A DNA stretch of 64,000 nucleotides from Novipirellula herctigrandis (lineage in GTDB: Bacteria > Planctomycetota > Planctomycetia > Pirellulales > Pirellulaceae), in NCBI GenBank assembly GCA_007859835.1, contig SJPJ01000001.1, positions 5,562,283 to 5,626,282 of the forward strand. Direction: 5' to 3'. This document shows, one piece after another, positions 1 through 64,000 of the stretch (within the stretch, counting starts at the first letter, position 1; each line of letters starts with the position of its first letter). Made by a program: the position numbers and the translations under genes. The notes under the pieces are model-generated. The model was not told where the DNA came from, did no database searches, and saw only the letters and a list, made by a program, of their open reading frames with translations.

Positions 1-1459
1 TCGCATAACGAGAAGTGTGCGTTTGCGTCGAAGGTGCTGATGTCTGATAGCTCGGAGGTGTTAACGTTGGTTGCATCGGACTCGGAATCTGCGGAGCGGG
101 TAAATGTGGCCCCGTCGCAAAGTCGGCCAAGTTGCTGCCACGAAGATCACTCAGTGGATTTGTGGCAATGTGTGGATTTGTGGCAATATGAGGTGCGGTT
201 TCCGATGAGCTAGTCGCAATGTTTGAATCTTCAAAGGAGTGAGCAAAGCGAACCAGTGCAGGGGATTCGAGTGCAGGGGGCTTATGTCGATCCAACTTGA
301 TCACCGGACTTTTTGACGCGTCGTTCGGATCGGACAAAGCAGGTCTTACGTAGAGGTTCGATGTCTCATCGACGTGGTGTTGGGCCGTGATACGAAACGG
401 AGTCGGCGTCCGATATTGCACGGGTAACGCCCTGATCGTCTCGTTGGTTTTGGCGGTCGCCACAATGCACGGTACGGGTTTCGGCTTCGAGCTTGGAATG
501 TCGACGCTCGCAGTAGCCTCGCTTGGAGTGTCCTTGCTCGCGATGTCATCCATGCTTGGCGTGTCCAAACTTGGAATAGCCCTGTTCGGTATGATTTTAT
601 GGGGAATATACGTGGCAAAGGTTGGCATCGCGGTGGCTGCCAAACGCGGTCGCTGCAATTGTTTTGTCGCTACCGCCTGGTTTCCTGCCGAATCGGTCGC
701 GCGAACGTGGATTGAAATTTGGCGCCAATCATCGTTGGGCGAAAAGGTGAAGTGGTCGTTGTTGGGAATCCAGCCGGAGGCCGAACTGGTAGCGAGCGCC
801 GGCGTCCATTCATGCCATTGGTTATCGACATCGGTGGCGTAATAAAGCCGCTTATCGGCGATCGTCGTTAGGTCATCGATGATGATTTTGCCTGCGACCG
901 TTCCGCTTGCCTCGGCGTCGGCTTCCACCGTAATTGCCGGTTTTGCGGTATCGACCAAGACCCTTAATTGGGGCGTGATGCTAGCGGGGATTTCGATCGA
1001 GTGTCCGACGTGGTTATCGTTGATGGTCGCCGTCGCGAACCAGTATTCCCCATCGTCCTTGCAAACAAACGCAAATTCACGGATGCTACTGGGCTGGGTA
1101 TCAGAAAGTTCCCAGGGCTGGTTTGCTCCTCGACTAACATACAATCGAATTCTCGGCGGATTGGGATTCGACGCGTCGACGTTAAATGGGATGCGAAAGG
1201 ATCGCGTCCCTAAGATCACAGTTTTAGGCAACGAATCTGTCGCAATAGTCAATGAATCCCGCGAAGTCGATGAATCCCGCGAAGTCGATGAGGTCTGGTC
1301 GGGCGACGTTTTTGACGCTTGGGGTTGGGGCAACCGAACCGGGCGTGCTGCAAAACCGTCGATACCGAACAACATCCAAAACGCGACCAAAACCACCGTA
1401 GCGGCAAGCATCGGTGTGGGGATGGCGGCATCGGGAATCGCTTTTTTGGCGATACACAT
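1..1459 (-). CDS. Secreted/membrane-anchored Ig-like-fold protein, 3' end outside the window
   Basis: The minus strand is open from an ATG at 1459 to the left edge, 486 codons without a stop, so the C-terminus is missing. An N-terminal hydrophobic stretch (about residues 17-37) looks like a signal anchor. It is followed by a Ser/Thr/Asp-rich linker containing an exact 18-bp tandem duplication (1253-1270 and 1271-1288). About residues 85-150 form a beta-rich segment (FRIPFNVD, IRLYVSRG, GEYWFATATI) like Ig/FN3-type modules of large secreted planctomycete proteins. A second beta-rich module follows, with ATDSAGNQAV near its end. The rest is Pro/Ser-rich and low in complexity, with further short repeats (154-187). 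Plus-strand open frames here (387-842, 879-1472) are mirror images. I recognise the architecture but not a function. It is divergent from mnmG with about 114 bp between starts. Confidence 0.72.
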   Translation of the reverse strand, partial: MCIAKKAIPDAAIPTPMLAATVVLVAFWMLFGIDGFAARPVRLPQPQASKTSPDQTSSTSRDSSTSRDSLTIATDSLPKTVILGTRSFRIPFNVDASNPNPPRIRLYVSRGANQPWELSDTQPSSIREFAFVCKDDGEYWFATATINDNHVGHSIEIPASITPQLRVLVDTAKPAITVEADAEASGTVAGKIIIDDLTTIADKRLYYATDVDNQWHEWTPALATSSASGWIPNNDHFTFSPNDDWRQISIHVRATDSAGNQAVATKQLQRPRLAATAMPTFATYIPHKIIPNRAIPSLDTPSMDDIASKDTPSEATASVDIPSSKPKPVPCIVATAKTNETIRALPVQYRTPTPFRITAQHHVDETSNLYVRPALSDPNDASKSPVIKLDRHKPPALESPALVRFAHSFEDSNIATSSSETAPHIATNPHIATNPLSDLRGSNLADFATGPHLPAPQIPSPMQPTLTPPSYQTSAPSTQTHTSRYA

Positions 1460-1573
1460 GTTGTCGATTTAGCCCCAAAAGTAGAGGAAAATGGGATTGC
1501 CGGGAACGTCTTTTCTCGGCTTCGACGGATCGTCAACCTAATCTTGAAGCATTTCAACTCCACTTGGATAACG

Positions 1574-3412
1574 ATGGCACAAAGCTCTTATCATTATGAC
1601 GTTATTGTCATTGGTGCCGGTCATGCGGGCACCGAAGCGGCGGCTGCCGCAGCCCGACTCGGTGCGAACACAGCCCTGCTAACGACTAACCTCGACACGG
1701 TCGGCCAGATGTCCTGTAACCCCGCGATTGGCGGAGTTGCCAAAGGTCAAATCGTTCGCGAAGTCGACGCACTGGGCGGTTTGATGGGACAAGCCATCGA
1801 CGCAACGGGGATCCAATTCCGGCTGCTCAATTGTCGCAAAGGTCCCGCGATGCACAGCCCTCGAGCACAAGCCGACAAGAAGGCCTACCAATTCCACATT
1901 AAGCATCAAATCGAACAGCAACCCAATCTGGATTTGCGACAAGAAACCGTCATGGATTTGATGACCGAAGAAGTCGACGGCGTGACTCGCGTCTGTGGCG
2001 TTTCGGTCGTTGGAGACGCTGTGTTCCTTGCACCCACCGTGATCCTCACAACCGGTACTTTTCTAAAAGCGATCATGCATACTGGCAAAGCTCAAACCGA
2101 AGGGGGCAGGGCAGGGGAGGGGACGACCACCGGCATCAGCGGTGCGTTGAATCGATTAGGGTTTCAAGTCGAACGATTCAAAACGGGGACTCCGGCCAGA
2201 TTAAACGCCAAGTCGATCGACTATTCCAGTTTAGAGCTGCAACCGGGTGACGATACTCCGCAACCGTTTTCATTTTTGACTGAATTCCTGAACGCCTCCG
2301 ATCAACTTCCTTGTCACATCGCGCACACCAACGACGCGGTTCACGAACTGATTCGCGCCAATCTCGATCGTGCGCCGATGTACAGTGGCCAAATCAATTC
2401 GACCGGACCACGTTATTGTCCATCGATCGAAGACAAGGTGGTTCGGTTCGCAGATAAGAACTCGCACCAATTGTTCCTTGAGCCGGAAGGGCGAAACACG
2501 AACGAAGTCTACGTCAACGGAATTTCCACCAGTTTGCCTCGCGATGTCCAAGATCAAATGTTTCGGATGATCCAAGGACTCGAAAATGCTCAAATCATGC
2601 GATATGGCTACGCGGTTGAGTATGACTTTTGTCCCCCTACCCAGCTGTGGCCGCACATGGAGTCGAAGCTGGTCAACGGACTTTTCTTAGCCGGCCAAAT
2701 CAATGGCACGACTGGCTATGAAGAAGCGGCCGGACAAGGATTGATCGCAGGTATGAATGCGGCTCGAAAAGTGGTGGGCAAAGAACCGTGGGTGCCGACG
2801 CGAGACCAAGCCTACATCGGTGTTTTGGTCGATGATCTTGTAACCGCTGGTACCGATGAGCCGTACCGAATGTTTACTAGCCGTGCTGAGTACCGGTTGC
2901 TGTTGCGTCAGGACAATGCCGATCGTCGACTGACGGGCGCGGCCGATGAATTGGGATTGATCGATGCCACTCGGCGCACACGGTTTCAAGCCAAGCTAGC
3001 CCAGATTGAGCTTGCCCAACATTTGCTCAAAGAAGCACGATGCGAAAAAATTCCTGGTGATGTTTATTTGCGTCGCAGTGAAGTCGATTGGGCTCAAATG
3101 TGCGAGCGCGTCGAAGGACTCGGTCAAATCGAACCCCAAGCAGCCCAGCAGGTACTCTATGACATCAAATACGAAGGGTACATCAACCGCCAGAAAAGCG
3201 AAGTAGAGAAACAACATCGGTTGGCCAGTAAGCGAATTCCAGCGACGTTTGATTACGACCGAATCGGTCCACTTCGGCACGAGGCACGCGAAAAACTGAA
3301 CCGGGTTCGCCCGTTGAATCTCGACCAAGCCAAGCGAATCAGCGGCGTGACGCCAGCGGATTTGGCGTTGGTTTTGACGCATCTGGAAGGGAAAAAGAAA
3401 CCTATCGAGTAA
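1574..3412 (+). CDS. mnmG: tRNA uridine-5-carboxymethylaminomethyl modification enzyme MnmG (GidA)
   Basis: 612-aa FAD enzyme that, with MnmE, installs the carboxymethylaminomethyl group on wobble uridine-34 of tRNAs in the cytoplasm. The start at 1574 (MAQSSYHYD) puts the dinucleotide-binding motif VIGAGHAGTEAA at residues 11-22, as in the family; the frame stays open further upstream, but that extension has no homologous look. Other family motifs are CNPAIGGVAKGQIVREVD, the substrate-region GTGTFL-like stretch, YCPSIEDKV, LFLAGQINGTTGYEEAAGQG (second FAD contact), and the helical C-terminal MnmE-binding domain with YEGYINRQ and RPLNLDQAKRISG. Length is normal (about 610-630). No mnmE is in the window. 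Identification is secure; only the exact start is slightly uncertain. Confidence 0.96.
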   Translation: MAQSSYHYDVIVIGAGHAGTEAAAAAARLGANTALLTTNLDTVGQMSCNPAIGGVAKGQIVREVDALGGLMGQAIDATGIQFRLLNCRKGPAMHSPRAQADKKAYQFHIKHQIEQQPNLDLRQETVMDLMTEEVDGVTRVCGVSVVGDAVFLAPTVILTTGTFLKAIMHTGKAQTEGGRAGEGTTTGISGALNRLGFQVERFKTGTPARLNAKSIDYSSLELQPGDDTPQPFSFLTEFLNASDQLPCHIAHTNDAVHELIRANLDRAPMYSGQINSTGPRYCPSIEDKVVRFADKNSHQLFLEPEGRNTNEVYVNGISTSLPRDVQDQMFRMIQGLENAQIMRYGYAVEYDFCPPTQLWPHMESKLVNGLFLAGQINGTTGYEEAAGQGLIAGMNAARKVVGKEPWVPTRDQAYIGVLVDDLVTAGTDEPYRMFTSRAEYRLLLRQDNADRRLTGAADELGLIDATRRTRFQAKLAQIELAQHLLKEARCEKIPGDVYLRRSEVDWAQMCERVEGLGQIEPQAAQQVLYDIKYEGYINRQKSEVEKQHRLASKRIPATFDYDRIGPLRHEAREKLNRVRPLNLDQAKRISGVTPADLALVLTHLEGKKKPIE

Positions 3413-3554
3413 GGGATTTGCCATCCGATGCCAACTTGGGGGGCATGTGACACTCGAATTCTGTCTTGCAGCGTAAGCGGTATTCCTCTAATTCTACGAT
3501 GGTCCGCTCCAAAAATCTGGTTGTGATCGGATTTCGGGATGATCGGCCCCCAGA

Positions 3555-3599
3555 ATTAATCAGAGATAACGCACGATTAATCAGAGATGATAACGCACG
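3555..3599 (+). repeat. Imperfect tandem repeat abutting the GT2 start codon
   Basis: Two consecutive copies of ATTAATCAGAGAT-(GAT)-AACGCACG lie at 3555-3575 (21 nt) and 3576-3599 (24 nt, with a 3-nt GAT insertion). The second ends directly against the ATG at 3600. The duplication doubles the purine-rich AGAGAT stretch that would serve as the ribosome-binding region. Confidence 0.8.
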
Positions 3600-4487
3600 A
3601 TGGCAAACTATAGACCACTCAAAGATGACGTCGTGATTGTCGTGCCGTGTTACAACGAGGCCAAACGACTCGAAAGAGCTCCGTTTATTGAGTTTTTGAC
3701 TCAGGCAAAGCAGAACTGCTTTCTGTTCGTCGATGACGGCAGTAGTGATGCGACCGTCGAGGTGCTCCAAGAAATACAAGCGGCAGTCGATCCTCGCCGC
3801 GTCGATATCGTCTCGCTTCAAACCAATAGCGGCAAAGCGGAGGCAATTCGAACGGGGATTCTAACGGCATTGTCGGCAGATTTCCGTCGACGCCACAACG
3901 TCCAAATGATCGGCTATTTCGACGCCGACCTCGCGACGCCTTTTGTTGAATTACAAGCTCTGCTAGACACGATGCGCCGTTATCAGGATGTCCAATTGGT
4001 CCTCGGCAGTCGGCTATCACTTTCGGGGCATCGAATCAATCGAAACGGTAAGCGACGAATCGCTGGTCGAGTCTTTTCGACGCTCGCCTCGGCGTCACTC
4101 GGACTTGGTGTCAGTGATACACAATGTGGTGCAAAAGTATTCCGCTACGGTCCCTGGCTTGATGATATTTTTGCAGCACCTTTTTCAGACCGTTGGCTGT
4201 TCGACGTCGAAGTGCTTGCACGCATGAAGAATCGATTTAAAGACGAAACCAATCAAGTGGTTTTTGAACAACCGCTTGGCCAGTGGAACGAAGTGGGTGA
4301 CTCGAGGCTAAAAACATCGGATTTTTTGTGGGCTCCCTTGCGTCTCATGAATCTCGTTATCCAGTATCGACTTCGCAGCCAAAGAACACCAAACGAAGAC
4401 TCGTCAACCTTTTCCGAGGCAATCATTTTACCGTTTCCATCTGCTGACGAGCGAATCGAACCCGCCAAGGTCCGCAAGGCTGCCTAA
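3600..4487 (+). CDS. GT2 family glycosyltransferase, polyprenyl/dolichol-phosphate glucosyltransferase-like
   Basis: 295-aa GT-A fold glycosyltransferase. It has VIVVPCYNEAKRL at residues 11-23, the nucleotide-sugar motif FVDDGSSDAT at about 42-51, the metal-binding FDADLATP at about 103-110, and the acceptor-side DTQCGAKVFR. This pattern matches enzymes that transfer a hexose from a nucleotide sugar to a polyprenyl phosphate on the cytoplasmic face of the membrane. The usual C-terminal transmembrane hairpin is not evident. The next gene, 29 bp downstream, encodes a GT-C-type membrane transferase that would use such lipid-linked sugars, so the pair probably acts in one glycan or glycolipid pathway. 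The exact sugar cannot be told from sequence. Confidence 0.88.
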   Translation: MANYRPLKDDVVIVVPCYNEAKRLERAPFIEFLTQAKQNCFLFVDDGSSDATVEVLQEIQAAVDPRRVDIVSLQTNSGKAEAIRTGILTALSADFRRRHNVQMIGYFDADLATPFVELQALLDTMRRYQDVQLVLGSRLSLSGHRINRNGKRRIAGRVFSTLASASLGLGVSDTQCGAKVFRYGPWLDDIFAAPFSDRWLFDVEVLARMKNRFKDETNQVVFEQPLGQWNEVGDSRLKTSDFLWAPLRLMNLVIQYRLRSQRTPNEDSSTFSEAIILPFPSADERIEPAKVRKAA

Positions 4488-4516
4488 TTCAATTGTTTTG
4501 GTCAAAGAAAGACCTC

Positions 4517-5734
4517 ATGAAAAAAGCACGGACAATCCTTGGTCCACAATGGGCCGAAGCGGCACGATCAGGGATCCCTTTCATTATTTACGCCTTGGTG
4601 CTCGTTGTTGGCATCATGACGTTTCTATCGCGGCCAAAGCGGTCCGTTTCGATGCACTACGAAGCGGCGGCGATGCAATGGCTACAAAGCGAGTCGCTTT
4701 ATTCCCATTCGATGGAAAACGGGCACGGTTTTTTGTACCTTCCCCACGCCGCGATTCTGCACGTTCCTTACGCCGTTGTAACTCAGGTCACGGGACTGAG
4801 TCTTGCCGGTGACGTTGTCTGGCGAATCATCTCTTGGGCATTGCTTGCGTTCGCGGTTTGGCGAATGGGCCAAAGGATTGCGCCAGAAAATAGAATGGTT
4901 CAGTGGAGAGTCGCTGCGATTGTTGGAATGCTTGGGATCAGTTGTTTACGGATCGGGCAATCTACGATGCTGATGACAGCTCTGATGTTATTGACGGTCG
5001 ACATCTGGCAAGCAAAAAAATACGCTTTTGCCGCTGCGTTGATCGCTTTGGCAGTCGCCGTGAAACCACTTTCAATTGTCATGGCACTGTTGCTTTTTGC
5101 GATCTCACCTCCGATCCGAAAGCCGTTGCTTATTGCCTGTTTGGTTGCGATTGCGTTGCCGTTCTGTCTGCAAAATCCGACATATGTTTGGCAGCAGTAC
5201 CGAGATTGCGTGGTCATGCTGCGAGTGTCAGCTAATATGGGCTCTTCGTTTTCCGGTGCCGACCTGTTTGGGTTGCTCGAAGCGTTTGGAATCACGGTTG
5301 GTTCTGGAATGCAAACGGCGACTCGCGTGATTGCGGCGTTTGCGACACTTGGCGTGGTTTGGTTTTCGCTTCGTCGAATCGATCCCAATCGTCATGCAAT
5401 ATGGTTGTTTGCTTGGACCGCCATCTATCTGATGCTATTCAACCCCCGATCAGAGAATAGCACCTACTGCATGGTAGCTCCCGTGTTTGCGTACTTTGTT
5501 GCTGAAAATGTGGCCGTCCAGAAAAATTTCCCTGTCGCATACTGGTTGTTTGCTTTGGCCGTGCTTACCACTGGCAGTTACGAAATTGGGCGACTCATTC
5601 TTGCGCCCGAGATTTCGACAACGTGGTTGGCACCTTTGTGTTGCTGTTTGCTGACGGTGTCCCTCGTGACTCGTCTTTTTCGTCTCGAAAGTGGTGCGAC
5701 CCCCGTTTCATGGGGCCAAACCTCAAGCGTCTGA
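4517..5734 (+). CDS. Multi-membrane GT87-like (DUF2029) glycosyltransferase
   Basis: About 405 residues with roughly nine to ten hydrophobic segments and short polar loops, typical of GT-C transferases. The first helix (about residues 21-37) is followed by a periplasmic loop of the kind that carries the catalytic acidic residue; such enzymes use polyprenyl-phosphate mannose or a similar donor. Sequence such as FNPRSENSTY late in the protein matches GT87/DUF2029 members, where an NP-R-E-pattern is common. I placed the start at the ATG at 4517, behind an AAAGAAAG purine stretch; a TTG at 4493 is in frame. It is probably co-transcribed with the GT2 gene upstream. Donor and acceptor are unknown. 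Confidence 0.8.
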   Translation: MKKARTILGPQWAEAARSGIPFIIYALVLVVGIMTFLSRPKRSVSMHYEAAAMQWLQSESLYSHSMENGHGFLYLPHAAILHVPYAVVTQVTGLSLAGDVVWRIISWALLAFAVWRMGQRIAPENRMVQWRVAAIVGMLGISCLRIGQSTMLMTALMLLTVDIWQAKKYAFAAALIALAVAVKPLSIVMALLLFAISPPIRKPLLIACLVAIALPFCLQNPTYVWQQYRDCVVMLRVSANMGSSFSGADLFGLLEAFGITVGSGMQTATRVIAAFATLGVVWFSLRRIDPNRHAIWLFAWTAIYLMLFNPRSENSTYCMVAPVFAYFVAENVAVQKNFPVAYWLFALAVLTTGSYEIGRLILAPEISTTWLAPLCCCLLTVSLVTRLFRLESGATPVSWGQTSSV

Positions 5735-5843
5735 CAAAATGGTGGTGAAAAGCCACGGATGCAGAAGCGGCCTTGCCCGGTTATGATACGCAAATCGTTA
5801 TCCAGCGATCTGCAAACGTAAACCCGCCAGGATCTCTCTGCTT

Positions 5844-8645
5844 ATGCTCAGCTCAAAACTCCCAAACGCATTCTGTGTCGTTCTCCTGCTGTTGCTCAAT
5901 GTGTTGGCTCCGGCCATTGCGGAAACCATTCCGCTCCCAGAACATCCGCGGCCTGATTTCCAGCGTCCCCATTGGGAGAACTTGAATGGGCAGTGGGAGT
6001 TCAAATTTGATAAAGAGAACCAGGGAGAAAAGGGCCAATGGGCCAGCAAGGAGGTGGCGTTCCCTGAAACGATTACGGTTCCATTTCCTTGGGGATCGGA
6101 ACTATCGGGACTCGAAAACAAAGCCGACATCGGTTGGTATCGCCGTAGCATCGAAGTGCCGACGTCGTGGAAAGATAAGCGTATTTTCCTCGTGGTCGGG
6201 GCCTCTGATTGGGTGACCAACGGATGGCTCGATGGGAAACCAGTGGGTGAACATCGGGGCGGCTACACGCCCTTTGAGTTTGAGTTGACCAACGATGTCC
6301 AATGGGGACAAACGCAAGAACTAACCCTGCGAGTCGACGATACGCCGCATCCGTTCAAGCTCGAAGGCAAACAAGGATATGGCGAAGCAAAAGGAATTTG
6401 GCAAACGACTTATCTTGAGGCACGACCCGCTCTGCATATCACCTCCCTTCATTACTCACCTGACATTGATTCCGAGAAAGTGACTGTCAAGGCGAAGTTC
6501 AACGAAGTTGCACGCACGGATACCGAATTGCATCTGCATTTCAAAACGGGTGATCTCGCGGATGTTGCCAAGGCGGTAACGTCAGGAGAATCAGAGATTG
6601 AGTTTGAGGTGCAGATACCGGACGCACACTTATGGTCATTGGAAGATCCGTTCCTTTATGAAACAACCGCGTCGCTAAAAACACCAGATTCCAGCGACCA
6701 AGTCGATACCTATTTTGGTATGCGAAAGATCAGCGTCGCAAAATTGCCTGGTACCGACCATCCCTATGTATCACTCAATAACAAGCCGATCTATTTGCAA
6801 ATGTCGCTTGATCAATCGTATCACCGCGAAGGGTTCTATACGTTTCCATCCGACGAATTCATGCGAGACGAGATCCTGCGTTCCAAACGCATTGGTCTTA
6901 ATGCAAACCGTATTCACATCAAAATTGAAGTGCCAAGAAAACTTTATTGGGCTGACCGATTGGGACTGTTGATCATGGCAGACGTGCCAAATTTCTGGGG
7001 CAACCCGACCAAGGAAGCACAAACAGAAAGCGAGTTCGCGCTGCGTGGCATGGTTGACCGCGACTACAATCACCCGGCGATTTTCAGTTGGGTTACGTTC
7101 AATGAAACGTGGGGATTGTTCACCAACGAAGAAGGAAAAGAACGTGCCTATCGACCGGACACTCAAAAGTGGGTGATCGAGATGTATCGTTTAGCCAAAA
7201 AACTCGATCCGACTCGCTTGGTCGAAGACAATTCACCGTGTAATTACGATCATACCGAAACGGATCTCAATACATGGCACGACTATTTGCCAGGTTACGC
7301 GTGGCGTGATCGGCTTGAGCAAATCGTTCGTGACACGCATGCGGGATCGAAGTGGAATTTTATCGGCGGTCGGACACAAGGAAACCAGCCGCTTTTCAAC
7401 AGCGAATGTGGCAACGTCTGGGGTTACGAAGGCAGCACCGGTGATGTCGACTATAGCTGGGACTATCACATCATGATGAATGAGTTTCGGCGTCAACCAA
7501 AGATTGCCGGATGGCTCTACACCGAGCATCATGACGTGATCAACGAATGGAACGGTTACTATCGATTTGATCGATCGGAAAAGCACACTGGAATGGACGA
7601 ATTGGGCTCGGGGATGAACCTGAAGGATCTGCATAGCCCATTTTACATGTCGACTGGTGACCAGCTTTGTCGAGATGTGAAGCCGGGGGAAACGGTTGAA
7701 ATTCCTCTATTTGCATCGTTCCTCACCGACGAGGCAGCGGGTGACGAGCTGGTTCTAAAGACGGAACTTTACGGTTGGGACACACTCGGTCGACGAGAGA
7801 CTTATTCTCGAGGCAAAACGATGATTCCATACCAGCCGTGGATGGCCAAAGAACTTGAGCCGCTCAAAGCGACGATGCCCGAAAGACCAGCCTTGGCCGT
7901 ACTGCAAATGACGCTCGAGAATCGAGCTGGCGTAGTCTTGCAGCGAAATTTCACCACTTTCTTGGTGAGTGAGGGACCTTCAAAACGTACCGAAACGGTG
8001 TCCACCGATACGGTCAAGCAGCAAGTAGTGCGGTTCGCTCCTGAAACATTCACGAAAGCCGAATGGACACAAAAACAATGGAACGTTCTGGACGGACTCA
8101 AGGTCAACGGTGCCGGCAGCGGTTATTTTGAATATCGCATGCCCTGGCCTGAAGGGATGGATGCAAGCGATGTCGCGGGAGTCTCATTCGTCGTCGAAAC
8201 GTCAGCAAAGCAATTGTTCGGCAAAGACCGCGAAGGTAACAAGGCAAAGGAAGGTGACTTCATGCGTGGCCAAGGAACTCACGATCCGAGCAGACTTCCC
8301 AACGCCTATCCGATGACCGATACGGTGATGTTCCCCAGTGAAGTCCGTGTTCGTTTCAACGGTATTTCCGCCGGGACGTTCCAACTCCAAGACGACCCCG
8401 CAGACCATCGGGGCATCTTGTCGTGGCATTCCCAGCCGCATGACAGAAAGCTACGAGAAGCCGGTTCCTATGGCTATTTAGTCCAAGCGGTCTTGCCAAC
8501 CGCAGCCGTCAAAGCGGCGGCGAAGGCGAAGGAAATCGTGATTCGGTTGGAAGTTGATTCAGCACTCCCAGGTGGACTTGCCATTTACGGTGAGCGTTTT
8601 GGTCGCTATCCGCTTGACCCCACCATTGTATTTTCATTGAAATGA
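5844..8645 (+). CDS. Secreted glycoside hydrolase family 2 enzyme (beta-galactosidase/glucuronidase-like)
   Basis: 933-aa exported enzyme with a signal peptide (about residues 1-26, cleavage near IAE). The order is the jelly-roll sugar-binding domain (about 34-195, with WENLNGQWEFKFD), an Ig-like domain (195-295), the TIM barrel (about 300-600) and a C-terminal beta region. The acid/base pair is visible as FNETWG (N420-E421) and the likely nucleophile as NSECGNVWG (E521), matching the GH2 spacing of about 100 residues. Substrate is not determinable, but marine planctomycetes use such enzymes on algal polysaccharides. Its stop overlaps the MoxR start by 4 nt (ATGA at 8642), so the two are translationally coupled, which is an odd functional pairing. 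Confidence 0.9.
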   Translation: MLSSKLPNAFCVVLLLLLNVLAPAIAETIPLPEHPRPDFQRPHWENLNGQWEFKFDKENQGEKGQWASKEVAFPETITVPFPWGSELSGLENKADIGWYRRSIEVPTSWKDKRIFLVVGASDWVTNGWLDGKPVGEHRGGYTPFEFELTNDVQWGQTQELTLRVDDTPHPFKLEGKQGYGEAKGIWQTTYLEARPALHITSLHYSPDIDSEKVTVKAKFNEVARTDTELHLHFKTGDLADVAKAVTSGESEIEFEVQIPDAHLWSLEDPFLYETTASLKTPDSSDQVDTYFGMRKISVAKLPGTDHPYVSLNNKPIYLQMSLDQSYHREGFYTFPSDEFMRDEILRSKRIGLNANRIHIKIEVPRKLYWADRLGLLIMADVPNFWGNPTKEAQTESEFALRGMVDRDYNHPAIFSWVTFNETWGLFTNEEGKERAYRPDTQKWVIEMYRLAKKLDPTRLVEDNSPCNYDHTETDLNTWHDYLPGYAWRDRLEQIVRDTHAGSKWNFIGGRTQGNQPLFNSECGNVWGYEGSTGDVDYSWDYHIMMNEFRRQPKIAGWLYTEHHDVINEWNGYYRFDRSEKHTGMDELGSGMNLKDLHSPFYMSTGDQLCRDVKPGETVEIPLFASFLTDEAAGDELVLKTELYGWDTLGRRETYSRGKTMIPYQPWMAKELEPLKATMPERPALAVLQMTLENRAGVVLQRNFTTFLVSEGPSKRTETVSTDTVKQQVVRFAPETFTKAEWTQKQWNVLDGLKVNGAGSGYFEYRMPWPEGMDASDVAGVSFVVETSAKQLFGKDREGNKAKEGDFMRGQGTHDPSRLPNAYPMTDTVMFPSEVRVRFNGISAGTFQLQDDPADHRGILSWHSQPHDRKLREAGSYGYLVQAVLPTAAVKAAAKAKEIVIRLEVDSALPGGLAIYGERFGRYPLDPTIVFSLK

Positions 8646-9661
8646 TGAACCAATCCGCTGAAATGAATCCCGAGCAACCGCTCGGCGACGATGACGTTCA
8701 AGCCATTAATCGATTGGGTGATGTCTACAATCGCCTTTGTCGTGAACTCGGACGTGTCATTGTGGGGCAGCATGCGACCATCGAGCAATTAGCGATTTGC
8801 TTGTTTGCCCGAAGGCACGCGTTGTTGATGGGAGTCCCTGGATTAGCCAAGACATTGCTGGTCAGCAAATTAGCAGAGACCATGTCGTTGGACTTTAGCC
8901 GGATTCAATTCACGCCTGATTTGATGCCGATGGATATCACCGGAACGGATATTCTGCAAGAAACCAGTACCGGTCATCGCGAGCTGCAATTTGTCAAAGG
9001 ACCGATCTTTGCCAATGTCGTATTGGCCGACGAGATCAATCGCGCGCCACCCAAGACGCAAGCTGCAATGCTTGAGGCGATGCAAGAGCATCGCGTTACG
9101 GTTCTGGGGAAACACTTTCCACTCGATGAACCGTTTTTGGTTTTGGCGACTCAAAATCCAGTTGAACAGGAGGGAACTTATCCGCTGCCCGAAGCGCAAC
9201 TCGACCGGTTCATGTCGCTGGTCGAATTGGATTACCCTAGCGAGGCGGAAGAAATCCAAATTGCCAAAACCACGACCGGCGATGAGTTGCCACGGTTGAA
9301 TCCTTTGTTGACGGCCGAGGAAATCATTGGCTACCAACATTTGGTTCGTCGCGTTCCGGTACCCGATCATATCTATACTTACGTCGCACGTTTGGTGCGA
9401 AAAACACGGCCTGATGGTGATACCGCACCGGCATGGCTCAAGCCGCTGGTTTCATGGGGCGCGGGTCCGCGTGCGGTTCAGAATTTGATCATTGGAGCAA
9501 AGAGCCGTGCGGCATTGGAGGGAAGCTACATGGTTAGACTTGAAGATGTCCACTATGTTGCGGCGCCCATTTTGACGCACCGTATTATCACGACATTCGC
9601 AGCCCAAAGCGAACGCGTCACCGCGAAAGAAATCGTCGAGCGTTTGGTTGCTGAATCCTAA
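8642..9661 (+). CDS. MoxR-family AAA+ ATPase
   Basis: 339-aa chaperone-type ATPase. Walker A is GVPGLAKT (residues 64-71), Walker B VVLADEIN (126-133), a MoxR signature NRAPPKTQAAMLEAMQE follows, and the sensor/arginine region reads PEAQLDRF. MoxR proteins usually work with a DUF58 protein and von Willebrand factor A proteins in assembly or maturation of periplasmic or membrane complexes. Those partners are present in this window (26545-31756) but about 17 kb away, beyond the nif block. The gene starts inside the stop of the GH2 gene (ATGA) and ends 62 bp before the convergent nifV stop. No clear terminator separates the two convergent genes. Confidence 0.95.
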   Translation: MMNQSAEMNPEQPLGDDDVQAINRLGDVYNRLCRELGRVIVGQHATIEQLAICLFARRHALLMGVPGLAKTLLVSKLAETMSLDFSRIQFTPDLMPMDITGTDILQETSTGHRELQFVKGPIFANVVLADEINRAPPKTQAAMLEAMQEHRVTVLGKHFPLDEPFLVLATQNPVEQEGTYPLPEAQLDRFMSLVELDYPSEAEEIQIAKTTTGDELPRLNPLLTAEEIIGYQHLVRRVPVPDHIYTYVARLVRKTRPDGDTAPAWLKPLVSWGAGPRAVQNLIIGAKSRAALEGSYMVRLEDVHYVAAPILTHRIITTFAAQSERVTAKEIVERLVAES

Positions 9662-9723
9662 CGCGAAATGCTTGGTTTGTTTTCTTCAGTCGGGGCAAAC
9701 ATCGGTTCTGTGAAAATCGCAAT

Positions 9724-10860
9724 TTAATAGCTGACGCCAGGACTAAGTTTTCGCTCGTATAATTCCAATACTTCAGTGGGTGAAAGCGACCTGCCCATCG
9801 AACTCGATCGCTGACGAACGGCGGTCAACAATCGATCCGCTTGGTCAGCATTCAATTCGATTCCCGATTCCGCTAACGCTTGATGCAGCGCCGCACGGCC
9901 CGAATGTTTTCCCAAGACGGTAACGGAATCGACTTGCCCGACTTCCGCCGGCGCGAAAGGTTCGTAGCTGCGACGATCTTCCTGCATCGCGCGTACATGG
10001 ATTCCCGACTCATGCCGAAAAACGTGTTTTCCCACAATGGCCTTGTGAGGAGCGATTGGCACGTTGCTTGCGTCAGCAACAAAATCGCACATTGACGTTA
10101 GGTTCTCCGTTCGTAAACCAATATCCTCTTTGAAGACTACTTTCAATGCCATCGCGACTTCTTCGAAAGCCGCATTCCCGGCTCGTTCGCCTAGCCCATT
10201 GATGGTCACATCGACACACTTGGCTCCGGCTTGAACGGCCGCTATCGAATTTGCGGTTGCCATTCCAAGATCGTTGTGTCCGTGAAATCCCAATACGATA
10301 TCGGGAACCGCCTCATGAACTTGGCATACGACATCCCATGTTCGCATTGGATCCCAAACGCCGACCGTGTCGGCTAAACGAACACGATTTGCACCATTCA
10401 TCGCGGCACAACAAGCCAATTCAATCAGAAAACGGGTCTCGGTGCGTGATGCATCTTGCAGGCCGACCGAGACAAAATCGAATCGACTGCGGGCATCGGC
10501 AAGCAGTAGGTTGAGTTGCCCAAACACCCAAGGCCGATCCCGTCCGAGAGTGGATAGCAAGATGCTCGACACTGGTAACGAAAAGTGAACCGCACGAAGA
10601 TTGGCACTCTCCGCTGCATCGAGGTCTTCGGACAACGCGCGACACCAACCGGTCAATCGACAATCAAGGCCGAGTCGCGTGATTTGGCGGATTGATTCAA
10701 TTTCATCTCGGCCCGCTGCTGGGGTTCCCACCTCGATTTCAGGGACCCCAAGGTCGCCGAGCATCATCGCGATGGTCTCACGCTGTGCATGAGAGAATGC
10801 AACATCAGCTCGTTGTTCGCCATCGCGAAGCGTCGTGTCGATTAGATAAACATCCATCAT
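9724..10860 (-). CDS. nifV: Homocitrate synthase NifV
   Basis: 378-aa member of the HMGL/isopropylmalate-synthase family. It condenses acetyl-CoA with 2-oxoglutarate to homocitrate, the organic ligand of the molybdenum in FeMo-cofactor. The catalytic start motif DTTLRDGEQ is at residues 8-16. The metal-binding motif GFHGHNDLGMA and the signature INGLGERAGNA follow at mid-protein, and the C-terminal VLGKHSGR motif is present. The length fits NifV, without the regulatory domain of leucine LeuA enzymes. The ATG at 10860 overlaps the ferredoxin stop by 4 nt (ATGA), so it is the last gene of the nif operon. NifV rather than a leucine or lysine pathway enzyme is inferred from this position. Confidence 0.93.
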   Translation of the reverse strand: MMDVYLIDTTLRDGEQRADVAFSHAQRETIAMMLGDLGVPEIEVGTPAAGRDEIESIRQITRLGLDCRLTGWCRALSEDLDAAESANLRAVHFSLPVSSILLSTLGRDRPWVFGQLNLLLADARSRFDFVSVGLQDASRTETRFLIELACCAAMNGANRVRLADTVGVWDPMRTWDVVCQVHEAVPDIVLGFHGHNDLGMATANSIAAVQAGAKCVDVTINGLGERAGNAAFEEVAMALKVVFKEDIGLRTENLTSMCDFVADASNVPIAPHKAIVGKHVFRHESGIHVRAMQEDRRSYEPFAPAEVGQVDSVTVLGKHSGRAALHQALAESGIELNADQADRLLTAVRQRSSSMGRSLSPTEVLELYERKLSPGVSY

Positions 10861-11159
10861 GCCATCAACAACTCTTCGGCGGCCTTGCCTTCTTCGAGCG
10901 AGTCGAGAATCTCGTCAATCTTCTCTTCGTCAATTTCACCGTACCACCATCCGTTGGGATACACCGTTAGCACTGGTCCTTTGTTACACATCTTGAAACA
11001 GCTTGTCGTTGATACCAATGCATCGAGTCCGCGATCGAGAATCTCGTCTTCGAGATACTGTGGCAAATCCGACGCACCTTTTTTGTGGCAAACACCTTTC
11101 AGTTCGCCGTTGGCGCGAGCACTACTGCAAACAAGAATATGATATTGAGGCTTTTCCAT
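10857..11159 (-). CDS. Thioredoxin-like [2Fe-2S] ferredoxin in the nif operon
   Basis: A 100-aa ferredoxin of the Clostridium pasteurianum / Azotobacter Shethna-protein-I type. Cluster cysteines are C11 and C24 (C-X12-C) and C54 and C58 (C-X3-C), exactly the family pattern. The acidic C-terminal half is typical. I chose the ATG at 11159, preceded by AAGTGAG; the frame can also begin at a GTG at 11171. It lies between nifB and nifV and is coupled to nifV by ATGA, so a role in electron supply to, or protection of, nitrogenase or its cofactor assembly is likely. It is not a bacterial 2[4Fe-4S] ferredoxin of the FdxN type. Confidence 0.9.
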   Translation of the reverse strand: MEKPQYHILVCSSARANGELKGVCHKKGASDLPQYLEDEILDRGLDALVSTTSCFKMCNKGPVLTVYPNGWWYGEIDEEKIDEILDSLEEGKAAEELLMA

Positions 11160-11192
11160 TTTGATTCTCACTTATTGTCGGAGTTAAGAAAG

Positions 11193-12491
11193 TTATCCAC
11201 ATCCCGTCCCTGGTCCGCTACACGGGCCACAGCCAACTCCATCCGAATCGCAACCTGATCCGTCGGCGGCGACACGTAGTGGCATGCGAGGTTTTTTTCC
11301 CGCGAAGACCAATTCGAGTGCTTCGTCGATTAGCCCTTCGGCAACCATTACACGGATGCCGGCTTTGGCGAGTGCTGTCTTGGGCGATGGACCGGCGTGT
11401 GCGGCTAAAACCGCGCGACAATCGGTCAACCGATTAGCAAGATCTTTCCAACGTCGCGATCCGCTGCCCGGTAACGGCGTTGGGCGTGTCTCAATCATCT
11501 CGAACGATCCGTCTGCTGCGCGTTCGAAGATCCATAGTTGTTCGGATTCACCGAGATGCTGATTCACCAACATCCCTTCCAGCGACGCGACGGCAACATA
11601 AGGCCGATTTTCGGCCGGATTCAGCGGACTTGTAGCCGTTTCGATCAACGCCTCTTGAACCAAATCCGAGTTCGCTTCACCGAGTAGTCCTACCGCGTCG
11701 GCTCGGCACCGAGCACAATGCGACATTTGTGGTAACCACTGACGAATATCCTTGCGGATTTCCATCATCAACTTTGGTTCTGGTGCCTCCAAATTTTCGA
11801 ACGGCGTCCCTTCGACTGGCACCAATGCCATGCAATTTTGAACGTCTACACCAAGATCGGCCATCACTTGAGTGATCTCGGTGATGTGGTGGTCATTGAC
11901 GCCCGGCATGACGATCGTATTGATTTTTACCGTGATTCCACATCGTTTGAGTGCGTTAATCGAGGCCAGTTGGCAATCCAGTAAATACTTCGCGCCCTCT
12001 TCGCCACGATAAACACGATTAGGCTGAGGACGGACCCAGCGATAAATTTGAGCACCAATTTTTGGATCGACGGCGTTAACGGTTACCGTTACATGGCTAG
12101 TTTTTAATTCCGCCAACTCTTCAACATACGGTTCGAGATTAAGTCCGTTCGAGGCGATGCATAAAATGATGTCTGGGTCCGACTCGCGAACCAGGCGTAG
12201 TGTTTCCATGGTCTCTTCGGCGTTTGCAAAGGGGTCGCCCGGTCCGGCGATTCCGACGACCGTGATGGGGCATTCGACCAACGCTTTGACCTTGCTAAGG
12301 TATGCCGCCGATTGGGCCGGAGAAAGCACGGTGCTGGTGACGCCCGGTCGGCTCTCGTTGGCACAATCGAATTTGCGATTGCAAAAATTGCAGCTAATGT
12401 TGCATTTTGGTGCGACCGGCAAATGAACCCGCCCGAATTTGTGCTTGGCACTTGCGCTAAAGCATGGGTGCCGCGAGGTGTCGATAGTCAT
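11193..12491 (-). CDS. nifB: FeMo-cofactor biosynthesis radical SAM protein NifB with C-terminal NifX-like domain
   Basis: 432-aa enzyme that builds the 8Fe-9S-carbide precursor NifB-co. The radical SAM CX3CX2C motif is at C30, C34 and C37 in CNISCNFCNRKFDC. AdoMet-side motifs such as GIAGPGDPFAN and the C-terminal Cys pair SHCARCRADAVG of the NifB core follow. Residues about 297-408 (YVAVASLEGMLVNQHLGE and on) form a NifX/NafY-like cofactor-carrier domain, fused here. The tail is Gly/Cys-rich with five cysteines in the last ~20 residues. It sits 22 bp downstream of nifN and 33 bp upstream of the ferredoxin. The fused domain may explain the lack of a separate nifX. Confidence 0.96.
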   Translation of the reverse strand: MTIDTSRHPCFSASAKHKFGRVHLPVAPKCNISCNFCNRKFDCANESRPGVTSTVLSPAQSAAYLSKVKALVECPITVVGIAGPGDPFANAEETMETLRLVRESDPDIILCIASNGLNLEPYVEELAELKTSHVTVTVNAVDPKIGAQIYRWVRPQPNRVYRGEEGAKYLLDCQLASINALKRCGITVKINTIVMPGVNDHHITEITQVMADLGVDVQNCMALVPVEGTPFENLEAPEPKLMMEIRKDIRQWLPQMSHCARCRADAVGLLGEANSDLVQEALIETATSPLNPAENRPYVAVASLEGMLVNQHLGESEQLWIFERAADGSFEMIETRPTPLPGSGSRRWKDLANRLTDCRAVLAAHAGPSPKTALAKAGIRVMVAEGLIDEALELVFAGKKPRMPLRVAADGSGCDSDGVGCGPCSGPGTGCG

Positions 12492-12513
12492 AGCAAAATG
12501 TCTCCGTTATCTT

Positions 12514-13881
12514 TCAAAAATAGGTAAAGCCAACGTCGGAATCTTGTTGACGTATTTCCAACAAGCTATTGGCGATCGAATCAAAGCGTGCTTGGGCACC
12601 GTCGTAGCCAACATGTAAAATGCGAGCGCCGCCAATACGGTCGTGAATCGGAAAGCCCACACGGATCAGAGGCACGTTTAACTCGCGAGCCAACTTGTAG
12701 CCCTTGCTATTTCCAACCAATAAATCGGGTTTAAGTTCCCGGGCATGGTCCGCGATTTCTTCAAAGTCGACACCTTCGCGGATCTCGCAATGCTCCGCAA
12801 TCTCGGGTGCAGCCGCATGAATGCAATCGGCCATCTTGCCACTCTTTCCCCCGGATGAGCAAAGCACGGGTTTCAAGCCAACTTCGCCCATCATCGCGGT
12901 CATCCCAACGACCAAGTCTTCCTCACCGAAAACAACAACCCGCTTTCCAATCACGTACTTATGAGCATCGATATATGAATCGACCAAACGTTCTCGCTTT
13001 GCCGTGTAGGATTCCGGTATAGGCCGTCCACTGATTTGTTGCAGTTTGTCAAACAGCGCGTCTGTGTCGCCAACGCCAATCGGAACGCCCAGTCGATGAC
13101 AAGGTATTCCAAACTTCTTTTCAAGCAGCGTCCCGGCACTGGTGGATTGTTTGGTCGTGAATCCGAATTCCAACGTCGCTTGGGCTTGTCCCATCCGTGC
13201 TGCTTGGTCAATCGTCGTCCCGCCGGGTGGCAACTTCTTGTATTCTGACCAAGTGCCTCCATCGAGTCGGTCGGAATAGTCGGGCAACAGTATCGGATCG
13301 AGGCCGAAATCGGCCACGACTTGCTTCAGCCAACGTAGATCGGCAGGCGACAGCATCCCCGGAATCACGTTCACGAGCCCTTTGATCGTCGGCCCCGGTT
13401 TGGCCAAAACGTCCACAATCGCACGAACGGCATCGTGGTATCCTGTGGCATGTGTACCGGTATAACTCGGTGTGGCGACGTGAACCAAGTGGGGAAGAGC
13501 TTCACCTTCATGGTCTTTTCGGAACTCATGTAAGAACATCTTCACATCGTCGCCGATCGTTTCGGAAAGGCACGTTGTCGCAATACCAATCATCGTTGGG
13601 TTGTAGCCTTCGATCACGTTAGCAAGTCCAATCCGAATGTTCTTGCCTCCTCCGAAAATCGCAGTATGCTCGCCAAAATTTGACGAAGCGATGTCCATCG
13701 GTTCGCGAAAATGGCTAATCATGTAGCGGCGGATGTAGGTTGAACATCCTTGTGAACCATGCAAGAAGGGTAACGCACCTTCGATACCGCTGAACGCTAA
13801 GCATGCGCCGAGCGGTGTGCAAAGTTTGCAGGCGTTTCGAGTCGCCGTGAAGTGTTGTGATACAGGAAGCGAGGCAATCAT
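12514..13881 (-). CDS. nifN: Nitrogenase cofactor scaffold subunit NifN
   Basis: 455-aa NifK-like subunit of the NifEN scaffold on which NifB-co is matured to FeMo-cofactor. It shows ACKLCTPLGACLAFSG and HGSQGCSTYIRRYMISHF, which mirror the P-cluster region of NifK, then ATTCLSETIGDD and the central PGGTTIDQAARMG. The ATG at 13881 overlaps the nifE stop by 4 nt. NifN rather than NifK is assigned because the true nifK lies upstream next to nifD, and because of the CKLCTPLGA variant of the first cysteine motif. Confidence 0.94.
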   Translation of the reverse strand: MIASLPVSQHFTATRNACKLCTPLGACLAFSGIEGALPFLHGSQGCSTYIRRYMISHFREPMDIASSNFGEHTAIFGGGKNIRIGLANVIEGYNPTMIGIATTCLSETIGDDVKMFLHEFRKDHEGEALPHLVHVATPSYTGTHATGYHDAVRAIVDVLAKPGPTIKGLVNVIPGMLSPADLRWLKQVVADFGLDPILLPDYSDRLDGGTWSEYKKLPPGGTTIDQAARMGQAQATLEFGFTTKQSTSAGTLLEKKFGIPCHRLGVPIGVGDTDALFDKLQQISGRPIPESYTAKRERLVDSYIDAHKYVIGKRVVVFGEEDLVVGMTAMMGEVGLKPVLCSSGGKSGKMADCIHAAAPEIAEHCEIREGVDFEEIADHARELKPDLLVGNSKGYKLARELNVPLIRVGFPIHDRIGGARILHVGYDGAQARFDSIANSLLEIRQQDSDVGFTYF

Positions 13882-15302
13882 GATGCGTTTCCCCCTTCCA
13901 CGAATCGGTTACCGTTCCGTGAGCGGTCACCGTCTAGCAATCGGTGACGGTCTACAAGCCGGTCACGCAGCGAGGCAAGTTTCCAAACCGGACTGGTGAC
14001 CGTGCCGTGAACTTCTTTTGCGAAGTTCAACATGCCCTCGAATCCAGCAAGCCCAATTTTGCGTTCGTGATTATGGTCGCAGAAACCGAGCCCGAGCTTG
14101 TAAGCAATCGGTCGCTCCTTTACGCCACCAATCAGCAGATCAGCCTTTTTTTCTTCGAGAAATTTCGCCAACTCTAGCGGGTTGGTATCATCGAGAATGA
14201 CCGTGCCTTCGTCACTGAGTTCTTGAAGTCGTTTGTAGTCTTGCTTGTTACCTGTTTGCGATCCGGCGATGACCGTTTTCATGCCAAGAGTGCGAAGAGA
14301 ACGGATCATCGATAGAGCCTTGAACGCACCTCCGGTATAGACGGCTGCTCGTTTTCCCTGAAGATCATGCTTATATTTACGGAGTTGTGGAACAAGGTTT
14401 GAAACTTCATCGCGGACTAGGTTTTGAGTGTTTTTCATGACCGTTTTGTCATTCAAGTACTCTGCAACGTCGTACAACGCCTTGCTCATGTCTTCGATGC
14501 CGAAGTAGGAAACGCGAATGATCGGGATTCCGTATTCCTGTTTCATCTTCATCGCAAGTTGTGTCATTGACCCAGAACATTGGACTACGTTCAGTGCCGC
14601 TCCGTGGCACCGACGGATATCGTCGACCCGTCCGTCTCCCGTGATCGTAGCGACGACGTCTACACCCATTTTTTTATAGTAATCCTTGATTACCCAAGTC
14701 TCTCCCGCGATGTTGAAATCGCCGAGTATGTTGATCGAAAGCGGGCTGATTCCGGTCGTATCACCGGTACCAACGAGTTGGTCGAGAGCGTTGCAGGCCG
14801 CGGTATAGCCGTCTTTTTTTGATCCTTTGAAACCTTCGGAGTGGACCGGGATCGTCTCCACACCCGTTTCTGCCGAGACGCGGCGACAGATCGCTTCGAC
14901 GTCATCACCAATTAGACCGACGATGCAAGTGCTGTAGATAAACGCCGCTTTGGGGCGATAATGTTCAATCAGTTCAACGAGCGCTTGGTAGAGTTTTTTC
15001 TCACCACCGAAGACGACATCTTTTTCCTGTAGGTCGGTTGAAAAACTCATGCGGTGCAGTTGCGGTCCACTCGACCATGCTCCACGAATGTCCCATGTGT
15101 AGGCTGCACATCCGATCGGCCCGTGAATCACATGCAACGCATCGGCGATTGGGTAGAGGACGACACGTGATCCACAGAACACGCAAGCGCGTTGGCTCAC
15201 GGATCCGGCAACACTTTGCTTTTCGCAAGCGATGTTAAACGGAGCTGTTCCTTTTTCGTGGATGTGTGCTCGGCGGTCGGCAAGGATTTGCGTGGTAGTC
15301 AT
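13878..15302 (-). CDS. nifE: Nitrogenase cofactor scaffold subunit NifE
   Basis: 474-aa NifD-like subunit of NifEN. It has RACVFCGSRVVLYPIADALH (C40, C43) and IHGPIGCAAYTWDIRG (C65), then YSTCIVGLIGDD, HSEGFKGSKKDGY and VVQCSGSMTQLA. The HSEGFKG segment and the absence of a homocitrate-site HSYDYGGPY motif separate it from NifD. It is translationally coupled to nifN (ATGA). A 97-bp leader between nifK and nifE contains a stem-loop (15326-15341). Confidence 0.95.
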   Translation of the reverse strand: MTTTQILADRRAHIHEKGTAPFNIACEKQSVAGSVSQRACVFCGSRVVLYPIADALHVIHGPIGCAAYTWDIRGAWSSGPQLHRMSFSTDLQEKDVVFGGEKKLYQALVELIEHYRPKAAFIYSTCIVGLIGDDVEAICRRVSAETGVETIPVHSEGFKGSKKDGYTAACNALDQLVGTGDTTGISPLSINILGDFNIAGETWVIKDYYKKMGVDVVATITGDGRVDDIRRCHGAALNVVQCSGSMTQLAMKMKQEYGIPIIRVSYFGIEDMSKALYDVAEYLNDKTVMKNTQNLVRDEVSNLVPQLRKYKHDLQGKRAAVYTGGAFKALSMIRSLRTLGMKTVIAGSQTGNKQDYKRLQELSDEGTVILDDTNPLELAKFLEEKKADLLIGGVKERPIAYKLGLGFCDHNHERKIGLAGFEGMLNFAKEVHGTVTSPVWKLASLRDRLVDRHRLLDGDRSRNGNRFVEGGNAS

Positions 15303-15325
15303 TGCGTTTTTGATTTCCAGTTCGC

Positions 15326-15341
15326 CAGCCTTTTCAGGCTG
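15326..15341 (-). promoter_or_regulatory. Stem-loop in the nifK-nifE spacer
   Basis: A perfect 6-bp stem CAGCCT/AGGCTG closes a 4-nt loop. Read on the transcribed (minus) strand the loop is GAAA, a GNRA tetraloop. No U-run follows, so it is more likely an RNA-stability or processing element than a terminator. The same stem occurs in the nifD-nifK spacer. Confidence 0.6.
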
Positions 15342-15399
15342 ACATTCGACGGATGTCCTCTAACTGCCAGACGGAGAAGTCCGGCATCCAATTTCGGCT

Positions 15400-16791
15400 T
15401 TACATCGTCAATTCGAAACTCTCTTCGGGTGAGTCACGATCTTGGCGATCCAAGAAGGCATCGAGAATTTTTTCGCACAATCGCATCGCTCCTCGATAAC
15501 CCGTCGTAGGAAAGTACTGATGTCCGATGCGGTCAATGATTGGGAAGCCGTGCCGCAACAAAGGGATATCCTCGTCACGGCTGATGTACTTGCCGTAAGT
15601 GTTGCCGATCAGCAAATCGACTTTTTCTCGTTTGATCAATTGGTGCAAATACAACATGTCTGCTTGGGGGCCTTGTTTGGCGATCACCTCTTTGACGCTG
15701 TCGCCCAATACCTCGCCAATACGGCGAAGGAACGCTTTACCAGGTGTTCCTGTGACGATGTACTTTGGCCGCATGTCTAAGTCGACAAGAAACTGAGTCA
15801 GAGAAACAAGTTGGTCGGGATCGCCCCAAAGTGCTACCGTTTTGCCATAGAAGTACTGAGACATGTCTGAAACTAAGTCGACCAACCGGCCACGTTCAGC
15901 GGTGATTTCAGCGGGCACTTCACCGCCGTTGTACTTGCGAAGTGCTTGGATGAAAATGTCCGTCGCTCGTAAACCGATCGGCAGCGGTAACGTTTCCTGT
16001 GGCACTTGGCATTTGTTTTTAAGTGCTTCGGCGGCAGGTCCGGAGCAGATTGGCCCGAGTGCGATCGTGCCTGCGGAATCGCCTGTCGATTCGAGCTGAT
16101 CGATCGTGGTGCCGCCGTCGGGATACATGTTGTATTCCGACTTGAGTGGTGCATCGAGAACGCCGGACGTGTCAGGAAACGTGATCCCATCGAGTCCCAT
16201 CAATTTGACGAGCCGTTTGATTTCACTCATGTCGGCGGGTTCGACCCACCCCGGAATGATGTTGACCTGGCCGTCAATCTTTTCGTCTGTGGTGGATGTG
16301 GAAAAGTAGTCGACCATCGCCTTGGTCATGTTGGCAAACCCGGTCGTATGCGATCCGACGTAACTTGGCGTGTTGCAATGGATCACGCGTTTACCCTCGG
16401 GAACGAACCCTTTCGCGACTGCTGCATCGGCGATTTGAGGAATGTCGTCGCCGATCGTTTCGGATAGACAAGTCGTGTGAACGGCGACCACATCTGGTTT
16501 GTAGACCGAGAAGATGGTGTTAAGACCCTGCAACAAGTTCGCTTGTCCACCGAACACGGACGATCCTTCGGTGAAAGAGCTGGTCGCGGCCATCGCGGGT
16601 TCTTTGTAGTGCCGACTGAGAGTGCTGCGGTGATAAGAGCAGCAGCCTTGTGAGCCGTGGCTATGCGGCAAACAGCGATGAATCCCAAGGGCGGCGTACA
16701 TTGCTCCAATAGGTTGACACGTTTTCGCAGGATTAACGGTCAATGCTTGACGTTCAACGACGTCGTCAGTGGTATGTCGTAAGAGTGCCAT
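15400..16791 (-). CDS. nifK: Nitrogenase molybdenum-iron protein beta chain NifK (short, Clostridium-type)
   Basis: 463-aa beta subunit of dinitrogenase. P-cluster cysteines are C25 (KTCQPIGA), C50 (HGSQGCCSYHR) and C108 (HTTCLSETIGDD); spacings of 25 and 58 match Azotobacter C70, C95 and C153. The protein therefore lacks about 45 N-terminal residues relative to Azotobacter NifK, as is known for Clostridium-type NifK. The central PDGGTTIDQLESTGDS and a C-terminal region ending in a short acidic tail are normal. It is separated from nifD by an 86-bp spacer with a hairpin. Confidence 0.97.
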   Translation of the reverse strand: MALLRHTTDDVVERQALTVNPAKTCQPIGAMYAALGIHRCLPHSHGSQGCCSYHRSTLSRHYKEPAMAATSSFTEGSSVFGGQANLLQGLNTIFSVYKPDVVAVHTTCLSETIGDDIPQIADAAVAKGFVPEGKRVIHCNTPSYVGSHTTGFANMTKAMVDYFSTSTTDEKIDGQVNIIPGWVEPADMSEIKRLVKLMGLDGITFPDTSGVLDAPLKSEYNMYPDGGTTIDQLESTGDSAGTIALGPICSGPAAEALKNKCQVPQETLPLPIGLRATDIFIQALRKYNGGEVPAEITAERGRLVDLVSDMSQYFYGKTVALWGDPDQLVSLTQFLVDLDMRPKYIVTGTPGKAFLRRIGEVLGDSVKEVIAKQGPQADMLYLHQLIKREKVDLLIGNTYGKYISRDEDIPLLRHGFPIIDRIGHQYFPTTGYRGAMRLCEKILDAFLDRQDRDSPEESFELTM

Positions 16792-16828
16792 TTTGATATG
16801 TTCCTTCTGTGGTTGAGTTTGGATGCAT

Positions 16829-16849
16829 GTCAGCCTTATCGAGGCTGAC
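16829..16849 (-). promoter_or_regulatory. Stem-loop in the nifD-nifK spacer
   Basis: A perfect 8-bp stem GTCAGCCT/AGGCTGAC with a 5-nt loop sits just upstream of nifK. A second, slightly bulged inverted repeat (CACGTTCGA/TCGACGTG) lies next to it toward nifD. There is no U-run. The CAGCCT/AGGCTG core is shared with the nifK-nifE spacer. Confidence 0.62.
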
Positions 16850-16877
16850 CGTCACGTTCGAGTGTTCGACGTGTGTT

Positions 16878-18545
<1,668 letters not shown>

Positions 18546-18582
18546 TGGTTTGAAAGTAAGAATGAATTCGCTGTTAAGTAGA

Positions 18583-18629
18583 GGTGGCTTCTTGCCATCG
18601 TTTCGGCGTCGAAGTGGCAGAATGCCACC
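18583..18629 (-). promoter_or_regulatory. Alternative hairpins in the nifH-nifD spacer
   Basis: A perfect GTGGCA-N3-TGCCAC hairpin (18614-18628) lies 21 bp after the nifH stop. GGTGGC at 18583-18588 can alternatively pair with GCCACC at 18624-18629, giving a larger loop. No U-run follows. Hairpins here are known in other nif operons to stabilise nifH mRNA over nifDK; that role is inferred. Confidence 0.5.
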
Positions 18630-18649
18630 GCTACAGATTTTTTTTCTCT

Positions 18650-19901
<1,252 letters not shown>

Positions 19902-19953
19902 TGCGCTCAAAGTTTCTGATAGCAACATCAAGATATCGAAGCCGATAGGAATC

Positions 19954-19994
19954 AAAAAAATAGCCGGTCGTAAGCAAAGCTCACCACCGGCTAT
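19954..19994 (-). terminator. Rho-independent terminator after nifA
   Basis: On the minus strand, a 9-bp perfect stem ATAGCCGGT/ACCGGCTAT with a 17-nt loop is followed at once by seven T residues (A-run at 19954-19960 on plus). It lies 24 bp past the nifA stop, so nifA and nifH are probably separate transcripts despite their shared direction. Confidence 0.85.
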
Positions 19995-20017
19995 TGGATG
20001 CATCCGCTTCGAGGCAC

Positions 20018-21640
20018 TCACAACTCTGAGTTCCAATCAATTCCCAAATTCCTGACCTTGTAACGAATCATCCTCGAACTGATTCCCAGCTCTCTTGCAG
20101 CTGCGGCCATGTTTCCGCCTGATCGTTTCAAGGCATCGCTAATCATATCCCGTTCGAGCGAGTTGACTCGAGTGCTCAATGAGAAACAATTTTCGGTTTC
20201 GGATCCATTCGGATGTTTTTCGTCTGGCATTCGGATTGTCGGCGGAAAATTGTGGCTATGGATTACACCTTCTTGCGACAGAAGTACCGCATGCTCGATA
20301 CAATTTTCTAGTTCACGAACATTTCCTGGCCAGTGATACATCATCAATGTGTCGATAGCTGGGGTACTAATTCGTTTGATCGGCCGATCCATTCGCTTTG
20401 AGAATTTAGCGACGAAGTGATTTGCTAATTGCAAAATGTCATCACGACGCTTGCGAAGCGGCGGTAGGTGAACAGGGAAAACATTGATGCGGTAGTACAA
20501 ATCTTGTCGAAACTGTCCTTGTCGAACCGCCTGCTCTAAATCTCGGTTCGTCGCGGCTACAATGCGGACGTTCGCTGTTCGAGTGGTGCTGCTTCCTACT
20601 CGCTCGTATTGCCGTTCCTGCAAGACTCTTAGCAATTTCACCTGTATGATCGGTGAAAATTCACCGATTTCGTCGAGAAACAGCGTTCCGCCCTCCGCTT
20701 CTTCGATGCGACCGTTTCGCTGTTGAACCGCTCCGGTGAAAGCTCCCTTTTCATGCCCGAATAATTCGCTTTCCAGTAAGTTTTCGTTCAATGCGGCGCA
20801 GTTAACCTTGACTACCGGTTTTTGCGATCGAGCACTTGTGCAGTGAATTGCGGTTGCGACAAGTTCTTTGCCTGTCCCCGATTCACCTCGGATCAAGATT
20901 GTTGTATCACTCGGAGCAACTTGCTGAATTTGTGTATAGAGTTGACGCATCGGTTTCGATCCGCCGATCAAATTACTTGGGCGAAATCTTTCCTGAAGCG
21001 TATCCCGCAGCTGCAAATTTTGCAGTTCTAGCATTTCACGTTCGAGTCGCCGAGTGCGACGACCGTTCACATCGTAAGCAATCATACTGGCGATGATGCC
21101 AAGGGTCTCTGCGGCGTCCTGCAATTCATCTGCATTCTTCGTTTCGATATCAGCCGAAAGCGTACCGAAGGTTTCTCCTTCGACCGTGATCGGGACGCAG
21201 ACGAAAGCGTGTGATTCCAATTGAAATGGAGTGCGTTGGTGAATTCGATTCCGAAAACGTGGATCATCGCCAATCGGGCTAACGATCTCCGGTTGGCCCG
21301 CTTGCAAGACTCGGCCGATCACCCCTTCACCGCGATCGTAACCAACATGTCCCCGTGCGTCCGTAAGTGGTGTCTTGGTTGCCGCTAATTCGAGCCGTTG
21401 ACCATCGACGGAAACCATCATCACCGTCACATGCCTCATCCCCAAGTGTTGCTCGATACAGTCAACAATTTCCAATAGTGTTTGGTTCTGTCCAGGATGA
21501 TCCGAAAGCAAGCGAGCGATCTGGAGCATGGCTTTTCGTTCGAGTTCACGTCGTCGGCGAAGTTCCGCGCATGAGGCAGCACTTGCTAGATCGTCGTGCA
21601 TGGGGCAACCTTCACCTGCACAATTTGTATGCACTTCCAT
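20018..21640 (-). CDS. nifA: NifA-like sigma-54-dependent transcriptional activator
   Basis: 540 aa from the chosen ATG at 21640; the frame is open to 21853 but the extra residues look non-coding, and M at 21685 is another option. The order is a short N-terminus with C7-X4-C12 (NCAGEGCPMH), a GAF sensor domain (about 50-195), the AAA+ domain and a Fis-type helix-turn-helix (about 500-530, MAAAARELGISSRMIRYKV). Walker A is GESGTGKE (252-259), the sigma-54 contact loop is GAFTGA (299-304), and Walker B is FLDEIGE (321-327). The CX4C interdomain motif of oxygen-sensitive NifA is not present. Position beside nifHDK and modABC makes nif control the obvious role, though the protein could be named VnfA/AnfA-like by its N-terminus. 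Confidence 0.9.
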   Translation of the reverse strand: MEVHTNCAGEGCPMHDDLASAASCAELRRRRELERKAMLQIARLLSDHPGQNQTLLEIVDCIEQHLGMRHVTVMMVSVDGQRLELAATKTPLTDARGHVGYDRGEGVIGRVLQAGQPEIVSPIGDDPRFRNRIHQRTPFQLESHAFVCVPITVEGETFGTLSADIETKNADELQDAAETLGIIASMIAYDVNGRRTRRLEREMLELQNLQLRDTLQERFRPSNLIGGSKPMRQLYTQIQQVAPSDTTILIRGESGTGKELVATAIHCTSARSQKPVVKVNCAALNENLLESELFGHEKGAFTGAVQQRNGRIEEAEGGTLFLDEIGEFSPIIQVKLLRVLQERQYERVGSSTTRTANVRIVAATNRDLEQAVRQGQFRQDLYYRINVFPVHLPPLRKRRDDILQLANHFVAKFSKRMDRPIKRISTPAIDTLMMYHWPGNVRELENCIEHAVLLSQEGVIHSHNFPPTIRMPDEKHPNGSETENCFSLSTRVNSLERDMISDALKRSGGNMAAAARELGISSRMIRYKVRNLGIDWNSEL

Positions 21641-21963
21641 TGCGATCGTTCTAGGGGACTTTGACAAAGTGTCGCAGGTTATCATTTTTGGAACACGGGA
21701 GAGAACTAGACGAAACCGCGCAAAACGCAGCGGCTTAGTCGAATTCGGAGTACTACAATGCGAGTCGATCCGCGAAACATATGCCTCACAAAGGCATATG
21801 CCAATGAGATGCGGGGCAAGTTGCGTACCGCAGTAGCGTTGTCGGTATTCCATTTGCGTATCCTATTTCCATTTGCGTATACAGCGCGGCATCGTCCTTC
21901 AAGTGACTGTGGGTAATTCGTTGCCACGTGGTAAGGGACTTCCAGTAGGTTGGAACACTCAAA
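21641..21963. other. Divergent nifA-modA control region
   Basis: Within these 323 bp, upstream of both nifA and modA, I see a perfect 9-bp inverted repeat CATATGCCT/AGGCATATG with a 5-nt loop (21778-21800). A 14-bp direct repeat TTCCATTTGCGTAT occurs at 21848-21861 and 21867-21880 (19-bp period), and a GACA-N3-TGTCGC element at 21663-21675. No convincing -24/-12 pair and no obvious ModE palindrome was found. Confidence 0.6.
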
Positions 21964-22752
21964 ATGAAGATCGTAATGAAGCCATCGTTGGTTTTTCTAT
22001 TCGCCCTAATGTCGTGGTTGCTACTGCTTGGGTGCGGCGGAGTGGAAAAAAATGTGCCCGAAGAGAACGCCGCGATTGTGTTAGCAGCTGCAAGTACGGT
22101 GGAGGCGATGAATGAGATTGTTGACCAATTCGAGTTGCAAACCGGAACGCAAGTGGTCCTTTGCAGTGGGGCTTCGAATGGTCTTGCGCGTCAAATTGCC
22201 GCGGGGTCACCGGCGAATGTTTTTGTCTCGGCAAACCAGCAATGGGCAGACGCGATTATCGAGTCAGGAATTGCTGAGGAAAGCACGCCGCTGCTTACCA
22301 ATCGGCTCGTGTTAGTTGTCCCCAAGGGAAACCCAGCACGCGTCCAACAACCGAGTGATTTGAATTCGGACGAAGTTCGGCGGATCGCAATTGCTGGTGA
22401 AAATGTGCCGGCCGGGATTTACGCGGAACAGGTTTTGCGGAAGCTCGGGTTATATGAAACGCTCGTGTCTGTGAACAAGTTGGTACGGGGCAGTGATGTG
22501 CGATTGACGTTGACATATATAGAGCGAGGTGAAGTGGAAGCTGGGATTGTCTATGCAACCGACGCGAAGAACTCGGATGGCGTGGAGATTGTTAGCGAAT
22601 TCGATCCGCAGTCGCACGACGCAATTGTCTATCCCGTGTTATTGCTCAACAATGGAATAGCGAATGTTATGGCGAAACCGTTTTACGAGTATCTGAAATC
22701 AGACGAAGCGATTAGAGTATTTGAATCGCATGGTTTTCGTCCGGCGCGATAG
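21964..22752 (+). CDS. modA: Molybdate ABC transporter substrate-binding lipoprotein ModA
   Basis: 262-aa exported binding protein. The N-terminus is a lipoprotein signal with lipobox LLLGC (C24). The mature part opens with VLAAASTVEAMNEIVDQFE, and GASNGLARQIAAGSPANVFVSA is a classic ModA oxyanion-binding segment. Later motifs are NRLVLVVPKGNPA and AGIVYATDAK. It delivers molybdate (or tungstate) to ModBC for FeMo-cofactor. It is the first gene of modABC, divergent from nifA, and 23 bp before modB. ModA rather than a sulfate-binding protein follows from these motifs and the nif context. Confidence 0.94.
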   Translation: MKIVMKPSLVFLFALMSWLLLLGCGGVEKNVPEENAAIVLAAASTVEAMNEIVDQFELQTGTQVVLCSGASNGLARQIAAGSPANVFVSANQQWADAIIESGIAEESTPLLTNRLVLVVPKGNPARVQQPSDLNSDEVRRIAIAGENVPAGIYAEQVLRKLGLYETLVSVNKLVRGSDVRLTLTYIERGEVEAGIVYATDAKNSDGVEIVSEFDPQSHDAIVYPVLLLNNGIANVMAKPFYEYLKSDEAIRVFESHGFRPAR

Positions 22753-22775
22753 ATAAAAACTTCAAAGGTCAACCA

Positions 22776-23456
22776 ATGTCATCTGCTGAATGGAATGCGA
22801 TTTGGCTCAGCATCCAGGTGGCGTTTGTGGGTGTCCTTGTGAGTTTGCCGATTGGTATAGCAACAGGATGGCTGCTCGCTCGAAAACGCTTTTTCGGCAA
22901 AGCGGTGGTGGAAACGATCGTCAATTTGCCGTTGGTGTTGCCTCCGGTTGTGACCGGCTATCTGCTACTGGTGACATTCGGACGCAGTGGGTTTTTAGGT
23001 CGGATCCTTGAGAATTGGTTCGGATTGCGATTTGTGTTCGATTGGAAAGGAGCTGCTTTGGCAGCAGCGGTCGTCTCGCTTCCATTGATGGTGCGTGCAA
23101 TTCGGGTCGCGTTCAGTTCGGTTGATCCGAAATTGGAACAAGCGGCACGAACGCTTGGGGCAAGCCCGCTCGATACGTTTTTTACTGTTTCGCTTCCGCT
23201 GGCTCGTCACGGTGTGATCGCAGGTTGCATGCTTTCGTTTGCCAGAAGTTTAGGTGAGTTTGGAGCGACAATTATGATTGCCGGAAGTATCCCAGGTGAA
23301 ACTCAAACGATTCCGCTCTACATTTTTAACCAACTGCAAGTACCAGAGGGAATGAACGGGGCGCGAAGTATCGTGTTGTTTTCAATTGCGATTGCGGTTG
23401 TCGCATTGTTCGCCGGTGAGCGACTTGATCGTCGAGGTGTCGCGGGGCAAGCATGA
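22776..23456 (+). CDS. modB: Molybdate ABC transporter permease ModB
   Basis: 226-aa inner-membrane permease with about five transmembrane helices. It carries the EAA-type loop that docks to the ATPase, here EQAARTLGASPLDTFFTVSLP, and the ModB-typical FARSLGEFGATIMIAGSIPGETQT. The start at 22776 gives MSSAEWNAIWLSIQVA, with ModB-like spacing to the first helix. Its stop overlaps the modC start by 4 nt (ATGA at 23453). Confidence 0.94.
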   Translation: MSSAEWNAIWLSIQVAFVGVLVSLPIGIATGWLLARKRFFGKAVVETIVNLPLVLPPVVTGYLLLVTFGRSGFLGRILENWFGLRFVFDWKGAALAAAVVSLPLMVRAIRVAFSSVDPKLEQAARTLGASPLDTFFTVSLPLARHGVIAGCMLSFARSLGEFGATIMIAGSIPGETQTIPLYIFNQLQVPEGMNGARSIVLFSIAIAVVALFAGERLDRRGVAGQA

Positions 23457-24139
23457 ATAACACGCTTTCAATCAATTGTCGTTATCAACACGCATCCGGA
23501 TTTAAATTGGATGTGGTGATGAATGCTACGGACACCGTAACCGCGATTTGTGGTTCGTCGGGTAGCGGCAAGACGACGCTGTTGTCACTGATCGCAGGGT
23601 TGGCGATACCAGAAAGTGGTTTCATTTGTCTTGGCGATCAAGTTCTGGTTGATACAACGAAAAGCATTTTTGTCACGCCTGAGCGTCGTCAGATTGGGGT
23701 TCTTTTCCAAGAGAATCGATTGTTTCCTCATTTGAAGGTCAAAGCCAATATTGAGTATGGAAATCGAAGACGTGGTGACGACCAAGTGTGTGTTGCGAAG
23801 CTAATCAAGACACTCGAAATCCAACACGTTCTTGGTCGGTATCCCGGATCACTTAGCGGGGGACAACAGCAACGGGTCGCCTTGGCACGCGCGATTGCGT
23901 CGGGGCCGAGGCTACTACTACTGGACGAACCACTCACAGCGGTGGAAGAGAGCCTGCGCGAGCAAATATCGACATACATCGAGCGAGTGGTTGAGGAGTT
24001 TCAAATTCCTACACTGTTGGTTAGCCACAATCGGTTGCTGGTTGAGCAAATTGCTCAGGGCGTTTTTACGATTGAAAACGGCTTCTTACGAGCGGATAGC
24101 ATCAACTCGAATTGCTATTCTCAACCGTGCTGCTGTTGA
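23453..24139 (+). CDS. modC: Molybdate ABC transporter ATPase ModC, short form
   Basis: 228-aa ATP-binding subunit. Walker A is GSSGSGKTT, the Q-loop follows in FQENRLFPH, the ABC signature is LSGGQQQRVALARA, and Walker B is LLLLDEPLTAV, with the switch His in VSHNRL. Typical ModC is about 350 residues and ends in a molybdate-binding TOBE/Mop domain; this one stops after the ATPase core and a short Cys-containing tail (QPCCC). The regulatory domain is therefore missing, with no leftover Mop sequence seen downstream. Other ABC importers could share such an ATPase, but coupling to modB settles the role. Confidence 0.92.
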   Translation: MNNTLSINCRYQHASGFKLDVVMNATDTVTAICGSSGSGKTTLLSLIAGLAIPESGFICLGDQVLVDTTKSIFVTPERRQIGVLFQENRLFPHLKVKANIEYGNRRRGDDQVCVAKLIKTLEIQHVLGRYPGSLSGGQQQRVALARAIASGPRLLLLDEPLTAVEESLREQISTYIERVVEEFQIPTLLVSHNRLLVEQIAQGVFTIENGFLRADSINSNCYSQPCCC

Positions 24140-24231
24140 GAGCGGTTTTTGCATTCGAGCTGTTTGGGGGCATGATGGGATGTTGTCTTCACCTCAGCGA
24201 GTCTGTGCGTTGTGATCGAATACAAAGAATT

Positions 24232-24254
24232 ATCGAAATCCAATAAATTTCGAT
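24232..24254. other. AT-rich inverted repeat between modC and the ECF sigma gene
   Basis: ATCGAAAT and ATTTCGAT are separated by 7 nt. It lies 92 bp after modC and 67 bp before the sigma gene. It may be a weak terminator or an operator; there is no T-run directly after it. Confidence 0.4.
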
Positions 24255-24320
24255 ACCGATGCATAAATTCGTTTTGATGCGAGGTCTTTACTTCCGACAG
24301 CAGTACCTTGTGGAGCAGCG

Positions 24321-24836
24321 ATGAGCAGATTGGCGGGGAGACTAGCCGAGGGCGAACAATCGGCGTGGGCTGAATTGTATGATGTGACTGTCGATGCGCT
24401 GTTTCATTACGTCACCGCGTTGAGTGGAGATCGTGGCGCAGCGGAGGAAATTTTGCAGGAGGTTTTTATACGATTGTTCCGCTTCCGAGATCGTTTGATG
24501 GATGTCGGTGATTTGAGAGCGTACGTGTTCATGGTGACACGAAACGAAACCAATCGATGGTTGAGTCGAACGCCACGTCGTCCAAGGCCGTTGCAACTTG
24601 ACGAACAATCTGCGTTGCAGGTCAATGATTCACACGAGGAAGATGCCGAATTTTTACGATATGTCCTTGCCCAACTATCCAATGACGAACGCGAGATTGT
24701 TCACTTGAAAATTTATTCCGAGTTCACGTTTGCACAGATTGCTGAGATTTTGGAGGAGCCGGTGGGAACGTGTGCGAGTCGATACCGGCGCACCTTGTCC
24801 AAACTTCGAACGAACATTCAGGAGCAGATCGGATGA
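24321..24836 (+). CDS. ECF-type RNA polymerase sigma factor
   Basis: 171-aa sigma-70 family protein with only regions 2 and 4. Region 2 is about residues 10-80 (FHYVTALSGDRGAAEEILQEVFIRLFRFRDR), and region 4 is about 112-165 (LSNDEREIVHLKIYSEFTFAQIAEILEEPVGTCASRYRRTLSKL, a helix-turn-helix). A GGAG sequence 5-8 nt upstream of the ATG supports the start. Its stop overlaps the next gene by ATGA, the arrangement usual for an ECF factor and its membrane partner. Target promoters are unknown. Confidence 0.94.
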   Translation: MSRLAGRLAEGEQSAWAELYDVTVDALFHYVTALSGDRGAAEEILQEVFIRLFRFRDRLMDVGDLRAYVFMVTRNETNRWLSRTPRRPRPLQLDEQSALQVNDSHEEDAEFLRYVLAQLSNDEREIVHLKIYSEFTFAQIAEILEEPVGTCASRYRRTLSKLRTNIQEQIG

Positions 24837-25372
24837 GCCAGCACGATCCAATCGAAAAATCGCTTCGGCGTTTAACGCCTCCGCAGGCACCCGCGTCGCT
24901 GCGTGTTGCCGTGCTCGGTGCGATCGAAATTCAACGCGATTCGGAAACCAATGTGACATTGGCCGAATCGGAAAAACGTCACTGGTTTGTTCGCATTGAA
25001 CGGTTTGCAACCTATGCGGCTCCATGTTTTTTACTTTTAAGTCTGTTCACATTCGGCCTCGTTAATTGGTCCACCGGTAAACTGCTCCACGGCAATCACC
25101 AATCAGTATCGGATTCCACGAACCAAACCACGGACGACAGGAGTCGCTTTGCAAGCGGAAATCCTTTCAATTCGCCCCAAGCGTTCTTTCGTCACCACCT
25201 TGCTGTCCTCGAAACATTGAATAAAGAGCTGTTCCGTGAAACGACTAAAGAAATTCCTCAAGTGGACCGCGATCTTCCTCCTCTCGGTCGTATCCATCGT
25301 GATCTTGATTGTCGCGTTTCTGAATTGGCGAGCGTCACGCCAATTGGAAACACGTTTGGCGACATTGCGTGA
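24833..25372 (+). CDS. Single-pass membrane protein coupled to the ECF sigma factor (possible anti-sigma)
   Basis: 179-aa protein starting at an ATG that overlaps the sigma stop (ATGA). An N-terminal cytoplasmic part of about 60 residues (MSQHDPIEKSLRRLTPPQAP) is followed by one transmembrane helix (about 65-83, PCFLLLSLFTFGLVNW) and an extracytoplasmic tail. The topology and position suit an anti-sigma factor, but there is no zinc HXXXCXXC motif, so this is inference. The last 45 codons overlap the next gene out of frame and look poorly conserved in composition. Confidence 0.6.
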   Translation: MSQHDPIEKSLRRLTPPQAPASLRVAVLGAIEIQRDSETNVTLAESEKRHWFVRIERFATYAAPCFLLLSLFTFGLVNWSTGKLLHGNHQSVSDSTNQTTDDRSRFASGNPFNSPQAFFRHHLAVLETLNKELFRETTKEIPQVDRDLPPLGRIHRDLDCRVSELASVTPIGNTFGDIA

Positions 25373-26438
25373 GGCCGGCAAACCGCTTTGTATTGCTGAT
25401 CTTCAGCCTTCACCAGTCGACGACTCCCAGAATGCAGCCATAGCGATCGGGTCGCTTGAGAAGGTCATCTCGGATTATGATCATCAGCTTGCCAAAGCAA
25501 CACTCGAAATAGAAACCGATGAAGAACATGTTGCCGCTGCAATCCAAGTCGCTCGAAAAAGCGAGATTGAGAATCCCGGTCTTGTAGTGAAGCTTCGTGA
25601 AGCCTCACGTTTGCCCAAATACCAGCCGGACTACGATTTCTCGCTTGGTCCGACGCCACTTGTGGAAGATGTTCTAAAACAGGTTCATCCGATACGAACC
25701 GTTGTTCGTGTTTTGCGTGGTCATGGATTGATGTCGCTTTCGGACGGAAAAACTGACGAGGCAGTTCTTGATGCCATCGCAATCTTGCGTTGGAGTGAGC
25801 ACCTTGCCAAAGAACCGCTGATGGTCAACTACTTGGTCAGTGTTGCGTTGTTTGGCGAAGCAGCCGATTTAGCCGCGAGCTGCATTTATGCTGAGGATGC
25901 GTCGTTGGAAATGCGTTCGGAACTGGTGCGCATGTTTGAAGATACTCCTCTTGCGGACCATTTTGCAAAGACACTTGACACGGAACTCGCATTTGGGATC
26001 TCCTCGTTCGATTCGTTTCCACTTTCACGTTTCCAATTCATGCTTGGCGAACTTTCCGATTATATCGACGTTTTTTCAGAGATGAAATCCATCGCGAAAA
26101 TGCCGACTGGGCTAGCTCCGTCAACATCTCCGAAGGAGGGCCTTTTTACCGCACTCGCATGGCCAAGTTTTGCGTCGAGTTTGGCTAGTCTGAGACGCAG
26201 CCAAGCCAAGGCTCGAGCTCTTCAAATTTTGGCTACGTGGCAGACATTGGGAAGTGACACAGCAATCTCGATTGACGATCTTGGCCTACCCGAATCCGTG
26301 TGCACCGACCCGTTTGATGGATCATCAATGAAGCTAACCGTTGTCGGTGATTCGATCGCTATCTACGCGGTTGGCCAGGACATGGTTGATAACGACGGTA
26401 GTGTTGACGACGAACGAGATATCGGTATTTCGCCCTGA
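25236..26438 (+). CDS. Hypothetical membrane-anchored protein
   Basis: 400 aa from a GTG preceded by AAAGAG. Residues 1-30 are a positively charged N-terminus plus a strong transmembrane helix (FLLSVVSIVILIVAFL), after which the protein is mostly helical and soluble, presumably outside the cytoplasm. I do not recognise a domain. It resembles the large anchored proteins of unknown function common in planctomycetes. It overlaps the preceding membrane protein by 137 bp in another frame; the clean signal-anchor supports this start. A terminator follows about 50 bp later. Confidence 0.72.
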   Translation: MKRLKKFLKWTAIFLLSVVSIVILIVAFLNWRASRQLETRLATLREAGKPLCIADLQPSPVDDSQNAAIAIGSLEKVISDYDHQLAKATLEIETDEEHVAAAIQVARKSEIENPGLVVKLREASRLPKYQPDYDFSLGPTPLVEDVLKQVHPIRTVVRVLRGHGLMSLSDGKTDEAVLDAIAILRWSEHLAKEPLMVNYLVSVALFGEAADLAASCIYAEDASLEMRSELVRMFEDTPLADHFAKTLDTELAFGISSFDSFPLSRFQFMLGELSDYIDVFSEMKSIAKMPTGLAPSTSPKEGLFTALAWPSFASSLASLRRSQAKARALQILATWQTLGSDTAISIDDLGLPESVCTDPFDGSSMKLTVVGDSIAIYAVGQDMVDNDGSVDDERDIGISP

Positions 26439-26487
26439 AAATATTGGTGAAGGGATTTTGGGGATTAACAAATAGGATTGAAACACT

Positions 26488-26519
26488 GCTTGCCTCGCAA
26501 GCGACATGCTGTCGTTTTT
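26488..26519 (+). terminator. Rho-independent terminator upstream of the DUF58 gene
   Basis: Two adjacent hairpins, GCTTGC-CTC-GCAAGC (26488-26502) and CGACA-TGC-TGTCG (26502-26514), the second followed by TTTTT. It ends the sigma-factor transcript, 50 bp past the stop at 26438, so the DUF58 operon should have its own promoter. Confidence 0.75.
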
Positions 26520-26544
26520 CAATAAAACGACTATCATTTAGCTC

Positions 26545-27456
26545 ATGACTAACCGCCCCAACGACCGCGACTTTTTAGACCCCCAGGTCGTTTCGCGTCT
26601 GCGCGGATTGCCGTTGGTCGCCCGCAAGTTGATGTTGGGTAGTGTGTCTGGTAGGCATTCGAGCCCCCACCGCGGAGCGTCGGTTGAGTTTGCTGAGTAT
26701 CGGAAGTATGTTCCCGGCGACGATTTAAGACGCCTTGATTGGCGAGCGTACGGCCGATCGGACCGGTTTTTTGTCAAAGAGTTTGAAGCCGATACGAATC
26801 TTCGACTCGTTTTTGTCCTCGACACGAGTGCTTCGATGGCGTTCGGCAGCGGGCCACTTTCGAAGCTTGATTACGCAAAACGGATTGTTGCAACGCTCGG
26901 TTATTTGGCTATTGAGCAAGGTGACGCAGTAGGCCTTTTTTGTGTGGCGGATCAGATTAAGGGTTCGTTGCCCGCAAGTCGAAACGCTTCTCATCTATCG
27001 GTCCTGTTTGACACGCTCGAGCAAACGCAAGGCGAAGGGGAGACGCGGCTGGCGGATGTTCTTCATGAATTGGCGGAAACCGTTCGGCAACGGGCGTGGA
27101 TTGTTGTTCTATCTGACTTTTTCAGTGATCCGGAGTCGTTGCGAGATTGTTTTGAGCATTTGCGGTTTCGCAATCATGACGTGTCGGCGTTCCATCTTAT
27201 GGACCCAGAGGAAATTTGCCTCCCGATCGAAAGACCGACGCGTTTTGTTGACATGGAAAGCGGTGCGACTTTGTTTGCCGAGCCAGCAGAAATAGCGGAT
27301 CGTTATGATCGCGAGGTGCGTGATTACTTAGAATCCATCAAACGAGTAGCGCTGGAAACCGAGGTTGATTATCAGTTCGTGTCGCTTGATATGGCTTATG
27401 AGAAGGTGCTAACGCAGTTTCTGCTTGGTCGAATCCAAGGCCGAGGTGGTCGATGA
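26545..27456 (+). CDS. DUF58 domain protein (MoxR partner)
   Basis: 303-aa cytoplasmic protein. The DUF58 hallmark is visible as EFAEYRKYVPGDDLRRLDWRAYGRSD (about residues 50-75). A von Willebrand-like fold follows, with a MIDAS-type VLDTSASMAFG at about 92-102. Such proteins act with MoxR ATPases. Here the matching MoxR is at 8642-9661, not adjacent. The stop overlaps the next start by ATGA. Confidence 0.93.
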   Translation: MTNRPNDRDFLDPQVVSRLRGLPLVARKLMLGSVSGRHSSPHRGASVEFAEYRKYVPGDDLRRLDWRAYGRSDRFFVKEFEADTNLRLVFVLDTSASMAFGSGPLSKLDYAKRIVATLGYLAIEQGDAVGLFCVADQIKGSLPASRNASHLSVLFDTLEQTQGEGETRLADVLHELAETVRQRAWIVVLSDFFSDPESLRDCFEHLRFRNHDVSAFHLMDPEEICLPIERPTRFVDMESGATLFAEPAEIADRYDREVRDYLESIKRVALETEVDYQFVSLDMAYEKVLTQFLLGRIQGRGGR

Positions 27457-29573
27457 GTTTGCTGCATCCGTGGATGCTCTTGGCTTTGCCGCTGATGGCT
27501 TTGCCTGTTGTTATCCATCTGCTTAATCAGAGGCGTTATCAAACGAAATCGTGGGCCGCAATGCTGTTTTTGATGCAAGCACACCAAGCCCAGCGTGGTC
27601 ATGCGAAGATTCGCCAGTGGGCAATTCTTGCGATACGAACCATGGCGATCGGCGCATTGATCCTTGCCGCATCGCGTCCGCTGATGGATGGGCTCGCCGG
27701 ATGGTCCTTCGGCAACGGCGCCGATTCGACGATTTTTGTCTTGGATCGGTCACCGAGTATGCAGCAAACGGGACTCTCAGGTGAAAGTAAATTGCAGTCA
27801 AGCGTCCAACGGATTGCCAATGTGTTTTCGAAGTGGGGGCGATCCGACTTTGCTGTGATTGACAGCGTTTACGAAGAACCATCAACGCTCTTGTCGGTTC
27901 AGTCGCTTATCGATTCTCGGCATGGCCGCAGTGCCTCGAATACTGCGGATATACCTGCGATGCTGAACAAGGCAGTCGAATACTCGCGACGCAATCAGTC
28001 GGGATCCACGGATGTTTGGATTTGCAGTGATTTGCGTTTGGCGGATTGGAAACCAGACAGCAGTGATTGGTTGACTTTGCGAGAGTCGGTCCGTGATCAC
28101 CCCGGATCGATGCGGTTCCATTTATTGGCTTATCCAGAACAGCCGCCTTCTATAAATCGATCGATTCGCGTCAAAGAGATTTGGCGAGTTCGTGGTAGCG
28201 AAGCGTCCGAGGTTGTGTTGTCGATCGAAGTTGCCTGTGATGTGACGGCCCATCCCCCGAGCGAGGTTCCCGTGATGGTGGAAATAAATGGCGTGAGCAC
28301 CCGCTTCATCGTTAAATTTGATGGGAATGCAGTTGCGCAACATGAATTTCGTATACCGATTGCCCCACACAACGAAAACGGATGGGGACACCTCTCGATT
28401 CCCGCCGATGCGAACCTTGCTGATAATGATGCCTATTTCGTTATTGACGAAGTGACGATTCGGCGCGTGATCCTGGTTAGCGAATCGGCCGATGTTTCGC
28501 GAGTCTTAAAACTCGCCGCCTCGGTGTCCCCTGACACGGGAACAGAAACGGGTGCCGAGGTGGAATGGGTTGAACCGAGTCAATTTGATGCTTTGTCGTT
28601 GGACGAGGTCGCATTGGTTGTTTGGCAAGCCAGTTTGCCGGACGATTCGACCAGCCTGCGTATTGAGTCATTCGTCAATCGAGGAGGTCAAGTGGTCTTT
28701 TTTCCGCCGTCGCAACTGGAAAGCGGTTTGGAACTCGTAGGGAACAACGCATTCAATGGTGTTCGTTGGAGTCGGTGGGTGCATGATCAGGGTAGGGCAA
28801 TGGTGGAATCTTGGCGACGCGATCAAGACTTGCTGGTTGTAACAAGCAATGGTGAAGAATTGCCTGTTGATGAATTGCAAATTGATGCCTATGGGAAACT
28901 TGAAGGTGACATCACCGTTTTGGCCACACTTTCCGGTGGTGACCCGCTACTTGCGCGTGTTCCCACAGCGAAGGGAGGCGTTTTCTTTTGCACGACTTTG
29001 CCTTCGGAGAAATTTTCTTCGCTAGCAGAAAATGGAGTAGTGCTGTACGCGATGATTCAGCGAGCGATTGACCAAGGATTGATCTCGTTGGTGTCTTCGT
29101 CGCAGTGCATCGCCGGGCAGGTGCCTCGATCGATGACCCAGTCGCTCGCATCATGGCATCGTGTGGCTGGTGACCAAAGCACGTCATCAAGCGAGTATGC
29201 GTTTCAATGTGGTGTTTATGAGATTGACTCTGAACAGGTCAGGTCAGGGCAGGGTGTAGCTGGAGGGGGCAATAGCGTAGCGGTGAATCGATCGGAGGCG
29301 GAAGACCAACCAGGTCTAGCGACAGTTGCGTTACTGCAAGGGTTATTCGATGAGCTTGATTTCACTCGGGTGGATGGTGCGCTGGACCAAGAGAGCACGG
29401 GTGCAAGTGAGGTTTGGCGTTTCTTTTTACTGGCGATGCTTGGGGCTCTATTGTTTGAAGCGATCCTTTGTTTGCCGCGTTCACTGAAAAAGGAGATTGT
29501 GCCAAAGAGTTCGTCTCAAACGTCTTCGTGGGCGTCGTTGCGTATCGCTAAAGCGGAAAACGAAACGGCATGA
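27453..29573 (+). CDS. BatA-like membrane protein with von Willebrand factor A domain
   Basis: 706-aa protein. The BatA N-terminal module MSLLHPWMLLALPLMALPVVIHLLNQRRY contains the first membrane helix, and a second helix follows at about 60-75. A vWA-type domain begins near residue 90 (FVLDRSPSMQQTG, a DxSxS MIDAS motif). A long extracytoplasmic region and a final helix near the C-terminus (FFLLAMLGALLFEAILCL) complete it. It is coupled by ATGA at both ends. The MoxR/DUF58/Bat set is thought to assemble or protect envelope complexes; the target is unknown. Confidence 0.88.
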   Translation: MSLLHPWMLLALPLMALPVVIHLLNQRRYQTKSWAAMLFLMQAHQAQRGHAKIRQWAILAIRTMAIGALILAASRPLMDGLAGWSFGNGADSTIFVLDRSPSMQQTGLSGESKLQSSVQRIANVFSKWGRSDFAVIDSVYEEPSTLLSVQSLIDSRHGRSASNTADIPAMLNKAVEYSRRNQSGSTDVWICSDLRLADWKPDSSDWLTLRESVRDHPGSMRFHLLAYPEQPPSINRSIRVKEIWRVRGSEASEVVLSIEVACDVTAHPPSEVPVMVEINGVSTRFIVKFDGNAVAQHEFRIPIAPHNENGWGHLSIPADANLADNDAYFVIDEVTIRRVILVSESADVSRVLKLAASVSPDTGTETGAEVEWVEPSQFDALSLDEVALVVWQASLPDDSTSLRIESFVNRGGQVVFFPPSQLESGLELVGNNAFNGVRWSRWVHDQGRAMVESWRRDQDLLVVTSNGEELPVDELQIDAYGKLEGDITVLATLSGGDPLLARVPTAKGGVFFCTTLPSEKFSSLAENGVVLYAMIQRAIDQGLISLVSSSQCIAGQVPRSMTQSLASWHRVAGDQSTSSSEYAFQCGVYEIDSEQVRSGQGVAGGGNSVAVNRSEAEDQPGLATVALLQGLFDELDFTRVDGALDQESTGASEVWRFFLLAMLGALLFEAILCLPRSLKKEIVPKSSSQTSSWASLRIAKAENETA

Positions 29574-31756
29574 TGGAACAAGGCCTTACCTTTGATACCT
29601 CCGCAACCGTGATCGCGATTACAATTTTTGTGATCGCTTGCTCATGCGTGCTGTCATGGATTGCATGTTGGCGATCAGGTTTCCGCCGTCGAATAGTCAT
29701 GCTCGAAGTGTTGCGAGTGGTGTTGGTGGCTTCCATTGTCTTGTTGTTCAATCAGCCTGAAATTGGATTGAAGGTTGAACGGAATCATGAGCCGACGCTA
29801 GTGGTCTTGGTGGATCAATCCAAGAGTATGTCGACTCGTGACGTGGTATCCGACGGTCAGGCGATCGTTAGTCGCGCCGAACGGATCGAGCCTTTGTTGG
29901 ACACCAAGACGTGGAAGAGGTTGTCAGGCAATGTAAACACGGTGATCATGCCCTTTGAAAACAGTGAATTGAATCGTGAAACGAATTTGCATCATGCATT
30001 GGCGGTAGCCGACAAACAATATGCGAACTTACGAGGCATTGTGTTAGCATCTGACGGTGATTGGAACGCCGGGCCGCCACCGGTTGAGATGGCGTCGCGT
30101 TTCGGCCTGCGGAAAATTCCCGTGTACGTGGTTCCGGTGGGCAGCACGAAACGATTGCCTGATTTGCGGATGTTTTCCTTCGATTGCCCAGCTGCAGCGG
30201 TTCCAGACAAGCCCGTTCGGATTCCATTTTCCATCGAAAGTTCTCTTCCGAGAGATCACCTTGCTGTCGTCACACTGGAAGACTCCGATGGCGAGGTCCT
30301 TAAAAAGGATGTCACGGTCAAGGCCATGGGGCGAACCGATGATGTGGCTTGGTGGACACCCGAAGAGATTGGCAACACCACGCTTCGGCTATCGGTTGCC
30401 TTTGCGGAAGAAGAGCAAATATTTGACAACAACGCTTTGTCGGTTTCGGTTTCCGTGCGACATGAAACGCTGAGAGTTCTCGTGATCGAGTCATCGCCCC
30501 GATGGGAATATCGGTTTTTGCGAAATGCGTTTTCGCGTGATCCCGGGATCACGGTATCATGCCTTTTGTTTCATGAGGGGTTGAGCAAACGCGGTGGTGG
30601 TAACGCGGACTACATTCAAGCCTTTCCCGAAACCTTGAGTGAGCTTGCGACGTATGACGTTGTTTTTTTGGGTGATGTTGGGCTTGGCGACACTCATCTG
30701 ACCGAACTGCAATGCGAATGGCTAAAGGGTTTGGTGGAACAACAGGCAAGCGGCTTGGTGATTATCCCTGGTTCAATGGGGAATACATCGTCGCTGGCGA
30801 ATTCTCCACTTCAAACGTTGTTGCCAGTCGAACTCGATCAGCGTGAGTCACGCGGTCGAGGATCACAAATGCCCGGATCTTTCGCTCTGACTCGTTCGGG
30901 ACGCCGCAGTTTGCTGACTCGCCTAGTCGATGAGGAGGCCGAAAACCTTGATGTTTGGGATAGTCTTCCTGGGTTCCAATGGTACGCTCCGCCTTTACGA
31001 GCGAAAGCGGGTAGCGATGTCTTGGCTGTTCATCGTGACCAGTCCAATGCGTACGGGCGAACGCCACTGATCGTCACTCGGTCGTTTGGCAGCGGCAAGG
31101 TGATGTGGATGGGTATCGATAGCGTTTGGCGTTGGCGAATGGGTGTCGAGGATCGATATCACTATCGATTTTGGGGGCAAGTCGTTCGTTGGATGGCCTA
31201 CCAGCGCAATAGGGCAAAGGGTGATTCGATGTGGTTGTCGTATTTGCCTGAGCAGCCGAAACGCGGACAAACCGTCTCGTTCACAGCGAATGTGATGGGA
31301 TCTCAATTGGAACCGTTGGCCGACGCCAATGTCACTCTACAGATTCTCTCGCCAGCGGGCCAAATCCGAACCGTCACGTTGGAGTGCACGGATCGAGACT
31401 GGGGGATTTATTCCACAACGCACGAATTGAACGAGCCGGGCAGCCACACGCTCACACTTCGCTGCGCTGAAACCAACACGACACTTGAATCACCTCTCTA
31501 TGTGCAAGACATTGTGCCAGAGCACGTCGGCAGGCAAGCTCGGCCCGACGTGCTCGAAGAAATCGCCAAGGTATCGCAAGGTCGCGTCTTTGGTCCCGAT
31601 GATACCGAATCGGTGATCGACACTATCGAAGAAATCCAGCAATCGCAACGCGAAATTCGTCGCCTTCGGATTTGGAGTCACCCAGCAACGATCGTTGGTT
31701 TGATCTTTTTCTTTGGTCTTTTCTGGACAGGTCGCAAAATCGTCGGATTGATTTAA
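29570..31756 (+). CDS. Large vWA / glutamine-amidotransferase-fold membrane protein
   Basis: 728-aa protein with two N-terminal helices (about 8-30 and 40-58), a vWA-type segment starting VVLVDQSKSMSTRD, and a middle region with the class I amidotransferase-like fold seen in planctomycete Bat-operon proteins (SSPRWEYRFLRNAFSRDP, then LVIIPGSMGN). A C-terminal beta region and one last helix near residue 710 follow. It is the third gene of the coupled DUF58-BatA operon. No catalytic Cys-His-Glu triad is evident, so a scaffold role is likelier than enzymatic activity. Confidence 0.82.
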   Translation: MMEQGLTFDTSATVIAITIFVIACSCVLSWIACWRSGFRRRIVMLEVLRVVLVASIVLLFNQPEIGLKVERNHEPTLVVLVDQSKSMSTRDVVSDGQAIVSRAERIEPLLDTKTWKRLSGNVNTVIMPFENSELNRETNLHHALAVADKQYANLRGIVLASDGDWNAGPPPVEMASRFGLRKIPVYVVPVGSTKRLPDLRMFSFDCPAAAVPDKPVRIPFSIESSLPRDHLAVVTLEDSDGEVLKKDVTVKAMGRTDDVAWWTPEEIGNTTLRLSVAFAEEEQIFDNNALSVSVSVRHETLRVLVIESSPRWEYRFLRNAFSRDPGITVSCLLFHEGLSKRGGGNADYIQAFPETLSELATYDVVFLGDVGLGDTHLTELQCEWLKGLVEQQASGLVIIPGSMGNTSSLANSPLQTLLPVELDQRESRGRGSQMPGSFALTRSGRRSLLTRLVDEEAENLDVWDSLPGFQWYAPPLRAKAGSDVLAVHRDQSNAYGRTPLIVTRSFGSGKVMWMGIDSVWRWRMGVEDRYHYRFWGQVVRWMAYQRNRAKGDSMWLSYLPEQPKRGQTVSFTANVMGSQLEPLADANVTLQILSPAGQIRTVTLECTDRDWGIYSTTHELNEPGSHTLTLRCAETNTTLESPLYVQDIVPEHVGRQARPDVLEEIAKVSQGRVFGPDDTESVIDTIEEIQQSQREIRRLRIWSHPATIVGLIFFFGLFWTGRKIVGLI

Positions 31757-31784
31757 ACCGATTTTTGGCCGGTAATCGGTTTTT
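31755..31784 (+). terminator. Terminator after the Bat operon
   Basis: A 9-bp stem AAACCGATT/AATCGGTTT with a 10-nt loop, ending in five Ts (31780-31784). The left arm begins 1 nt before the end of the TAA stop. It lies between convergent genes and may work in both directions, though the A-run for the minus strand is poor. Confidence 0.7.
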
Positions 31785-31795
31785 CCCGATTCAAC

Positions 31796-32383
31796 TTATT
31801 GTCGGTCAAGCTTCGTAATTCGCACATTGCGAAACAAGAATTGGCCTCCTCCTGGGACTTCGGATTGAAGCGCGATGAAGCCCTCTGGTTCGGTGATGCC
31901 ATCGATAGACCAAGCCGATTCGCCATTCACTTTCAAAGAGGCCTTAGACCCTTCGACAGTCAATTCAAATTTGTTCCACTCGTGCGGTTTTGTCGGCACG
32001 GAGTTTTTGCCGTTTTTGAATCCAACTAGTTCGCCCTCCAGGCCTTTTCGCAAATTCACTTGGAATCTCGGAGGCCATGGTTTACCTTCGGGCACCGAGG
32101 AGTAGCGGAAATAGACGCCCGAGTCCCACATCTTTTCGTCGAGTGCTTTCCATTCATATTGGAGCACAAAGTCTTTGTAGCGTTCTTTGGTTTGAACGAG
32201 TCCATTGCCTGCTTTGATCAAAATGGCACCGTCTTCAACAACCGCTTCGCATCCAAGCACGTCGAAATTGTCAAGTGATTGTCCGCCGAACAAGACAACC
32301 GGTTCTTCGGCATTTGCGTCAAGCGTTGGGAGACCAAACAGAGAGCTCGCGGCAAACAGAAATAAAACAGAGCGAAGTGACAT
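31796..32383 (-). CDS. Secreted DUF1080 (3-keto-disaccharide hydrolase-like) protein
   Basis: 195-aa exported protein; the start at 32383 is chosen because MSLRSVLFLFAASSLFGLPT is a clear signal peptide ending near DANA, preceded by an AAAGG sequence. The mature part is a concanavalin-like beta-sandwich of the DUF1080 family, with VVLFGGQSLDNFD at its front, YKDFVLQYEWK, SGVYFRYSS and LQSEVPGGGQFLFRNVRI at its end. Family members bind or hydrolyse sugars in planctomycetes and Bacteroidetes; several are 3-keto-glycoside hydrolases. Convergent with the Bat operon. Confidence 0.88.
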   Translation of the reverse strand: MSLRSVLFLFAASSLFGLPTLDANAEEPVVLFGGQSLDNFDVLGCEAVVEDGAILIKAGNGLVQTKERYKDFVLQYEWKALDEKMWDSGVYFRYSSVPEGKPWPPRFQVNLRKGLEGELVGFKNGKNSVPTKPHEWNKFELTVEGSKASLKVNGESAWSIDGITEPEGFIALQSEVPGGGQFLFRNVRITKLDRQ

Positions 32384-32504
32384 GGAAAAGCCTTTTGGGA
32401 AGGGGGATGTAAAGGTGGGAAGCCATTGATTTACGCATAGCTTATCATAGTTCCAAAGTATTGCGGTCCTACCGACGTTCACTTTCTTCAAATCAGGATG
32501 TGTC

Positions 32505-33392
32505 ATGTTACTTCCGACTCGAATATTGGGGCGAACTGGTCTAAGTGTGACTCAGTTGGGCTACGGCAGTATGGGGCTCCGCGGGCCACAAACGTGGGGA
32601 GTTCGCGTGGTGGATGAATCGCACGCCGAGCGGATGTTGAATTTGGTGCTTGATAGCGGGATAAACTTTATTGATACCGCACCCGATTACGGAATCAGTG
32701 AAGAGCGAATCGGGCGATACATTGCCTCGCGGCGCGATGAGTATATTTTGGCGACCAAGTGTGGATGTGATTACACTCAACACGAAGACCATCTCGAGAT
32801 CAATCACGTTTGGAGCAAGGATGTCGTCGAGCGAAATCTGCACACGTCGCTTGATCGGATGAAAACGGACCATATCGATCTACTTCAATTTCATGGTGGC
32901 GATGCCAAAACGCTTGTTCAAAACGGATTGATCGACCAGCTTGTTTCTTTTCGTGATCGAGGTTTGGTTCGCTTTGTCGGCGTGTCGAGCAAGATTCCTG
33001 AACTCGAAGGTTTGATCGAGCTTGGTGTTTTCGATACTTACCAGATTCCCTATTCTTGTTTGGCTCCCGAGCATGGCGATTTGATCGTCAGAGCTGCGAA
33101 ACAAGGTGCCGGTATCATCGTTCGTGGTGGTGTTGCCCAGGGCGGCCCCGATGCCGAAATCCAGCGACCGAACTTGAACCAAGTGTGGGAGCGAGCGGGC
33201 TTGGATGGCATTTTGCCCGACGGCATGTCACGAGCGGAAATGATTCTTCGCTTCACTTTGTCTCATCCGGCAATCAGTACCACGATCGTCGGAACTTGCA
33301 ACGAAGCCCATATGATCGAAAACGTCGCTGCAGCCAATGCCGGGCCGCTTAGCGACAAGTTGGTAACGGAAATCAAGGTGAGAATTCCGTAG
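32505..33392 (+). CDS. Aldo/keto reductase
   Basis: 295-aa TIM-barrel NAD(P)H oxidoreductase. It starts LGRTGLSVTQLGYGSMGLRG; the catalytic Asp and Tyr lie in FIDTAPDYGISEERIGRYI, the Lys in ILATKCG and the His in DLLQFHGG. The NADP-binding end reads LSHPAISTTIVGTCNEAHM. AGGA lies upstream of the ATG. Substrate is unknown. It is divergent from the DUF1080 gene with 121 bp between starts. Confidence 0.93.
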   Translation: MLLPTRILGRTGLSVTQLGYGSMGLRGPQTWGVRVVDESHAERMLNLVLDSGINFIDTAPDYGISEERIGRYIASRRDEYILATKCGCDYTQHEDHLEINHVWSKDVVERNLHTSLDRMKTDHIDLLQFHGGDAKTLVQNGLIDQLVSFRDRGLVRFVGVSSKIPELEGLIELGVFDTYQIPYSCLAPEHGDLIVRAAKQGAGIIVRGGVAQGGPDAEIQRPNLNQVWERAGLDGILPDGMSRAEMILRFTLSHPAISTTIVGTCNEAHMIENVAAANAGPLSDKLVTEIKVRIP

Positions 33393-33448
33393 TATCCGCG
33401 AGCGATTGGCGGTTCAGTTGAGCCGCTTTTGCGGATAAGCTTTCAACC

Positions 33449-34504
33449 ATGAGCCTAAGTTTGCCTGATCTTCCACCACTGCCATCTGAAGCATTGTTGA
33501 TCGATGTGCTTTGTACCAAGTCATACCACGGTGTTAAGCATGCGATCGTTTTGTCGCCGGGCCGCGGACAGTCGGCATGGTCGCTTGCCGAGCGGTATCC
33601 GCGAGCGGATGTCGTCGCTTGGTTTGTCGATAGCCACCGCGCGGCAAAAGCACGTCGATCGACGGTAGGAACCGTACGGATTGTATGCAGTAGTGATCTG
33701 CCCGAACAAATGGTGGACTTGGCATTGCTTCCGGTGCTCAAGAATGGTGAGGCGGAAATGAACCGTGAACTGCTCCAACAAGCACACCAACGGCTGCGAG
33801 TCGGCGGGACTCTTATTGCGTCCGTGAACGCTCCCGACGACCAATGGTTGCTCAAGCAAATGCAGGCCGTTTTTGACAAGGTTCACTGTCGTCGACTGCA
33901 ATCAGGATGCGTATACTTTGGCAAGAAGAAAAGTGAAATATCGAAAATCCGGAGTTTTGACGCGGAGATCACATTTCGGGTCGAAGACCAAATTTTAACA
34001 GCCTTTTCACTTCCTTCGGTTTTTTCGCATCGTTCGATCGACAATGCCGCGCGCGTCATGATTCGCCACGTCGATGTTCCAACTGGATGCAACGTTTTGG
34101 AACTGGGGTGTGGTAATGGCGCTGTCGCCATGGCAGCAGCGTTTCGTTCGGCGACCGGTGATGTTTATGCGGTTGACTGCAACACTCGAGCGGTCGATTG
34201 CGCACGCCGTGGCGCCGAGGTGAACGGCATCAACAACCTAACTGCAATCTTGAATCACGACGGCAAGCTGAGCGGTCTCGAGCCATGCGACTTGGCACTG
34301 CTCAACCCTCCCTATTACGGTGATTTCAAAATTGCCGAACATTTCATGGCCACCGCCGCTTCCTGCCTTTCAGCGGGGGCGCGGGCTTGGGTGGTCACCA
34401 AACAAACGGGCCAATACCTTGATCGAGAGTGGCCAGGATTCTGCGTCGTTGACCAGCAAAAAGCTCAGGGATACGATTTGCTCGGTTTTGAGAAAATGCG
34501 ATAG
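33449..34504 (+). CDS. RsmC/RlmG-like class I methyltransferase
   Basis: 351-aa S-adenosylmethionine-dependent methyltransferase. The C-terminal half has the binding motif NVLELGCGNGAVAMAAA and the catalytic LLNPPYY (NPPY, typical of N-methylation of adenine or guanine). The N-terminal half is a second, degenerate Rossmann domain (AIVLSPGRGQSAWSLAERY), the tandem arrangement of 16S rRNA m2G1207 (RsmC) and 23S rRNA m2G1835 (RlmG) enzymes. Which rRNA it modifies cannot be told. Confidence 0.86.
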   Translation: MSLSLPDLPPLPSEALLIDVLCTKSYHGVKHAIVLSPGRGQSAWSLAERYPRADVVAWFVDSHRAAKARRSTVGTVRIVCSSDLPEQMVDLALLPVLKNGEAEMNRELLQQAHQRLRVGGTLIASVNAPDDQWLLKQMQAVFDKVHCRRLQSGCVYFGKKKSEISKIRSFDAEITFRVEDQILTAFSLPSVFSHRSIDNAARVMIRHVDVPTGCNVLELGCGNGAVAMAAAFRSATGDVYAVDCNTRAVDCARRGAEVNGINNLTAILNHDGKLSGLEPCDLALLNPPYYGDFKIAEHFMATAASCLSAGARAWVVTKQTGQYLDREWPGFCVVDQQKAQGYDLLGFEKMR

Positions 34505-34629
34505 CGATGCTTGGGGCATTCGTCAGTGGCCGAATTGCATTTGAGAGTTTTGGCGATTTGGCTGCGCCCGTGGTATGATCACGTGTCAATGGTTTTCCGC
34601 AGCACTTGACCTTTCTTCGCCTCTAGCCC

Positions 34630-35967
34630 ATGAGTTTTCGTACGATGAGACGATGCCTTTTCGGTTTGTCCTTGATTCTAATCTCTGTTTCGTGGACCGA
34701 GAGCCGTCTAGCAACGGCGGACGATTCAGCGGATTCCGGGCGGGTGACCGACGGTGATTTTCCCGACGGATTCCCCTACGGCAATGTTCCGCGGAACAAG
34801 CCTACACGTCCTTTGAGTGCTGCGATGAACCGTGTGTACGACAGCACCTATGGCTCAACCGAATTGGCAACGAACGAGTTGTTTTCCAATTTCAAATACA
34901 CGCCACTCAAAGGATTTGACTACCACGGACATGACGGAACCGTTTCGCGACGCGATGCGACGAAGATCATCCGTGCAAACGATCAATATTATGTCTGGTA
35001 CACGCATCGCCAAAGCGATACGCCACCCCGTGGCCCTAGCGGTGGAAACGAAACGATTCCTTCGTGGGATTGGGATCTCGCCGAAATTTGGTTTGCAACT
35101 AGCAAGGACGGTTTCGTATGGGAAGAGCAAGGAGTTGCCGTGCCACGGGTCGAGAAGCCTTACCCAGGATGGCGATCGGTATCGACTCCTGACATCTTGG
35201 TTTGGAAAGGAAAGTATTACCTTTACTATCAAGCGTACGTCGTCATGCCCGGATCGCCATCGACATTGGGTACCGGCGGCGATGATTGTGGCGTATCGGT
35301 GGCAGTTGCGGATTCGCCTAACGGGCCTTGGACACCATCAAAAAAGATCGTCGTCGAAAATGGGCCTAAAGGGACTTGGGATCAATACGTGATTCACGAT
35401 CCTTATCCGCTAATCTACAACGGCAAAATCTACCTGTACTACAAAGGCGAAATGGGAGGAACTCCACCGGTTCGCGCTCAGGGGCTTGCGATTGCAGACG
35501 ATCCCCTTGGTCCATTTGTGAAGCATCCATTGAACCCGGTCATCAACTCAGGGCATGAAACGTGCCTGTTTCCATTTAGAGAGGGGCTCGCTGCATTGGT
35601 CAGCCGGCACGGGCTTGAGCACAATACGATCCAATATGCGGCCGATGGCGTAACATTCGAAATTAAATCGATTACTTCGTTACTGCCGATTGCACCTGGA
35701 GCATACGTCGCGGATGCATTTGACGATAATGGCGACGGTCGAGGGATCACTTGGGGCCTGTGCCATTTCCGAAATCTCGGTTTGCCCGATAAGAGTCATA
35801 GCATGTTGGCAAGATTCGATTGCGACTTGAGCCTCGATGTTCATGATATCGAGATGAAAGAAAGCGACCTCTTCGTCCAGCCTGAAATCTTCTTTAACTT
35901 CGGACTCAGTCCAGAGCAACGGGCACGAATCGAATCGGGAACCGCCATAAAAGCTCGAAACGATTGA
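34630..35967 (+). CDS. Secreted beta-propeller glycosidase, GH117-like
   Basis: 445-aa protein with a signal peptide (about residues 1-30, ending near SRLATA). The rest is repeated propeller blades: DATKIIRANDQYYVWYTHR, STPDILVWKGKYYLYYQAY, DPYPLIYNGKIYLYYKGE and GLAIADDPLGPF. The order resembles family 117 enzymes, which cleave 3,6-anhydro-L-galactose from agar oligosaccharides, and the related GH43-type propellers. The family call is from blade wording only and is moderately sure. With GH2 and DUF1080 it suggests growth on marine polysaccharides. Confidence 0.75.
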   Translation: MSFRTMRRCLFGLSLILISVSWTESRLATADDSADSGRVTDGDFPDGFPYGNVPRNKPTRPLSAAMNRVYDSTYGSTELATNELFSNFKYTPLKGFDYHGHDGTVSRRDATKIIRANDQYYVWYTHRQSDTPPRGPSGGNETIPSWDWDLAEIWFATSKDGFVWEEQGVAVPRVEKPYPGWRSVSTPDILVWKGKYYLYYQAYVVMPGSPSTLGTGGDDCGVSVAVADSPNGPWTPSKKIVVENGPKGTWDQYVIHDPYPLIYNGKIYLYYKGEMGGTPPVRAQGLAIADDPLGPFVKHPLNPVINSGHETCLFPFREGLAALVSRHGLEHNTIQYAADGVTFEIKSITSLLPIAPGAYVADAFDDNGDGRGITWGLCHFRNLGLPDKSHSMLARFDCDLSLDVHDIEMKESDLFVQPEIFFNFGLSPEQRARIESGTAIKARND

Positions 35968-36017
35968 TCACGTGTCGAATCGATCACAGGAATCATCGCG
36001 ATAGCGTTTGCACGCGG

Positions 36018-37448
36018 CTACCACTCGCCGGTATTAAGATACTCGTTGATTGACTTCGCAGCGGTTCGGCCGGCACCCATTGCGAGGATGACCGTGGCGG
36101 CACCGCTGACGATGTCTCCACCTGCGAAGACACCTTTTTTGCTCGTTCGCAGAGAATCATCGTCAGCAACGATGTAGCCCCATTTGTTAGTTTCCATATC
36201 GGGTGTGGTCGATTGAACGAGCGGATTCGCACCGGTCCCGACGGCGATGATCGCGACATCGAGGGGCATTTCGAATTCGCTTCCTTCGATGGGTTGGGGC
36301 CGCCGCCGCCCCGATTCGTCGGGCTCGCCGAGTTCCATCTTGATGAGTTTGACGGCTTTCAAAACGCCTCGCTCATCACCGATGAATTCGATTGGATTAT
36401 GCAGGTTCAGGAATTCGACACCTTCATCTTTGGCGTGGTGGACTTCTTCCCCGCGAGCGGGCATTTCTTCTTCACCACGTCGATAGATGATATAGGCATG
36501 CTCAGCTCCAAGTCTCATCGCCGACCGGACGGAGTCCATGGCCGTATTGCCGCCTCCTACGACGGCAACATTGCGATCGCGGCACTTGTAAACGGGTTCG
36601 TCGTAGTTTTCTTCGTCGTATGCCTTCATCAAATTGACGCGAGTCAAGAATTCATTGGCCGAGTAGACGCCGCCGAGATGTTCGCCGGGAATATTCAAGA
36701 ATTGTGGTAGTCCGGCACCTGTTGCGATGAAGACAGCGTCGAAATTTTCTTCGTCAAAAAGCTCGTCAATCGTGACGGATTTTCCTACGACAACATTGGT
36801 TTGGAAATCGATGCCCATCTTCTTCATGTTTTCGATTTCGCCACGGACGATATCTTTCGGCAATCGAAATTCCGGGATGCCATAAAGCAAGACGCCGCCG
36901 ATTTCGTGCAACGCTTCAAAGACGGTGACATCGTGACCGTGGAGAGCCAAGTCGCCGGCACAGCTGAGCCCTGCGGGACCACTGCCGACAATAGCCACTT
37001 TCTTGCCAGTCGCTGGCGCTCGCTCAGGCAATCCGATTTCCCCGGTTTGCCGTTCGTAGTCAGCAACGAAACGTTCCAGGTTTCCGATCGCAAGCGAACT
37101 GAATCGCTTGCCCATGATGCATGCGCCTTCGCACTGTTTTTCTTGAGGACAAACGCGGCCGGTTACGGCCGGCAGTACGTTGTCTTCACGAATTTTCGCT
37201 GCGGCTTTGAGGTATTCACCATCGAGAACCAGCTCGACAAAGTCCCGAATCTTGACACCCACGGGGCATCCTTGGACGCATTTCGGGTCCGCACAAGAGA
37301 GGCATCGTTGTGCCTCGCTTTCCGCCGCGACGACTTCCAAACCCAAGTTGACTTCTTCGAAGTTGCGAGCTCGTTGCTTGGCGTCTTGCTCAGGCATTCC
37401 TTGGCGAGGAATCTTGACGCGTTCTTTTGGGGGAAGTGATTTGGCCAT
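36018..37448 (-). CDS. NfnB/SudA/GltD-type FAD oxidoreductase
   Basis: 476-aa flavoprotein. An N-terminal iron-sulfur region has CLSCADPKCVQGCPVG and later GRVCPQEKQCEGAC. The FAD-binding motif is KVAIVGSGPAGLSCAGDLA, and the NADPH-binding motif NVAVVGGGNTAMDSVRSA. It looks like the small subunit of glutamate synthase, but no large-subunit gltB gene adjoins it. The upstream neighbour encodes an NfnA-like protein, so the pair matches NfnAB, the electron-bifurcating NADH-dependent ferredoxin:NADP oxidoreductase (also named sulfide dehydrogenase). NfnA lies 81 bp upstream on the same strand. Confidence 0.9.
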   Translation of the reverse strand: MAKSLPPKERVKIPRQGMPEQDAKQRARNFEEVNLGLEVVAAESEAQRCLSCADPKCVQGCPVGVKIRDFVELVLDGEYLKAAAKIREDNVLPAVTGRVCPQEKQCEGACIMGKRFSSLAIGNLERFVADYERQTGEIGLPERAPATGKKVAIVGSGPAGLSCAGDLALHGHDVTVFEALHEIGGVLLYGIPEFRLPKDIVRGEIENMKKMGIDFQTNVVVGKSVTIDELFDEENFDAVFIATGAGLPQFLNIPGEHLGGVYSANEFLTRVNLMKAYDEENYDEPVYKCRDRNVAVVGGGNTAMDSVRSAMRLGAEHAYIIYRRGEEEMPARGEEVHHAKDEGVEFLNLHNPIEFIGDERGVLKAVKLIKMELGEPDESGRRRPQPIEGSEFEMPLDVAIIAVGTGANPLVQSTTPDMETNKWGYIVADDDSLRTSKKGVFAGGDIVSGAATVILAMGAGRTAAKSINEYLNTGEW

Positions 37449-37529
37449 GGCGTGAAAATCGCAATGAGTCGGAATAGAGTGAGGAAAATGCGGAAGGCGA
37501 GACGAGATTGGAACAGTCGCAATTATCGA

Positions 37530-38435
37530 TCAGGCATTGGATTGCGTGCCGATTTTGGGGCCGACTTCGGGATGTTCGTGCTGAAGGCGACAAGCGGACT
37601 TTTTGCTTTCACATTGCTCGGATTCAAATTGCTCAAGCGACTTCTGTTCCTGATCCTTGTACAAACTATTTCGTTGGATCAAGATTTCAAAATCGACATC
37701 ATGAGCGTCGAACTCGGGGCCGTCGACGCAGGCAAACTTACTTTTGCCACCGACTTGGACACGGCACCCGCCGCACATTCCCGTTCCGTCGACCATGATC
37801 GGATTCAAGCTGACAATCGTTTTGATGCCTTTCTCGCGAGTCACGTCCGCGACGGCTCGCATCATTGGGATAGGGCCGATCGCCAAGACGCGTGCAATGG
37901 TTTCGCCGCGGTCAATGAGTTCTTGAAGCTTCTGGGTGACGAAACCTTGTTCGCCGTAGCTGCCATCATCGGTCATGATGCACAATTCATCACTGGTCGC
38001 TTGAAGTTCCTCTTCAAGAATCAGCAGTTCCTTGTTGCGAGCGCCCACGATACTGATCACGCGACTGCCAGCTTGTTTCATCGCCACGGCGGTTGGATAA
38101 GCGATCGCCGTTCCCACACCGCCACCGATCACGACGACGGTTCCGAAATTTCCGATCTCGGATTCTTCGCCGAGTGGCCCAACCACGTCCAAAATGGTGT
38201 CACCGGTATTAAGGGTGTTGAGCCATTTGGTTGTTTTCCCGACGCCTTGAACGATAATCGTGATGTTTCCTTGGTCGTCCGAGTCGGCGATGGTTAGTGG
38301 AATTCGTTCCCCGTGCTCGTCGATACGGATGATGACGAATTGGCCCGCTTTTCGTTTTCTGGCGACGCGGGGGGCATGAATTCGGAATAACTTGACATCC
38401 GGGGCAAGTAGCTTGGCTTCGACGATTGGGTACAT
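37530..38435 (-). CDS. NfnA/SudB-type FAD and [2Fe-2S] NAD oxidoreductase subunit
   Basis: 301-aa protein from the ATG at 38435 (MYPIVEAKLLAPDV), preceded by AGGAG; a TTG at 38477 is in frame. It has a ferredoxin-reductase-like FAD domain (AGQFVIIRIDEHGERIPLTI), an NAD-binding domain (VVVIGGGVGTAIAYPTAVA) and a C-terminal [2Fe-2S] site GTGMCGGCRVQVGGKSKFAC. The final ~45 residues form an extra low-complexity tail. Together with NfnB it would exchange electrons among NADH, NADPH and ferredoxin, which could feed the ferredoxin pool used by nitrogenase; that link is inference. Confidence 0.88.
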   Translation of the reverse strand: MYPIVEAKLLAPDVKLFRIHAPRVARKRKAGQFVIIRIDEHGERIPLTIADSDDQGNITIIVQGVGKTTKWLNTLNTGDTILDVVGPLGEESEIGNFGTVVVIGGGVGTAIAYPTAVAMKQAGSRVISIVGARNKELLILEEELQATSDELCIMTDDGSYGEQGFVTQKLQELIDRGETIARVLAIGPIPMMRAVADVTREKGIKTIVSLNPIMVDGTGMCGGCRVQVGGKSKFACVDGPEFDAHDVDFEILIQRNSLYKDQEQKSLEQFESEQCESKKSACRLQHEHPEVGPKIGTQSNA

Positions 38436-38569
38436 GGGCTCCTGCTGCCGCTCGGTAAGAGGTAAATTTACGCTCAATAATGATCAAGAAACTCGCCACA
38501 TTGACTAGCATCCGTCAGCCATCTCAGGATGTCAACCACGTAGAAAAGCACGTAGAAGCCGTCCATCGA

Positions 38570-41500
38570 ATGAGTTCGTCATCCACATCCAATTGCCGCG
38601 TCCGTTTGAGCATTCCGCCAAGTCTGCTCAGGCAATTGACTGCATTTCGCCGGCACGTGTGGCGGACGAAGATAGCCGAGGCGGGCTGTATGGCATTCGT
38701 GGTCTGTTTTGCCGTGTTTATGATTGTGTTCACTCTCGACCGATTTGGGGATACCCCTGCGACAATTCGTCTCGGGTTTTTCCTCGGCGCCGTCGTCATT
38801 TGCTTGATGGTCCTTTATCGGGGGCATCGTTGGGTTTGGGATCATCGGCGGCCCGACCAACTCGCCAAACTGGTACGACAACGGCGGCCAGGCTTGGGCG
38901 ACCAACTGCTCGGCGTTGTCGAGTTGGCTCAATCCGATTCCGAACAAACTCGATCGGGGGCTTTGTGTGCCGCTGCGATGCAGCAAGTCGCTCAGACGGC
39001 GTCACGTTTGGACTTGATCGATGCATCGCCACCCTCGCGAACACGGCCGTTAGGTGTTGCCTTATTGGCTGTCGTTGGCTTGGCGGTGATGACTTCCATC
39101 TTTGCTGGCGATGCGGCAAAGAACACGTGGGCCCGCCTTGCATTTCCATGGCGAGATACACCTCGGTTCACCTTTACAACGATTGAGCCAATTGCTTCCA
39201 CCTTGATTGTTCCGCATGGCGAATCGGTTCGTTGGTTGGTCTCGCTTGATGAAACGAGCCAGTGGAAGCCATCGACGGCGAGTCTTGCGGTTGGCGAGTT
39301 GCCCGGTGTCGCGGTCTCGCGCCAGGATCGGACGTACGCGTTCAACTTGCCATCGGTGACAGAGCCGACACAAACGCGATTGACGATCGGCGACTACCAC
39401 CAAATTTTTTCGATCAATCCCAAGCTGCGTCCCGCATTGGTTGCGATCGGTGCGCAAGTGGAATTTCCCGAGTACTTGCAACGTCCGCAGCCGACATCGC
39501 TTGAGGTGCGTGGCGGTATTGTGGCGGCTTTGAAGGGGAGTCGAGTCACCGTTCATGCGACCGCATCACAACCGCTTGCATCCGCGACCAGCGACGATGT
39601 TCCGCTCGAAATTGTTGGCGACACATTTACGATGCCGCCACTTGACGTCGATAGCCAAGAAATCGAACAGCGAATCGAGTGGCAAGATCATGATCGGGTA
39701 TGCGGGGCCGAGCCTTTTCGGCTGTCGATCAAGCCCTTGGTTGACCAGCCGCCGTCAATCGCGGCCGTCAATTGGCCAAAGAACTTGGTGTTACTGCATA
39801 GCGAACTCATTCGATTCGAGACGTTGGCGGTTGACGACTTTGGAATCAAGCGAATCGGCATCGAGTGGTGTGGGCTCGATGATCGCAACGGCAATACGGC
39901 TACGGGCGAGCGAACGATTGCACGCGGCGGCCCCGAAATGACATCGCTCGAATTGCCCGCGACGTTCTCTGCTGGTTCGCTCGGTATTGAGCCACAGCCG
40001 ATTGAGCTTCGGTTGTGGGCAGAAGACTATTTGCCGAATCGACAGCGAGCCTATTCGATGCCTCTACCTGTAACGCTGCTTAGCAACGCACAACATGCTC
40101 AGTGGATGACAAATCGATTGTCCCTTTGGCAGCAATCCGCTTTCGACATTCGGGACCGAGAGATGCGGTTGCACCAGCGGAACGAACAGTTGCGTCAGCA
40201 ACAACATGGGGCCAATAACGAAGCACTGCGAGATGAGCTTCGCCAGCAAGCGGCAGCGGAAACTGCAAATGCGAGGCGATTGTCCGAATTGACCAAAGCA
40301 GGGGAAACGCTCCTTCGCCAAGCGGCAAAGAACACCGATGTGGCAGCAGAACAGGTCGAAGAGGTTGCTGAAATGATCCAAGTCCTGCAAGACATCGCGA
40401 CCCATCGAATGCCCTCTGTCGCGGACTTACTCGAAAAAGCGTCTGCTATGACGCAATCCAAAAATCAATTGAGGCAGCAAGATGATTTGCCAATCGTTGG
40501 AGAGAACCGGATGAAGTCGCGTACGTCATCCACATCCTCGTCTACGGAAGGCCAAGAAGAAGGCCCAGAGGAAGGTGCCGAGGAAGAACAAGAATTCCCC
40601 AGTATTGTTGATCAGGAATCTTCCCAGCAAGCCGTTGGCGAATCGAAGGTCGAAGAAACCAGCGAGACTACGGATTCAGAAGCTCGATTGGATTTGGCCG
40701 CGACGACCATCGCCGGTTCCAAGGCGTCGCAGTCGAGCAACGAGACCCATTCCGAGTCCGAGGAGAGTACGCTTGACGAAGTGCTCGACGAAGTGCTCGA
40801 CGAGGCGATCGAAGAACAAGCCGAACTTTTGGCGGAGTTCAAGAGACTCGCGGACGAAATGCATCAGACACTTGTGAAGCTGGAAGGTAGTACGTTCGTA
40901 AAGCGTTTGAAAGCGGCTTCGCGAACGCAGGACCAAATCGCCGAGCGACTGGCCGCCCCGATCGAGCAGACGTTTGGTGAAACCCGTCTCCGTCCGTTGG
41001 ATCAAGAATTGTTCGGCCAGATTGCTCAGCTACAACAGACGAATTGCGAAGCGACGAAAAATACGGTTGATGACATGCATGCCTTTTATGATCGTAGACA
41101 GCTCGTGACGTACCGACTCGTCCTTGCCAAGATGGAACAAGAGACGCTTTTGCCATCGCTTGAGCAGCTTCGTCGCCGGATTCCGAATGAGCCCGGTTTG
41201 TCGATTGCGCAGGCGGAATACTGGTGTGATGCCCTCGACCAATGGGCGGATGCTTTGGTTGAGTCGCCCGATGGTGATTCGGATCCTGACGCGGAGAAGA
41301 CTGCGTCGCTTCCGGTTGCCGTCATTCTTGAAGTGCTTCGAATCTTGGAACAAGAAGTCAACTTGCGTGAACAAACAAGGGCGGCAGAGCAATACAAGGT
41401 AGTGGCGGCCGAGTCGGCGTACCAAGACGAAGCGACACGTTTAAGCCAGGTGCAACAAACGCTGCGAGGTCGCGTCGAGTCCGTGATTGCTGATTTGGAA

Positions 41501-41890
41501 GCGGTGCCCGAGGGAAACGTGGCCTTCGAAGACGAGATTAACTTGATGTTGATGGTCGCTCAAACGATGAACGAAGCGGCTAGTATCCTGGCGTCTCCCG
41601 ATACTGCTGGTGAAGCGATCGCGGCCGAGTCGGAAGCGATTGAGCTATTGCTGCGTTCAAAGCGGACGGATCCCAGCGGCGGCACCGATGCGGGGACGGA
41701 TCCGAGCGGGGGAGGGCAGGGCGATGCTGCCAATGCCGCGCTCGCCCTGATTGGTGCCGGATTAAATGCCAGCGAACAATTGCGTGAATCGGAGGCTGTC
41801 CAATCCACCGGTGTTACTGGTCAAACGTTTCCCGAAGAATTCCGAGCTGGCCTCGACGAGTACTTTCGTCAATTGGAGGAAAGCCGATGA
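38570..41890 (+). CDS. Giant membrane-anchored coiled-coil protein, DUF4175-like
   Basis: About 1106 aa from the ATG at 38570; the frame is open to 38480 but the added residues look unconserved. Two N-terminal helices (about 30-50 and 58-78) are followed by HRWVWDHRRPDQLAKLVRQRRPGLGDQLLGVVELAQ, a wording I associate with DUF4175-like planctomycete proteins. A third helix near 165-185 precedes a long extracytoplasmic part: beta domain, then Gln/Glu/Arg-rich coiled coil (about 520-660), an acidic linker with a duplicated LDEVLDEV (12-bp repeat near 40775), and more coiled coil. A Gly/Asp-rich stretch lies near the end. It is coupled to the next gene by ATGA. Function is unknown. Confidence 0.8.
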   Translation: MSSSSTSNCRVRLSIPPSLLRQLTAFRRHVWRTKIAEAGCMAFVVCFAVFMIVFTLDRFGDTPATIRLGFFLGAVVICLMVLYRGHRWVWDHRRPDQLAKLVRQRRPGLGDQLLGVVELAQSDSEQTRSGALCAAAMQQVAQTASRLDLIDASPPSRTRPLGVALLAVVGLAVMTSIFAGDAAKNTWARLAFPWRDTPRFTFTTIEPIASTLIVPHGESVRWLVSLDETSQWKPSTASLAVGELPGVAVSRQDRTYAFNLPSVTEPTQTRLTIGDYHQIFSINPKLRPALVAIGAQVEFPEYLQRPQPTSLEVRGGIVAALKGSRVTVHATASQPLASATSDDVPLEIVGDTFTMPPLDVDSQEIEQRIEWQDHDRVCGAEPFRLSIKPLVDQPPSIAAVNWPKNLVLLHSELIRFETLAVDDFGIKRIGIEWCGLDDRNGNTATGERTIARGGPEMTSLELPATFSAGSLGIEPQPIELRLWAEDYLPNRQRAYSMPLPVTLLSNAQHAQWMTNRLSLWQQSAFDIRDREMRLHQRNEQLRQQQHGANNEALRDELRQQAAAETANARRLSELTKAGETLLRQAAKNTDVAAEQVEEVAEMIQVLQDIATHRMPSVADLLEKASAMTQSKNQLRQQDDLPIVGENRMKSRTSSTSSSTEGQEEGPEEGAEEEQEFPSIVDQESSQQAVGESKVEETSETTDSEARLDLAATTIAGSKASQSSNETHSESEESTLDEVLDEVLDEAIEEQAELLAEFKRLADEMHQTLVKLEGSTFVKRLKAASRTQDQIAERLAAPIEQTFGETRLRPLDQELFGQIAQLQQTNCEATKNTVDDMHAFYDRRQLVTYRLVLAKMEQETLLPSLEQLRRRIPNEPGLSIAQAEYWCDALDQWADALVESPDGDSDPDAEKTASLPVAVILEVLRILEQEVNLREQTRAAEQYKVVAAESAYQDEATRLSQVQQTLRGRVESVIADLEAVPEGNVAFEDEINLMLMVAQTMNEAASILASPDTAGEAIAAESEAIELLLRSKRTDPSGGTDAGTDPSGGGQGDAANAALALIGAGLNASEQLRESEAVQSTGVTGQTFPEEFRAGLDEYFRQLEESR

Positions 41891-42927
41891 GCCGGATTTT
41901 TGTAGCGGCGACATTGTTGTGCATCGCGATCGTTGTTGTTCTCAAGCCAACTGCCGGTATGGCGCAAGACTTCGATGGCAATGTGGTTTCACGCGAGGTG
42001 CGCGAAATGATGGATCGCGGCTTGTCTTTCCTCGTCGAGGCACAATCGGATAGCGGTCATTGGAATGATATGGGAGAAGCGGGGGCCGGAACGACGGCAC
42101 TCGGTTTGTTGTCGCTGCTCGCTTCAGGCGAAAATCCCAATTTTGGAAAATATCAAATGGCCGCTCGAAAAGCGATTCGACATATGATCTCGACTCAGGA
42201 TGCGGAAAGCGGTTTTATGGGGCCGAGCATGTATCACCATGGGTTTGCTCTGCTTGCGTTGGCCGAAGCATATGGGCAAGTCGACGAAGACCGTTTATGG
42301 AACGGAAGTGAAGCTGTGAACCGGCGTGGTATTGGAACCGCGCTGGAGCTTGGGGTTCGCTGTGCAATCACGTCGCAGAAGAGCAACCCGCGTGGCGGAT
42401 GGCGATACTCGCCAGGGGCAATAGATGCAGACACATCCGTGAGTGGTGCTGTGATGATGGGGTTATTGGCCGCCCGAAACGCGGGAATCGAAGTGCCCGA
42501 TGAGGTAATCGATCGCGTGTTAGACTATTTTGTCAGCATGACATCGGATGACGGCGTGGTCGCGTACGCGGGCGGGTTGGATGGTTTTGGCGAATCAATC
42601 GCGCGATCTTCGATCACTTGCCTTGTGTTGGCGATTGCTCGACGCAAAGACCTGCCCCAGTATAAGGCGACGGAAACCTATCTTCGAAACCATCTGAATC
42701 AACGGTCGGCTTGGACGGAATATGCTCGATACTATCAAGCACAGGCATTGTTTCAAGCCGACATTGAAGCGTGGAAAAAGTGGAACGAAGGTTTGGTGCG
42801 TACGCTAAAGTCCCGACAAAATGCTGACGGCAGTTTTCGAGGCAACATGGGTGCGGCGAACAATACGTCCTTGTCGTTATTGGCATTGGCACTGAATTAT
42901 CGGTTGTTGCCGATCTATGAAAGGTAA
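41887..42927 (+). CDS. Secreted prenyltransferase/squalene-oxidase-repeat protein
   Basis: 346-aa protein with a signal peptide (MSRIFVAATLLCIAIVVVL, cleaved near AQD). The mature part is an alpha/alpha barrel with repeats of the type GLSFLVEAQSDSGHW, AIRHMISTQDAESGFMG and SRQNADGSFRGN, as in the squalene cyclase fold. It lacks the DXDD of cyclases and the zinc site of prenyltransferases, so it is probably a binding or scaffolding barrel. Such genes often follow DUF4175-like genes in planctomycetes. It starts in the stop of that gene (ATGA). Confidence 0.85.
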   Translation: MSRIFVAATLLCIAIVVVLKPTAGMAQDFDGNVVSREVREMMDRGLSFLVEAQSDSGHWNDMGEAGAGTTALGLLSLLASGENPNFGKYQMAARKAIRHMISTQDAESGFMGPSMYHHGFALLALAEAYGQVDEDRLWNGSEAVNRRGIGTALELGVRCAITSQKSNPRGGWRYSPGAIDADTSVSGAVMMGLLAARNAGIEVPDEVIDRVLDYFVSMTSDDGVVAYAGGLDGFGESIARSSITCLVLAIARRKDLPQYKATETYLRNHLNQRSAWTEYARYYQAQALFQADIEAWKKWNEGLVRTLKSRQNADGSFRGNMGAANNTSLSLLALALNYRLLPIYER

Positions 42928-43768
42928 TTGCGTGCAAATTCAAAAAGGATCGATGCTTGTTTTCTGCATTCTTGTAGGTTTTTTCGGGTTTTCGTGGTGC
43001 GGACGACTCGACGCCAAGACGCCCCAATTGCGATTGACGATGCTTGATGCGACGGAATTCACCGGCCATATCGAACCATCCACCGCGCATGGTCTCATTC
43101 GATTTCGTTCCGCATCGTCGGAAGAATCCAAGCCGTACACTATGGCGAGTGTTCGTGGTATTGAATCGCTTGACTATCTCAACCGGATTATTCGAGCAAG
43201 AGTGGAATACGAGACGCCACCAAATTGCATACGGCTGATCGACGGTGATAGCCTCGAAGCCGACGTTAGGAACATCACTCTCGACGGAGTTGAATTTGAA
43301 TCACCTCAAACAGATATGAATTTCCTTGCTGCGGCGGAAGTCGCTGGTGTCACGCTTCAAAGACCGACGCGTTCGCTGGCATTGACGCGAAACGAACGGC
43401 GACGATTACGAAACATTCCCAATTCGATGGCGGAAACTCCGCCGACACATTTGTTCTATTCGGTTGCCGGTGATGTGTTGCGAGGCCGATTGGTGCAACT
43501 CGATGCGGATTCCCTTACCGTCGACATTCGATCGCGGCGGCAAGAGATTTCGCGAGAACGGATCGCAACGATCGAGCCACTTAGAGAGTCGCCTGCGAAA
43601 GACGTATCCAGTGGAAGCCACATTCTCGTTACTTATTCACGCGGATGTCGGCTCTCGTTCTCGTCCATCGAAGTCAGCGATGACGCCATCATTGGCGATC
43701 ATTCAACGTTTGGGAAGTGTGAAATCCAAATCGCCGATCTCGATTCAATTTTGCTGAATCAAAAGTGA
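42917..43768 (+). CDS. Hypothetical secreted beta-rich protein
   Basis: 283-aa protein, starting 11 nt before the stop of the preceding gene. An N-terminal hydrophobic stretch (about 12-28) looks like a signal. The mature sequence contains two similar beta segments, LTMLDATEFTGHIEPSTAH and HLFYSVAGDVLRGRLVQLDADSL, the small-barrel style in which planctomycete proteins test 'L.G..V.G.L..' patterns. No enzyme motif is seen. It is the third gene of the DUF4175-like operon and convergent with the aldehyde dehydrogenase. Confidence 0.7.
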   Translation: MKGNCVQIQKGSMLVFCILVGFFGFSWCGRLDAKTPQLRLTMLDATEFTGHIEPSTAHGLIRFRSASSEESKPYTMASVRGIESLDYLNRIIRARVEYETPPNCIRLIDGDSLEADVRNITLDGVEFESPQTDMNFLAAAEVAGVTLQRPTRSLALTRNERRRLRNIPNSMAETPPTHLFYSVAGDVLRGRLVQLDADSLTVDIRSRRQEISRERIATIEPLRESPAKDVSSGSHILVTYSRGCRLSFSSIEVSDDAIIGDHSTFGKCEIQIADLDSILLNQK

Positions 43769-43772
43769 TTCG

Positions 43773-45236
43773 TTATCGCTCGGGATTGTAGCTCAAGTAG
43801 ATCGTCTTTTTCTGCAAGTATCCTTCGATGCCGTAGATTCCATCCTCACCACCCACGCCGCTGAGTTTGTGGCCGCTGTGGTAACCCTGGATATAGCCGC
43901 AAATGCCTTTGTTGACAAAAATCGTGCCGACTTGCATGTTTGCGACAGCATGCATGATGCGGTTGTAATTTTGCGTAAACAGGTAGGCTGACAATCCTTC
44001 GCGACGTGAATTGGTCATCGCCAACGCTTGCTCATATCCGTCTACTTTGATGATCGGCATTACCGGCCCAAAGATTTCTTCTTGCGACGCTGCCATCTCT
44101 TCGGTCACATTCAATAGCACCGTCGGCTGATACCAATTGCCTCTTTCATAGCTAGCTCCGTCCGGGCGTTTGCCGCCCAGTGCTAATTCGGCACCTTCGG
44201 CAACGGTCGTGTTCACGATTTCATCGACACGTTGCAAGCCGACCGCGGTCGTGTAAGGTCCCATGTTGATACCGGTCATTGGGTCGCCGACGGTGATTTG
44301 TTTCACGCGGCGAAGGACTTTCTCTGCGAACTCGTCCGCGATTTTTCTATCGACAAACACCATTTCGTTGCAGATACAAACTTGGCCACAATTTGCGTAT
44401 CTGGCGACCACTGCTGCTTCGACTGCTTGGTCGATATCCGCATCATCAAGCACGATGAAGGGGGCTTTTCCGCCGAGTTCTAGAGCAAGTGCAGTGATGT
44501 TTGGTGCGGCGGCTTCGTAGATGGCTTGGCCCGCTCGCGTGCTGCCGGTGACCGAAATGAGTTTTGTGATGGGGCTTTGCACCAAGGTCGCCCCGACATC
44601 TTGGGCCGTTCCGCTTACCATGTTGATTACGCCCGGGGGCAACCCCGCCTCGTCGACTAATCGGCAAAACTCGGACGCAGTCACGGGTGTCGCATCGTGC
44701 GGTTTGAGTACCATGGTGTTGCCAGTGACCAAGGCAGGTCCAACTTTGCGACCGATTAACGCCAGCGGGTAGTTGAATGCACAGAGGCCGACGGTGACGC
44801 CGAAGGGGACTTTTTGAATCCAAAGCTGTTCATTTGGCGCGTCGGACGGAAAAATACTGCCTTCTAGACGCCGAGCCGCTTCGGCCGAATATTGTAGATA
44901 ACGGATCGTGTCGGCCACTTCGCCATTTGCTTCTGCGAGCGTCTTTCCCTGTTCCAATACGAGCAGCTTTGCAAAGTGATCCTGTTCCGCTCGTAGTCGC
45001 TCGATGATCGCGTATATGTACGTCGCTCGTTCAATCGCCGGTAGCGACTGCCATCCCAATTGGGCCTGCTCGGACGACGCTAGCGCTTGTTCGGCTTGTG
45101 CTTGGCTACAAGAGGGAACCGTCGCAAAGAGTGCGTCGTTGGCCGGATTGCGAACTTCGATTCTCTTGTCCGAGTCAACCCATTGGCCGTCGATGTAGCA
45201 GCGGTAATTCGGGATCGGGGAATCGGTTCCGTTCAT
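43773..45236 (-). CDS. NAD(P)-dependent aldehyde dehydrogenase, AldA-like
   Basis: 487-aa ALDH superfamily enzyme. It has the cofactor motif [20 protein letters not shown], the Rossmann [10 protein letters not shown], the general base Glu in [10 protein letters not shown], and the nucleophile Cys in [10 protein letters not shown]. The C-terminal [18 protein letters not shown] resembles E. coli lactaldehyde/glycolaldehyde dehydrogenase AldA, so a role in deoxy-sugar (fucose, rhamnose) breakdown is possible. Succinate-semialdehyde dehydrogenase is an alternative. It is 45 bp upstream of the enoyl-CoA hydratase gene on the same strand? No: the hydratase lies upstream in transcription, so the two could be co-transcribed. 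Confidence 0.9.
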
Positions 45237-45280
45237 TGGGTAGCCTTTGTTGAGAGTGCGTGATTCAAAAAAAGGGAATT

Positions 45281-46066
45281 CTAACGGCCGCGATACCTGG
45301 GTTCGCGTTTTTCCTTAAATGCCAAGAAGCCTTCGGCGGCATCTTCCGAATTATATAACGGTTCAACTAACGAGTCTTCCAAGGCCAATGCATCCTGTAG
45401 GGACAAGTGACGACCGTCAAATACGGACCGTTTGATTGCCGCGATCGCCAACGACGCACCTTGAGCAAGCGTGCGCGCGTACGATTCGGCCTCTTCGTCA
45501 ATCATTTCGCAAGAGCATAATTCATTGACGAGGCCGATTCGGTAAGCCTCTTCGGGGCCAATGTTGTCGCCCGTCACAAGCAATCGTAATGCGCGGCTGG
45601 CACCGATCAGTCGAGGTAAACGTACCGAACCACCATTGCCAGGCATCAACCCCAGTTTGACTTCCGGCAATCCAAAAACGTATTTTCCCTCGGCCGCGAA
45701 CCTGAGGTCGCAGGCCATCACCATTTCAAGTCCGCCACCGAGCGTATGCCCGCCGATCACTGCGATGAAAATTTTGGAACTTGCTTCGATTTTGGCTAAG
45801 GCAGAACGCGCTGCGTCAATCATTTCTTTGTTTGCCGAGGTGTCGTTGGCCAGAAACGCTTTTACGTCCGCACCGACACAAAAGCATCGGGCCGACGCGC
45901 TCTTGAGCAGCACAACTTTGATCTCGGTATCATCGTTTGCTGAATCGATCGCATCATTGAATTGGCGCATGAAGTGAATGTCGTAGCAATTGATGTCGGA
46001 ATAGTCCAACATGATTGTTCCAACGGCATTCTTCTTCGACAGTATGATTCTACGATGAGACGTCAC
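45281..46066 (-). CDS. Enoyl-CoA hydratase/isomerase family protein
   Basis: About 261 aa from a GTG at 46066 ([13 protein letters not shown]); the open frame begins at a TTG at 46144 inside queC, which is unlikely. The crotonase fold is seen in [14 protein letters not shown] (first oxyanion strand), [24 protein letters not shown] (second oxyanion site with one catalytic Glu) and [23 protein letters not shown]. The second Glu position of classical hydratases is Gly here (PGNGG), which occurs in isomerases and decarboxylases, so the reaction is uncertain. The start of the gene is close behind queC on the same strand. Confidence 0.82.
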
Positions 46067-46103
46067 GGTGAGTGTTCCGTTCGAATTGGCTTTGGCTTGG
46101 TTT

Positions 46104-46802
46104 TTATCCACACATCGACGGATCAGGCATGCCGTTTTGGGCAAACCCTTTTTGCCTCAATAGGCACGCGTCGCAGTGGCCACATGGCTTGCCATTTTTA
46201 CCGGGATCATAGCAAGATAGCGTTTGCGAATAGTCGACCCCCAGGGACAGCCCCTGGGCGATGATTTGTGCTTTCGTCAAGTCGATTAGCGGCGTATGGA
46301 CCGTTAATCGTTTTCCTTCGACGCCTGCTTTCGTGGCGAGGTTTGCCATGGTCTCGAACGCTGCGATAAATTCAGGGCGGCAATCGGGATAGCCGCTATA
46401 GTCGAGCGAGTTGACGCCGATGAAGATGTCCGTTGCGCCGATGGTTTCGGAAAACGCTAACGCAAGCGATAGAAATACTGTGTTACGAGCCGGGACGTAA
46501 GTCACAGGAATCGAATCCCCAAGCTCGTCAACGGATTCACTTTTAGGGACGTCGATCGCCGAGTCGGTTAATGCCGAGCCACCGAATTGAGCCAAGTTGA
46601 TATCGACGATTCGGTGTGATGCTGCGCCGAGCGATTCGGCAACCGCGACGGCGCGGTCAAGTTCGTAGGTGTGCCGTTGCCCATAGCGGAAACTGATCGC
46701 ATGTGGCACAAAGCCTTCCGCCAAGGCAATCGCAAGGCACGTCGCGCTGTCGAGTCCACCCGACAGCAGAACGACGGCGGGGAGCTGTTTTGAGCTAGTC
46801 AC
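46104..46802 (-). CDS. queC: 7-cyano-7-deazaguanine synthase QueC
   Basis: 232-aa ATP-dependent enzyme making preQ0 in queuosine biosynthesis. The PP-loop is [15 protein letters not shown] (residues 10-24). Later motifs are [24 protein letters not shown] and the zinc site with C-X7-CGHCDAC near the end ([22 protein letters not shown]). I chose the GTG at 46802, which gives normal QueC length; the frame is open to 46919. The start overlaps the preceding HD gene by 8 nt. Confidence 0.95.
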
Positions 46803-47757
46803 GTTTCTTCCAAAGTTTGCGGCCAATCGAAGGATGGAAGTTAGTCCAATTTCCGTCTGCGGCGATGTCCGATGCGATAACACTGCTATAGCAATCGATT
46901 TTGGCATCAAGGTTGTCAAGGTGATGCAGCGTCAACGCTTCGAGCGTTACCGGCAACTTTGGACTACCAAATTCGAATTGCCCATGATGGGCGACGACAA
47001 GGTGTTCCAGTTGCAAACGTAGTTCCGCGGGAAATGATTCGCCTGATGATTCCACTTCACGAATTTTGTCATCGAGCATTTGCACGCCGATGACGATGTG
47101 GCCGACCAATTGGCCACGGTCGGTATAAGTTGCCTCGCCTTCGCTTGAAAGTTCTTCAAGTTTGCCGAGATCGTGAAGAAATGCGCCGAAAGTGAGCAAT
47201 TCCGTATCGAGTTGTGGGTACCGTGGGCCCACCAATTGGGTCAGCTCCATCAGGTCGATTGTGTGACGCAGTAGACCACCTGGGTAAGCGTGGTGGTTTG
47301 AGACGGCAGCGGCACCGAGTTCCAAACGGGACATGAACTGTGTGTCGCTAAGAAACGCTTGTCCAAGTCGGTTCAGATGGACGTCGTGGAGCCCTTCAAG
47401 AATCTCGGCTAGCCGCTCGCGTAGCCGCTGAGATTCGTTGGCGTCGAATCGTTCGAAATCGGCAAGGTCGACTTCCGAGGGATCCATTCGCTGGACTTCG
47501 GTGACGATTATTTGCAGTGCACCATTGTGGACCTGAGTCCGCCCAATGCAGTGAACGAAGTCGCCACGGTCAAAGGAGTCGAAAATCCGCTCGTCCGCAT
47601 TCCAATGCATGCCCGACAGGGTCCCCGATCGATCCGATAGCTTTAAAATAATATACTTGCCGCCTTGGCGATTGACGCGAAGTTGTTTGTCGACCGCACG
47701 AAAGGCCTGTTCCACTTGTTGGCCATCGGTCAATTCTATAATGGGTATGCGAATCAC
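46795..47757 (-). CDS. OB-fold plus HD-domain 3'-5' exoribonuclease, YhaM-like
   Basis: About 320 aa from the GTG at 47757. An N-terminal OB-fold (about 15-95: [19 protein letters not shown] and [19 protein letters not shown]) is followed by an HD domain: [18 protein letters not shown] (first His), [11 protein letters not shown] (HD pair), HIVIGVQML and [15 protein letters not shown]. This order is that of YhaM/CBF1 metal-dependent 3'-5' exonucleases acting on RNA and single-stranded DNA. It overlaps queC by 8 nt, so the two are probably an operon. Confidence 0.88.
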
Positions 47758-48006
47758 GAGTGCTGCACTTGTGGTTAGAGATAGAGGTAGAGATGGAGAC
47801 GCCGGAGACAAGAAGTGTTTTGGGTCTAATTAGGATGGCGTTTTCGACGGTCCTTTGGCAAGGCGGTGACGTTCAGATTGGGCCCAAATGGCGGAAAACG
47901 TCAAAAAAACAACCCCGTCGACAACGATGTGGTATTTTGACCGGAATCAAATAAGGTGGTTTGCCACCGTTCACCTTTTCGATAAGTTCAGGTTAAACTA
48001 GGTCGC

Positions 48007-48699
48007 ATGCCCAACGACGTACCGCCCACCGTGAACCCGACCAGTTCGATCAACTTGGTCCGTTCTTCGAATCCATGGACCAGCGCCAGCAGCGCGGCCG
48101 GATTCGTGCTGCGATACCTATTGGTCGTGCGAAAAGAATTGATCTCGGTGCTGGGTTCGGCCGACCAGGCGGATGATTGTTTGAAAATTCTGATCGCTCA
48201 CCTTGTTCAGGTCGGTTTTGGTGAACACAAGAAAGGCCGGTTGAGAGACTTTTTGATCAAGGCGATCCGGACCACCGCCAAGGCAAAGATTCGCGAGATG
48301 CCGGACAGCGAAAAACCGAATGTTGATATTGATTCGATTCTGGCTGACAATGAGCAGTGGCTTTCTCTGTGGCGAACCGGATTGCTTGAACGAGCGTGGC
48401 GAGCGCTCGAGCGAAAGGAACATAAGAAGCCCGACCAGCCTTTGTTTTCCGTGTTGCACTGTGCAACCACGAAAGCAAAACAACCGGGGCAATCCCTTCG
48501 TGAGCGGATTAAATCGGAACGAAGCATCGAGATCGAGGAAGCCAAAATTCAGTCGCTGCTTCAAGCGGCGCGGGCGATGTTTGCACAATTGTTAGCCGAC
48601 GAAGTTGCTGAGACACTTGAAAAGCCGAAAGAAGAAGAGGTGAAAGCGGAACTGAAAACGCTTGGCTTGACCAAAGCGTTTGATGGTATCGCAATCTAA
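48007..48699 (+). CDS. ECF-sigma-like (degenerate) regulatory protein
   Basis: 230-aa protein of which I recognise only a resemblance: AAGFVLRYLLVVRKEL then VQVGFGEHKKGRLRDFLIKAIRTTAKAKI resembles the 'GRFRDFL..ALR' segment of region 2 in planctomycete ECF factors. The WLSLWRTGLLERAWRALE helix also matches that group. A region-4-like helix-turn-helix is not clear in the C-terminal Glu/Lys-rich part. It may be an inactive or alternative sigma factor, or a partner protein. Monocistronic, with 87 bp to the next gene. Confidence 0.62.
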   Translation: MPNDVPPTVNPTSSINLVRSSNPWTSASSAAGFVLRYLLVVRKELISVLGSADQADDCLKILIAHLVQVGFGEHKKGRLRDFLIKAIRTTAKAKIREMPDSEKPNVDIDSILADNEQWLSLWRTGLLERAWRALERKEHKKPDQPLFSVLHCATTKAKQPGQSLRERIKSERSIEIEEAKIQSLLQAARAMFAQLLADEVAETLEKPKEEEVKAELKTLGLTKAFDGIAI

Positions 48700-48785
48700 C
48701 GGTCCTGCCAAAATGTCCCTCCCATTCGATGACGCTTTTCACCCAATGGCGTTGTTATTCTCTCTTGCTGAATTTGGAGCCTGCC

Positions 48786-49823
48786 GTGAATGTCCTTTGT
48801 CGATGCCCAAGTCTCTACGTGGCTCGATTCGTGTCCTTGCTGGTTGCGGTCAGTTTCGTTTGGCCAGTGCGGGGACAGGAAACGCCGTCCCAAGTTGCCG
48901 TCGTCGATGAAGAAGGTCATTTGATTCAGTTCCAACGCGACATCGCTCCGATATTGAGCCGTCATTGCTTGGAATGCCACGGTCCCGAAGACGCAAAGAA
49001 TGACTTTCGCGTGGACGATGCGGAAACTTTCATGCAATATGTCGAGCCAGACGATATCGAGGGAAGCACACTCTACATCGACTACTTAACTACCAGTGAC
49101 GAGGACATGATGATGCCACCAACATCGCACGGTGGTCCTCTATCGCCCAGCGATTTGGCGCTCGTGCGAACTTGGGTCGACGAAGGGGCACAGTGGCCCG
49201 AGGGCGCGAAGGTCGGTTCGACCGATGCGGTGGTTGTACCGGCCGTTGTTGCAGCAGAGCCAAGGGATTTGGCCCAGCGGATTTGGGCTTTTCAAGGTTT
49301 CTTGCACCCGGCGACGGTCCACTTCCCAATTGCACTGTTGCTGCTCGGGGCCTTGTTTGTTGTATTAGGCATCAAATGGCCTTCGCTTAGCACACAAGTG
49401 CCATTGGCGTGCTTGATTTTGGGAGGCATTTCCGCGGTCGTTGCCACCGCGATGGGATGGTCCTTTGCGACTGAACAAGGTTACGGCAGTTGGAGTCGAA
49501 TCGATTTTGACTCCGAAGTATTCTGGCATCGATGGAGCGGTGTTTTGGTCGCATTTGGTTCGGTCGTCTTGATTGGAATTGCGGCAATGGCATTTTGGCG
49601 AGACAGCGAGAGATTGGGTCACGTTTGGAAAGTGGGGATGGTGGTTATGGCTGGGATGGTCGGCGCCGTCGGGCATCAGGGCGGTGAGTTGAATTATGGC
49701 AAAGATTTTTATCCAAAAGCCATCGCCATTCTGCTTGGAACCGAGTCGACAGAAGCTGAGGCCGAGCCCGTACCACCGGTTGCCATAAGCGAGCAGCCGA
49801 TCGACAATCAGGCAGCAGAATAG
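48786..49823 (+). CDS. Membrane cytochrome c with Planctomycete-type PSCyt1 domain
   Basis: About 345 aa from a GTG at 48786 with GGAG upstream; this start places a signal peptide first (ARFVSLLVAVSFVWPVRGQ). The heme motif is HCLECHG (CxxCH), followed by KNDFRVDDAETFMQY and MMMPPTSHGGPLSPSDL with the candidate Met ligand, which is the Planctomycete cytochrome C pattern. The C-terminal half has four membrane helices beginning FLHPATVHFPIALLLLGALF, as in DUF2231-like proteins with conserved His. This makes a membrane-bound heme protein for electron transfer; its partners are unknown. Confidence 0.86.
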   Translation: MNVLCRCPSLYVARFVSLLVAVSFVWPVRGQETPSQVAVVDEEGHLIQFQRDIAPILSRHCLECHGPEDAKNDFRVDDAETFMQYVEPDDIEGSTLYIDYLTTSDEDMMMPPTSHGGPLSPSDLALVRTWVDEGAQWPEGAKVGSTDAVVVPAVVAAEPRDLAQRIWAFQGFLHPATVHFPIALLLLGALFVVLGIKWPSLSTQVPLACLILGGISAVVATAMGWSFATEQGYGSWSRIDFDSEVFWHRWSGVLVAFGSVVLIGIAAMAFWRDSERLGHVWKVGMVVMAGMVGAVGHQGGELNYGKDFYPKAIAILLGTESTEAEAEPVPPVAISEQPIDNQAAE

Positions 49824-49885
49824 ACATTCGCTTGATCCCATTTTTTATTCGTTCGCCCAGTCACTTTAGACCCGTAAGCATTGTT

Positions 49886-52123
49886 GTGGCCAAAAAAAAA
49901 TCCGCTGTTAAAAAAAAAGCGAACCCGCTTGATCTGCCGCTTCCTGATGATCGCTTCATCAATCGTGAGCTCGGTTGGTTAGAGTTCAATGAACGAGTGC
50001 TTGATCAAGCGGCGGACGCTTCGTTGCCGCTGCTAGAACGAGCAAAATTTCTCGCCATCACCGGCTCCAACTTTGACGAATTTGTGATGGTTCGCATTGG
50101 TGGATTGAAGCTTCAATTTGAACGCAATGCGATGCTGCATGATGCGGCTGGACTGACCGTATCGCAGCAAATTAATGCGGTATCAAGTCGGTGCAAGGAA
50201 ATGGTCGATCGGCAATACCAGTTATTGCGTGATGTGCTCGAACCGCAACTTGCTGATGCCGATGTTTGCCGAGTGAATTTGGACTCGGCAAATGACCGTG
50301 TGCGCGAGGTGGCTGACCGGCGGTTTCAAACCGATGTGTCGGCGGTCCTGTCCCCGCAAGCGCTCTCGCACGATCGTCCGTTTCCGTTATTGCAGGGGCT
50401 TGGCGTCCATTTGTGCGTTCGGCTCCGTGCGGAGCCGACGGAAACTGGCAAGCAGTTCGACGATGAGGACTTGGAACAATCATCGGCATCCGATGAAACG
50501 CAGTCCAAGGGCGATGGTGAGGCTTGGCAGTATGCAGTGATTCCTCTGGGGCGAACGGTGCCACGTTTGATCCCGGTTCCGGCCGATCGCGGGCTTCGCT
50601 ACGTGTTGCTAGAAGATTTGGTGATGCATAATGTGGAAGAGTATTTTCCCGGCCGCGAGGTAATGGAGTGTGTTCCATTTCGGATCACGCGAAACGCGGA
50701 TATCGAACTGCAAGAAGATGGCGCCGCCGACCTTGTCGATGGTATGGAAGAGATTTTGGAGAGCCGTCGCTTGTCGCGAGTCGTACGGCTTGAATATGGT
50801 GCAACGGCAAGCGACTTTACCGTCGCATTTTTGTCCGAAATGATGCAGCTCACTAACCAGGATCTCTACCCGATTGATGGGCCGCTCGATCTGAGTTACT
50901 TGTTCACCCTGCATGGACTCGAAGGCTTCGACTCTCTGCGTGAACAACCGTGGCTTCCGCAAGCGAATCCGCACATTGATCCTGCCGAAACGATGTTTGC
51001 GACCATCGCCAAGGGCGACTTGATGCTTGTGCATCCTTACGAGCGATTTGATCCGATTGTACGGCTGATCGAAGAAGCTGCGGTCGACCCCGATGTCTTG
51101 GCGATCAAGCAAGTGCTTTACCGAACCAGCAAGCGAAGTCCGATCGTGGCGGCGTTGATGCGAGCAGCCGAACGAGGCAAATATGTTTCGGCGATCGTGG
51201 AATTGAAGGCACGGTTTGATGAGGCCCGAAACATTGAATGGGCACGCGAAATGGAACAGGCTGGCGTCCAAGTGATTTACGGCATCCGTGGACTGAAGAC
51301 GCACGCCAAGGTCTGTATCATTGTTCGCCGTGAACCTCAGGGCATCGTTCGTTACATGCATTTTGGTACTGGCAACTACAACGAAGCGACTGCGAAAATC
51401 TACAGCGATGTCTCTTTGTTGACCTGCAACGATACGCTCGGTGCAGATGCCACTACGTTTTTCAATGCAGTTACGGGGGCGAGTCAACCGCAGCAGTTAC
51501 AGGTGCTTTCCGCGGCTCCGATGACACTTCGCAAGCGATTGCTTGGTCTGATAGAAGCGGAAACGAAACGTTGTCTCGAAGGTCAAAAGGCGGAAATCGT
51601 TGCTAAAGTGAATTCACTTGTTGATACCCAAGTGATCGATGCGCTCTATCGGGCTAGCCAAGCGGGAGTGCGGATTCGTTTGAATGTTCGCGGCGTGTGT
51701 TGTTTGCGACCCGGCGTGAAGGGACTCAGCGAATCCATCGAGGTGATATCGATCGTTGATCGATTCCTCGAGCATGCTCGTATCATCTATTTCCGTCATG
51801 GTGGGGACGACGAGTTGTTTATCAGTAGTGCCGATTGGATGCCACGAAACTTGGACCGTCGGGTCGAATTATTCGTTCCTGTACAGGATCAAACGTGTCG
51901 GGACAAACTGCTTTCTACACTGCGGACGTATTTCAAAGACAACACAAATTGTTGGCGAATGTTGTCGACTGGGATGTACGAGCGAACCACACCTGGCAAA
52001 ATCGGAAAGGAGACGTTCCAAGCCCAGCGGGTTCTCCATAGCCGCGCGGTTGAAGCGATTCGCAAAGCAAAGCAAAGCCGCCGAACGACCTTCGAGACGC
52101 ACGAACCGAAGCACGAAAAGTGA
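49886..52123 (+). CDS. ppk1: Polyphosphate kinase 1
   Basis: 745 aa from a GTG at 49886 (the frame is open to a TTG at 49832). It makes polyphosphate from ATP reversibly. The N-terminal DDRFINRELGWLEFNERVL and SNFDEFVMVRIGGL are family start motifs. The phosphorylated His is H473 in GLKTHAKV, and the second catalytic His is H630 in FLEHARIIYF; their spacing of 157 equals that of E. coli H435/H592. SADWMPRNLDRRVELFVPV closes the active-site region. It is convergent with putA, 36 bp between stops. Confidence 0.95.
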   Translation: MAKKKSAVKKKANPLDLPLPDDRFINRELGWLEFNERVLDQAADASLPLLERAKFLAITGSNFDEFVMVRIGGLKLQFERNAMLHDAAGLTVSQQINAVSSRCKEMVDRQYQLLRDVLEPQLADADVCRVNLDSANDRVREVADRRFQTDVSAVLSPQALSHDRPFPLLQGLGVHLCVRLRAEPTETGKQFDDEDLEQSSASDETQSKGDGEAWQYAVIPLGRTVPRLIPVPADRGLRYVLLEDLVMHNVEEYFPGREVMECVPFRITRNADIELQEDGAADLVDGMEEILESRRLSRVVRLEYGATASDFTVAFLSEMMQLTNQDLYPIDGPLDLSYLFTLHGLEGFDSLREQPWLPQANPHIDPAETMFATIAKGDLMLVHPYERFDPIVRLIEEAAVDPDVLAIKQVLYRTSKRSPIVAALMRAAERGKYVSAIVELKARFDEARNIEWAREMEQAGVQVIYGIRGLKTHAKVCIIVRREPQGIVRYMHFGTGNYNEATAKIYSDVSLLTCNDTLGADATTFFNAVTGASQPQQLQVLSAAPMTLRKRLLGLIEAETKRCLEGQKAEIVAKVNSLVDTQVIDALYRASQAGVRIRLNVRGVCCLRPGVKGLSESIEVISIVDRFLEHARIIYFRHGGDDELFISSADWMPRNLDRRVELFVPVQDQTCRDKLLSTLRTYFKDNTNCWRMLSTGMYERTTPGKIGKETFQAQRVLHSRAVEAIRKAKQSRRTTFETHEPKHEK

Positions 52124-52159
52124 TCTTCTTTGGGTCGCTGTCGAAGCTAGATGGACCTT

Positions 52160-55100
52160 TCAAACATTGCCGCGTCGACCGAGGTTGCCGTAGCGGTGGT
52201 AATCATAGCTGACCGATTGCTCATCGAGGTAACGTAAACATTCGATTCGACCATCGATCACCACCGGTTCGCGCACGACCGTGACAAAAGCTTCTGCGCA
52301 AGCCGTGTCGATTTCCGCGGAAGTCGAACGCGTTAGGATTCTCAATCGCCCTACATCACCACTTGCGATGCGGACCGCTAATTCATGGTCGCTCTCTTCC
52401 GTTGGATGAACGAGACCCGGGAACGCATCGGCAATCGATTCGAGAATTATTTTCACTTTCGGATTACATCCCGGATCAATTGACAATGTGATTTGAGTGT
52501 TGACGGCGATGGAAGCCGAGAGGCAAACCAAAACATCGCTCAGCGTATCGCCCGCCTCGAAGCGAAGATTCATCGCGTCGGTGCTTCGGTATCGCCGCAA
52601 ATTATCCTGGCCCACGAGCCGGAACGTATCGTGTTCTTTCGAAAACTCGGTCTCCATTGCCGATTGTTGCAACCAACTAGCGGAACGGAGTTTTTCGATC
52701 TCATCCTCGCCGAGCGGGTTGGCGTCAGGCAATTGATTTAGCCAATCGATAAAAGGGGTTGGTGAAGATGTTTTCTCATGATGGTTCAGATCATCAGTAT
52801 TTTCGACATGCATTAACGCCAAAATGTAGTGCGGGCCACCGGCCTTTACTCCAGGACCATAGGCACTCAGCCCAACGCCACCGAATGGTTGACGCAGCAC
52901 AATCGCACCTGTCGTCGAGCGGTTGATGTACAAGTTTCCTGCGTGAGTGGTTTCACGCCACAATTGGATTTCTCGATCGTCTAAACTCTCAATGCCGCTG
53001 GTCAATCCGTACCCGGTCGAACGAACGATTGCGATCGCTTCTTCCAATCGCGAAAAACGCATCACCGATAGAACGGGCCCGAATAGCTCCGTCAAATGGC
53101 TGAAACTTCCCGGGCGAATGTTCCATTTCACACCTGGCCGATACAAGTTCGGGTTGGCGACGATGTGCTCGGGGACGACCAACCAAGACTCGTTGTCTTC
53201 AAGTGTTTTGAGTCCGCGATTCAATTCCGCACGCGGCGGAGAAATTAACGGTCCCATACGAGTGGATAGATCCCAGCTTGAACCAACGCGTATACTCTCC
53301 ACAGCATCGGCTAGTAGTTCGCGAAAGCTGTCGTCGTTGAAAACTTCTTCTTCCAGCAACAGCAACGAGGTTGCACTGCATTTCTGGCCGCTGTGTCCAA
53401 ACGCCGACTGCACTACATGTTTGACGGCCAATTCGCGGTCAGCCATTGCGGTGACGATCGTCGCATTCTTGCCACCCGTTTCAGCCAGCAAATGTAGGTC
53501 ATTTCGGACCGCCAACATTCGTTTCGCCGTGGCGGTGCCACCGGTCAAAATCACCGTGTCGATATCGGGATTGTTAATCAGTCCTTGTTCAGCGGTTTGG
53601 CCGCTACAGGGGATCAATTGCAGGACGGATTTGGGAACACCCGCGTCCCAGAAGGCTTGGCACAATTGCCAAGCGGTCAGTACCGTTTGGGAAGCCGGTT
53701 TAAGGATGACGCGGTTTCCGGCTGCAAGCGATGCCGCGATTCCGCCACAAGGGATCGCAAGCGGAAAATTCCATGGCGACACCACTGCAACGATGCCCTG
53801 TGGACGCACCCGGATCGACTGGTGACCGAACCAGTGGTCGACCGTCAACGGATAGAATTCGCAGAAGTCGATCGCTTCACTCACCTCGGGGTCGGCTTCC
53901 GATACGGTTTTTCCACCATCGGCAACCATGACCCCAATCAAATCACCACGCCGATCACGAAGGTTCTGAGCGACCTTTCGCAACAATTGATGGCGGTATT
54001 CAAGGGTTGTATTGGACCAATTCGTTTCGTCATTTGCTGCACGCGTGACGGCCGATTCCACCTCTTGAACCGTGGCGGCGTGGTATTGGCATACGGGAAC
54101 TTCCGGTTGGGACGGATCAAAACAAGTCGCGATGTTTGAATCGCTGGTCTCGCTGGAGTTCGGAAATGCGGTTTGCGGTGTCAGATCGATGCATCGGCCT
54201 TTCCATTGGTTCAATACCCCTTCGATCCAATCGGCATTTTCGGGCAGCGACCAATCCGTATCAGGCTCGTTAACGAAATGGTCGAGTGCCATTTCTTTCG
54301 CTTCGATTTGTTGACCGCTGCGGATTTGCATTGCGCGTCGGGGTTGGCTATTGACGGTATCCATGAATTCGAGCGATTGGCGAAATCCCTCGCTAAGTCG
54401 CTTGAAATCGTCGCTCTGAGGCAATAATCGGTAGGCGTGACGCAAGAAGTTCTCAGGACCGGTGTTTTCGTCTAATCGCCGAATCAGATAGCCGATGGCA
54501 TTGAGAAATCCTTCGCGAAAGCAAGCTGGTGCGTACAGCACCATTTCGATGTCCTCTTCCGACAGCGCGCGTCGCTGATGATTCGCCATCCCTTCAAGCA
54601 TTTCGAATTGGACATTATGCATGGCGTCCGAATCGTTTGCCCAGATGAGGGCGAGTGCAACATCGAAAAGGTTGTGCGATGCAACGCCCACTCGCAATTC
54701 CCCGCTTGCCGCAGCGTCGATCAGATGGCGAAGCATTCGTTTAAAGTTCGCATCCGTTTCCATTTTTGTTTCATAAGGAGCTTGTGGAATTCCGCGAATG
54801 GACGATTCGACTCGTTCCATTTCCAAGTTCGCTCCCTTGACGATTCGAACCGTCAAAGGTTGGCATCCCGATGCGACACGTTTTTTTGACCAATCGATCA
54901 ACCGCAACATCACTTGATAGGAATCAGGGACATAGGCTTGCAGTGCCACTCCCGCGTGAACCTGCTCCATGCCTTCACGATCGAGCGTCTCACATAGAAT
55001 TTCAGCAGTCAGGCAAAGATCTCGATACTCTTCCATATCGAGGTAAACGAACTTGGTTAGCCCCGCATCGGGATCCGATTCACTCAGGGCGACTCGGTAG

Positions 55101-55729
55101 AGAGCTTCCAATCGGTCGGCGATTTTTGCGATCGAGTGTTTGCGAGCCAGCGGAGAAATTTGGCTATAGAGCGTTGATATTTTTACCGACAAACATCGCA
55201 CTTCGGGCATCCGCAAAGCGTTGTAGCATTGTTGGATTCGGCGTCTCGCTTCGGCCTCGCCCAGGATCGCTTCGCCGAGCAAGTTAACATTCATTTGGAC
55301 GCCATGCAGTTGACGGTTCCGCAAGTGTTCAGCCAATAGATCCGGTTCGGCAGGTAAGATCACATTTGCCGTTTCTCGGCGCATTTTTTCCTTGACCATC
55401 GGCACGGCAACCCCTGGCAAATACTCGCCAAACGACTGGAATCCGCGCAGCATCGCCTGTTCAATCGGGCTGAAAAAGCGAGGGACACCCTGAACGTCGA
55501 GCAGATGGGTAAGTTGATCCGCGACGCGAGCCGACGAGTGGGTTCGAAACGCTTGGTCGGTCATTTCAACCAGAGTTGCTTTGTCTTCGGGGTTGCTGAC
55601 CATCCGGTCAAATTCCGATTGCTGACGTCGCTCTTGAGGCGTTTGAAGTGTATTCGCTTTTTTGAGTATATCGGCGGCAAGCGAGACTGCGCGATCAGCA
55701 AGAGACGCATTCGTTTGGGAAGCACACAT
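52160..55729 (-). CDS. putA: Bifunctional proline dehydrogenase / L-glutamate-gamma-semialdehyde dehydrogenase PutA
   Basis: 1189-aa enzyme oxidising proline to glutamate in two steps. The FAD proline dehydrogenase barrel spans about residues 90-460 (VNLLGEAILGEAEA, SVKISTLYSQI, YLDMEEYRDL, VRIVKGANLEMERV). The aldehyde dehydrogenase spans about 530-1000 (SPWNFPLAIPCGGIAASLAA, general base in LAETGGKNA, nucleophile Cys in GHSGQKCSATSL). About 190 extra C-terminal residues resemble the long tail of type-B PutA. No N-terminal ribbon-helix-helix DNA-binding domain is present, so it is not an autorepressor. Confidence 0.95.
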   Translation of the reverse strand: MCASQTNASLADRAVSLAADILKKANTLQTPQERRQQSEFDRMVSNPEDKATLVEMTDQAFRTHSSARVADQLTHLLDVQGVPRFFSPIEQAMLRGFQSFGEYLPGVAVPMVKEKMRRETANVILPAEPDLLAEHLRNRQLHGVQMNVNLLGEAILGEAEARRRIQQCYNALRMPEVRCLSVKISTLYSQISPLARKHSIAKIADRLEALYRVALSESDPDAGLTKFVYLDMEEYRDLCLTAEILCETLDREGMEQVHAGVALQAYVPDSYQVMLRLIDWSKKRVASGCQPLTVRIVKGANLEMERVESSIRGIPQAPYETKMETDANFKRMLRHLIDAAASGELRVGVASHNLFDVALALIWANDSDAMHNVQFEMLEGMANHQRRALSEEDIEMVLYAPACFREGFLNAIGYLIRRLDENTGPENFLRHAYRLLPQSDDFKRLSEGFRQSLEFMDTVNSQPRRAMQIRSGQQIEAKEMALDHFVNEPDTDWSLPENADWIEGVLNQWKGRCIDLTPQTAFPNSSETSDSNIATCFDPSQPEVPVCQYHAATVQEVESAVTRAANDETNWSNTTLEYRHQLLRKVAQNLRDRRGDLIGVMVADGGKTVSEADPEVSEAIDFCEFYPLTVDHWFGHQSIRVRPQGIVAVVSPWNFPLAIPCGGIAASLAAGNRVILKPASQTVLTAWQLCQAFWDAGVPKSVLQLIPCSGQTAEQGLINNPDIDTVILTGGTATAKRMLAVRNDLHLLAETGGKNATIVTAMADRELAVKHVVQSAFGHSGQKCSATSLLLLEEEVFNDDSFRELLADAVESIRVGSSWDLSTRMGPLISPPRAELNRGLKTLEDNESWLVVPEHIVANPNLYRPGVKWNIRPGSFSHLTELFGPVLSVMRFSRLEEAIAIVRSTGYGLTSGIESLDDREIQLWRETTHAGNLYINRSTTGAIVLRQPFGGVGLSAYGPGVKAGGPHYILALMHVENTDDLNHHEKTSSPTPFIDWLNQLPDANPLGEDEIEKLRSASWLQQSAMETEFSKEHDTFRLVGQDNLRRYRSTDAMNLRFEAGDTLSDVLVCLSASIAVNTQITLSIDPGCNPKVKIILESIADAFPGLVHPTEESDHELAVRIASGDVGRLRILTRSTSAEIDTACAEAFVTVVREPVVIDGRIECLRYLDEQSVSYDYHRYGNLGRRGNV

Positions 55730-56122
55730 GTTGCACCACTTCGCCTTGGAGGAATGTTTGTTTTTGCACTCCTTATTGTAGGGGATGTTGTGGATGAGTA
55801 GGTCCGCCTAGTGATGGAGTAAGATCCAAAAAAATGGCTTTCCTTACAAACGCTTGGTGCGGCGAATTGCCCTTTGCGCGCCGGGCCGTGTCACGGTTTG
55901 GCTTGAGAATATTCATCTTTGAGGGGCACCATCGTAGGCAAGGACCTGTCCTAATGCCGCAATGCCAGGACAGGTTTCCGCCTACTTCCAACTTAGAACA
56001 GCTCAGGACTGAGCGTTGTCCGTGGAGTCCAACGACCGGTAGGGAGTAATCATTTCCGTCCCCCATTCGATGATCGAATTGGGAATGCCCAATAACGGAA
56101 TGTCGAGGGCCCAAAGCTCGTG
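55730..56122. other. Intergenic region between putA and the CDF gene
   Basis: 393 bp on the upstream side of putA and downstream side of the CDF gene. No gene is convincing. It carries the palindromic element at 55934-55985; the rest is unremarkable. Confidence 0.6.
55934..55985. repeat. REP-like palindromic element
   Basis: 52-bp symmetric element: 19-nt arms (GTAGGC, 4 mismatched nt, ACCTGTCCT; mirrored by AGGACAGGT, 4 nt, GCCTAC) around a 14-nt loop with a doubled AATGCC. Fifteen of 19 arm positions pair. The shape is that of dispersed REP elements moved by REP-associated tyrosine transposases; only one copy is in this window, so dispersion is not shown. Confidence 0.6.
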
Positions 56123-57169
56123 TTAACAAACATCTTTAGGTTTATTATTTGAGAGATTGCCGCTGGCAGTCGTGTTTTCATCGGATGCGGCGGGTTCGTC
56201 TGGCCCGGCGGGTTCGTCTGGCCCGGCGGGTTCGTCTGGCCCGGCGGGTTCGTCTGGCCCGGCGGGTTCGATGTGCACGTGAACGTCGCGGACACGTGGC
56301 ATTTCCAACAGCAGTTGGTCTTTGACGTTGTGGCCGATCCGATGGCCTTGTTGGACTGTCATCTCGCCATTGACGTGCACGTGGATTTCGACAAAGAACT
56401 CCAGCCCACTTTTACGAATCCGTAGCTTTTCTACAAACGCGACTCCATCGACACTTTGGGCGATTCTTCTTGCTTGAATTACCGTTTCCTCGTCGGCTTG
56501 TTGGTCCATCATTTCACGCGCAGTGCTTATGAAAATGCGAATCCCGGTGATGACCAATATGGCACAGACACACAACGCGGCGATTGGATCGACGTAGGGA
56601 CCGAACGACCCAAGATAGGGGGCAGCTAATAACGATATCGCTACCGCGCCACTACTAAGTGCGTCGCTACGATGATCCAATGCGGTAGCACGTAGCGCGG
56701 ACGAGTCGAGTCGGTGTGCAACACGATGGGTATACCAATAGATGGTCTCTTTGGCCAAAGCACACGCCGCGGCCACCGAACCTGCGATCATGCTTGGCGT
56801 TCGTAGGTCTCCCGAGAAGCGTTTGATGGTTTCGAACGCCAATAAAACTGCGGTGAATACGACCAATAACGCTACACATAACCCAGCGATTGATTCGGCT
56901 TTGGTGTGTCCATACGGATGGTCTTCATCTTCTTCACGTTGGGCGACGCTCAGTGCGCCACGCACGGCCAAACCACTGGCAACATCGCCGACTGAATTGA
57001 CAGCGTCGGCGATCAGTGCGGCTGATCCCGTGAGCATGCCGCAGGTGAGTTTGGTAATTCCCAATGCAATGTTGGCGCCCAATCCCCATACCGCTGCACG
57101 TGTCGCATCGACATAGACTCCCTTGCGAATTGCAAGGGAGGCTTCGTCACGAGGTGGGCTAATCGACAA
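56123..57169 (-). CDS. Cation diffusion facilitator (CDF) metal transporter with repeat tail
   Basis: About 348 aa from a TTG at 57169 behind GGAA; a TTG at 57214 is also in frame, and no ATG fits. Six helices are predicted. Metal-site motifs are ALIADAVNSVGDVASG (D, D in TM2) and ALDHRSDALSSGAV (H-x3-D in TM5). The cytoplasmic C-terminal domain has EIHVHVNG and RDVHVHIEP. It exports Zn, Fe or similar divalent ions in exchange for protons. The tail after it is a (GPDEPA)n repeat (56188-56270), unusual for the family. Confidence 0.88.
   Translation of the reverse strand: MSISPPRDEASLAIRKGVYVDATRAAVWGLGANIALGITKLTCGMLTGSAALIADAVNSVGDVASGLAVRGALSVAQREEDEDHPYGHTKAESIAGLCVALLVVFTAVLLAFETIKRFSGDLRTPSMIAGSVAAACALAKETIYWYTHRVAHRLDSSALRATALDHRSDALSSGAVAISLLAAPYLGSFGPYVDPIAALCVCAILVITGIRIFISTAREMMDQQADEETVIQARRIAQSVDGVAFVEKLRIRKSGLEFFVEIHVHVNGEMTVQQGHRIGHNVKDQLLLEMPRVRDVHVHIEPAGPDEPAGPDEPAGPDEPAGPDEPAASDENTTASGNLSNNKPKDVC
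56188..56270. repeat. 18-bp in-frame tandem repeat in the CDF tail
   Basis: Four identical 18-bp units (56188-56205, 56206-56223, 56224-56241, 56242-56259) and a partial fifth. Each encodes GPDEPA on the minus strand. Copy-number change would alter tail length by 6 residues without a frameshift. Confidence 0.92.
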
Positions 57170-57848
57170 ATGAGGATTCCGCTGGATTGGAAACGGGTGG
57201 CAGCATCGGTCCAAGTCTAACTTGGCGAGCGAAGGGGAACCAATGGGTCGCGGCCAGACGCGTTCGCCTGATCAACCGTCAAGTAACATTGGCTGAAAGA
57301 TCCCCCCCCCGATATGTCGGCTTGTCGGTAGAGGTCAACGGTGGGACGCGAGATCTTGATTTTGCTGGCAAAGTTGCCAATCAGGGAGACAATGATTTTC
57401 GTCCACAATTGGGTGAGTGTTCTGAGATAGTGGGATTGTGGCAGAAAATTTTCGGTTTCGTTAAAGAGTCCCGTTGAACCGGTCTTGATCGAGGTTTCAC
57501 GGCTTTGCTACTCTCGCCGCTGTCCTTGCTTTGGGGAAATGTGACTCCGACGGGAAAGATTAGGCTCAGGTTTAGCGGCCAAGTGGACGATGAAATGAAT
57601 GTTTCCGCCCGCTATGCGCTGAAAAAGTCTCTTTTTTCGCTTACGGATTGCATCCTGGGACAAGGATCGCGGCGCTGACGACCGACGCGGAAATGGTCAA
57701 ATTCGATGGTTTTCAAGGATGAAGGCACTCGGACGACTCGGTCAATCACCGCGCTTTCGCATCTATCAAGCCGTACCACGGCGACTCGATTTTCGAGTTA
57801 CGGTGGCTTGTTAGAAGGAACCCGTCCCAAATGGGGAGCAATCAGACT
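57170..57848. other. Intergenic region between CDF and flgM
   Basis: About 680 bp with no supported gene. The three short open frames here have no family look or clear ribosome-binding site. A run of nine C residues is at 57302-57310. It must contain the promoters of both divergent neighbours, but I could not pick a sigma-28 or sigma-70 element with confidence. Confidence 0.55.
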
Positions 57849-58145
57849 ATGCAAATTTATGGCCCTTTTCGTCTTTCTACCGCCCAAAACGCTGGTGGAG
57901 TTCAAAGGTCACAAGCTCAATCGCCACAGCAACTTACACCTAAAAAAACCGCGGCGCCGGTCGATCAGCTCGATCTAAGCAGTGCGGCCTCGGGCATCAA
58001 TCGTCTTGAAGGTGCCGTTGCAGGTGGCGGAGAGATCCGGATTGACAAGGTTGCCGATATTCGCCGCCAAATCGCCGATGGCAGCTACGACACGCCCGAG
58101 AAATTGGATGCGGCACTCGATCGAATGCTGGATCAATTTGCTTAA
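57849..58145 (+). CDS. flgM: FlgM-like anti-sigma-28 factor
   Basis: 98 aa from the ATG at 57849 (MQIYGPFRLS), with GGGGAG upstream; an ATG at 57831 is in frame. The C-terminal half, IRIDKVADIRRQIADGSYDTPEKLDAALDRMLDQ, matches the sigma-28-binding region of FlgM, which holds the flagellar sigma factor inactive until the hook is built. The N-terminus is disordered and Gln-rich, as usual. No other flagellar gene is in the window. Confidence 0.83.
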   Translation: MQIYGPFRLSTAQNAGGVQRSQAQSPQQLTPKKTAAPVDQLDLSSAASGINRLEGAVAGGGEIRIDKVADIRRQIADGSYDTPEKLDAALDRMLDQFA

Positions 58146-58280
58146 AAGGGAACGGTTTCAAACACGTTCTCGAGGAATTGCTTTCTAGCGGAAGTCGTGA
58201 AACCTTCTGCTACGAAACGCTCGTTTGGTGTATCTTAGAAGCACAGATCCCATTTAGACGTTCGCATTGATTCACCACTC

Positions 58281-58784
58281 GTGTCCAATTCTTCCCCTTC
58301 GCTGCCGCCCGTTGACGTTTCGCTGACCCCTCAAGAACGCTTTGAGGAGTATTTGCAGACGCGTGGATTGAGGCAGACGAATCAGCGAAAGTTCTTGGTG
58401 GATGAAATCTTTAGCCACCATGAGCACTTCGATGCTGATGAATTGATGGAGCGTTTGCCTCGCAAAGGGGCGAAGAATTACGTCAGTAGTGCGACGGTCT
58501 ACCGAACGCTGCGCGAGTTCGTTGACGCAGGGTTGCTGAAGAGTTTTCAACTCGAAGGCCGCACGGTTTACGAACACGATTACGGCTATCCGCAACACGA
58601 CCACTTATACTGTACGGTGTGTCGCGAGCTGTTTGAATTTCAAAGCGAAGCGTTAACGACACTACGAGACGAAGTGGCCGCCGAGCAGGGGTTTCGGATT
58701 TCAGGCCACCGAATGATCATCCACGGCGTCTGTCGCGAATGCAGCAAAAATCGCCGGAAAAAACGCAAGCAAGATTTGGTTTAA
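58281..58784 (+). CDS. Fur-family metalloregulator
   Basis: 167 aa from a GTG at 58281. It has a winged helix (RQTNQRKFLVDEIFSHHEHFDADEL and VSSATVYRTLREFVDAGLLKSF), the regulatory-metal strand GYPQHDHLYCTVCRELFEF with HDH and CXXC, and a second CXXC in GVCRECS, so a structural zinc site is complete. The Lys/Arg-rich tail is an addition. It could sense iron, zinc or peroxide; Fur/Zur/PerR cannot be separated here. Confidence 0.92.
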   Translation: MSNSSPSLPPVDVSLTPQERFEEYLQTRGLRQTNQRKFLVDEIFSHHEHFDADELMERLPRKGAKNYVSSATVYRTLREFVDAGLLKSFQLEGRTVYEHDYGYPQHDHLYCTVCRELFEFQSEALTTLRDEVAAEQGFRISGHRMIIHGVCRECSKNRRKKRKQDLV

Positions 58785-58799
58785 CGCGAATCGTCCGGG

Positions 58800-59231
58800 C
58801 TAAGCCTGATTGCCATCACGCAACTGTTTCGCAATGGCAGCGAAAACGGCTTCATTAGCGTCAAAGTCGCGGCTTTCCGCTTGAAATTGGATCACAAACC
58901 GCTCCCCACCGAGACGGGTGATCAAGATCCGAGCCATAATCAACAGATCCAAATAATAAAACCGGATCTCCACCGCCAAACCTTCGTCAAAGAACGAGTC
59001 GATTGGCACTCTCTCCGACTCCATTTCGCCATAATCGGACCGGATCGCGTCTGCGGTCTCATCGACAATATCTTCATCGCCGTGTGGATGATTGTCCCTA
59101 ATAATCGAGCAAAACCCGCCGCTCGGCAGCTGAAGTGTGACGCCGTTATCGGGGTCCTCCTCATCGACGGCGATCTCCCAATTATCGGGGAAGAGAAATC
59201 GGAGACCAAAGTGTTCAAAAGTGGCGGGCAT
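58800..59231 (-). CDS. Conserved hypothetical small protein
   Basis: 143 aa from the ATG at 59231 (MPATFEHFGLRFLFPDNWEI); the frame is open further but the extra part is unlike protein. It is acidic and alpha/beta, with VTLQLPSGGFCSII and GERFVIQFQAESRDFDANE, resembling the PsbP/Mog1-like 'DUF1795' style of proteins that begin with a 'F.YPD.W' motif. Function is unknown. It is convergent with fur, 15 bp between stops. Confidence 0.7.
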   Translation of the reverse strand: MPATFEHFGLRFLFPDNWEIAVDEEDPDNGVTLQLPSGGFCSIIRDNHPHGDEDIVDETADAIRSDYGEMESERVPIDSFFDEGLAVEIRFYYLDLLIMARILITRLGGERFVIQFQAESRDFDANEAVFAAIAKQLRDGNQA

Positions 59232-59330
59232 CGATCCAAAAGAGCCTTTTTGTTTTGGGAAGCTGACTAAGGCGTTATTGTGGGGGTTCTGCGTTGCTTC
59301 GCACAGGGATAAGTTGCTAAAAGCGACACT

Positions 59331-60251
59331 ATGAAGTCGTTTTTCACCTTTATGATACTCGTCGCGACGGTTCTGGCACCCGCCGGTTGCCGCTCGATTC
59401 GTCGAATTGGTGAGAGCCGACAATCGATCGCGGCGCGACGTTTGTCGGGGCAAGGCTTCAATGCGATGCACAATGACCGATGGGATGTTGCTGAGTCCTT
59501 GTTCGAGGACGCCTTGGATGTTTCTCGCACCGATGACCGTGCTCATTGGGGGCTCGCCGAATCATTGTGGCAGCGAGGTGAATCTGACCTCGCGATCAAG
59601 CACATGGAACAAGCCGTTCGACTAAGCGCGAACGATCCTAAGCGGGTCCAACGATTGGGGCAAATGTACCTGGATGTCGGTCGGCTCGAGGAGGCTCAGC
59701 AGCAGAGTGAAATCGCTCTTGCTGCGGCTCGGGGTTCTGCGGATGTGTGGGCATTGCGAGGTGATTGTTTGCTTGCGGCAAACCAACTCTCGGACGCCCT
59801 GGCGGCCTACCACCGCGCCTTGGCGATTCAGCCGGACTACCCAGAGTTACAGCTGCAAGCTGCTGAGATCTACCATATGCAGGAGCGTCATGGACGCCTG
59901 CTAGCGACCCTTGATCGGTTGCAAGACGGGTTGGGGCCCGAAGCGACGCCGGCGCGAGCGGATATTCTGCAAGGGATCGCGATGCGAGAAGTTGGACGAC
60001 TTGACGAAGCCAAAAGGAGCTTTATACGAGCTGCTGGCAAGGATCCCAACGACGCAACGCCTCATTTGGAGTTGGCATCGCTGTCACTTGAACATGGCAA
60101 TGTCGATCAGGCCAAAACATCGCTGGCTACCGCTTTGATGTTGAATCCAAACTCGTTGCTCGAAGGCGATTGGAGCGATCGTTTTAAACGCCAACAAGAA
60201 CGATTGGCCGACCAGCAGAAGCTTGGGGACTCCCCAATCGAGTTGCGGTAG
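59331..60251 (+). CDS. Tetratricopeptide-repeat lipoprotein
   Basis: 306 aa with a lipoprotein signal (lipobox LAPAGC, C20). From about residue 45 to 285 there are about six TPR units, for example WDVAESLFEDALDVSRTDDRAHWGLAE, SDLAIKHMEQAVRLSANDPK and QLSDALAAYHRALAIQPDYPELQLQAAEIY. TPR proteins of this kind act as envelope scaffolds. It is divergent from the small hypothetical gene upstream with about 100 bp between starts. Confidence 0.88.
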   Translation: MKSFFTFMILVATVLAPAGCRSIRRIGESRQSIAARRLSGQGFNAMHNDRWDVAESLFEDALDVSRTDDRAHWGLAESLWQRGESDLAIKHMEQAVRLSANDPKRVQRLGQMYLDVGRLEEAQQQSEIALAAARGSADVWALRGDCLLAANQLSDALAAYHRALAIQPDYPELQLQAAEIYHMQERHGRLLATLDRLQDGLGPEATPARADILQGIAMREVGRLDEAKRSFIRAAGKDPNDATPHLELASLSLEHGNVDQAKTSLATALMLNPNSLLEGDWSDRFKRQQERLADQQKLGDSPIELR

Positions 60252-60399
60252 AGCGGGTTATGCGGATTGAGCCGATGTCGATCTATCCACGCGTGTCCCG
60301 TTTTGCCAGAAAGTGGCATCAAGGAAACGTCCTGATGACGATTTATAGCGTACGCTTTCATCGGAACCTATCTCTTGTCCAGCAGCTAAGAGCCTCTTG

Positions 60400-60696
60400 A
60401 TGTCGCTACCCAATCTCTCGCCCAACAACCTCGGTCTCGATTCGGATTCGTTTGCCGTTTCAAGTGGGACACCTGCATCGCAAAATCCAACTGCCAAGTC
60501 TTTCGTCGACCGCCGAAAATCCGAATATCAGTCTCGCGGTGAACGCCGCCAATTCGGAAGTTCATACGCGGAACTATCCGCCGATGGATGTGAACTTGCT
60601 TTGGCGATCGACCAATACAAAGTCGAACACCATCGTCGTTACATCACCTGTGACGAAATGCTCAAAGTGATGCATTCGCTCGGCTATTCTCGTTAG
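60400..60696 (+). CDS. Small conserved planctomycete protein
   Basis: 98 aa from the ATG at 60400 with AAGAG upstream (a TTG at 60397 is in frame). The N-terminal half is low complexity. The C-terminal half, RGERRQFGSSYAELSADGCELALAIDQYK then RRYITCDEMLKVMHSLGYSR, is a pattern I associate with small conserved planctomycete proteins of unknown function. It is convergent with the hybrid kinase. A nested inverted repeat (60721-60781) lies between the two. Confidence 0.7.
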   Translation: MSLPNLSPNNLGLDSDSFAVSSGTPASQNPTAKSFVDRRKSEYQSRGERRQFGSSYAELSADGCELALAIDQYKVEHHRRYITCDEMLKVMHSLGYSR

Positions 60697-60720
60697 AGAC
60701 AACCTCGGAACGGGACGCCG

Positions 60721-60781
60721 ACTCGATTTGCGAAACTTGAGCCTGCTGCGCTATCGGCAACCGCAAACCCACGAATCGAGT
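60721..60781. terminator. Possible bidirectional terminator
   Basis: ACTCGA (60721-60726) and TTTGCG (60727-60732) pair with TCGAGT (60776-60781) and CGCAAA (60762-60767) to give a nested long-loop hairpin between convergent genes. No clear T-run follows, so this is weak. Confidence 0.35.
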
Positions 60782-60796
60782 TGACAAAGCAGTCGG

Positions 60797-63700
60797 TTAA
60801 GTGGATTCCAAGAAGCGGCTTAATTGCCCGGTCAATTCCTTCACTTCGCCTTTGAGTTGTTCGAGTAGTTTGGCAGCTTGATCGAAGTCCGCGTCGCGTC
60901 CAGCAATCTCAATTTGCATTGCGGTTTGCTGGACTGGGGTTTTCCCGAATACTCCGGCAGCTCCTTTGAGGGTGTGGCCGGCTCGCGACGTGCTTTCGCT
61001 GTCTTGCTCACGGATACCTTGGCTGATTTCTTCGATCCGTATCGTACACTCCTTTAGCAACACTTCGCTCAACTCGCGTAGCATTGCATCGTCACAGCCG
61101 CCCATCAACGTACGAGCTTCTTCAAGATTTAGAATGTTCGAGTCGACGGTGGATGCGTGTTCGAGAGTGTTGTCGATTTCGCTGTCTGAATTATTCGAGC
61201 ATTGTGAGTTTGAATTTTCGATGTCCGCTGGTGCGATGTCCGTTGGTTCGGGTACTGGCAAAGTAATTGAATCCTCTGTCGCCACTTTTCGTAGTACTTT
61301 AGACAGAATTTCGGGGTTAATCGGTTTGGTCACATAGTCGTCCATCCCCGCTTCCAAGCATTTCTCTCGGTCGCCTTTCATGGCAGCGGCTGTAATCGCA
61401 ATGATGGGAATGTGGGTTCCAAGAGGTTGTTCCTCAGAGCGAATTTTTCGTGTTGCTTCTCGACCATCCATCACCGGCATTTGCCAATCCATGAGGATGA
61501 CATCAAAGGGATGTGCTCGCCATGCTTCGAGTGCCTGTAAGCCATTTTCGGCGACTTCCACTTGATGGCCCATCCGTTGAAGCAGTCCAACCGCAACGCG
61601 TTGGTTTACCATCCCATCTTCGGCCAACAAGACACGCAGAGGCTGAGCCGGTTTCTCAACGGGAGTAGATGGTTGTGCCGCTTCGAGATCTTCGGGCGAA
61701 ATCATCATGTGCAGAATCGTATCAAGTAGCTCTGACTGAACGACGGGTTTGATCATATAGCGACCAACGCCAATTTCGCGGCAACGCTGAGAATCCGCTC
61801 GCTCGCTAGCCGACGATATCATGATGGTCTTGGGATGCTGTAGCTTCTGGTCATCATGCATCCTCTTTGCCACTGTGAATCCATCCATCTTTGGCATCAT
61901 GCAATCGAGCAAAACCAATCGGTACGGATGACCCGAGTCAGCGGCGCGTCGCAGTTCCGCAAGTGCCGTGGGACCATCGGGTACACATGTAGGCTTCAAT
62001 TGCCAAGAGCCAAGCACTTCCTGCAAAATTTTCCGGTTCGTTTCATTGTCATCGACAACCAACACAGCAAGACCGATTAAATCGGCGAGCACCGTAGGGC
62101 AGCTTGGGGGTTGGTCCTGGGCGATTCCTACGCGCATGGTAAAGTGAAAGGTCGTCCCCTCACCAACGGTGCTCTCAACCCAAATACGACCGCCCATCAA
62201 GTTGACTAGTTGTGACGAGATCGCCAGTCCTAAGCCGGTTCCGCCGTATTGTCGCGTGGTGGAAGTATCTACTTGAGAGAATGCTTGGAAAATCGACTTT
62301 TGCTTCTCTTGGGGAATGCCAATCCCCGTGTCGATAACGGAAAAGTGTAAGAGCGTGGAATGTTCGTCGATTTCATCGGAAACAACTGAAATGATGATCT
62401 CGCCTTGCTCGGTGAATTTCATCGAGTTTCCGACAAGGTTGACGATAAGTTGCCGAAGCCGACCGGGGTCTCCGACGATGCACTGCGGTACTTGCGGATC
62501 GATGCGACAGGCAAGTTCCAGTCCTTTTTTTGTGGCGCGCGCCGAGAGAGTACGCGTGGTTTTTTCAACGTTATCCCGCAAATCGAACGGAATCATCTCG
62601 AGTTCCAATTTGCCCGCTTCGACTTTTGAAAAATCAAGGATGTCGTTGAGAAGTCTCAGCAGCGAATCGGCACTGCCACGAACCATCCCGAGATATTCCT
62701 TCTGTTCCGGCGAAAGTTTGGTCCCGCTTAGCAGTTCCGACATGCCGATGATCCCATTCATCGGCGTACGAATTTCGTGACTCATGTTTGCTAAGAATTC
62801 ACTTTTCGCCAAGCTCGCTTTGTGAGCTTCATCGCGTGCAATGACAAGTTCGGAATGCGTTTGATGTAAGTCTTGGCTCATCCGATTGAAGTGACCAGCC
62901 AATTGGGTGATTTCATCGTTTCCTCGGAGCGATACGGTGGTGTCGAGTTTTCCTCTTCGAATTGCATTGGTCGCAATCGCTAATTCACCGATTCGCCGGC
63001 GTAACGACAACGCAATCAGGCCTCCGATACCAAGGGCTAGCATCGTTGCCAAAAAGGAGATCCAGAAAATACGTTTTCGTAGTATGTTTGCTGTTGCAAA
63101 CGCTTCCAACTCAAGACGCTCGTCGAGCAGAATCCACCCCAAGCCTGCGAAAGAACCATGTCCTTGTGATAAGGCATATGCTCCGATGAACAATTCGCCT
63201 GTCGCTGGATCACGTCGATAGGACACTTTTTCAGGTACCTGGGGCGTTAACTTGACTCCGTTGAGGTACGCGGATCCGTCCGCGAGCGGATTGGATGGGT
63301 CATTGCCCACGTGAATCACTCGCCCTTGGTCATTGAGCAAAACCAGCCGATCACTCGAATGAAACCTCTCAGCCCGACGATCCACGATGCTCAAAACTTC
63401 TTGGATGTTCATAACCGCTTTCATCACGCCGGCGAGTTGGCCTGCGTCATCTTCCACCCGAAGACAAATGTCAACCGAGTAGATGCCTGCACTCTCATCG
63501 AAAATAACGTCGCCAATATAGACACCGTCCTGGGCGGCACGTTGCCACCAAGTTTCGTCGTTTTGCCGGTAATCACTCGTTCGATTGGTCTGGGCGGCAT
63601 TGGCACCAAAACGATTGGTGAAAAATACTTCGCCAAAGACCGAGTGCCCGCTACCGTTTTGTAGAGTTTCCAATCGTCGTTTTAGCTCTCGAGCCAATCG

Positions 63701-64000
63701 ATTGGTCCTTAGCGACTTCATTAGTGGCGTCGGTTGATTCGGGGCCGTTTTCTGCCACTGCTCGTCACGACTGAGGATGGTTTCGGCGGGATCGTCGAAC
63801 TGCTCAATTTTTGTATTCGATTCTGCAAGCGTCTGCTGTACCAAGTCGCTAAGGTTAAACGCTTTCCAGTCAGCAGTGCGAACATCCACCACGCGGTCAA
63901 TCTCATCCATCACCGCAGTCGCCCTGGCCAAAGCAGTCGATTCGATCGCTTGACGAAGGCTTTGCTCGCTCGTGCGAGTCGCATACAGACCAACCAGCCA
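60797..64000 (-). CDS. Hybrid sensor histidine kinase with Cache, two receivers and Hpt; 5' end outside the window
   Basis: The minus-strand frame stays open to the right edge, so the real start and most of the first helix lie beyond 64000; at least 1067 residues are present. The order is an extracytoplasmic Cache-like sensor (about 35-290), a helix, HAMP ([20 protein letters not shown]), HisKA with phospho-His at about 408 ([11 protein letters not shown]), HATPase ([22 protein letters not shown]), receiver 1 (Asp about 699, [11 protein letters not shown]), receiver 2 (Asp about 838, [11 protein letters not shown]), and Hpt (His about 1009, [10 protein letters not shown]). This BarA-like phosphorelay architecture is complete apart from the N-terminus. 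Its target is unknown. Confidence 0.93.

Follow-up and report, generated by a model that had tools for sequence, protein, structure and literature searches.

Nitrogenase Systems Related to the Locus

Nitrogen fixation by a cultured planctomycete has already been published, as have nif genes in Novipirellula, and neither is new here. Crateriforma sp. HD03, placed in the Pirellulaceae, reduces acetylene and carries Mo-nitrogenase genes (nifHDKBEN) in a nif cluster that includes FeSII and hya genes, and nifHDK has been reported in three Novipirellula strains (PMC12628686, 2025). An earlier note on the present DNA, which held that planctomycete diazotrophs are known mainly from marine metagenomes, was outdated on this point. 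Cluster III nitrogenases are described as coming mostly from obligate anaerobes (PMC10880615). The published operators of two activators are TAC-N6-GTA for AnfA (PMC7294313) and GT(T/A)C-N6-GTAC for VnfA (PMC9542535); more than one such dyad precedes each sigma-54 promoter, and both activators are described with N-terminal cysteines at the GAF domain.

We analyzed a 64,000-nucleotide stretch of Novipirellula herctigrandis (hereafter the window), for which gene content, motifs, selection, nifI absence, the promoter element, dyads and tree conflict were computed. It probably encodes a complete cluster III Mo-nitrogenase that is driven by sigma-54 and its activator, lacks operon-borne NifI and is kept by selection.

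Gene Content and Enzyme Class

NCBIfam and Pfam profile searches place nifA-H-D-K-E-N-B-fdx-V and modABC in 9724-24139, where every gene of the 14.4 kb block named in the earlier note was found.

8642..9661, plus strand: moxR, left neighbor outside the island (PF07726)
9724..10860, minus strand: nifV, homocitrate synthase (TIGR02660 best match, 436 bits, cut-off 463)
10857..11171, minus strand: fdx, thioredoxin-like 2Fe-2S ferredoxin, GTG start (NF041612, E 5.5e-26, below cut-off; solved relative 1f37)
11193..12491, minus strand: nifB, radical SAM with C-terminal NifX-like domain, residues 306-395 (TIGR01290, 371 bits, cut-off 344; PF04055, PF02579)
12514..13881, minus strand: nifN (TIGR01285, 309 bits, cut-off 327; PF00148)
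13878..15302, minus strand: nifE (TIGR01283, 631 bits, above cut-off 505)
15400..16791, minus strand: nifK, MoFe protein beta chain (TIGR01286, 422 bits, cut-off 427)
16878..18530, minus strand: nifD, MoFe protein alpha chain, 550 aa, GTG start (TIGR01282, 642 bits, cut-off 654)
18578..18634, minus strand: hairpin in the nifH-nifD spacer of the transcript (predicted RNA fold)
18650..19483, minus strand: nifH, Fe protein (TIGR01287, 454 bits, above cut-off 394)
20018..21640, minus strand: nifA-type sigma-54 activator, start inferred (TIGR01817, 507.7 bits, cut-off 528.85; PF01590, PF00158, PF02954)
21964..22752, plus strand: modA, molybdate-binding protein (TIGR01256, 172 bits, cut-off 62.5)
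22776..23456, plus strand: modB, molybdate permease (NF006939 and TIGR02141, both above cut-off)
23453..24139, plus strand: modC, short, ATPase domain only (TIGR02142, 228 bits, cut-off 285)
26545..29573, plus strand: DUF58 and BatA genes, right of the island and outside it (PF01882, PF07584)

Five of the eight nif profiles fall slightly below the curated NCBIfam cut-off (NifD, NifK, NifN, NifV, NifA), and for four of these proteins the named family is the top match; the exception is NifN, for which a fused NifEN model ranks first (336 bits, cut-off 1229) and the nifN model second. ModC (228 aa) aligns to positions 8-218 of the modC model, which is 353 positions long. The GTG start of nifD at 18530 is identical in two further genomes of the genus (G531 and G532), and the TTG at 18545 was rejected in its favor. 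Alignment makes 21640 (540 aa) the most likely start of nifA, rather than 21853. The C-terminal domain of the nifB product is Nitro_FeMo-Co, in line with the NifB-NifX fusion proposed earlier; by alignment this fusion is not special, as the window NifB matches most of its kin over nearly the full length. The ferredoxin is 91% identical to that of each genus mate. For the window sequence alone, the 119-nt nifH-nifD spacer has a predicted fold of -32.8 kcal/mol (z -3.4; 0 of 200 shuffles equally stable).

Its sequence marks the enzyme as an unremarkable cluster III Mo-nitrogenase. NifD scores 642 bits against the nifD profile vs 302 for VNFD and 288 for ANFD, and NifK 422 bits against nifK vs 296 for vnfK and 282 for anfK. 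NifD aligns over its full length with the solved chain 5vpw_A, long insertion included, and NifK aligns end to end with 1mio_B with Cys/Ser motifs retained; we take both structures to be MoFe proteins of the Clostridium pasteurianum type. In these alignments, read by eye, the Cys, Ser and His motifs at what we assume to be the P-cluster and FeMo-cofactor ligand positions are intact, which bears out the claim that the key residues are present. The island resembles the C. pasteurianum type in the long NifD insertion, the short NifK N-terminus and the ligand motifs, but differs in having a sigma-54 type promoter and a NifA-type activator, in lacking operon nifI1/nifI2 and in a host with CtaD- and cbb3-type oxidases.

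A NifHDK tree of 52 rows groups the window with Chlorobi, sulfate reducers and PVC bacteria, far from a cluster I type sequence (G121); the label "cluster III" for this placement follows common and published usage. Within it the window belongs, with full support, to a planctomycete clade of 13 rows, its closest kin being of the same genus and family. Phycisphaeraceae NAT22 (L032) and G352 share this clade, the gene row including fdx, nifV and modABC, and the lack of nifI; unlike the window they are only phylum-level kin, have no nifA in the stretch examined, and their NifD is 70% identical. Crateriforma sp. HD03 is similar in being a planctomycete with a Mo-nitrogenase nifHDKBEN (PMC12628686). 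If G121 is of the HD03 kind, then that type differs in layout, lacks the NifD insertion and has a NifD only 37% identical to that of the window; FeSII and hya were absent among the scanned window proteins. With the minimal set nifHDKENB complete, the ligand motifs kept and purifying selection acting (see below), the earlier view of a complete, apparently functional system in a planctomycete is supported, and nitrogenase activity would be expected.

Cofactor, Iron-Sulfur and Electron Supply

NifHDK would form the enzyme, with NifB, NifEN and NifV assembling FeMo-cofactor and ModABC importing molybdate. With no nifU or nifS in the window, what supplies the Fe-S clusters? Profile searches found no NifU_N, class-V aminotransferase or PII match in the window, as stated earlier for nifU/nifS, and one, 16 and three matches, respectively, elsewhere in the genome. 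The search of the remaining genome for nifU/nifS or isc/suf yielded SufU, above cut-off, with two class-V aminotransferase matches adjoining it; the putative class-V gene beside SufU contains a run of N. SufU and this neighbor plausibly cover the missing nifU/nifS, and their products are probably the source of the clusters. The genome further encodes PFOR (1735 bits), Rnf, RpoN and two terminal oxidases (CtaD-type and cbb3-type), while NfnAB is encoded within the window. NifH would probably draw its electrons from the 2Fe-2S ferredoxin or others, with PFOR, Rnf and/or NfnAB as the charging systems.

The nifH Promoter and Its Probable Activator

The region upstream of nifH contains the following elements:

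19563..19577, minus strand: sigma-54 type -24/-12 element TGG-N10-GC, 94 bp upstream of the nifH ATG
19710..19719, minus strand: dyad ACA-N4-TGT, candidate activator site, no counterpart at the same place in G531/G532
19751..19760, minus strand: dyad (G)ACA-N4-TGT(C), candidate activator site with a positional counterpart at -273 in G531 and -277 in G532
19862..19871, minus strand: dyad (G)ACA-N4-TGT(C), candidate activator site with a positional counterpart at -385 in G531 and -388 in G532
19892..19901, minus strand: dyad ACA-N4-TGT, 30 bp from the preceding dyad, matching position in G531 (-415) and G532 (-418)

The -24/-12 element is near-identical at -93/-94 in both genus mates, and TGG-N10-GC lies at -89 to -113 in six of nine further clade members; the 12 upstream regions hold 17 matches (shuffle mean 5.9, largest 14). 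A strict TGGCAC-N4-6-TTGC scan gave four matches, none upstream of nifH; the promoter element TTTGGTACGACCTTCGCA deviates from that consensus. The classical NifA site TGT-N10-ACA does not occur in the island (five in the window, all elsewhere); of 12 clade members, 11 lack it ahead of nifH and the other (L033) has two there. In its place, 500 bp upstream regions of the 12 clade loci hold 30 ACA-N4-TGT sites (shuffle mean 1.2; 0 of 200 shuffles reach 30), and GACA-N4-TGTC occurs at 1.83/kb upstream (11 sites) vs 0.027/kb (seven sites) in the remainder of the same loci. Two further window dyads were set aside: that at 18526, which overlaps the start of nifD, is kept in neither genus mate and was judged chance, and no claim is made for that at 19544, downstream of the promoter. 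The ACA-N4-TGT core is not unique to planctomycetes, with 58 sites in 42 of 65 other relatives' loci (7.1 expected), which also hold 49 TAC-N6-GTA (2.9 expected) and 28 TGT-N10-ACA sites (6.3 expected); the outer dyad bases alone distinguish the planctomycete loci from these relatives.

The neighboring activator has an N-terminal Cys motif, a GAF domain, an AAA+ domain with GAFTGA and a Fis-type HTH which, together with RpoN and the -24/-12 promoter, are the features of a sigma-54 activator (bEBP). It scores below the TIGR01817 cut-off for NifA sensu stricto, yet this is its best match. Among the activators aligned, the motif C-x3/4-C-x11-C is present in those of the window, L167, L170, L171, L172 and L033, whereas L176 and L184 have the last two cysteines only and L174 and L175 none. 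These cysteines may sense redox or oxygen. By published description the dyads are AnfA/VnfA-like in number and placement, and the activator may be so in its GAF-associated N-terminal cysteines (PMC7294313, PMC9542535); the activator differs in its Cys pattern, in a GAC rather than TAC half-site and in controlling a Mo-nitrogenase.

The nifH...V row would be read mainly from the sigma-54 promoter, switched on by this NifA/VnfA/AnfA-family activator bound to GACA-N4-TGTC-like dyads some 140-325 bp further upstream. Such binding is suggested by position and by a class-level parallel between recognition helix and operator. Could the dyads instead serve a regulator other than the adjacent nifA product? 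Position alone cannot identify what binds them, and ACA-N4-TGT precedes nifH in 22 of 34 loci without nifA in the stretch examined. Operator type nevertheless covaries with helix class: the planctomycete helix carries Arg near residue 526 (of 540) in place of the Gly of other classes, and among 15 loci with this helix GAC-N6-GTC precedes nifH in 11 and TAC-N6-GTA in none. The 450 bp before nifH lack GAC-N6-GTC in the other four (L176, L180, L181, L183), and among 26 loci whose activator helix is of the R-Q-x-G-Y type, six also have it. This parallel is not statistical proof, as a single change on the tree may underlie it. The planctomycete dyad also departs from the published AnfA site by just one base per half-site (PMC7294313; for the VnfA site, PMC9542535), and the sigma-54 type element lies downstream of the dyads. 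Another binder is accordingly an unlikely, though not a negligible, alternative to the adjacent activator.

Absence of nifI1 and nifI2

The genes nifI1/nifI2 are usual in cluster III operons, though not strictly defining. Of 75 named relatives that carry nifH and nifD, 71 have them between the two, and at least two PII genes occupy this place in 74 of 92 loci carrying both nifH and nifD. The window has none there; the earlier note was right about this absence and left it uninterpreted, whereas it is a trait of the whole 13-locus planctomycete clade (12 of 12 testable loci). Since NifI1/NifI2 genes are missing from the operon, control should be mainly transcriptional. A post-translational switch through free PII or DraT/DraG may still operate, because the genome has three PII matches outside the window and DraT/DraG is reported beside nif in Verrucomicrobia (PMC7341956).

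Conservation, Transfer and Alternative Origins

The nif gene row is identical in the three genus genomes compared (the window, G531, G532). Their NifH/D/K/E/N/B proteins are 86-96% identical while fourfold sites agree at only 30-48%, so the island proteins are under purifying selection; rpoB gives 95-96% and 43-46% for the same genomes. Recent within-genus transfer by DNA identity is unsupported, fourfold sites being far diverged in all pairs. The island would thus be old in the genus and maintained by selection, with its placement relative to moxR-DUF58 varying between species: in G532 the order is moxR-DUF58-BatA homolog, with moxR abutting DUF58 and no nif genes between. Conflict between the NifHDK and rpoB trees suggests transfer of nif among planctomycetes.

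That conflict, together with a patchy distribution in the family (nifD-profile match in 12 of 241 genomes), could also point to a relic of horizontal transfer that no longer functions or is seldom used. No broken gene was seen, however, and strong purifying selection, the conserved promoter element and dyads and the constant gene row make a relic very improbable. The dominance of cluster III by obligate anaerobes of other groups might likewise raise suspicion of contamination from a non-planctomycete, which is close to inconceivable for an island embedded in a contig of 8.58 Mb, with a GC of 0.50-0.53 similar to its flanks, neighbors common to genus mates and closest nitrogenases from the same genus and family. 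The NifHDK tree agrees. The statement that no transposase or integrase accompanies the block holds across the Pfam scan of 40 window proteins, a subset of the ORFs. A selected, working island remains the preferred reading.

Significance for Planctomycete Nitrogen Fixation

Two features look like variants: the missing nifI1/nifI2 and the non-classical nifH operator. For the clade, we tentatively propose, at somewhat less than even confidence, that an AnfA/VnfA-like activator runs a cluster III Mo-nitrogenase, with GAC-N6-GTC replacing TAC-N6-GTA specificity alongside the helix Arg and with the post-translational NifI ammonia switch lost. If true, an anaerobe-type nitrogenase would work in oxygen-respiring bacteria with its control confined to transcription and possibly tied to redox sensing. 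A stable cluster III branch in a planctomycete family with oxygen-respiration genes and marine relatives provides a system for asking what aerobes must change, and NifI loss and the altered operator are concrete, testable candidates for such adaptation. The operator may also serve as a sequence tag to predict nif regulation in uncultured planctomycetes.

Gene Content of the Island

The nif/mod island claimed by the earlier note is borne out by ORF listing, translation and profile scans, which recover the full row between window positions 9724 and 24139:

Minus strand: nifV, fdx, nifB, nifN, nifE, nifK, nifD, nifH and nifA (profile scans)
Plus strand: modA, modB and modC (profile scans)

NifD and NifK score higher against their molybdenum families than against the vanadium or iron-only families in profile scans. 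Over their full lengths both also align with solved MoFe proteins that have the long α-chain insertion. Read by eye in the alignment with solved chains, the cluster-holding Cys, Ser and His motifs, at what we take to be the ligand positions, are kept. The nifD start was corrected to a GTG at 18530, identical in the two genus mates (G531 and G532), and the corrected nifA start is probably 21640. A stable hairpin is present in the transcript between nifH and nifD (18578-18634) and might raise nifH mRNA level over that of nifDK.

The genome-wide check for nifU/nifS or isc/suf proposed by the earlier note located SufU outside the window; class-V aminotransferase matches lie beside it, in a gene holding a run of N. 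Also present in the genome are PFOR, RpoN, cbb3-type and CtaD-type oxidases, and Rnf A, C, D, E and G (G under the cut-off) adjoining a 2-oxoacid oxidoreductase. An NfnAB-like pair (ferredoxin:NADP oxidoreductase; 36018-38477), for which the 5jca subunits are the best or second-best solved matches, lies 12 kb from the island and is a possible source of reduced ferredoxin.

A planctomycete nitrogenase island is itself of an already known kind. Nitrogen fixation has been reported for cultured Crateriforma and nifHDK for three Novipirellula strains (PMC12628686), planctomycete nif genes are described from the surface ocean, with a single operon in one MAG (PMC6792437), and metagenomic planctomycete nitrogenases are placed with those of Verrucomicrobia and Lentisphaerae in a cluster IIB (PMC8399215). 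Novipirellula is described as typically strictly aerobic (PMC12910023). With these precedents, the headline finding is not new.

Inheritance and Position

Within the window's genus nifD is present in 3/3 genomes examined. Across the family a nifD-profile match occurs in 12 of 241 genomes, one of which (G579) has a NifE-like best hit, leaving 11 with NifD. A phylum sample gave matches in 20/392, 10 of them over the cut-off, a count that takes in NifD relatives. The window contig is 8,578,108 bases long in a genome of 9.5 Mb. Protein identity among the three genus members is 86-96% for NifH, D, K, E, N and B, with just 30-48%, near saturation, at fourfold sites of the same genes; the corresponding rpoB values are 95-96% (protein) and 43-46%. 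High protein identity combined with near-saturated fourfold sites indicates purifying selection on long-held genes, and the island is thus an old possession of the genus. The same combination argues against a fresh arrival or a relic.

The island has more than one address within the genus, as the differing arrangements of moxR, DUF58 and nif reveal. In the window, moxR and DUF58 are set apart by the nif and mod genes together with two unknown genes and one for an ECF sigma factor. In G532, DUF58 and then a BatA-type gene directly follow the moxR homolog, and the nif row is on a different contig, adjoining modA; modB and modC gave no match in that nif stretch. In G531, moxR and nif are some seven ORFs apart, with nif on the side facing away from DUF58. 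The ECF sigma gene and its two neighbors (24321-26438, between modC and DUF58) are common to G531 and missing at the G532 moxR-DUF58 junction. Electron-transfer flavoprotein and acyl-CoA dehydrogenase genes adjoin the G531 nif row (locus L167, 1023-7446), a possible electron supply. In agreement with the earlier note, no transposase or integrase domain occurs among 40 scanned window proteins, nor among 10 selected flank proteins of G531 and G532.

NifHDK trees were built by a quick method (52 of 98 loci) and a careful one (18 loci). Both place the genus with family members and other planctomycetes in a 13-row clade (support 100 and 100/100, respectively) that also holds seven other family members and L032, L033 and G352 from other planctomycetes. 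Species relationships were taken from a single gene, rpoB, and the groupings tested came from rpoB and family labels after the first NifHDK tree was seen. On these terms, a single NifHDK group of the ten family members is rejected (p-AU 0.001), as is a group of the genus with G433/G434, its sister by rpoB (p 0.0002); the Nif proteins of G433/G434 group with L032/G352 instead (95/97). A NifHDK pairing of the window with G531, weakly favored by rpoB (90/91), is also rejected (p 0.0006). The simplest reading of this conflict would be transfer among planctomycetes. G352, listed in the same phylum as the window, shares 88-93% DNA identity with the Phycisphaeraceae locus L032 along the locus, with 95 and 98% identity for two proteins in the flanks, which ties the window indirectly to planctomycetes. 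Another family member, G121, carries a cluster I-like nitrogenase in a different layout (L178), so the family holds two nitrogenase types.

Regulation

PII proteins were used to search 98 loci; six without nifH were dropped, leaving 92 with both nifH and nifD. At least two PII genes lie between nifH and nifD in 74 of these and none in 18: the window, eight other family loci, G121 (cluster I), G352, L182-L184 of family f14, L032, L033 and the Verrucomicrobia loci L047 and L088. The gap is empty of nifI in 12/12 testable members of the 13-row clade, named loci with both genes have nifI in 71/75, and the planctomycete loci L103, L180, L181 and L185 keep it. Absence requires two changes on the 52-locus NifHDK tree (G121 left out), so a single loss event is not demonstrated. 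Three PII matches lie far from nif in the window's genome, one with an internal stop. In other phyla nifI loss has been tied to aerobic life (PMC12903952).

Upstream of nifH, a −24/−12 type element sits at one and the same position in all three members of the genus, and nearby in six of nine others (17 matches in 12 upstream regions, shuffle mean 5.9). TGT-N10-ACA is absent from the nif island in a motif scan. ACA-N4-TGT dyads, candidate activator sites, occur upstream of nifH in all 12 clade members examined; the 30 sites compare with a mean of 1.2 in 200 shuffles, none of which reached that number. When all three-base dyads with spacings of 0-15 and at least 10 occurrences were screened, ACA-N4-TGT was the most enriched (32 vs. 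1.3; 13 loci, 30 shuffles). TAC-N6-GTA leads the dyads (49 vs. 2.9) in a set of 65 named loci that fall outside the clade. It is the AnfA consensus (PMC7294313), resembles the VnfA site (PMC9542535) and is seen upstream of nifH in Chlorobi, Bacteroidota, Spirochaetes and Lentisphaerae loci.

Sorting 87 loci by activator recognition helix left 34 with no nifA seen in the fetched stretch and four unsorted, including the mis-sorted L054, whose removal brought the planctomycete class (R-x-x-R/Q-Y-K) to 15. GAC-N6-GTC occurs in 11 of these and TAC-N6-GTA in none; L176, L180, L181 and L183 lack GAC-N6-GTC despite a planctomycete-type helix. The eight R-x-x-G-I/L-R loci have GAC-N6-GTC in none and TAC-N6-GTA in seven, and the 26 R-Q-x-G-Y loci have GAC-N6-GTC in six, TAC-N6-GTA in 14 and TGT-N10-ACA in 16. 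An AnfA/VnfA-like regulator was earlier proposed for nif in Desulfovibrio (PMC4641369), so there is precedent for such a regulator at a Mo operon. Among the titles and abstract openings listed by searches of open-licence literature, none dealt with nifI loss or with an operator for nif in planctomycetes. The regulatory set-up of this island is a variant worth testing.
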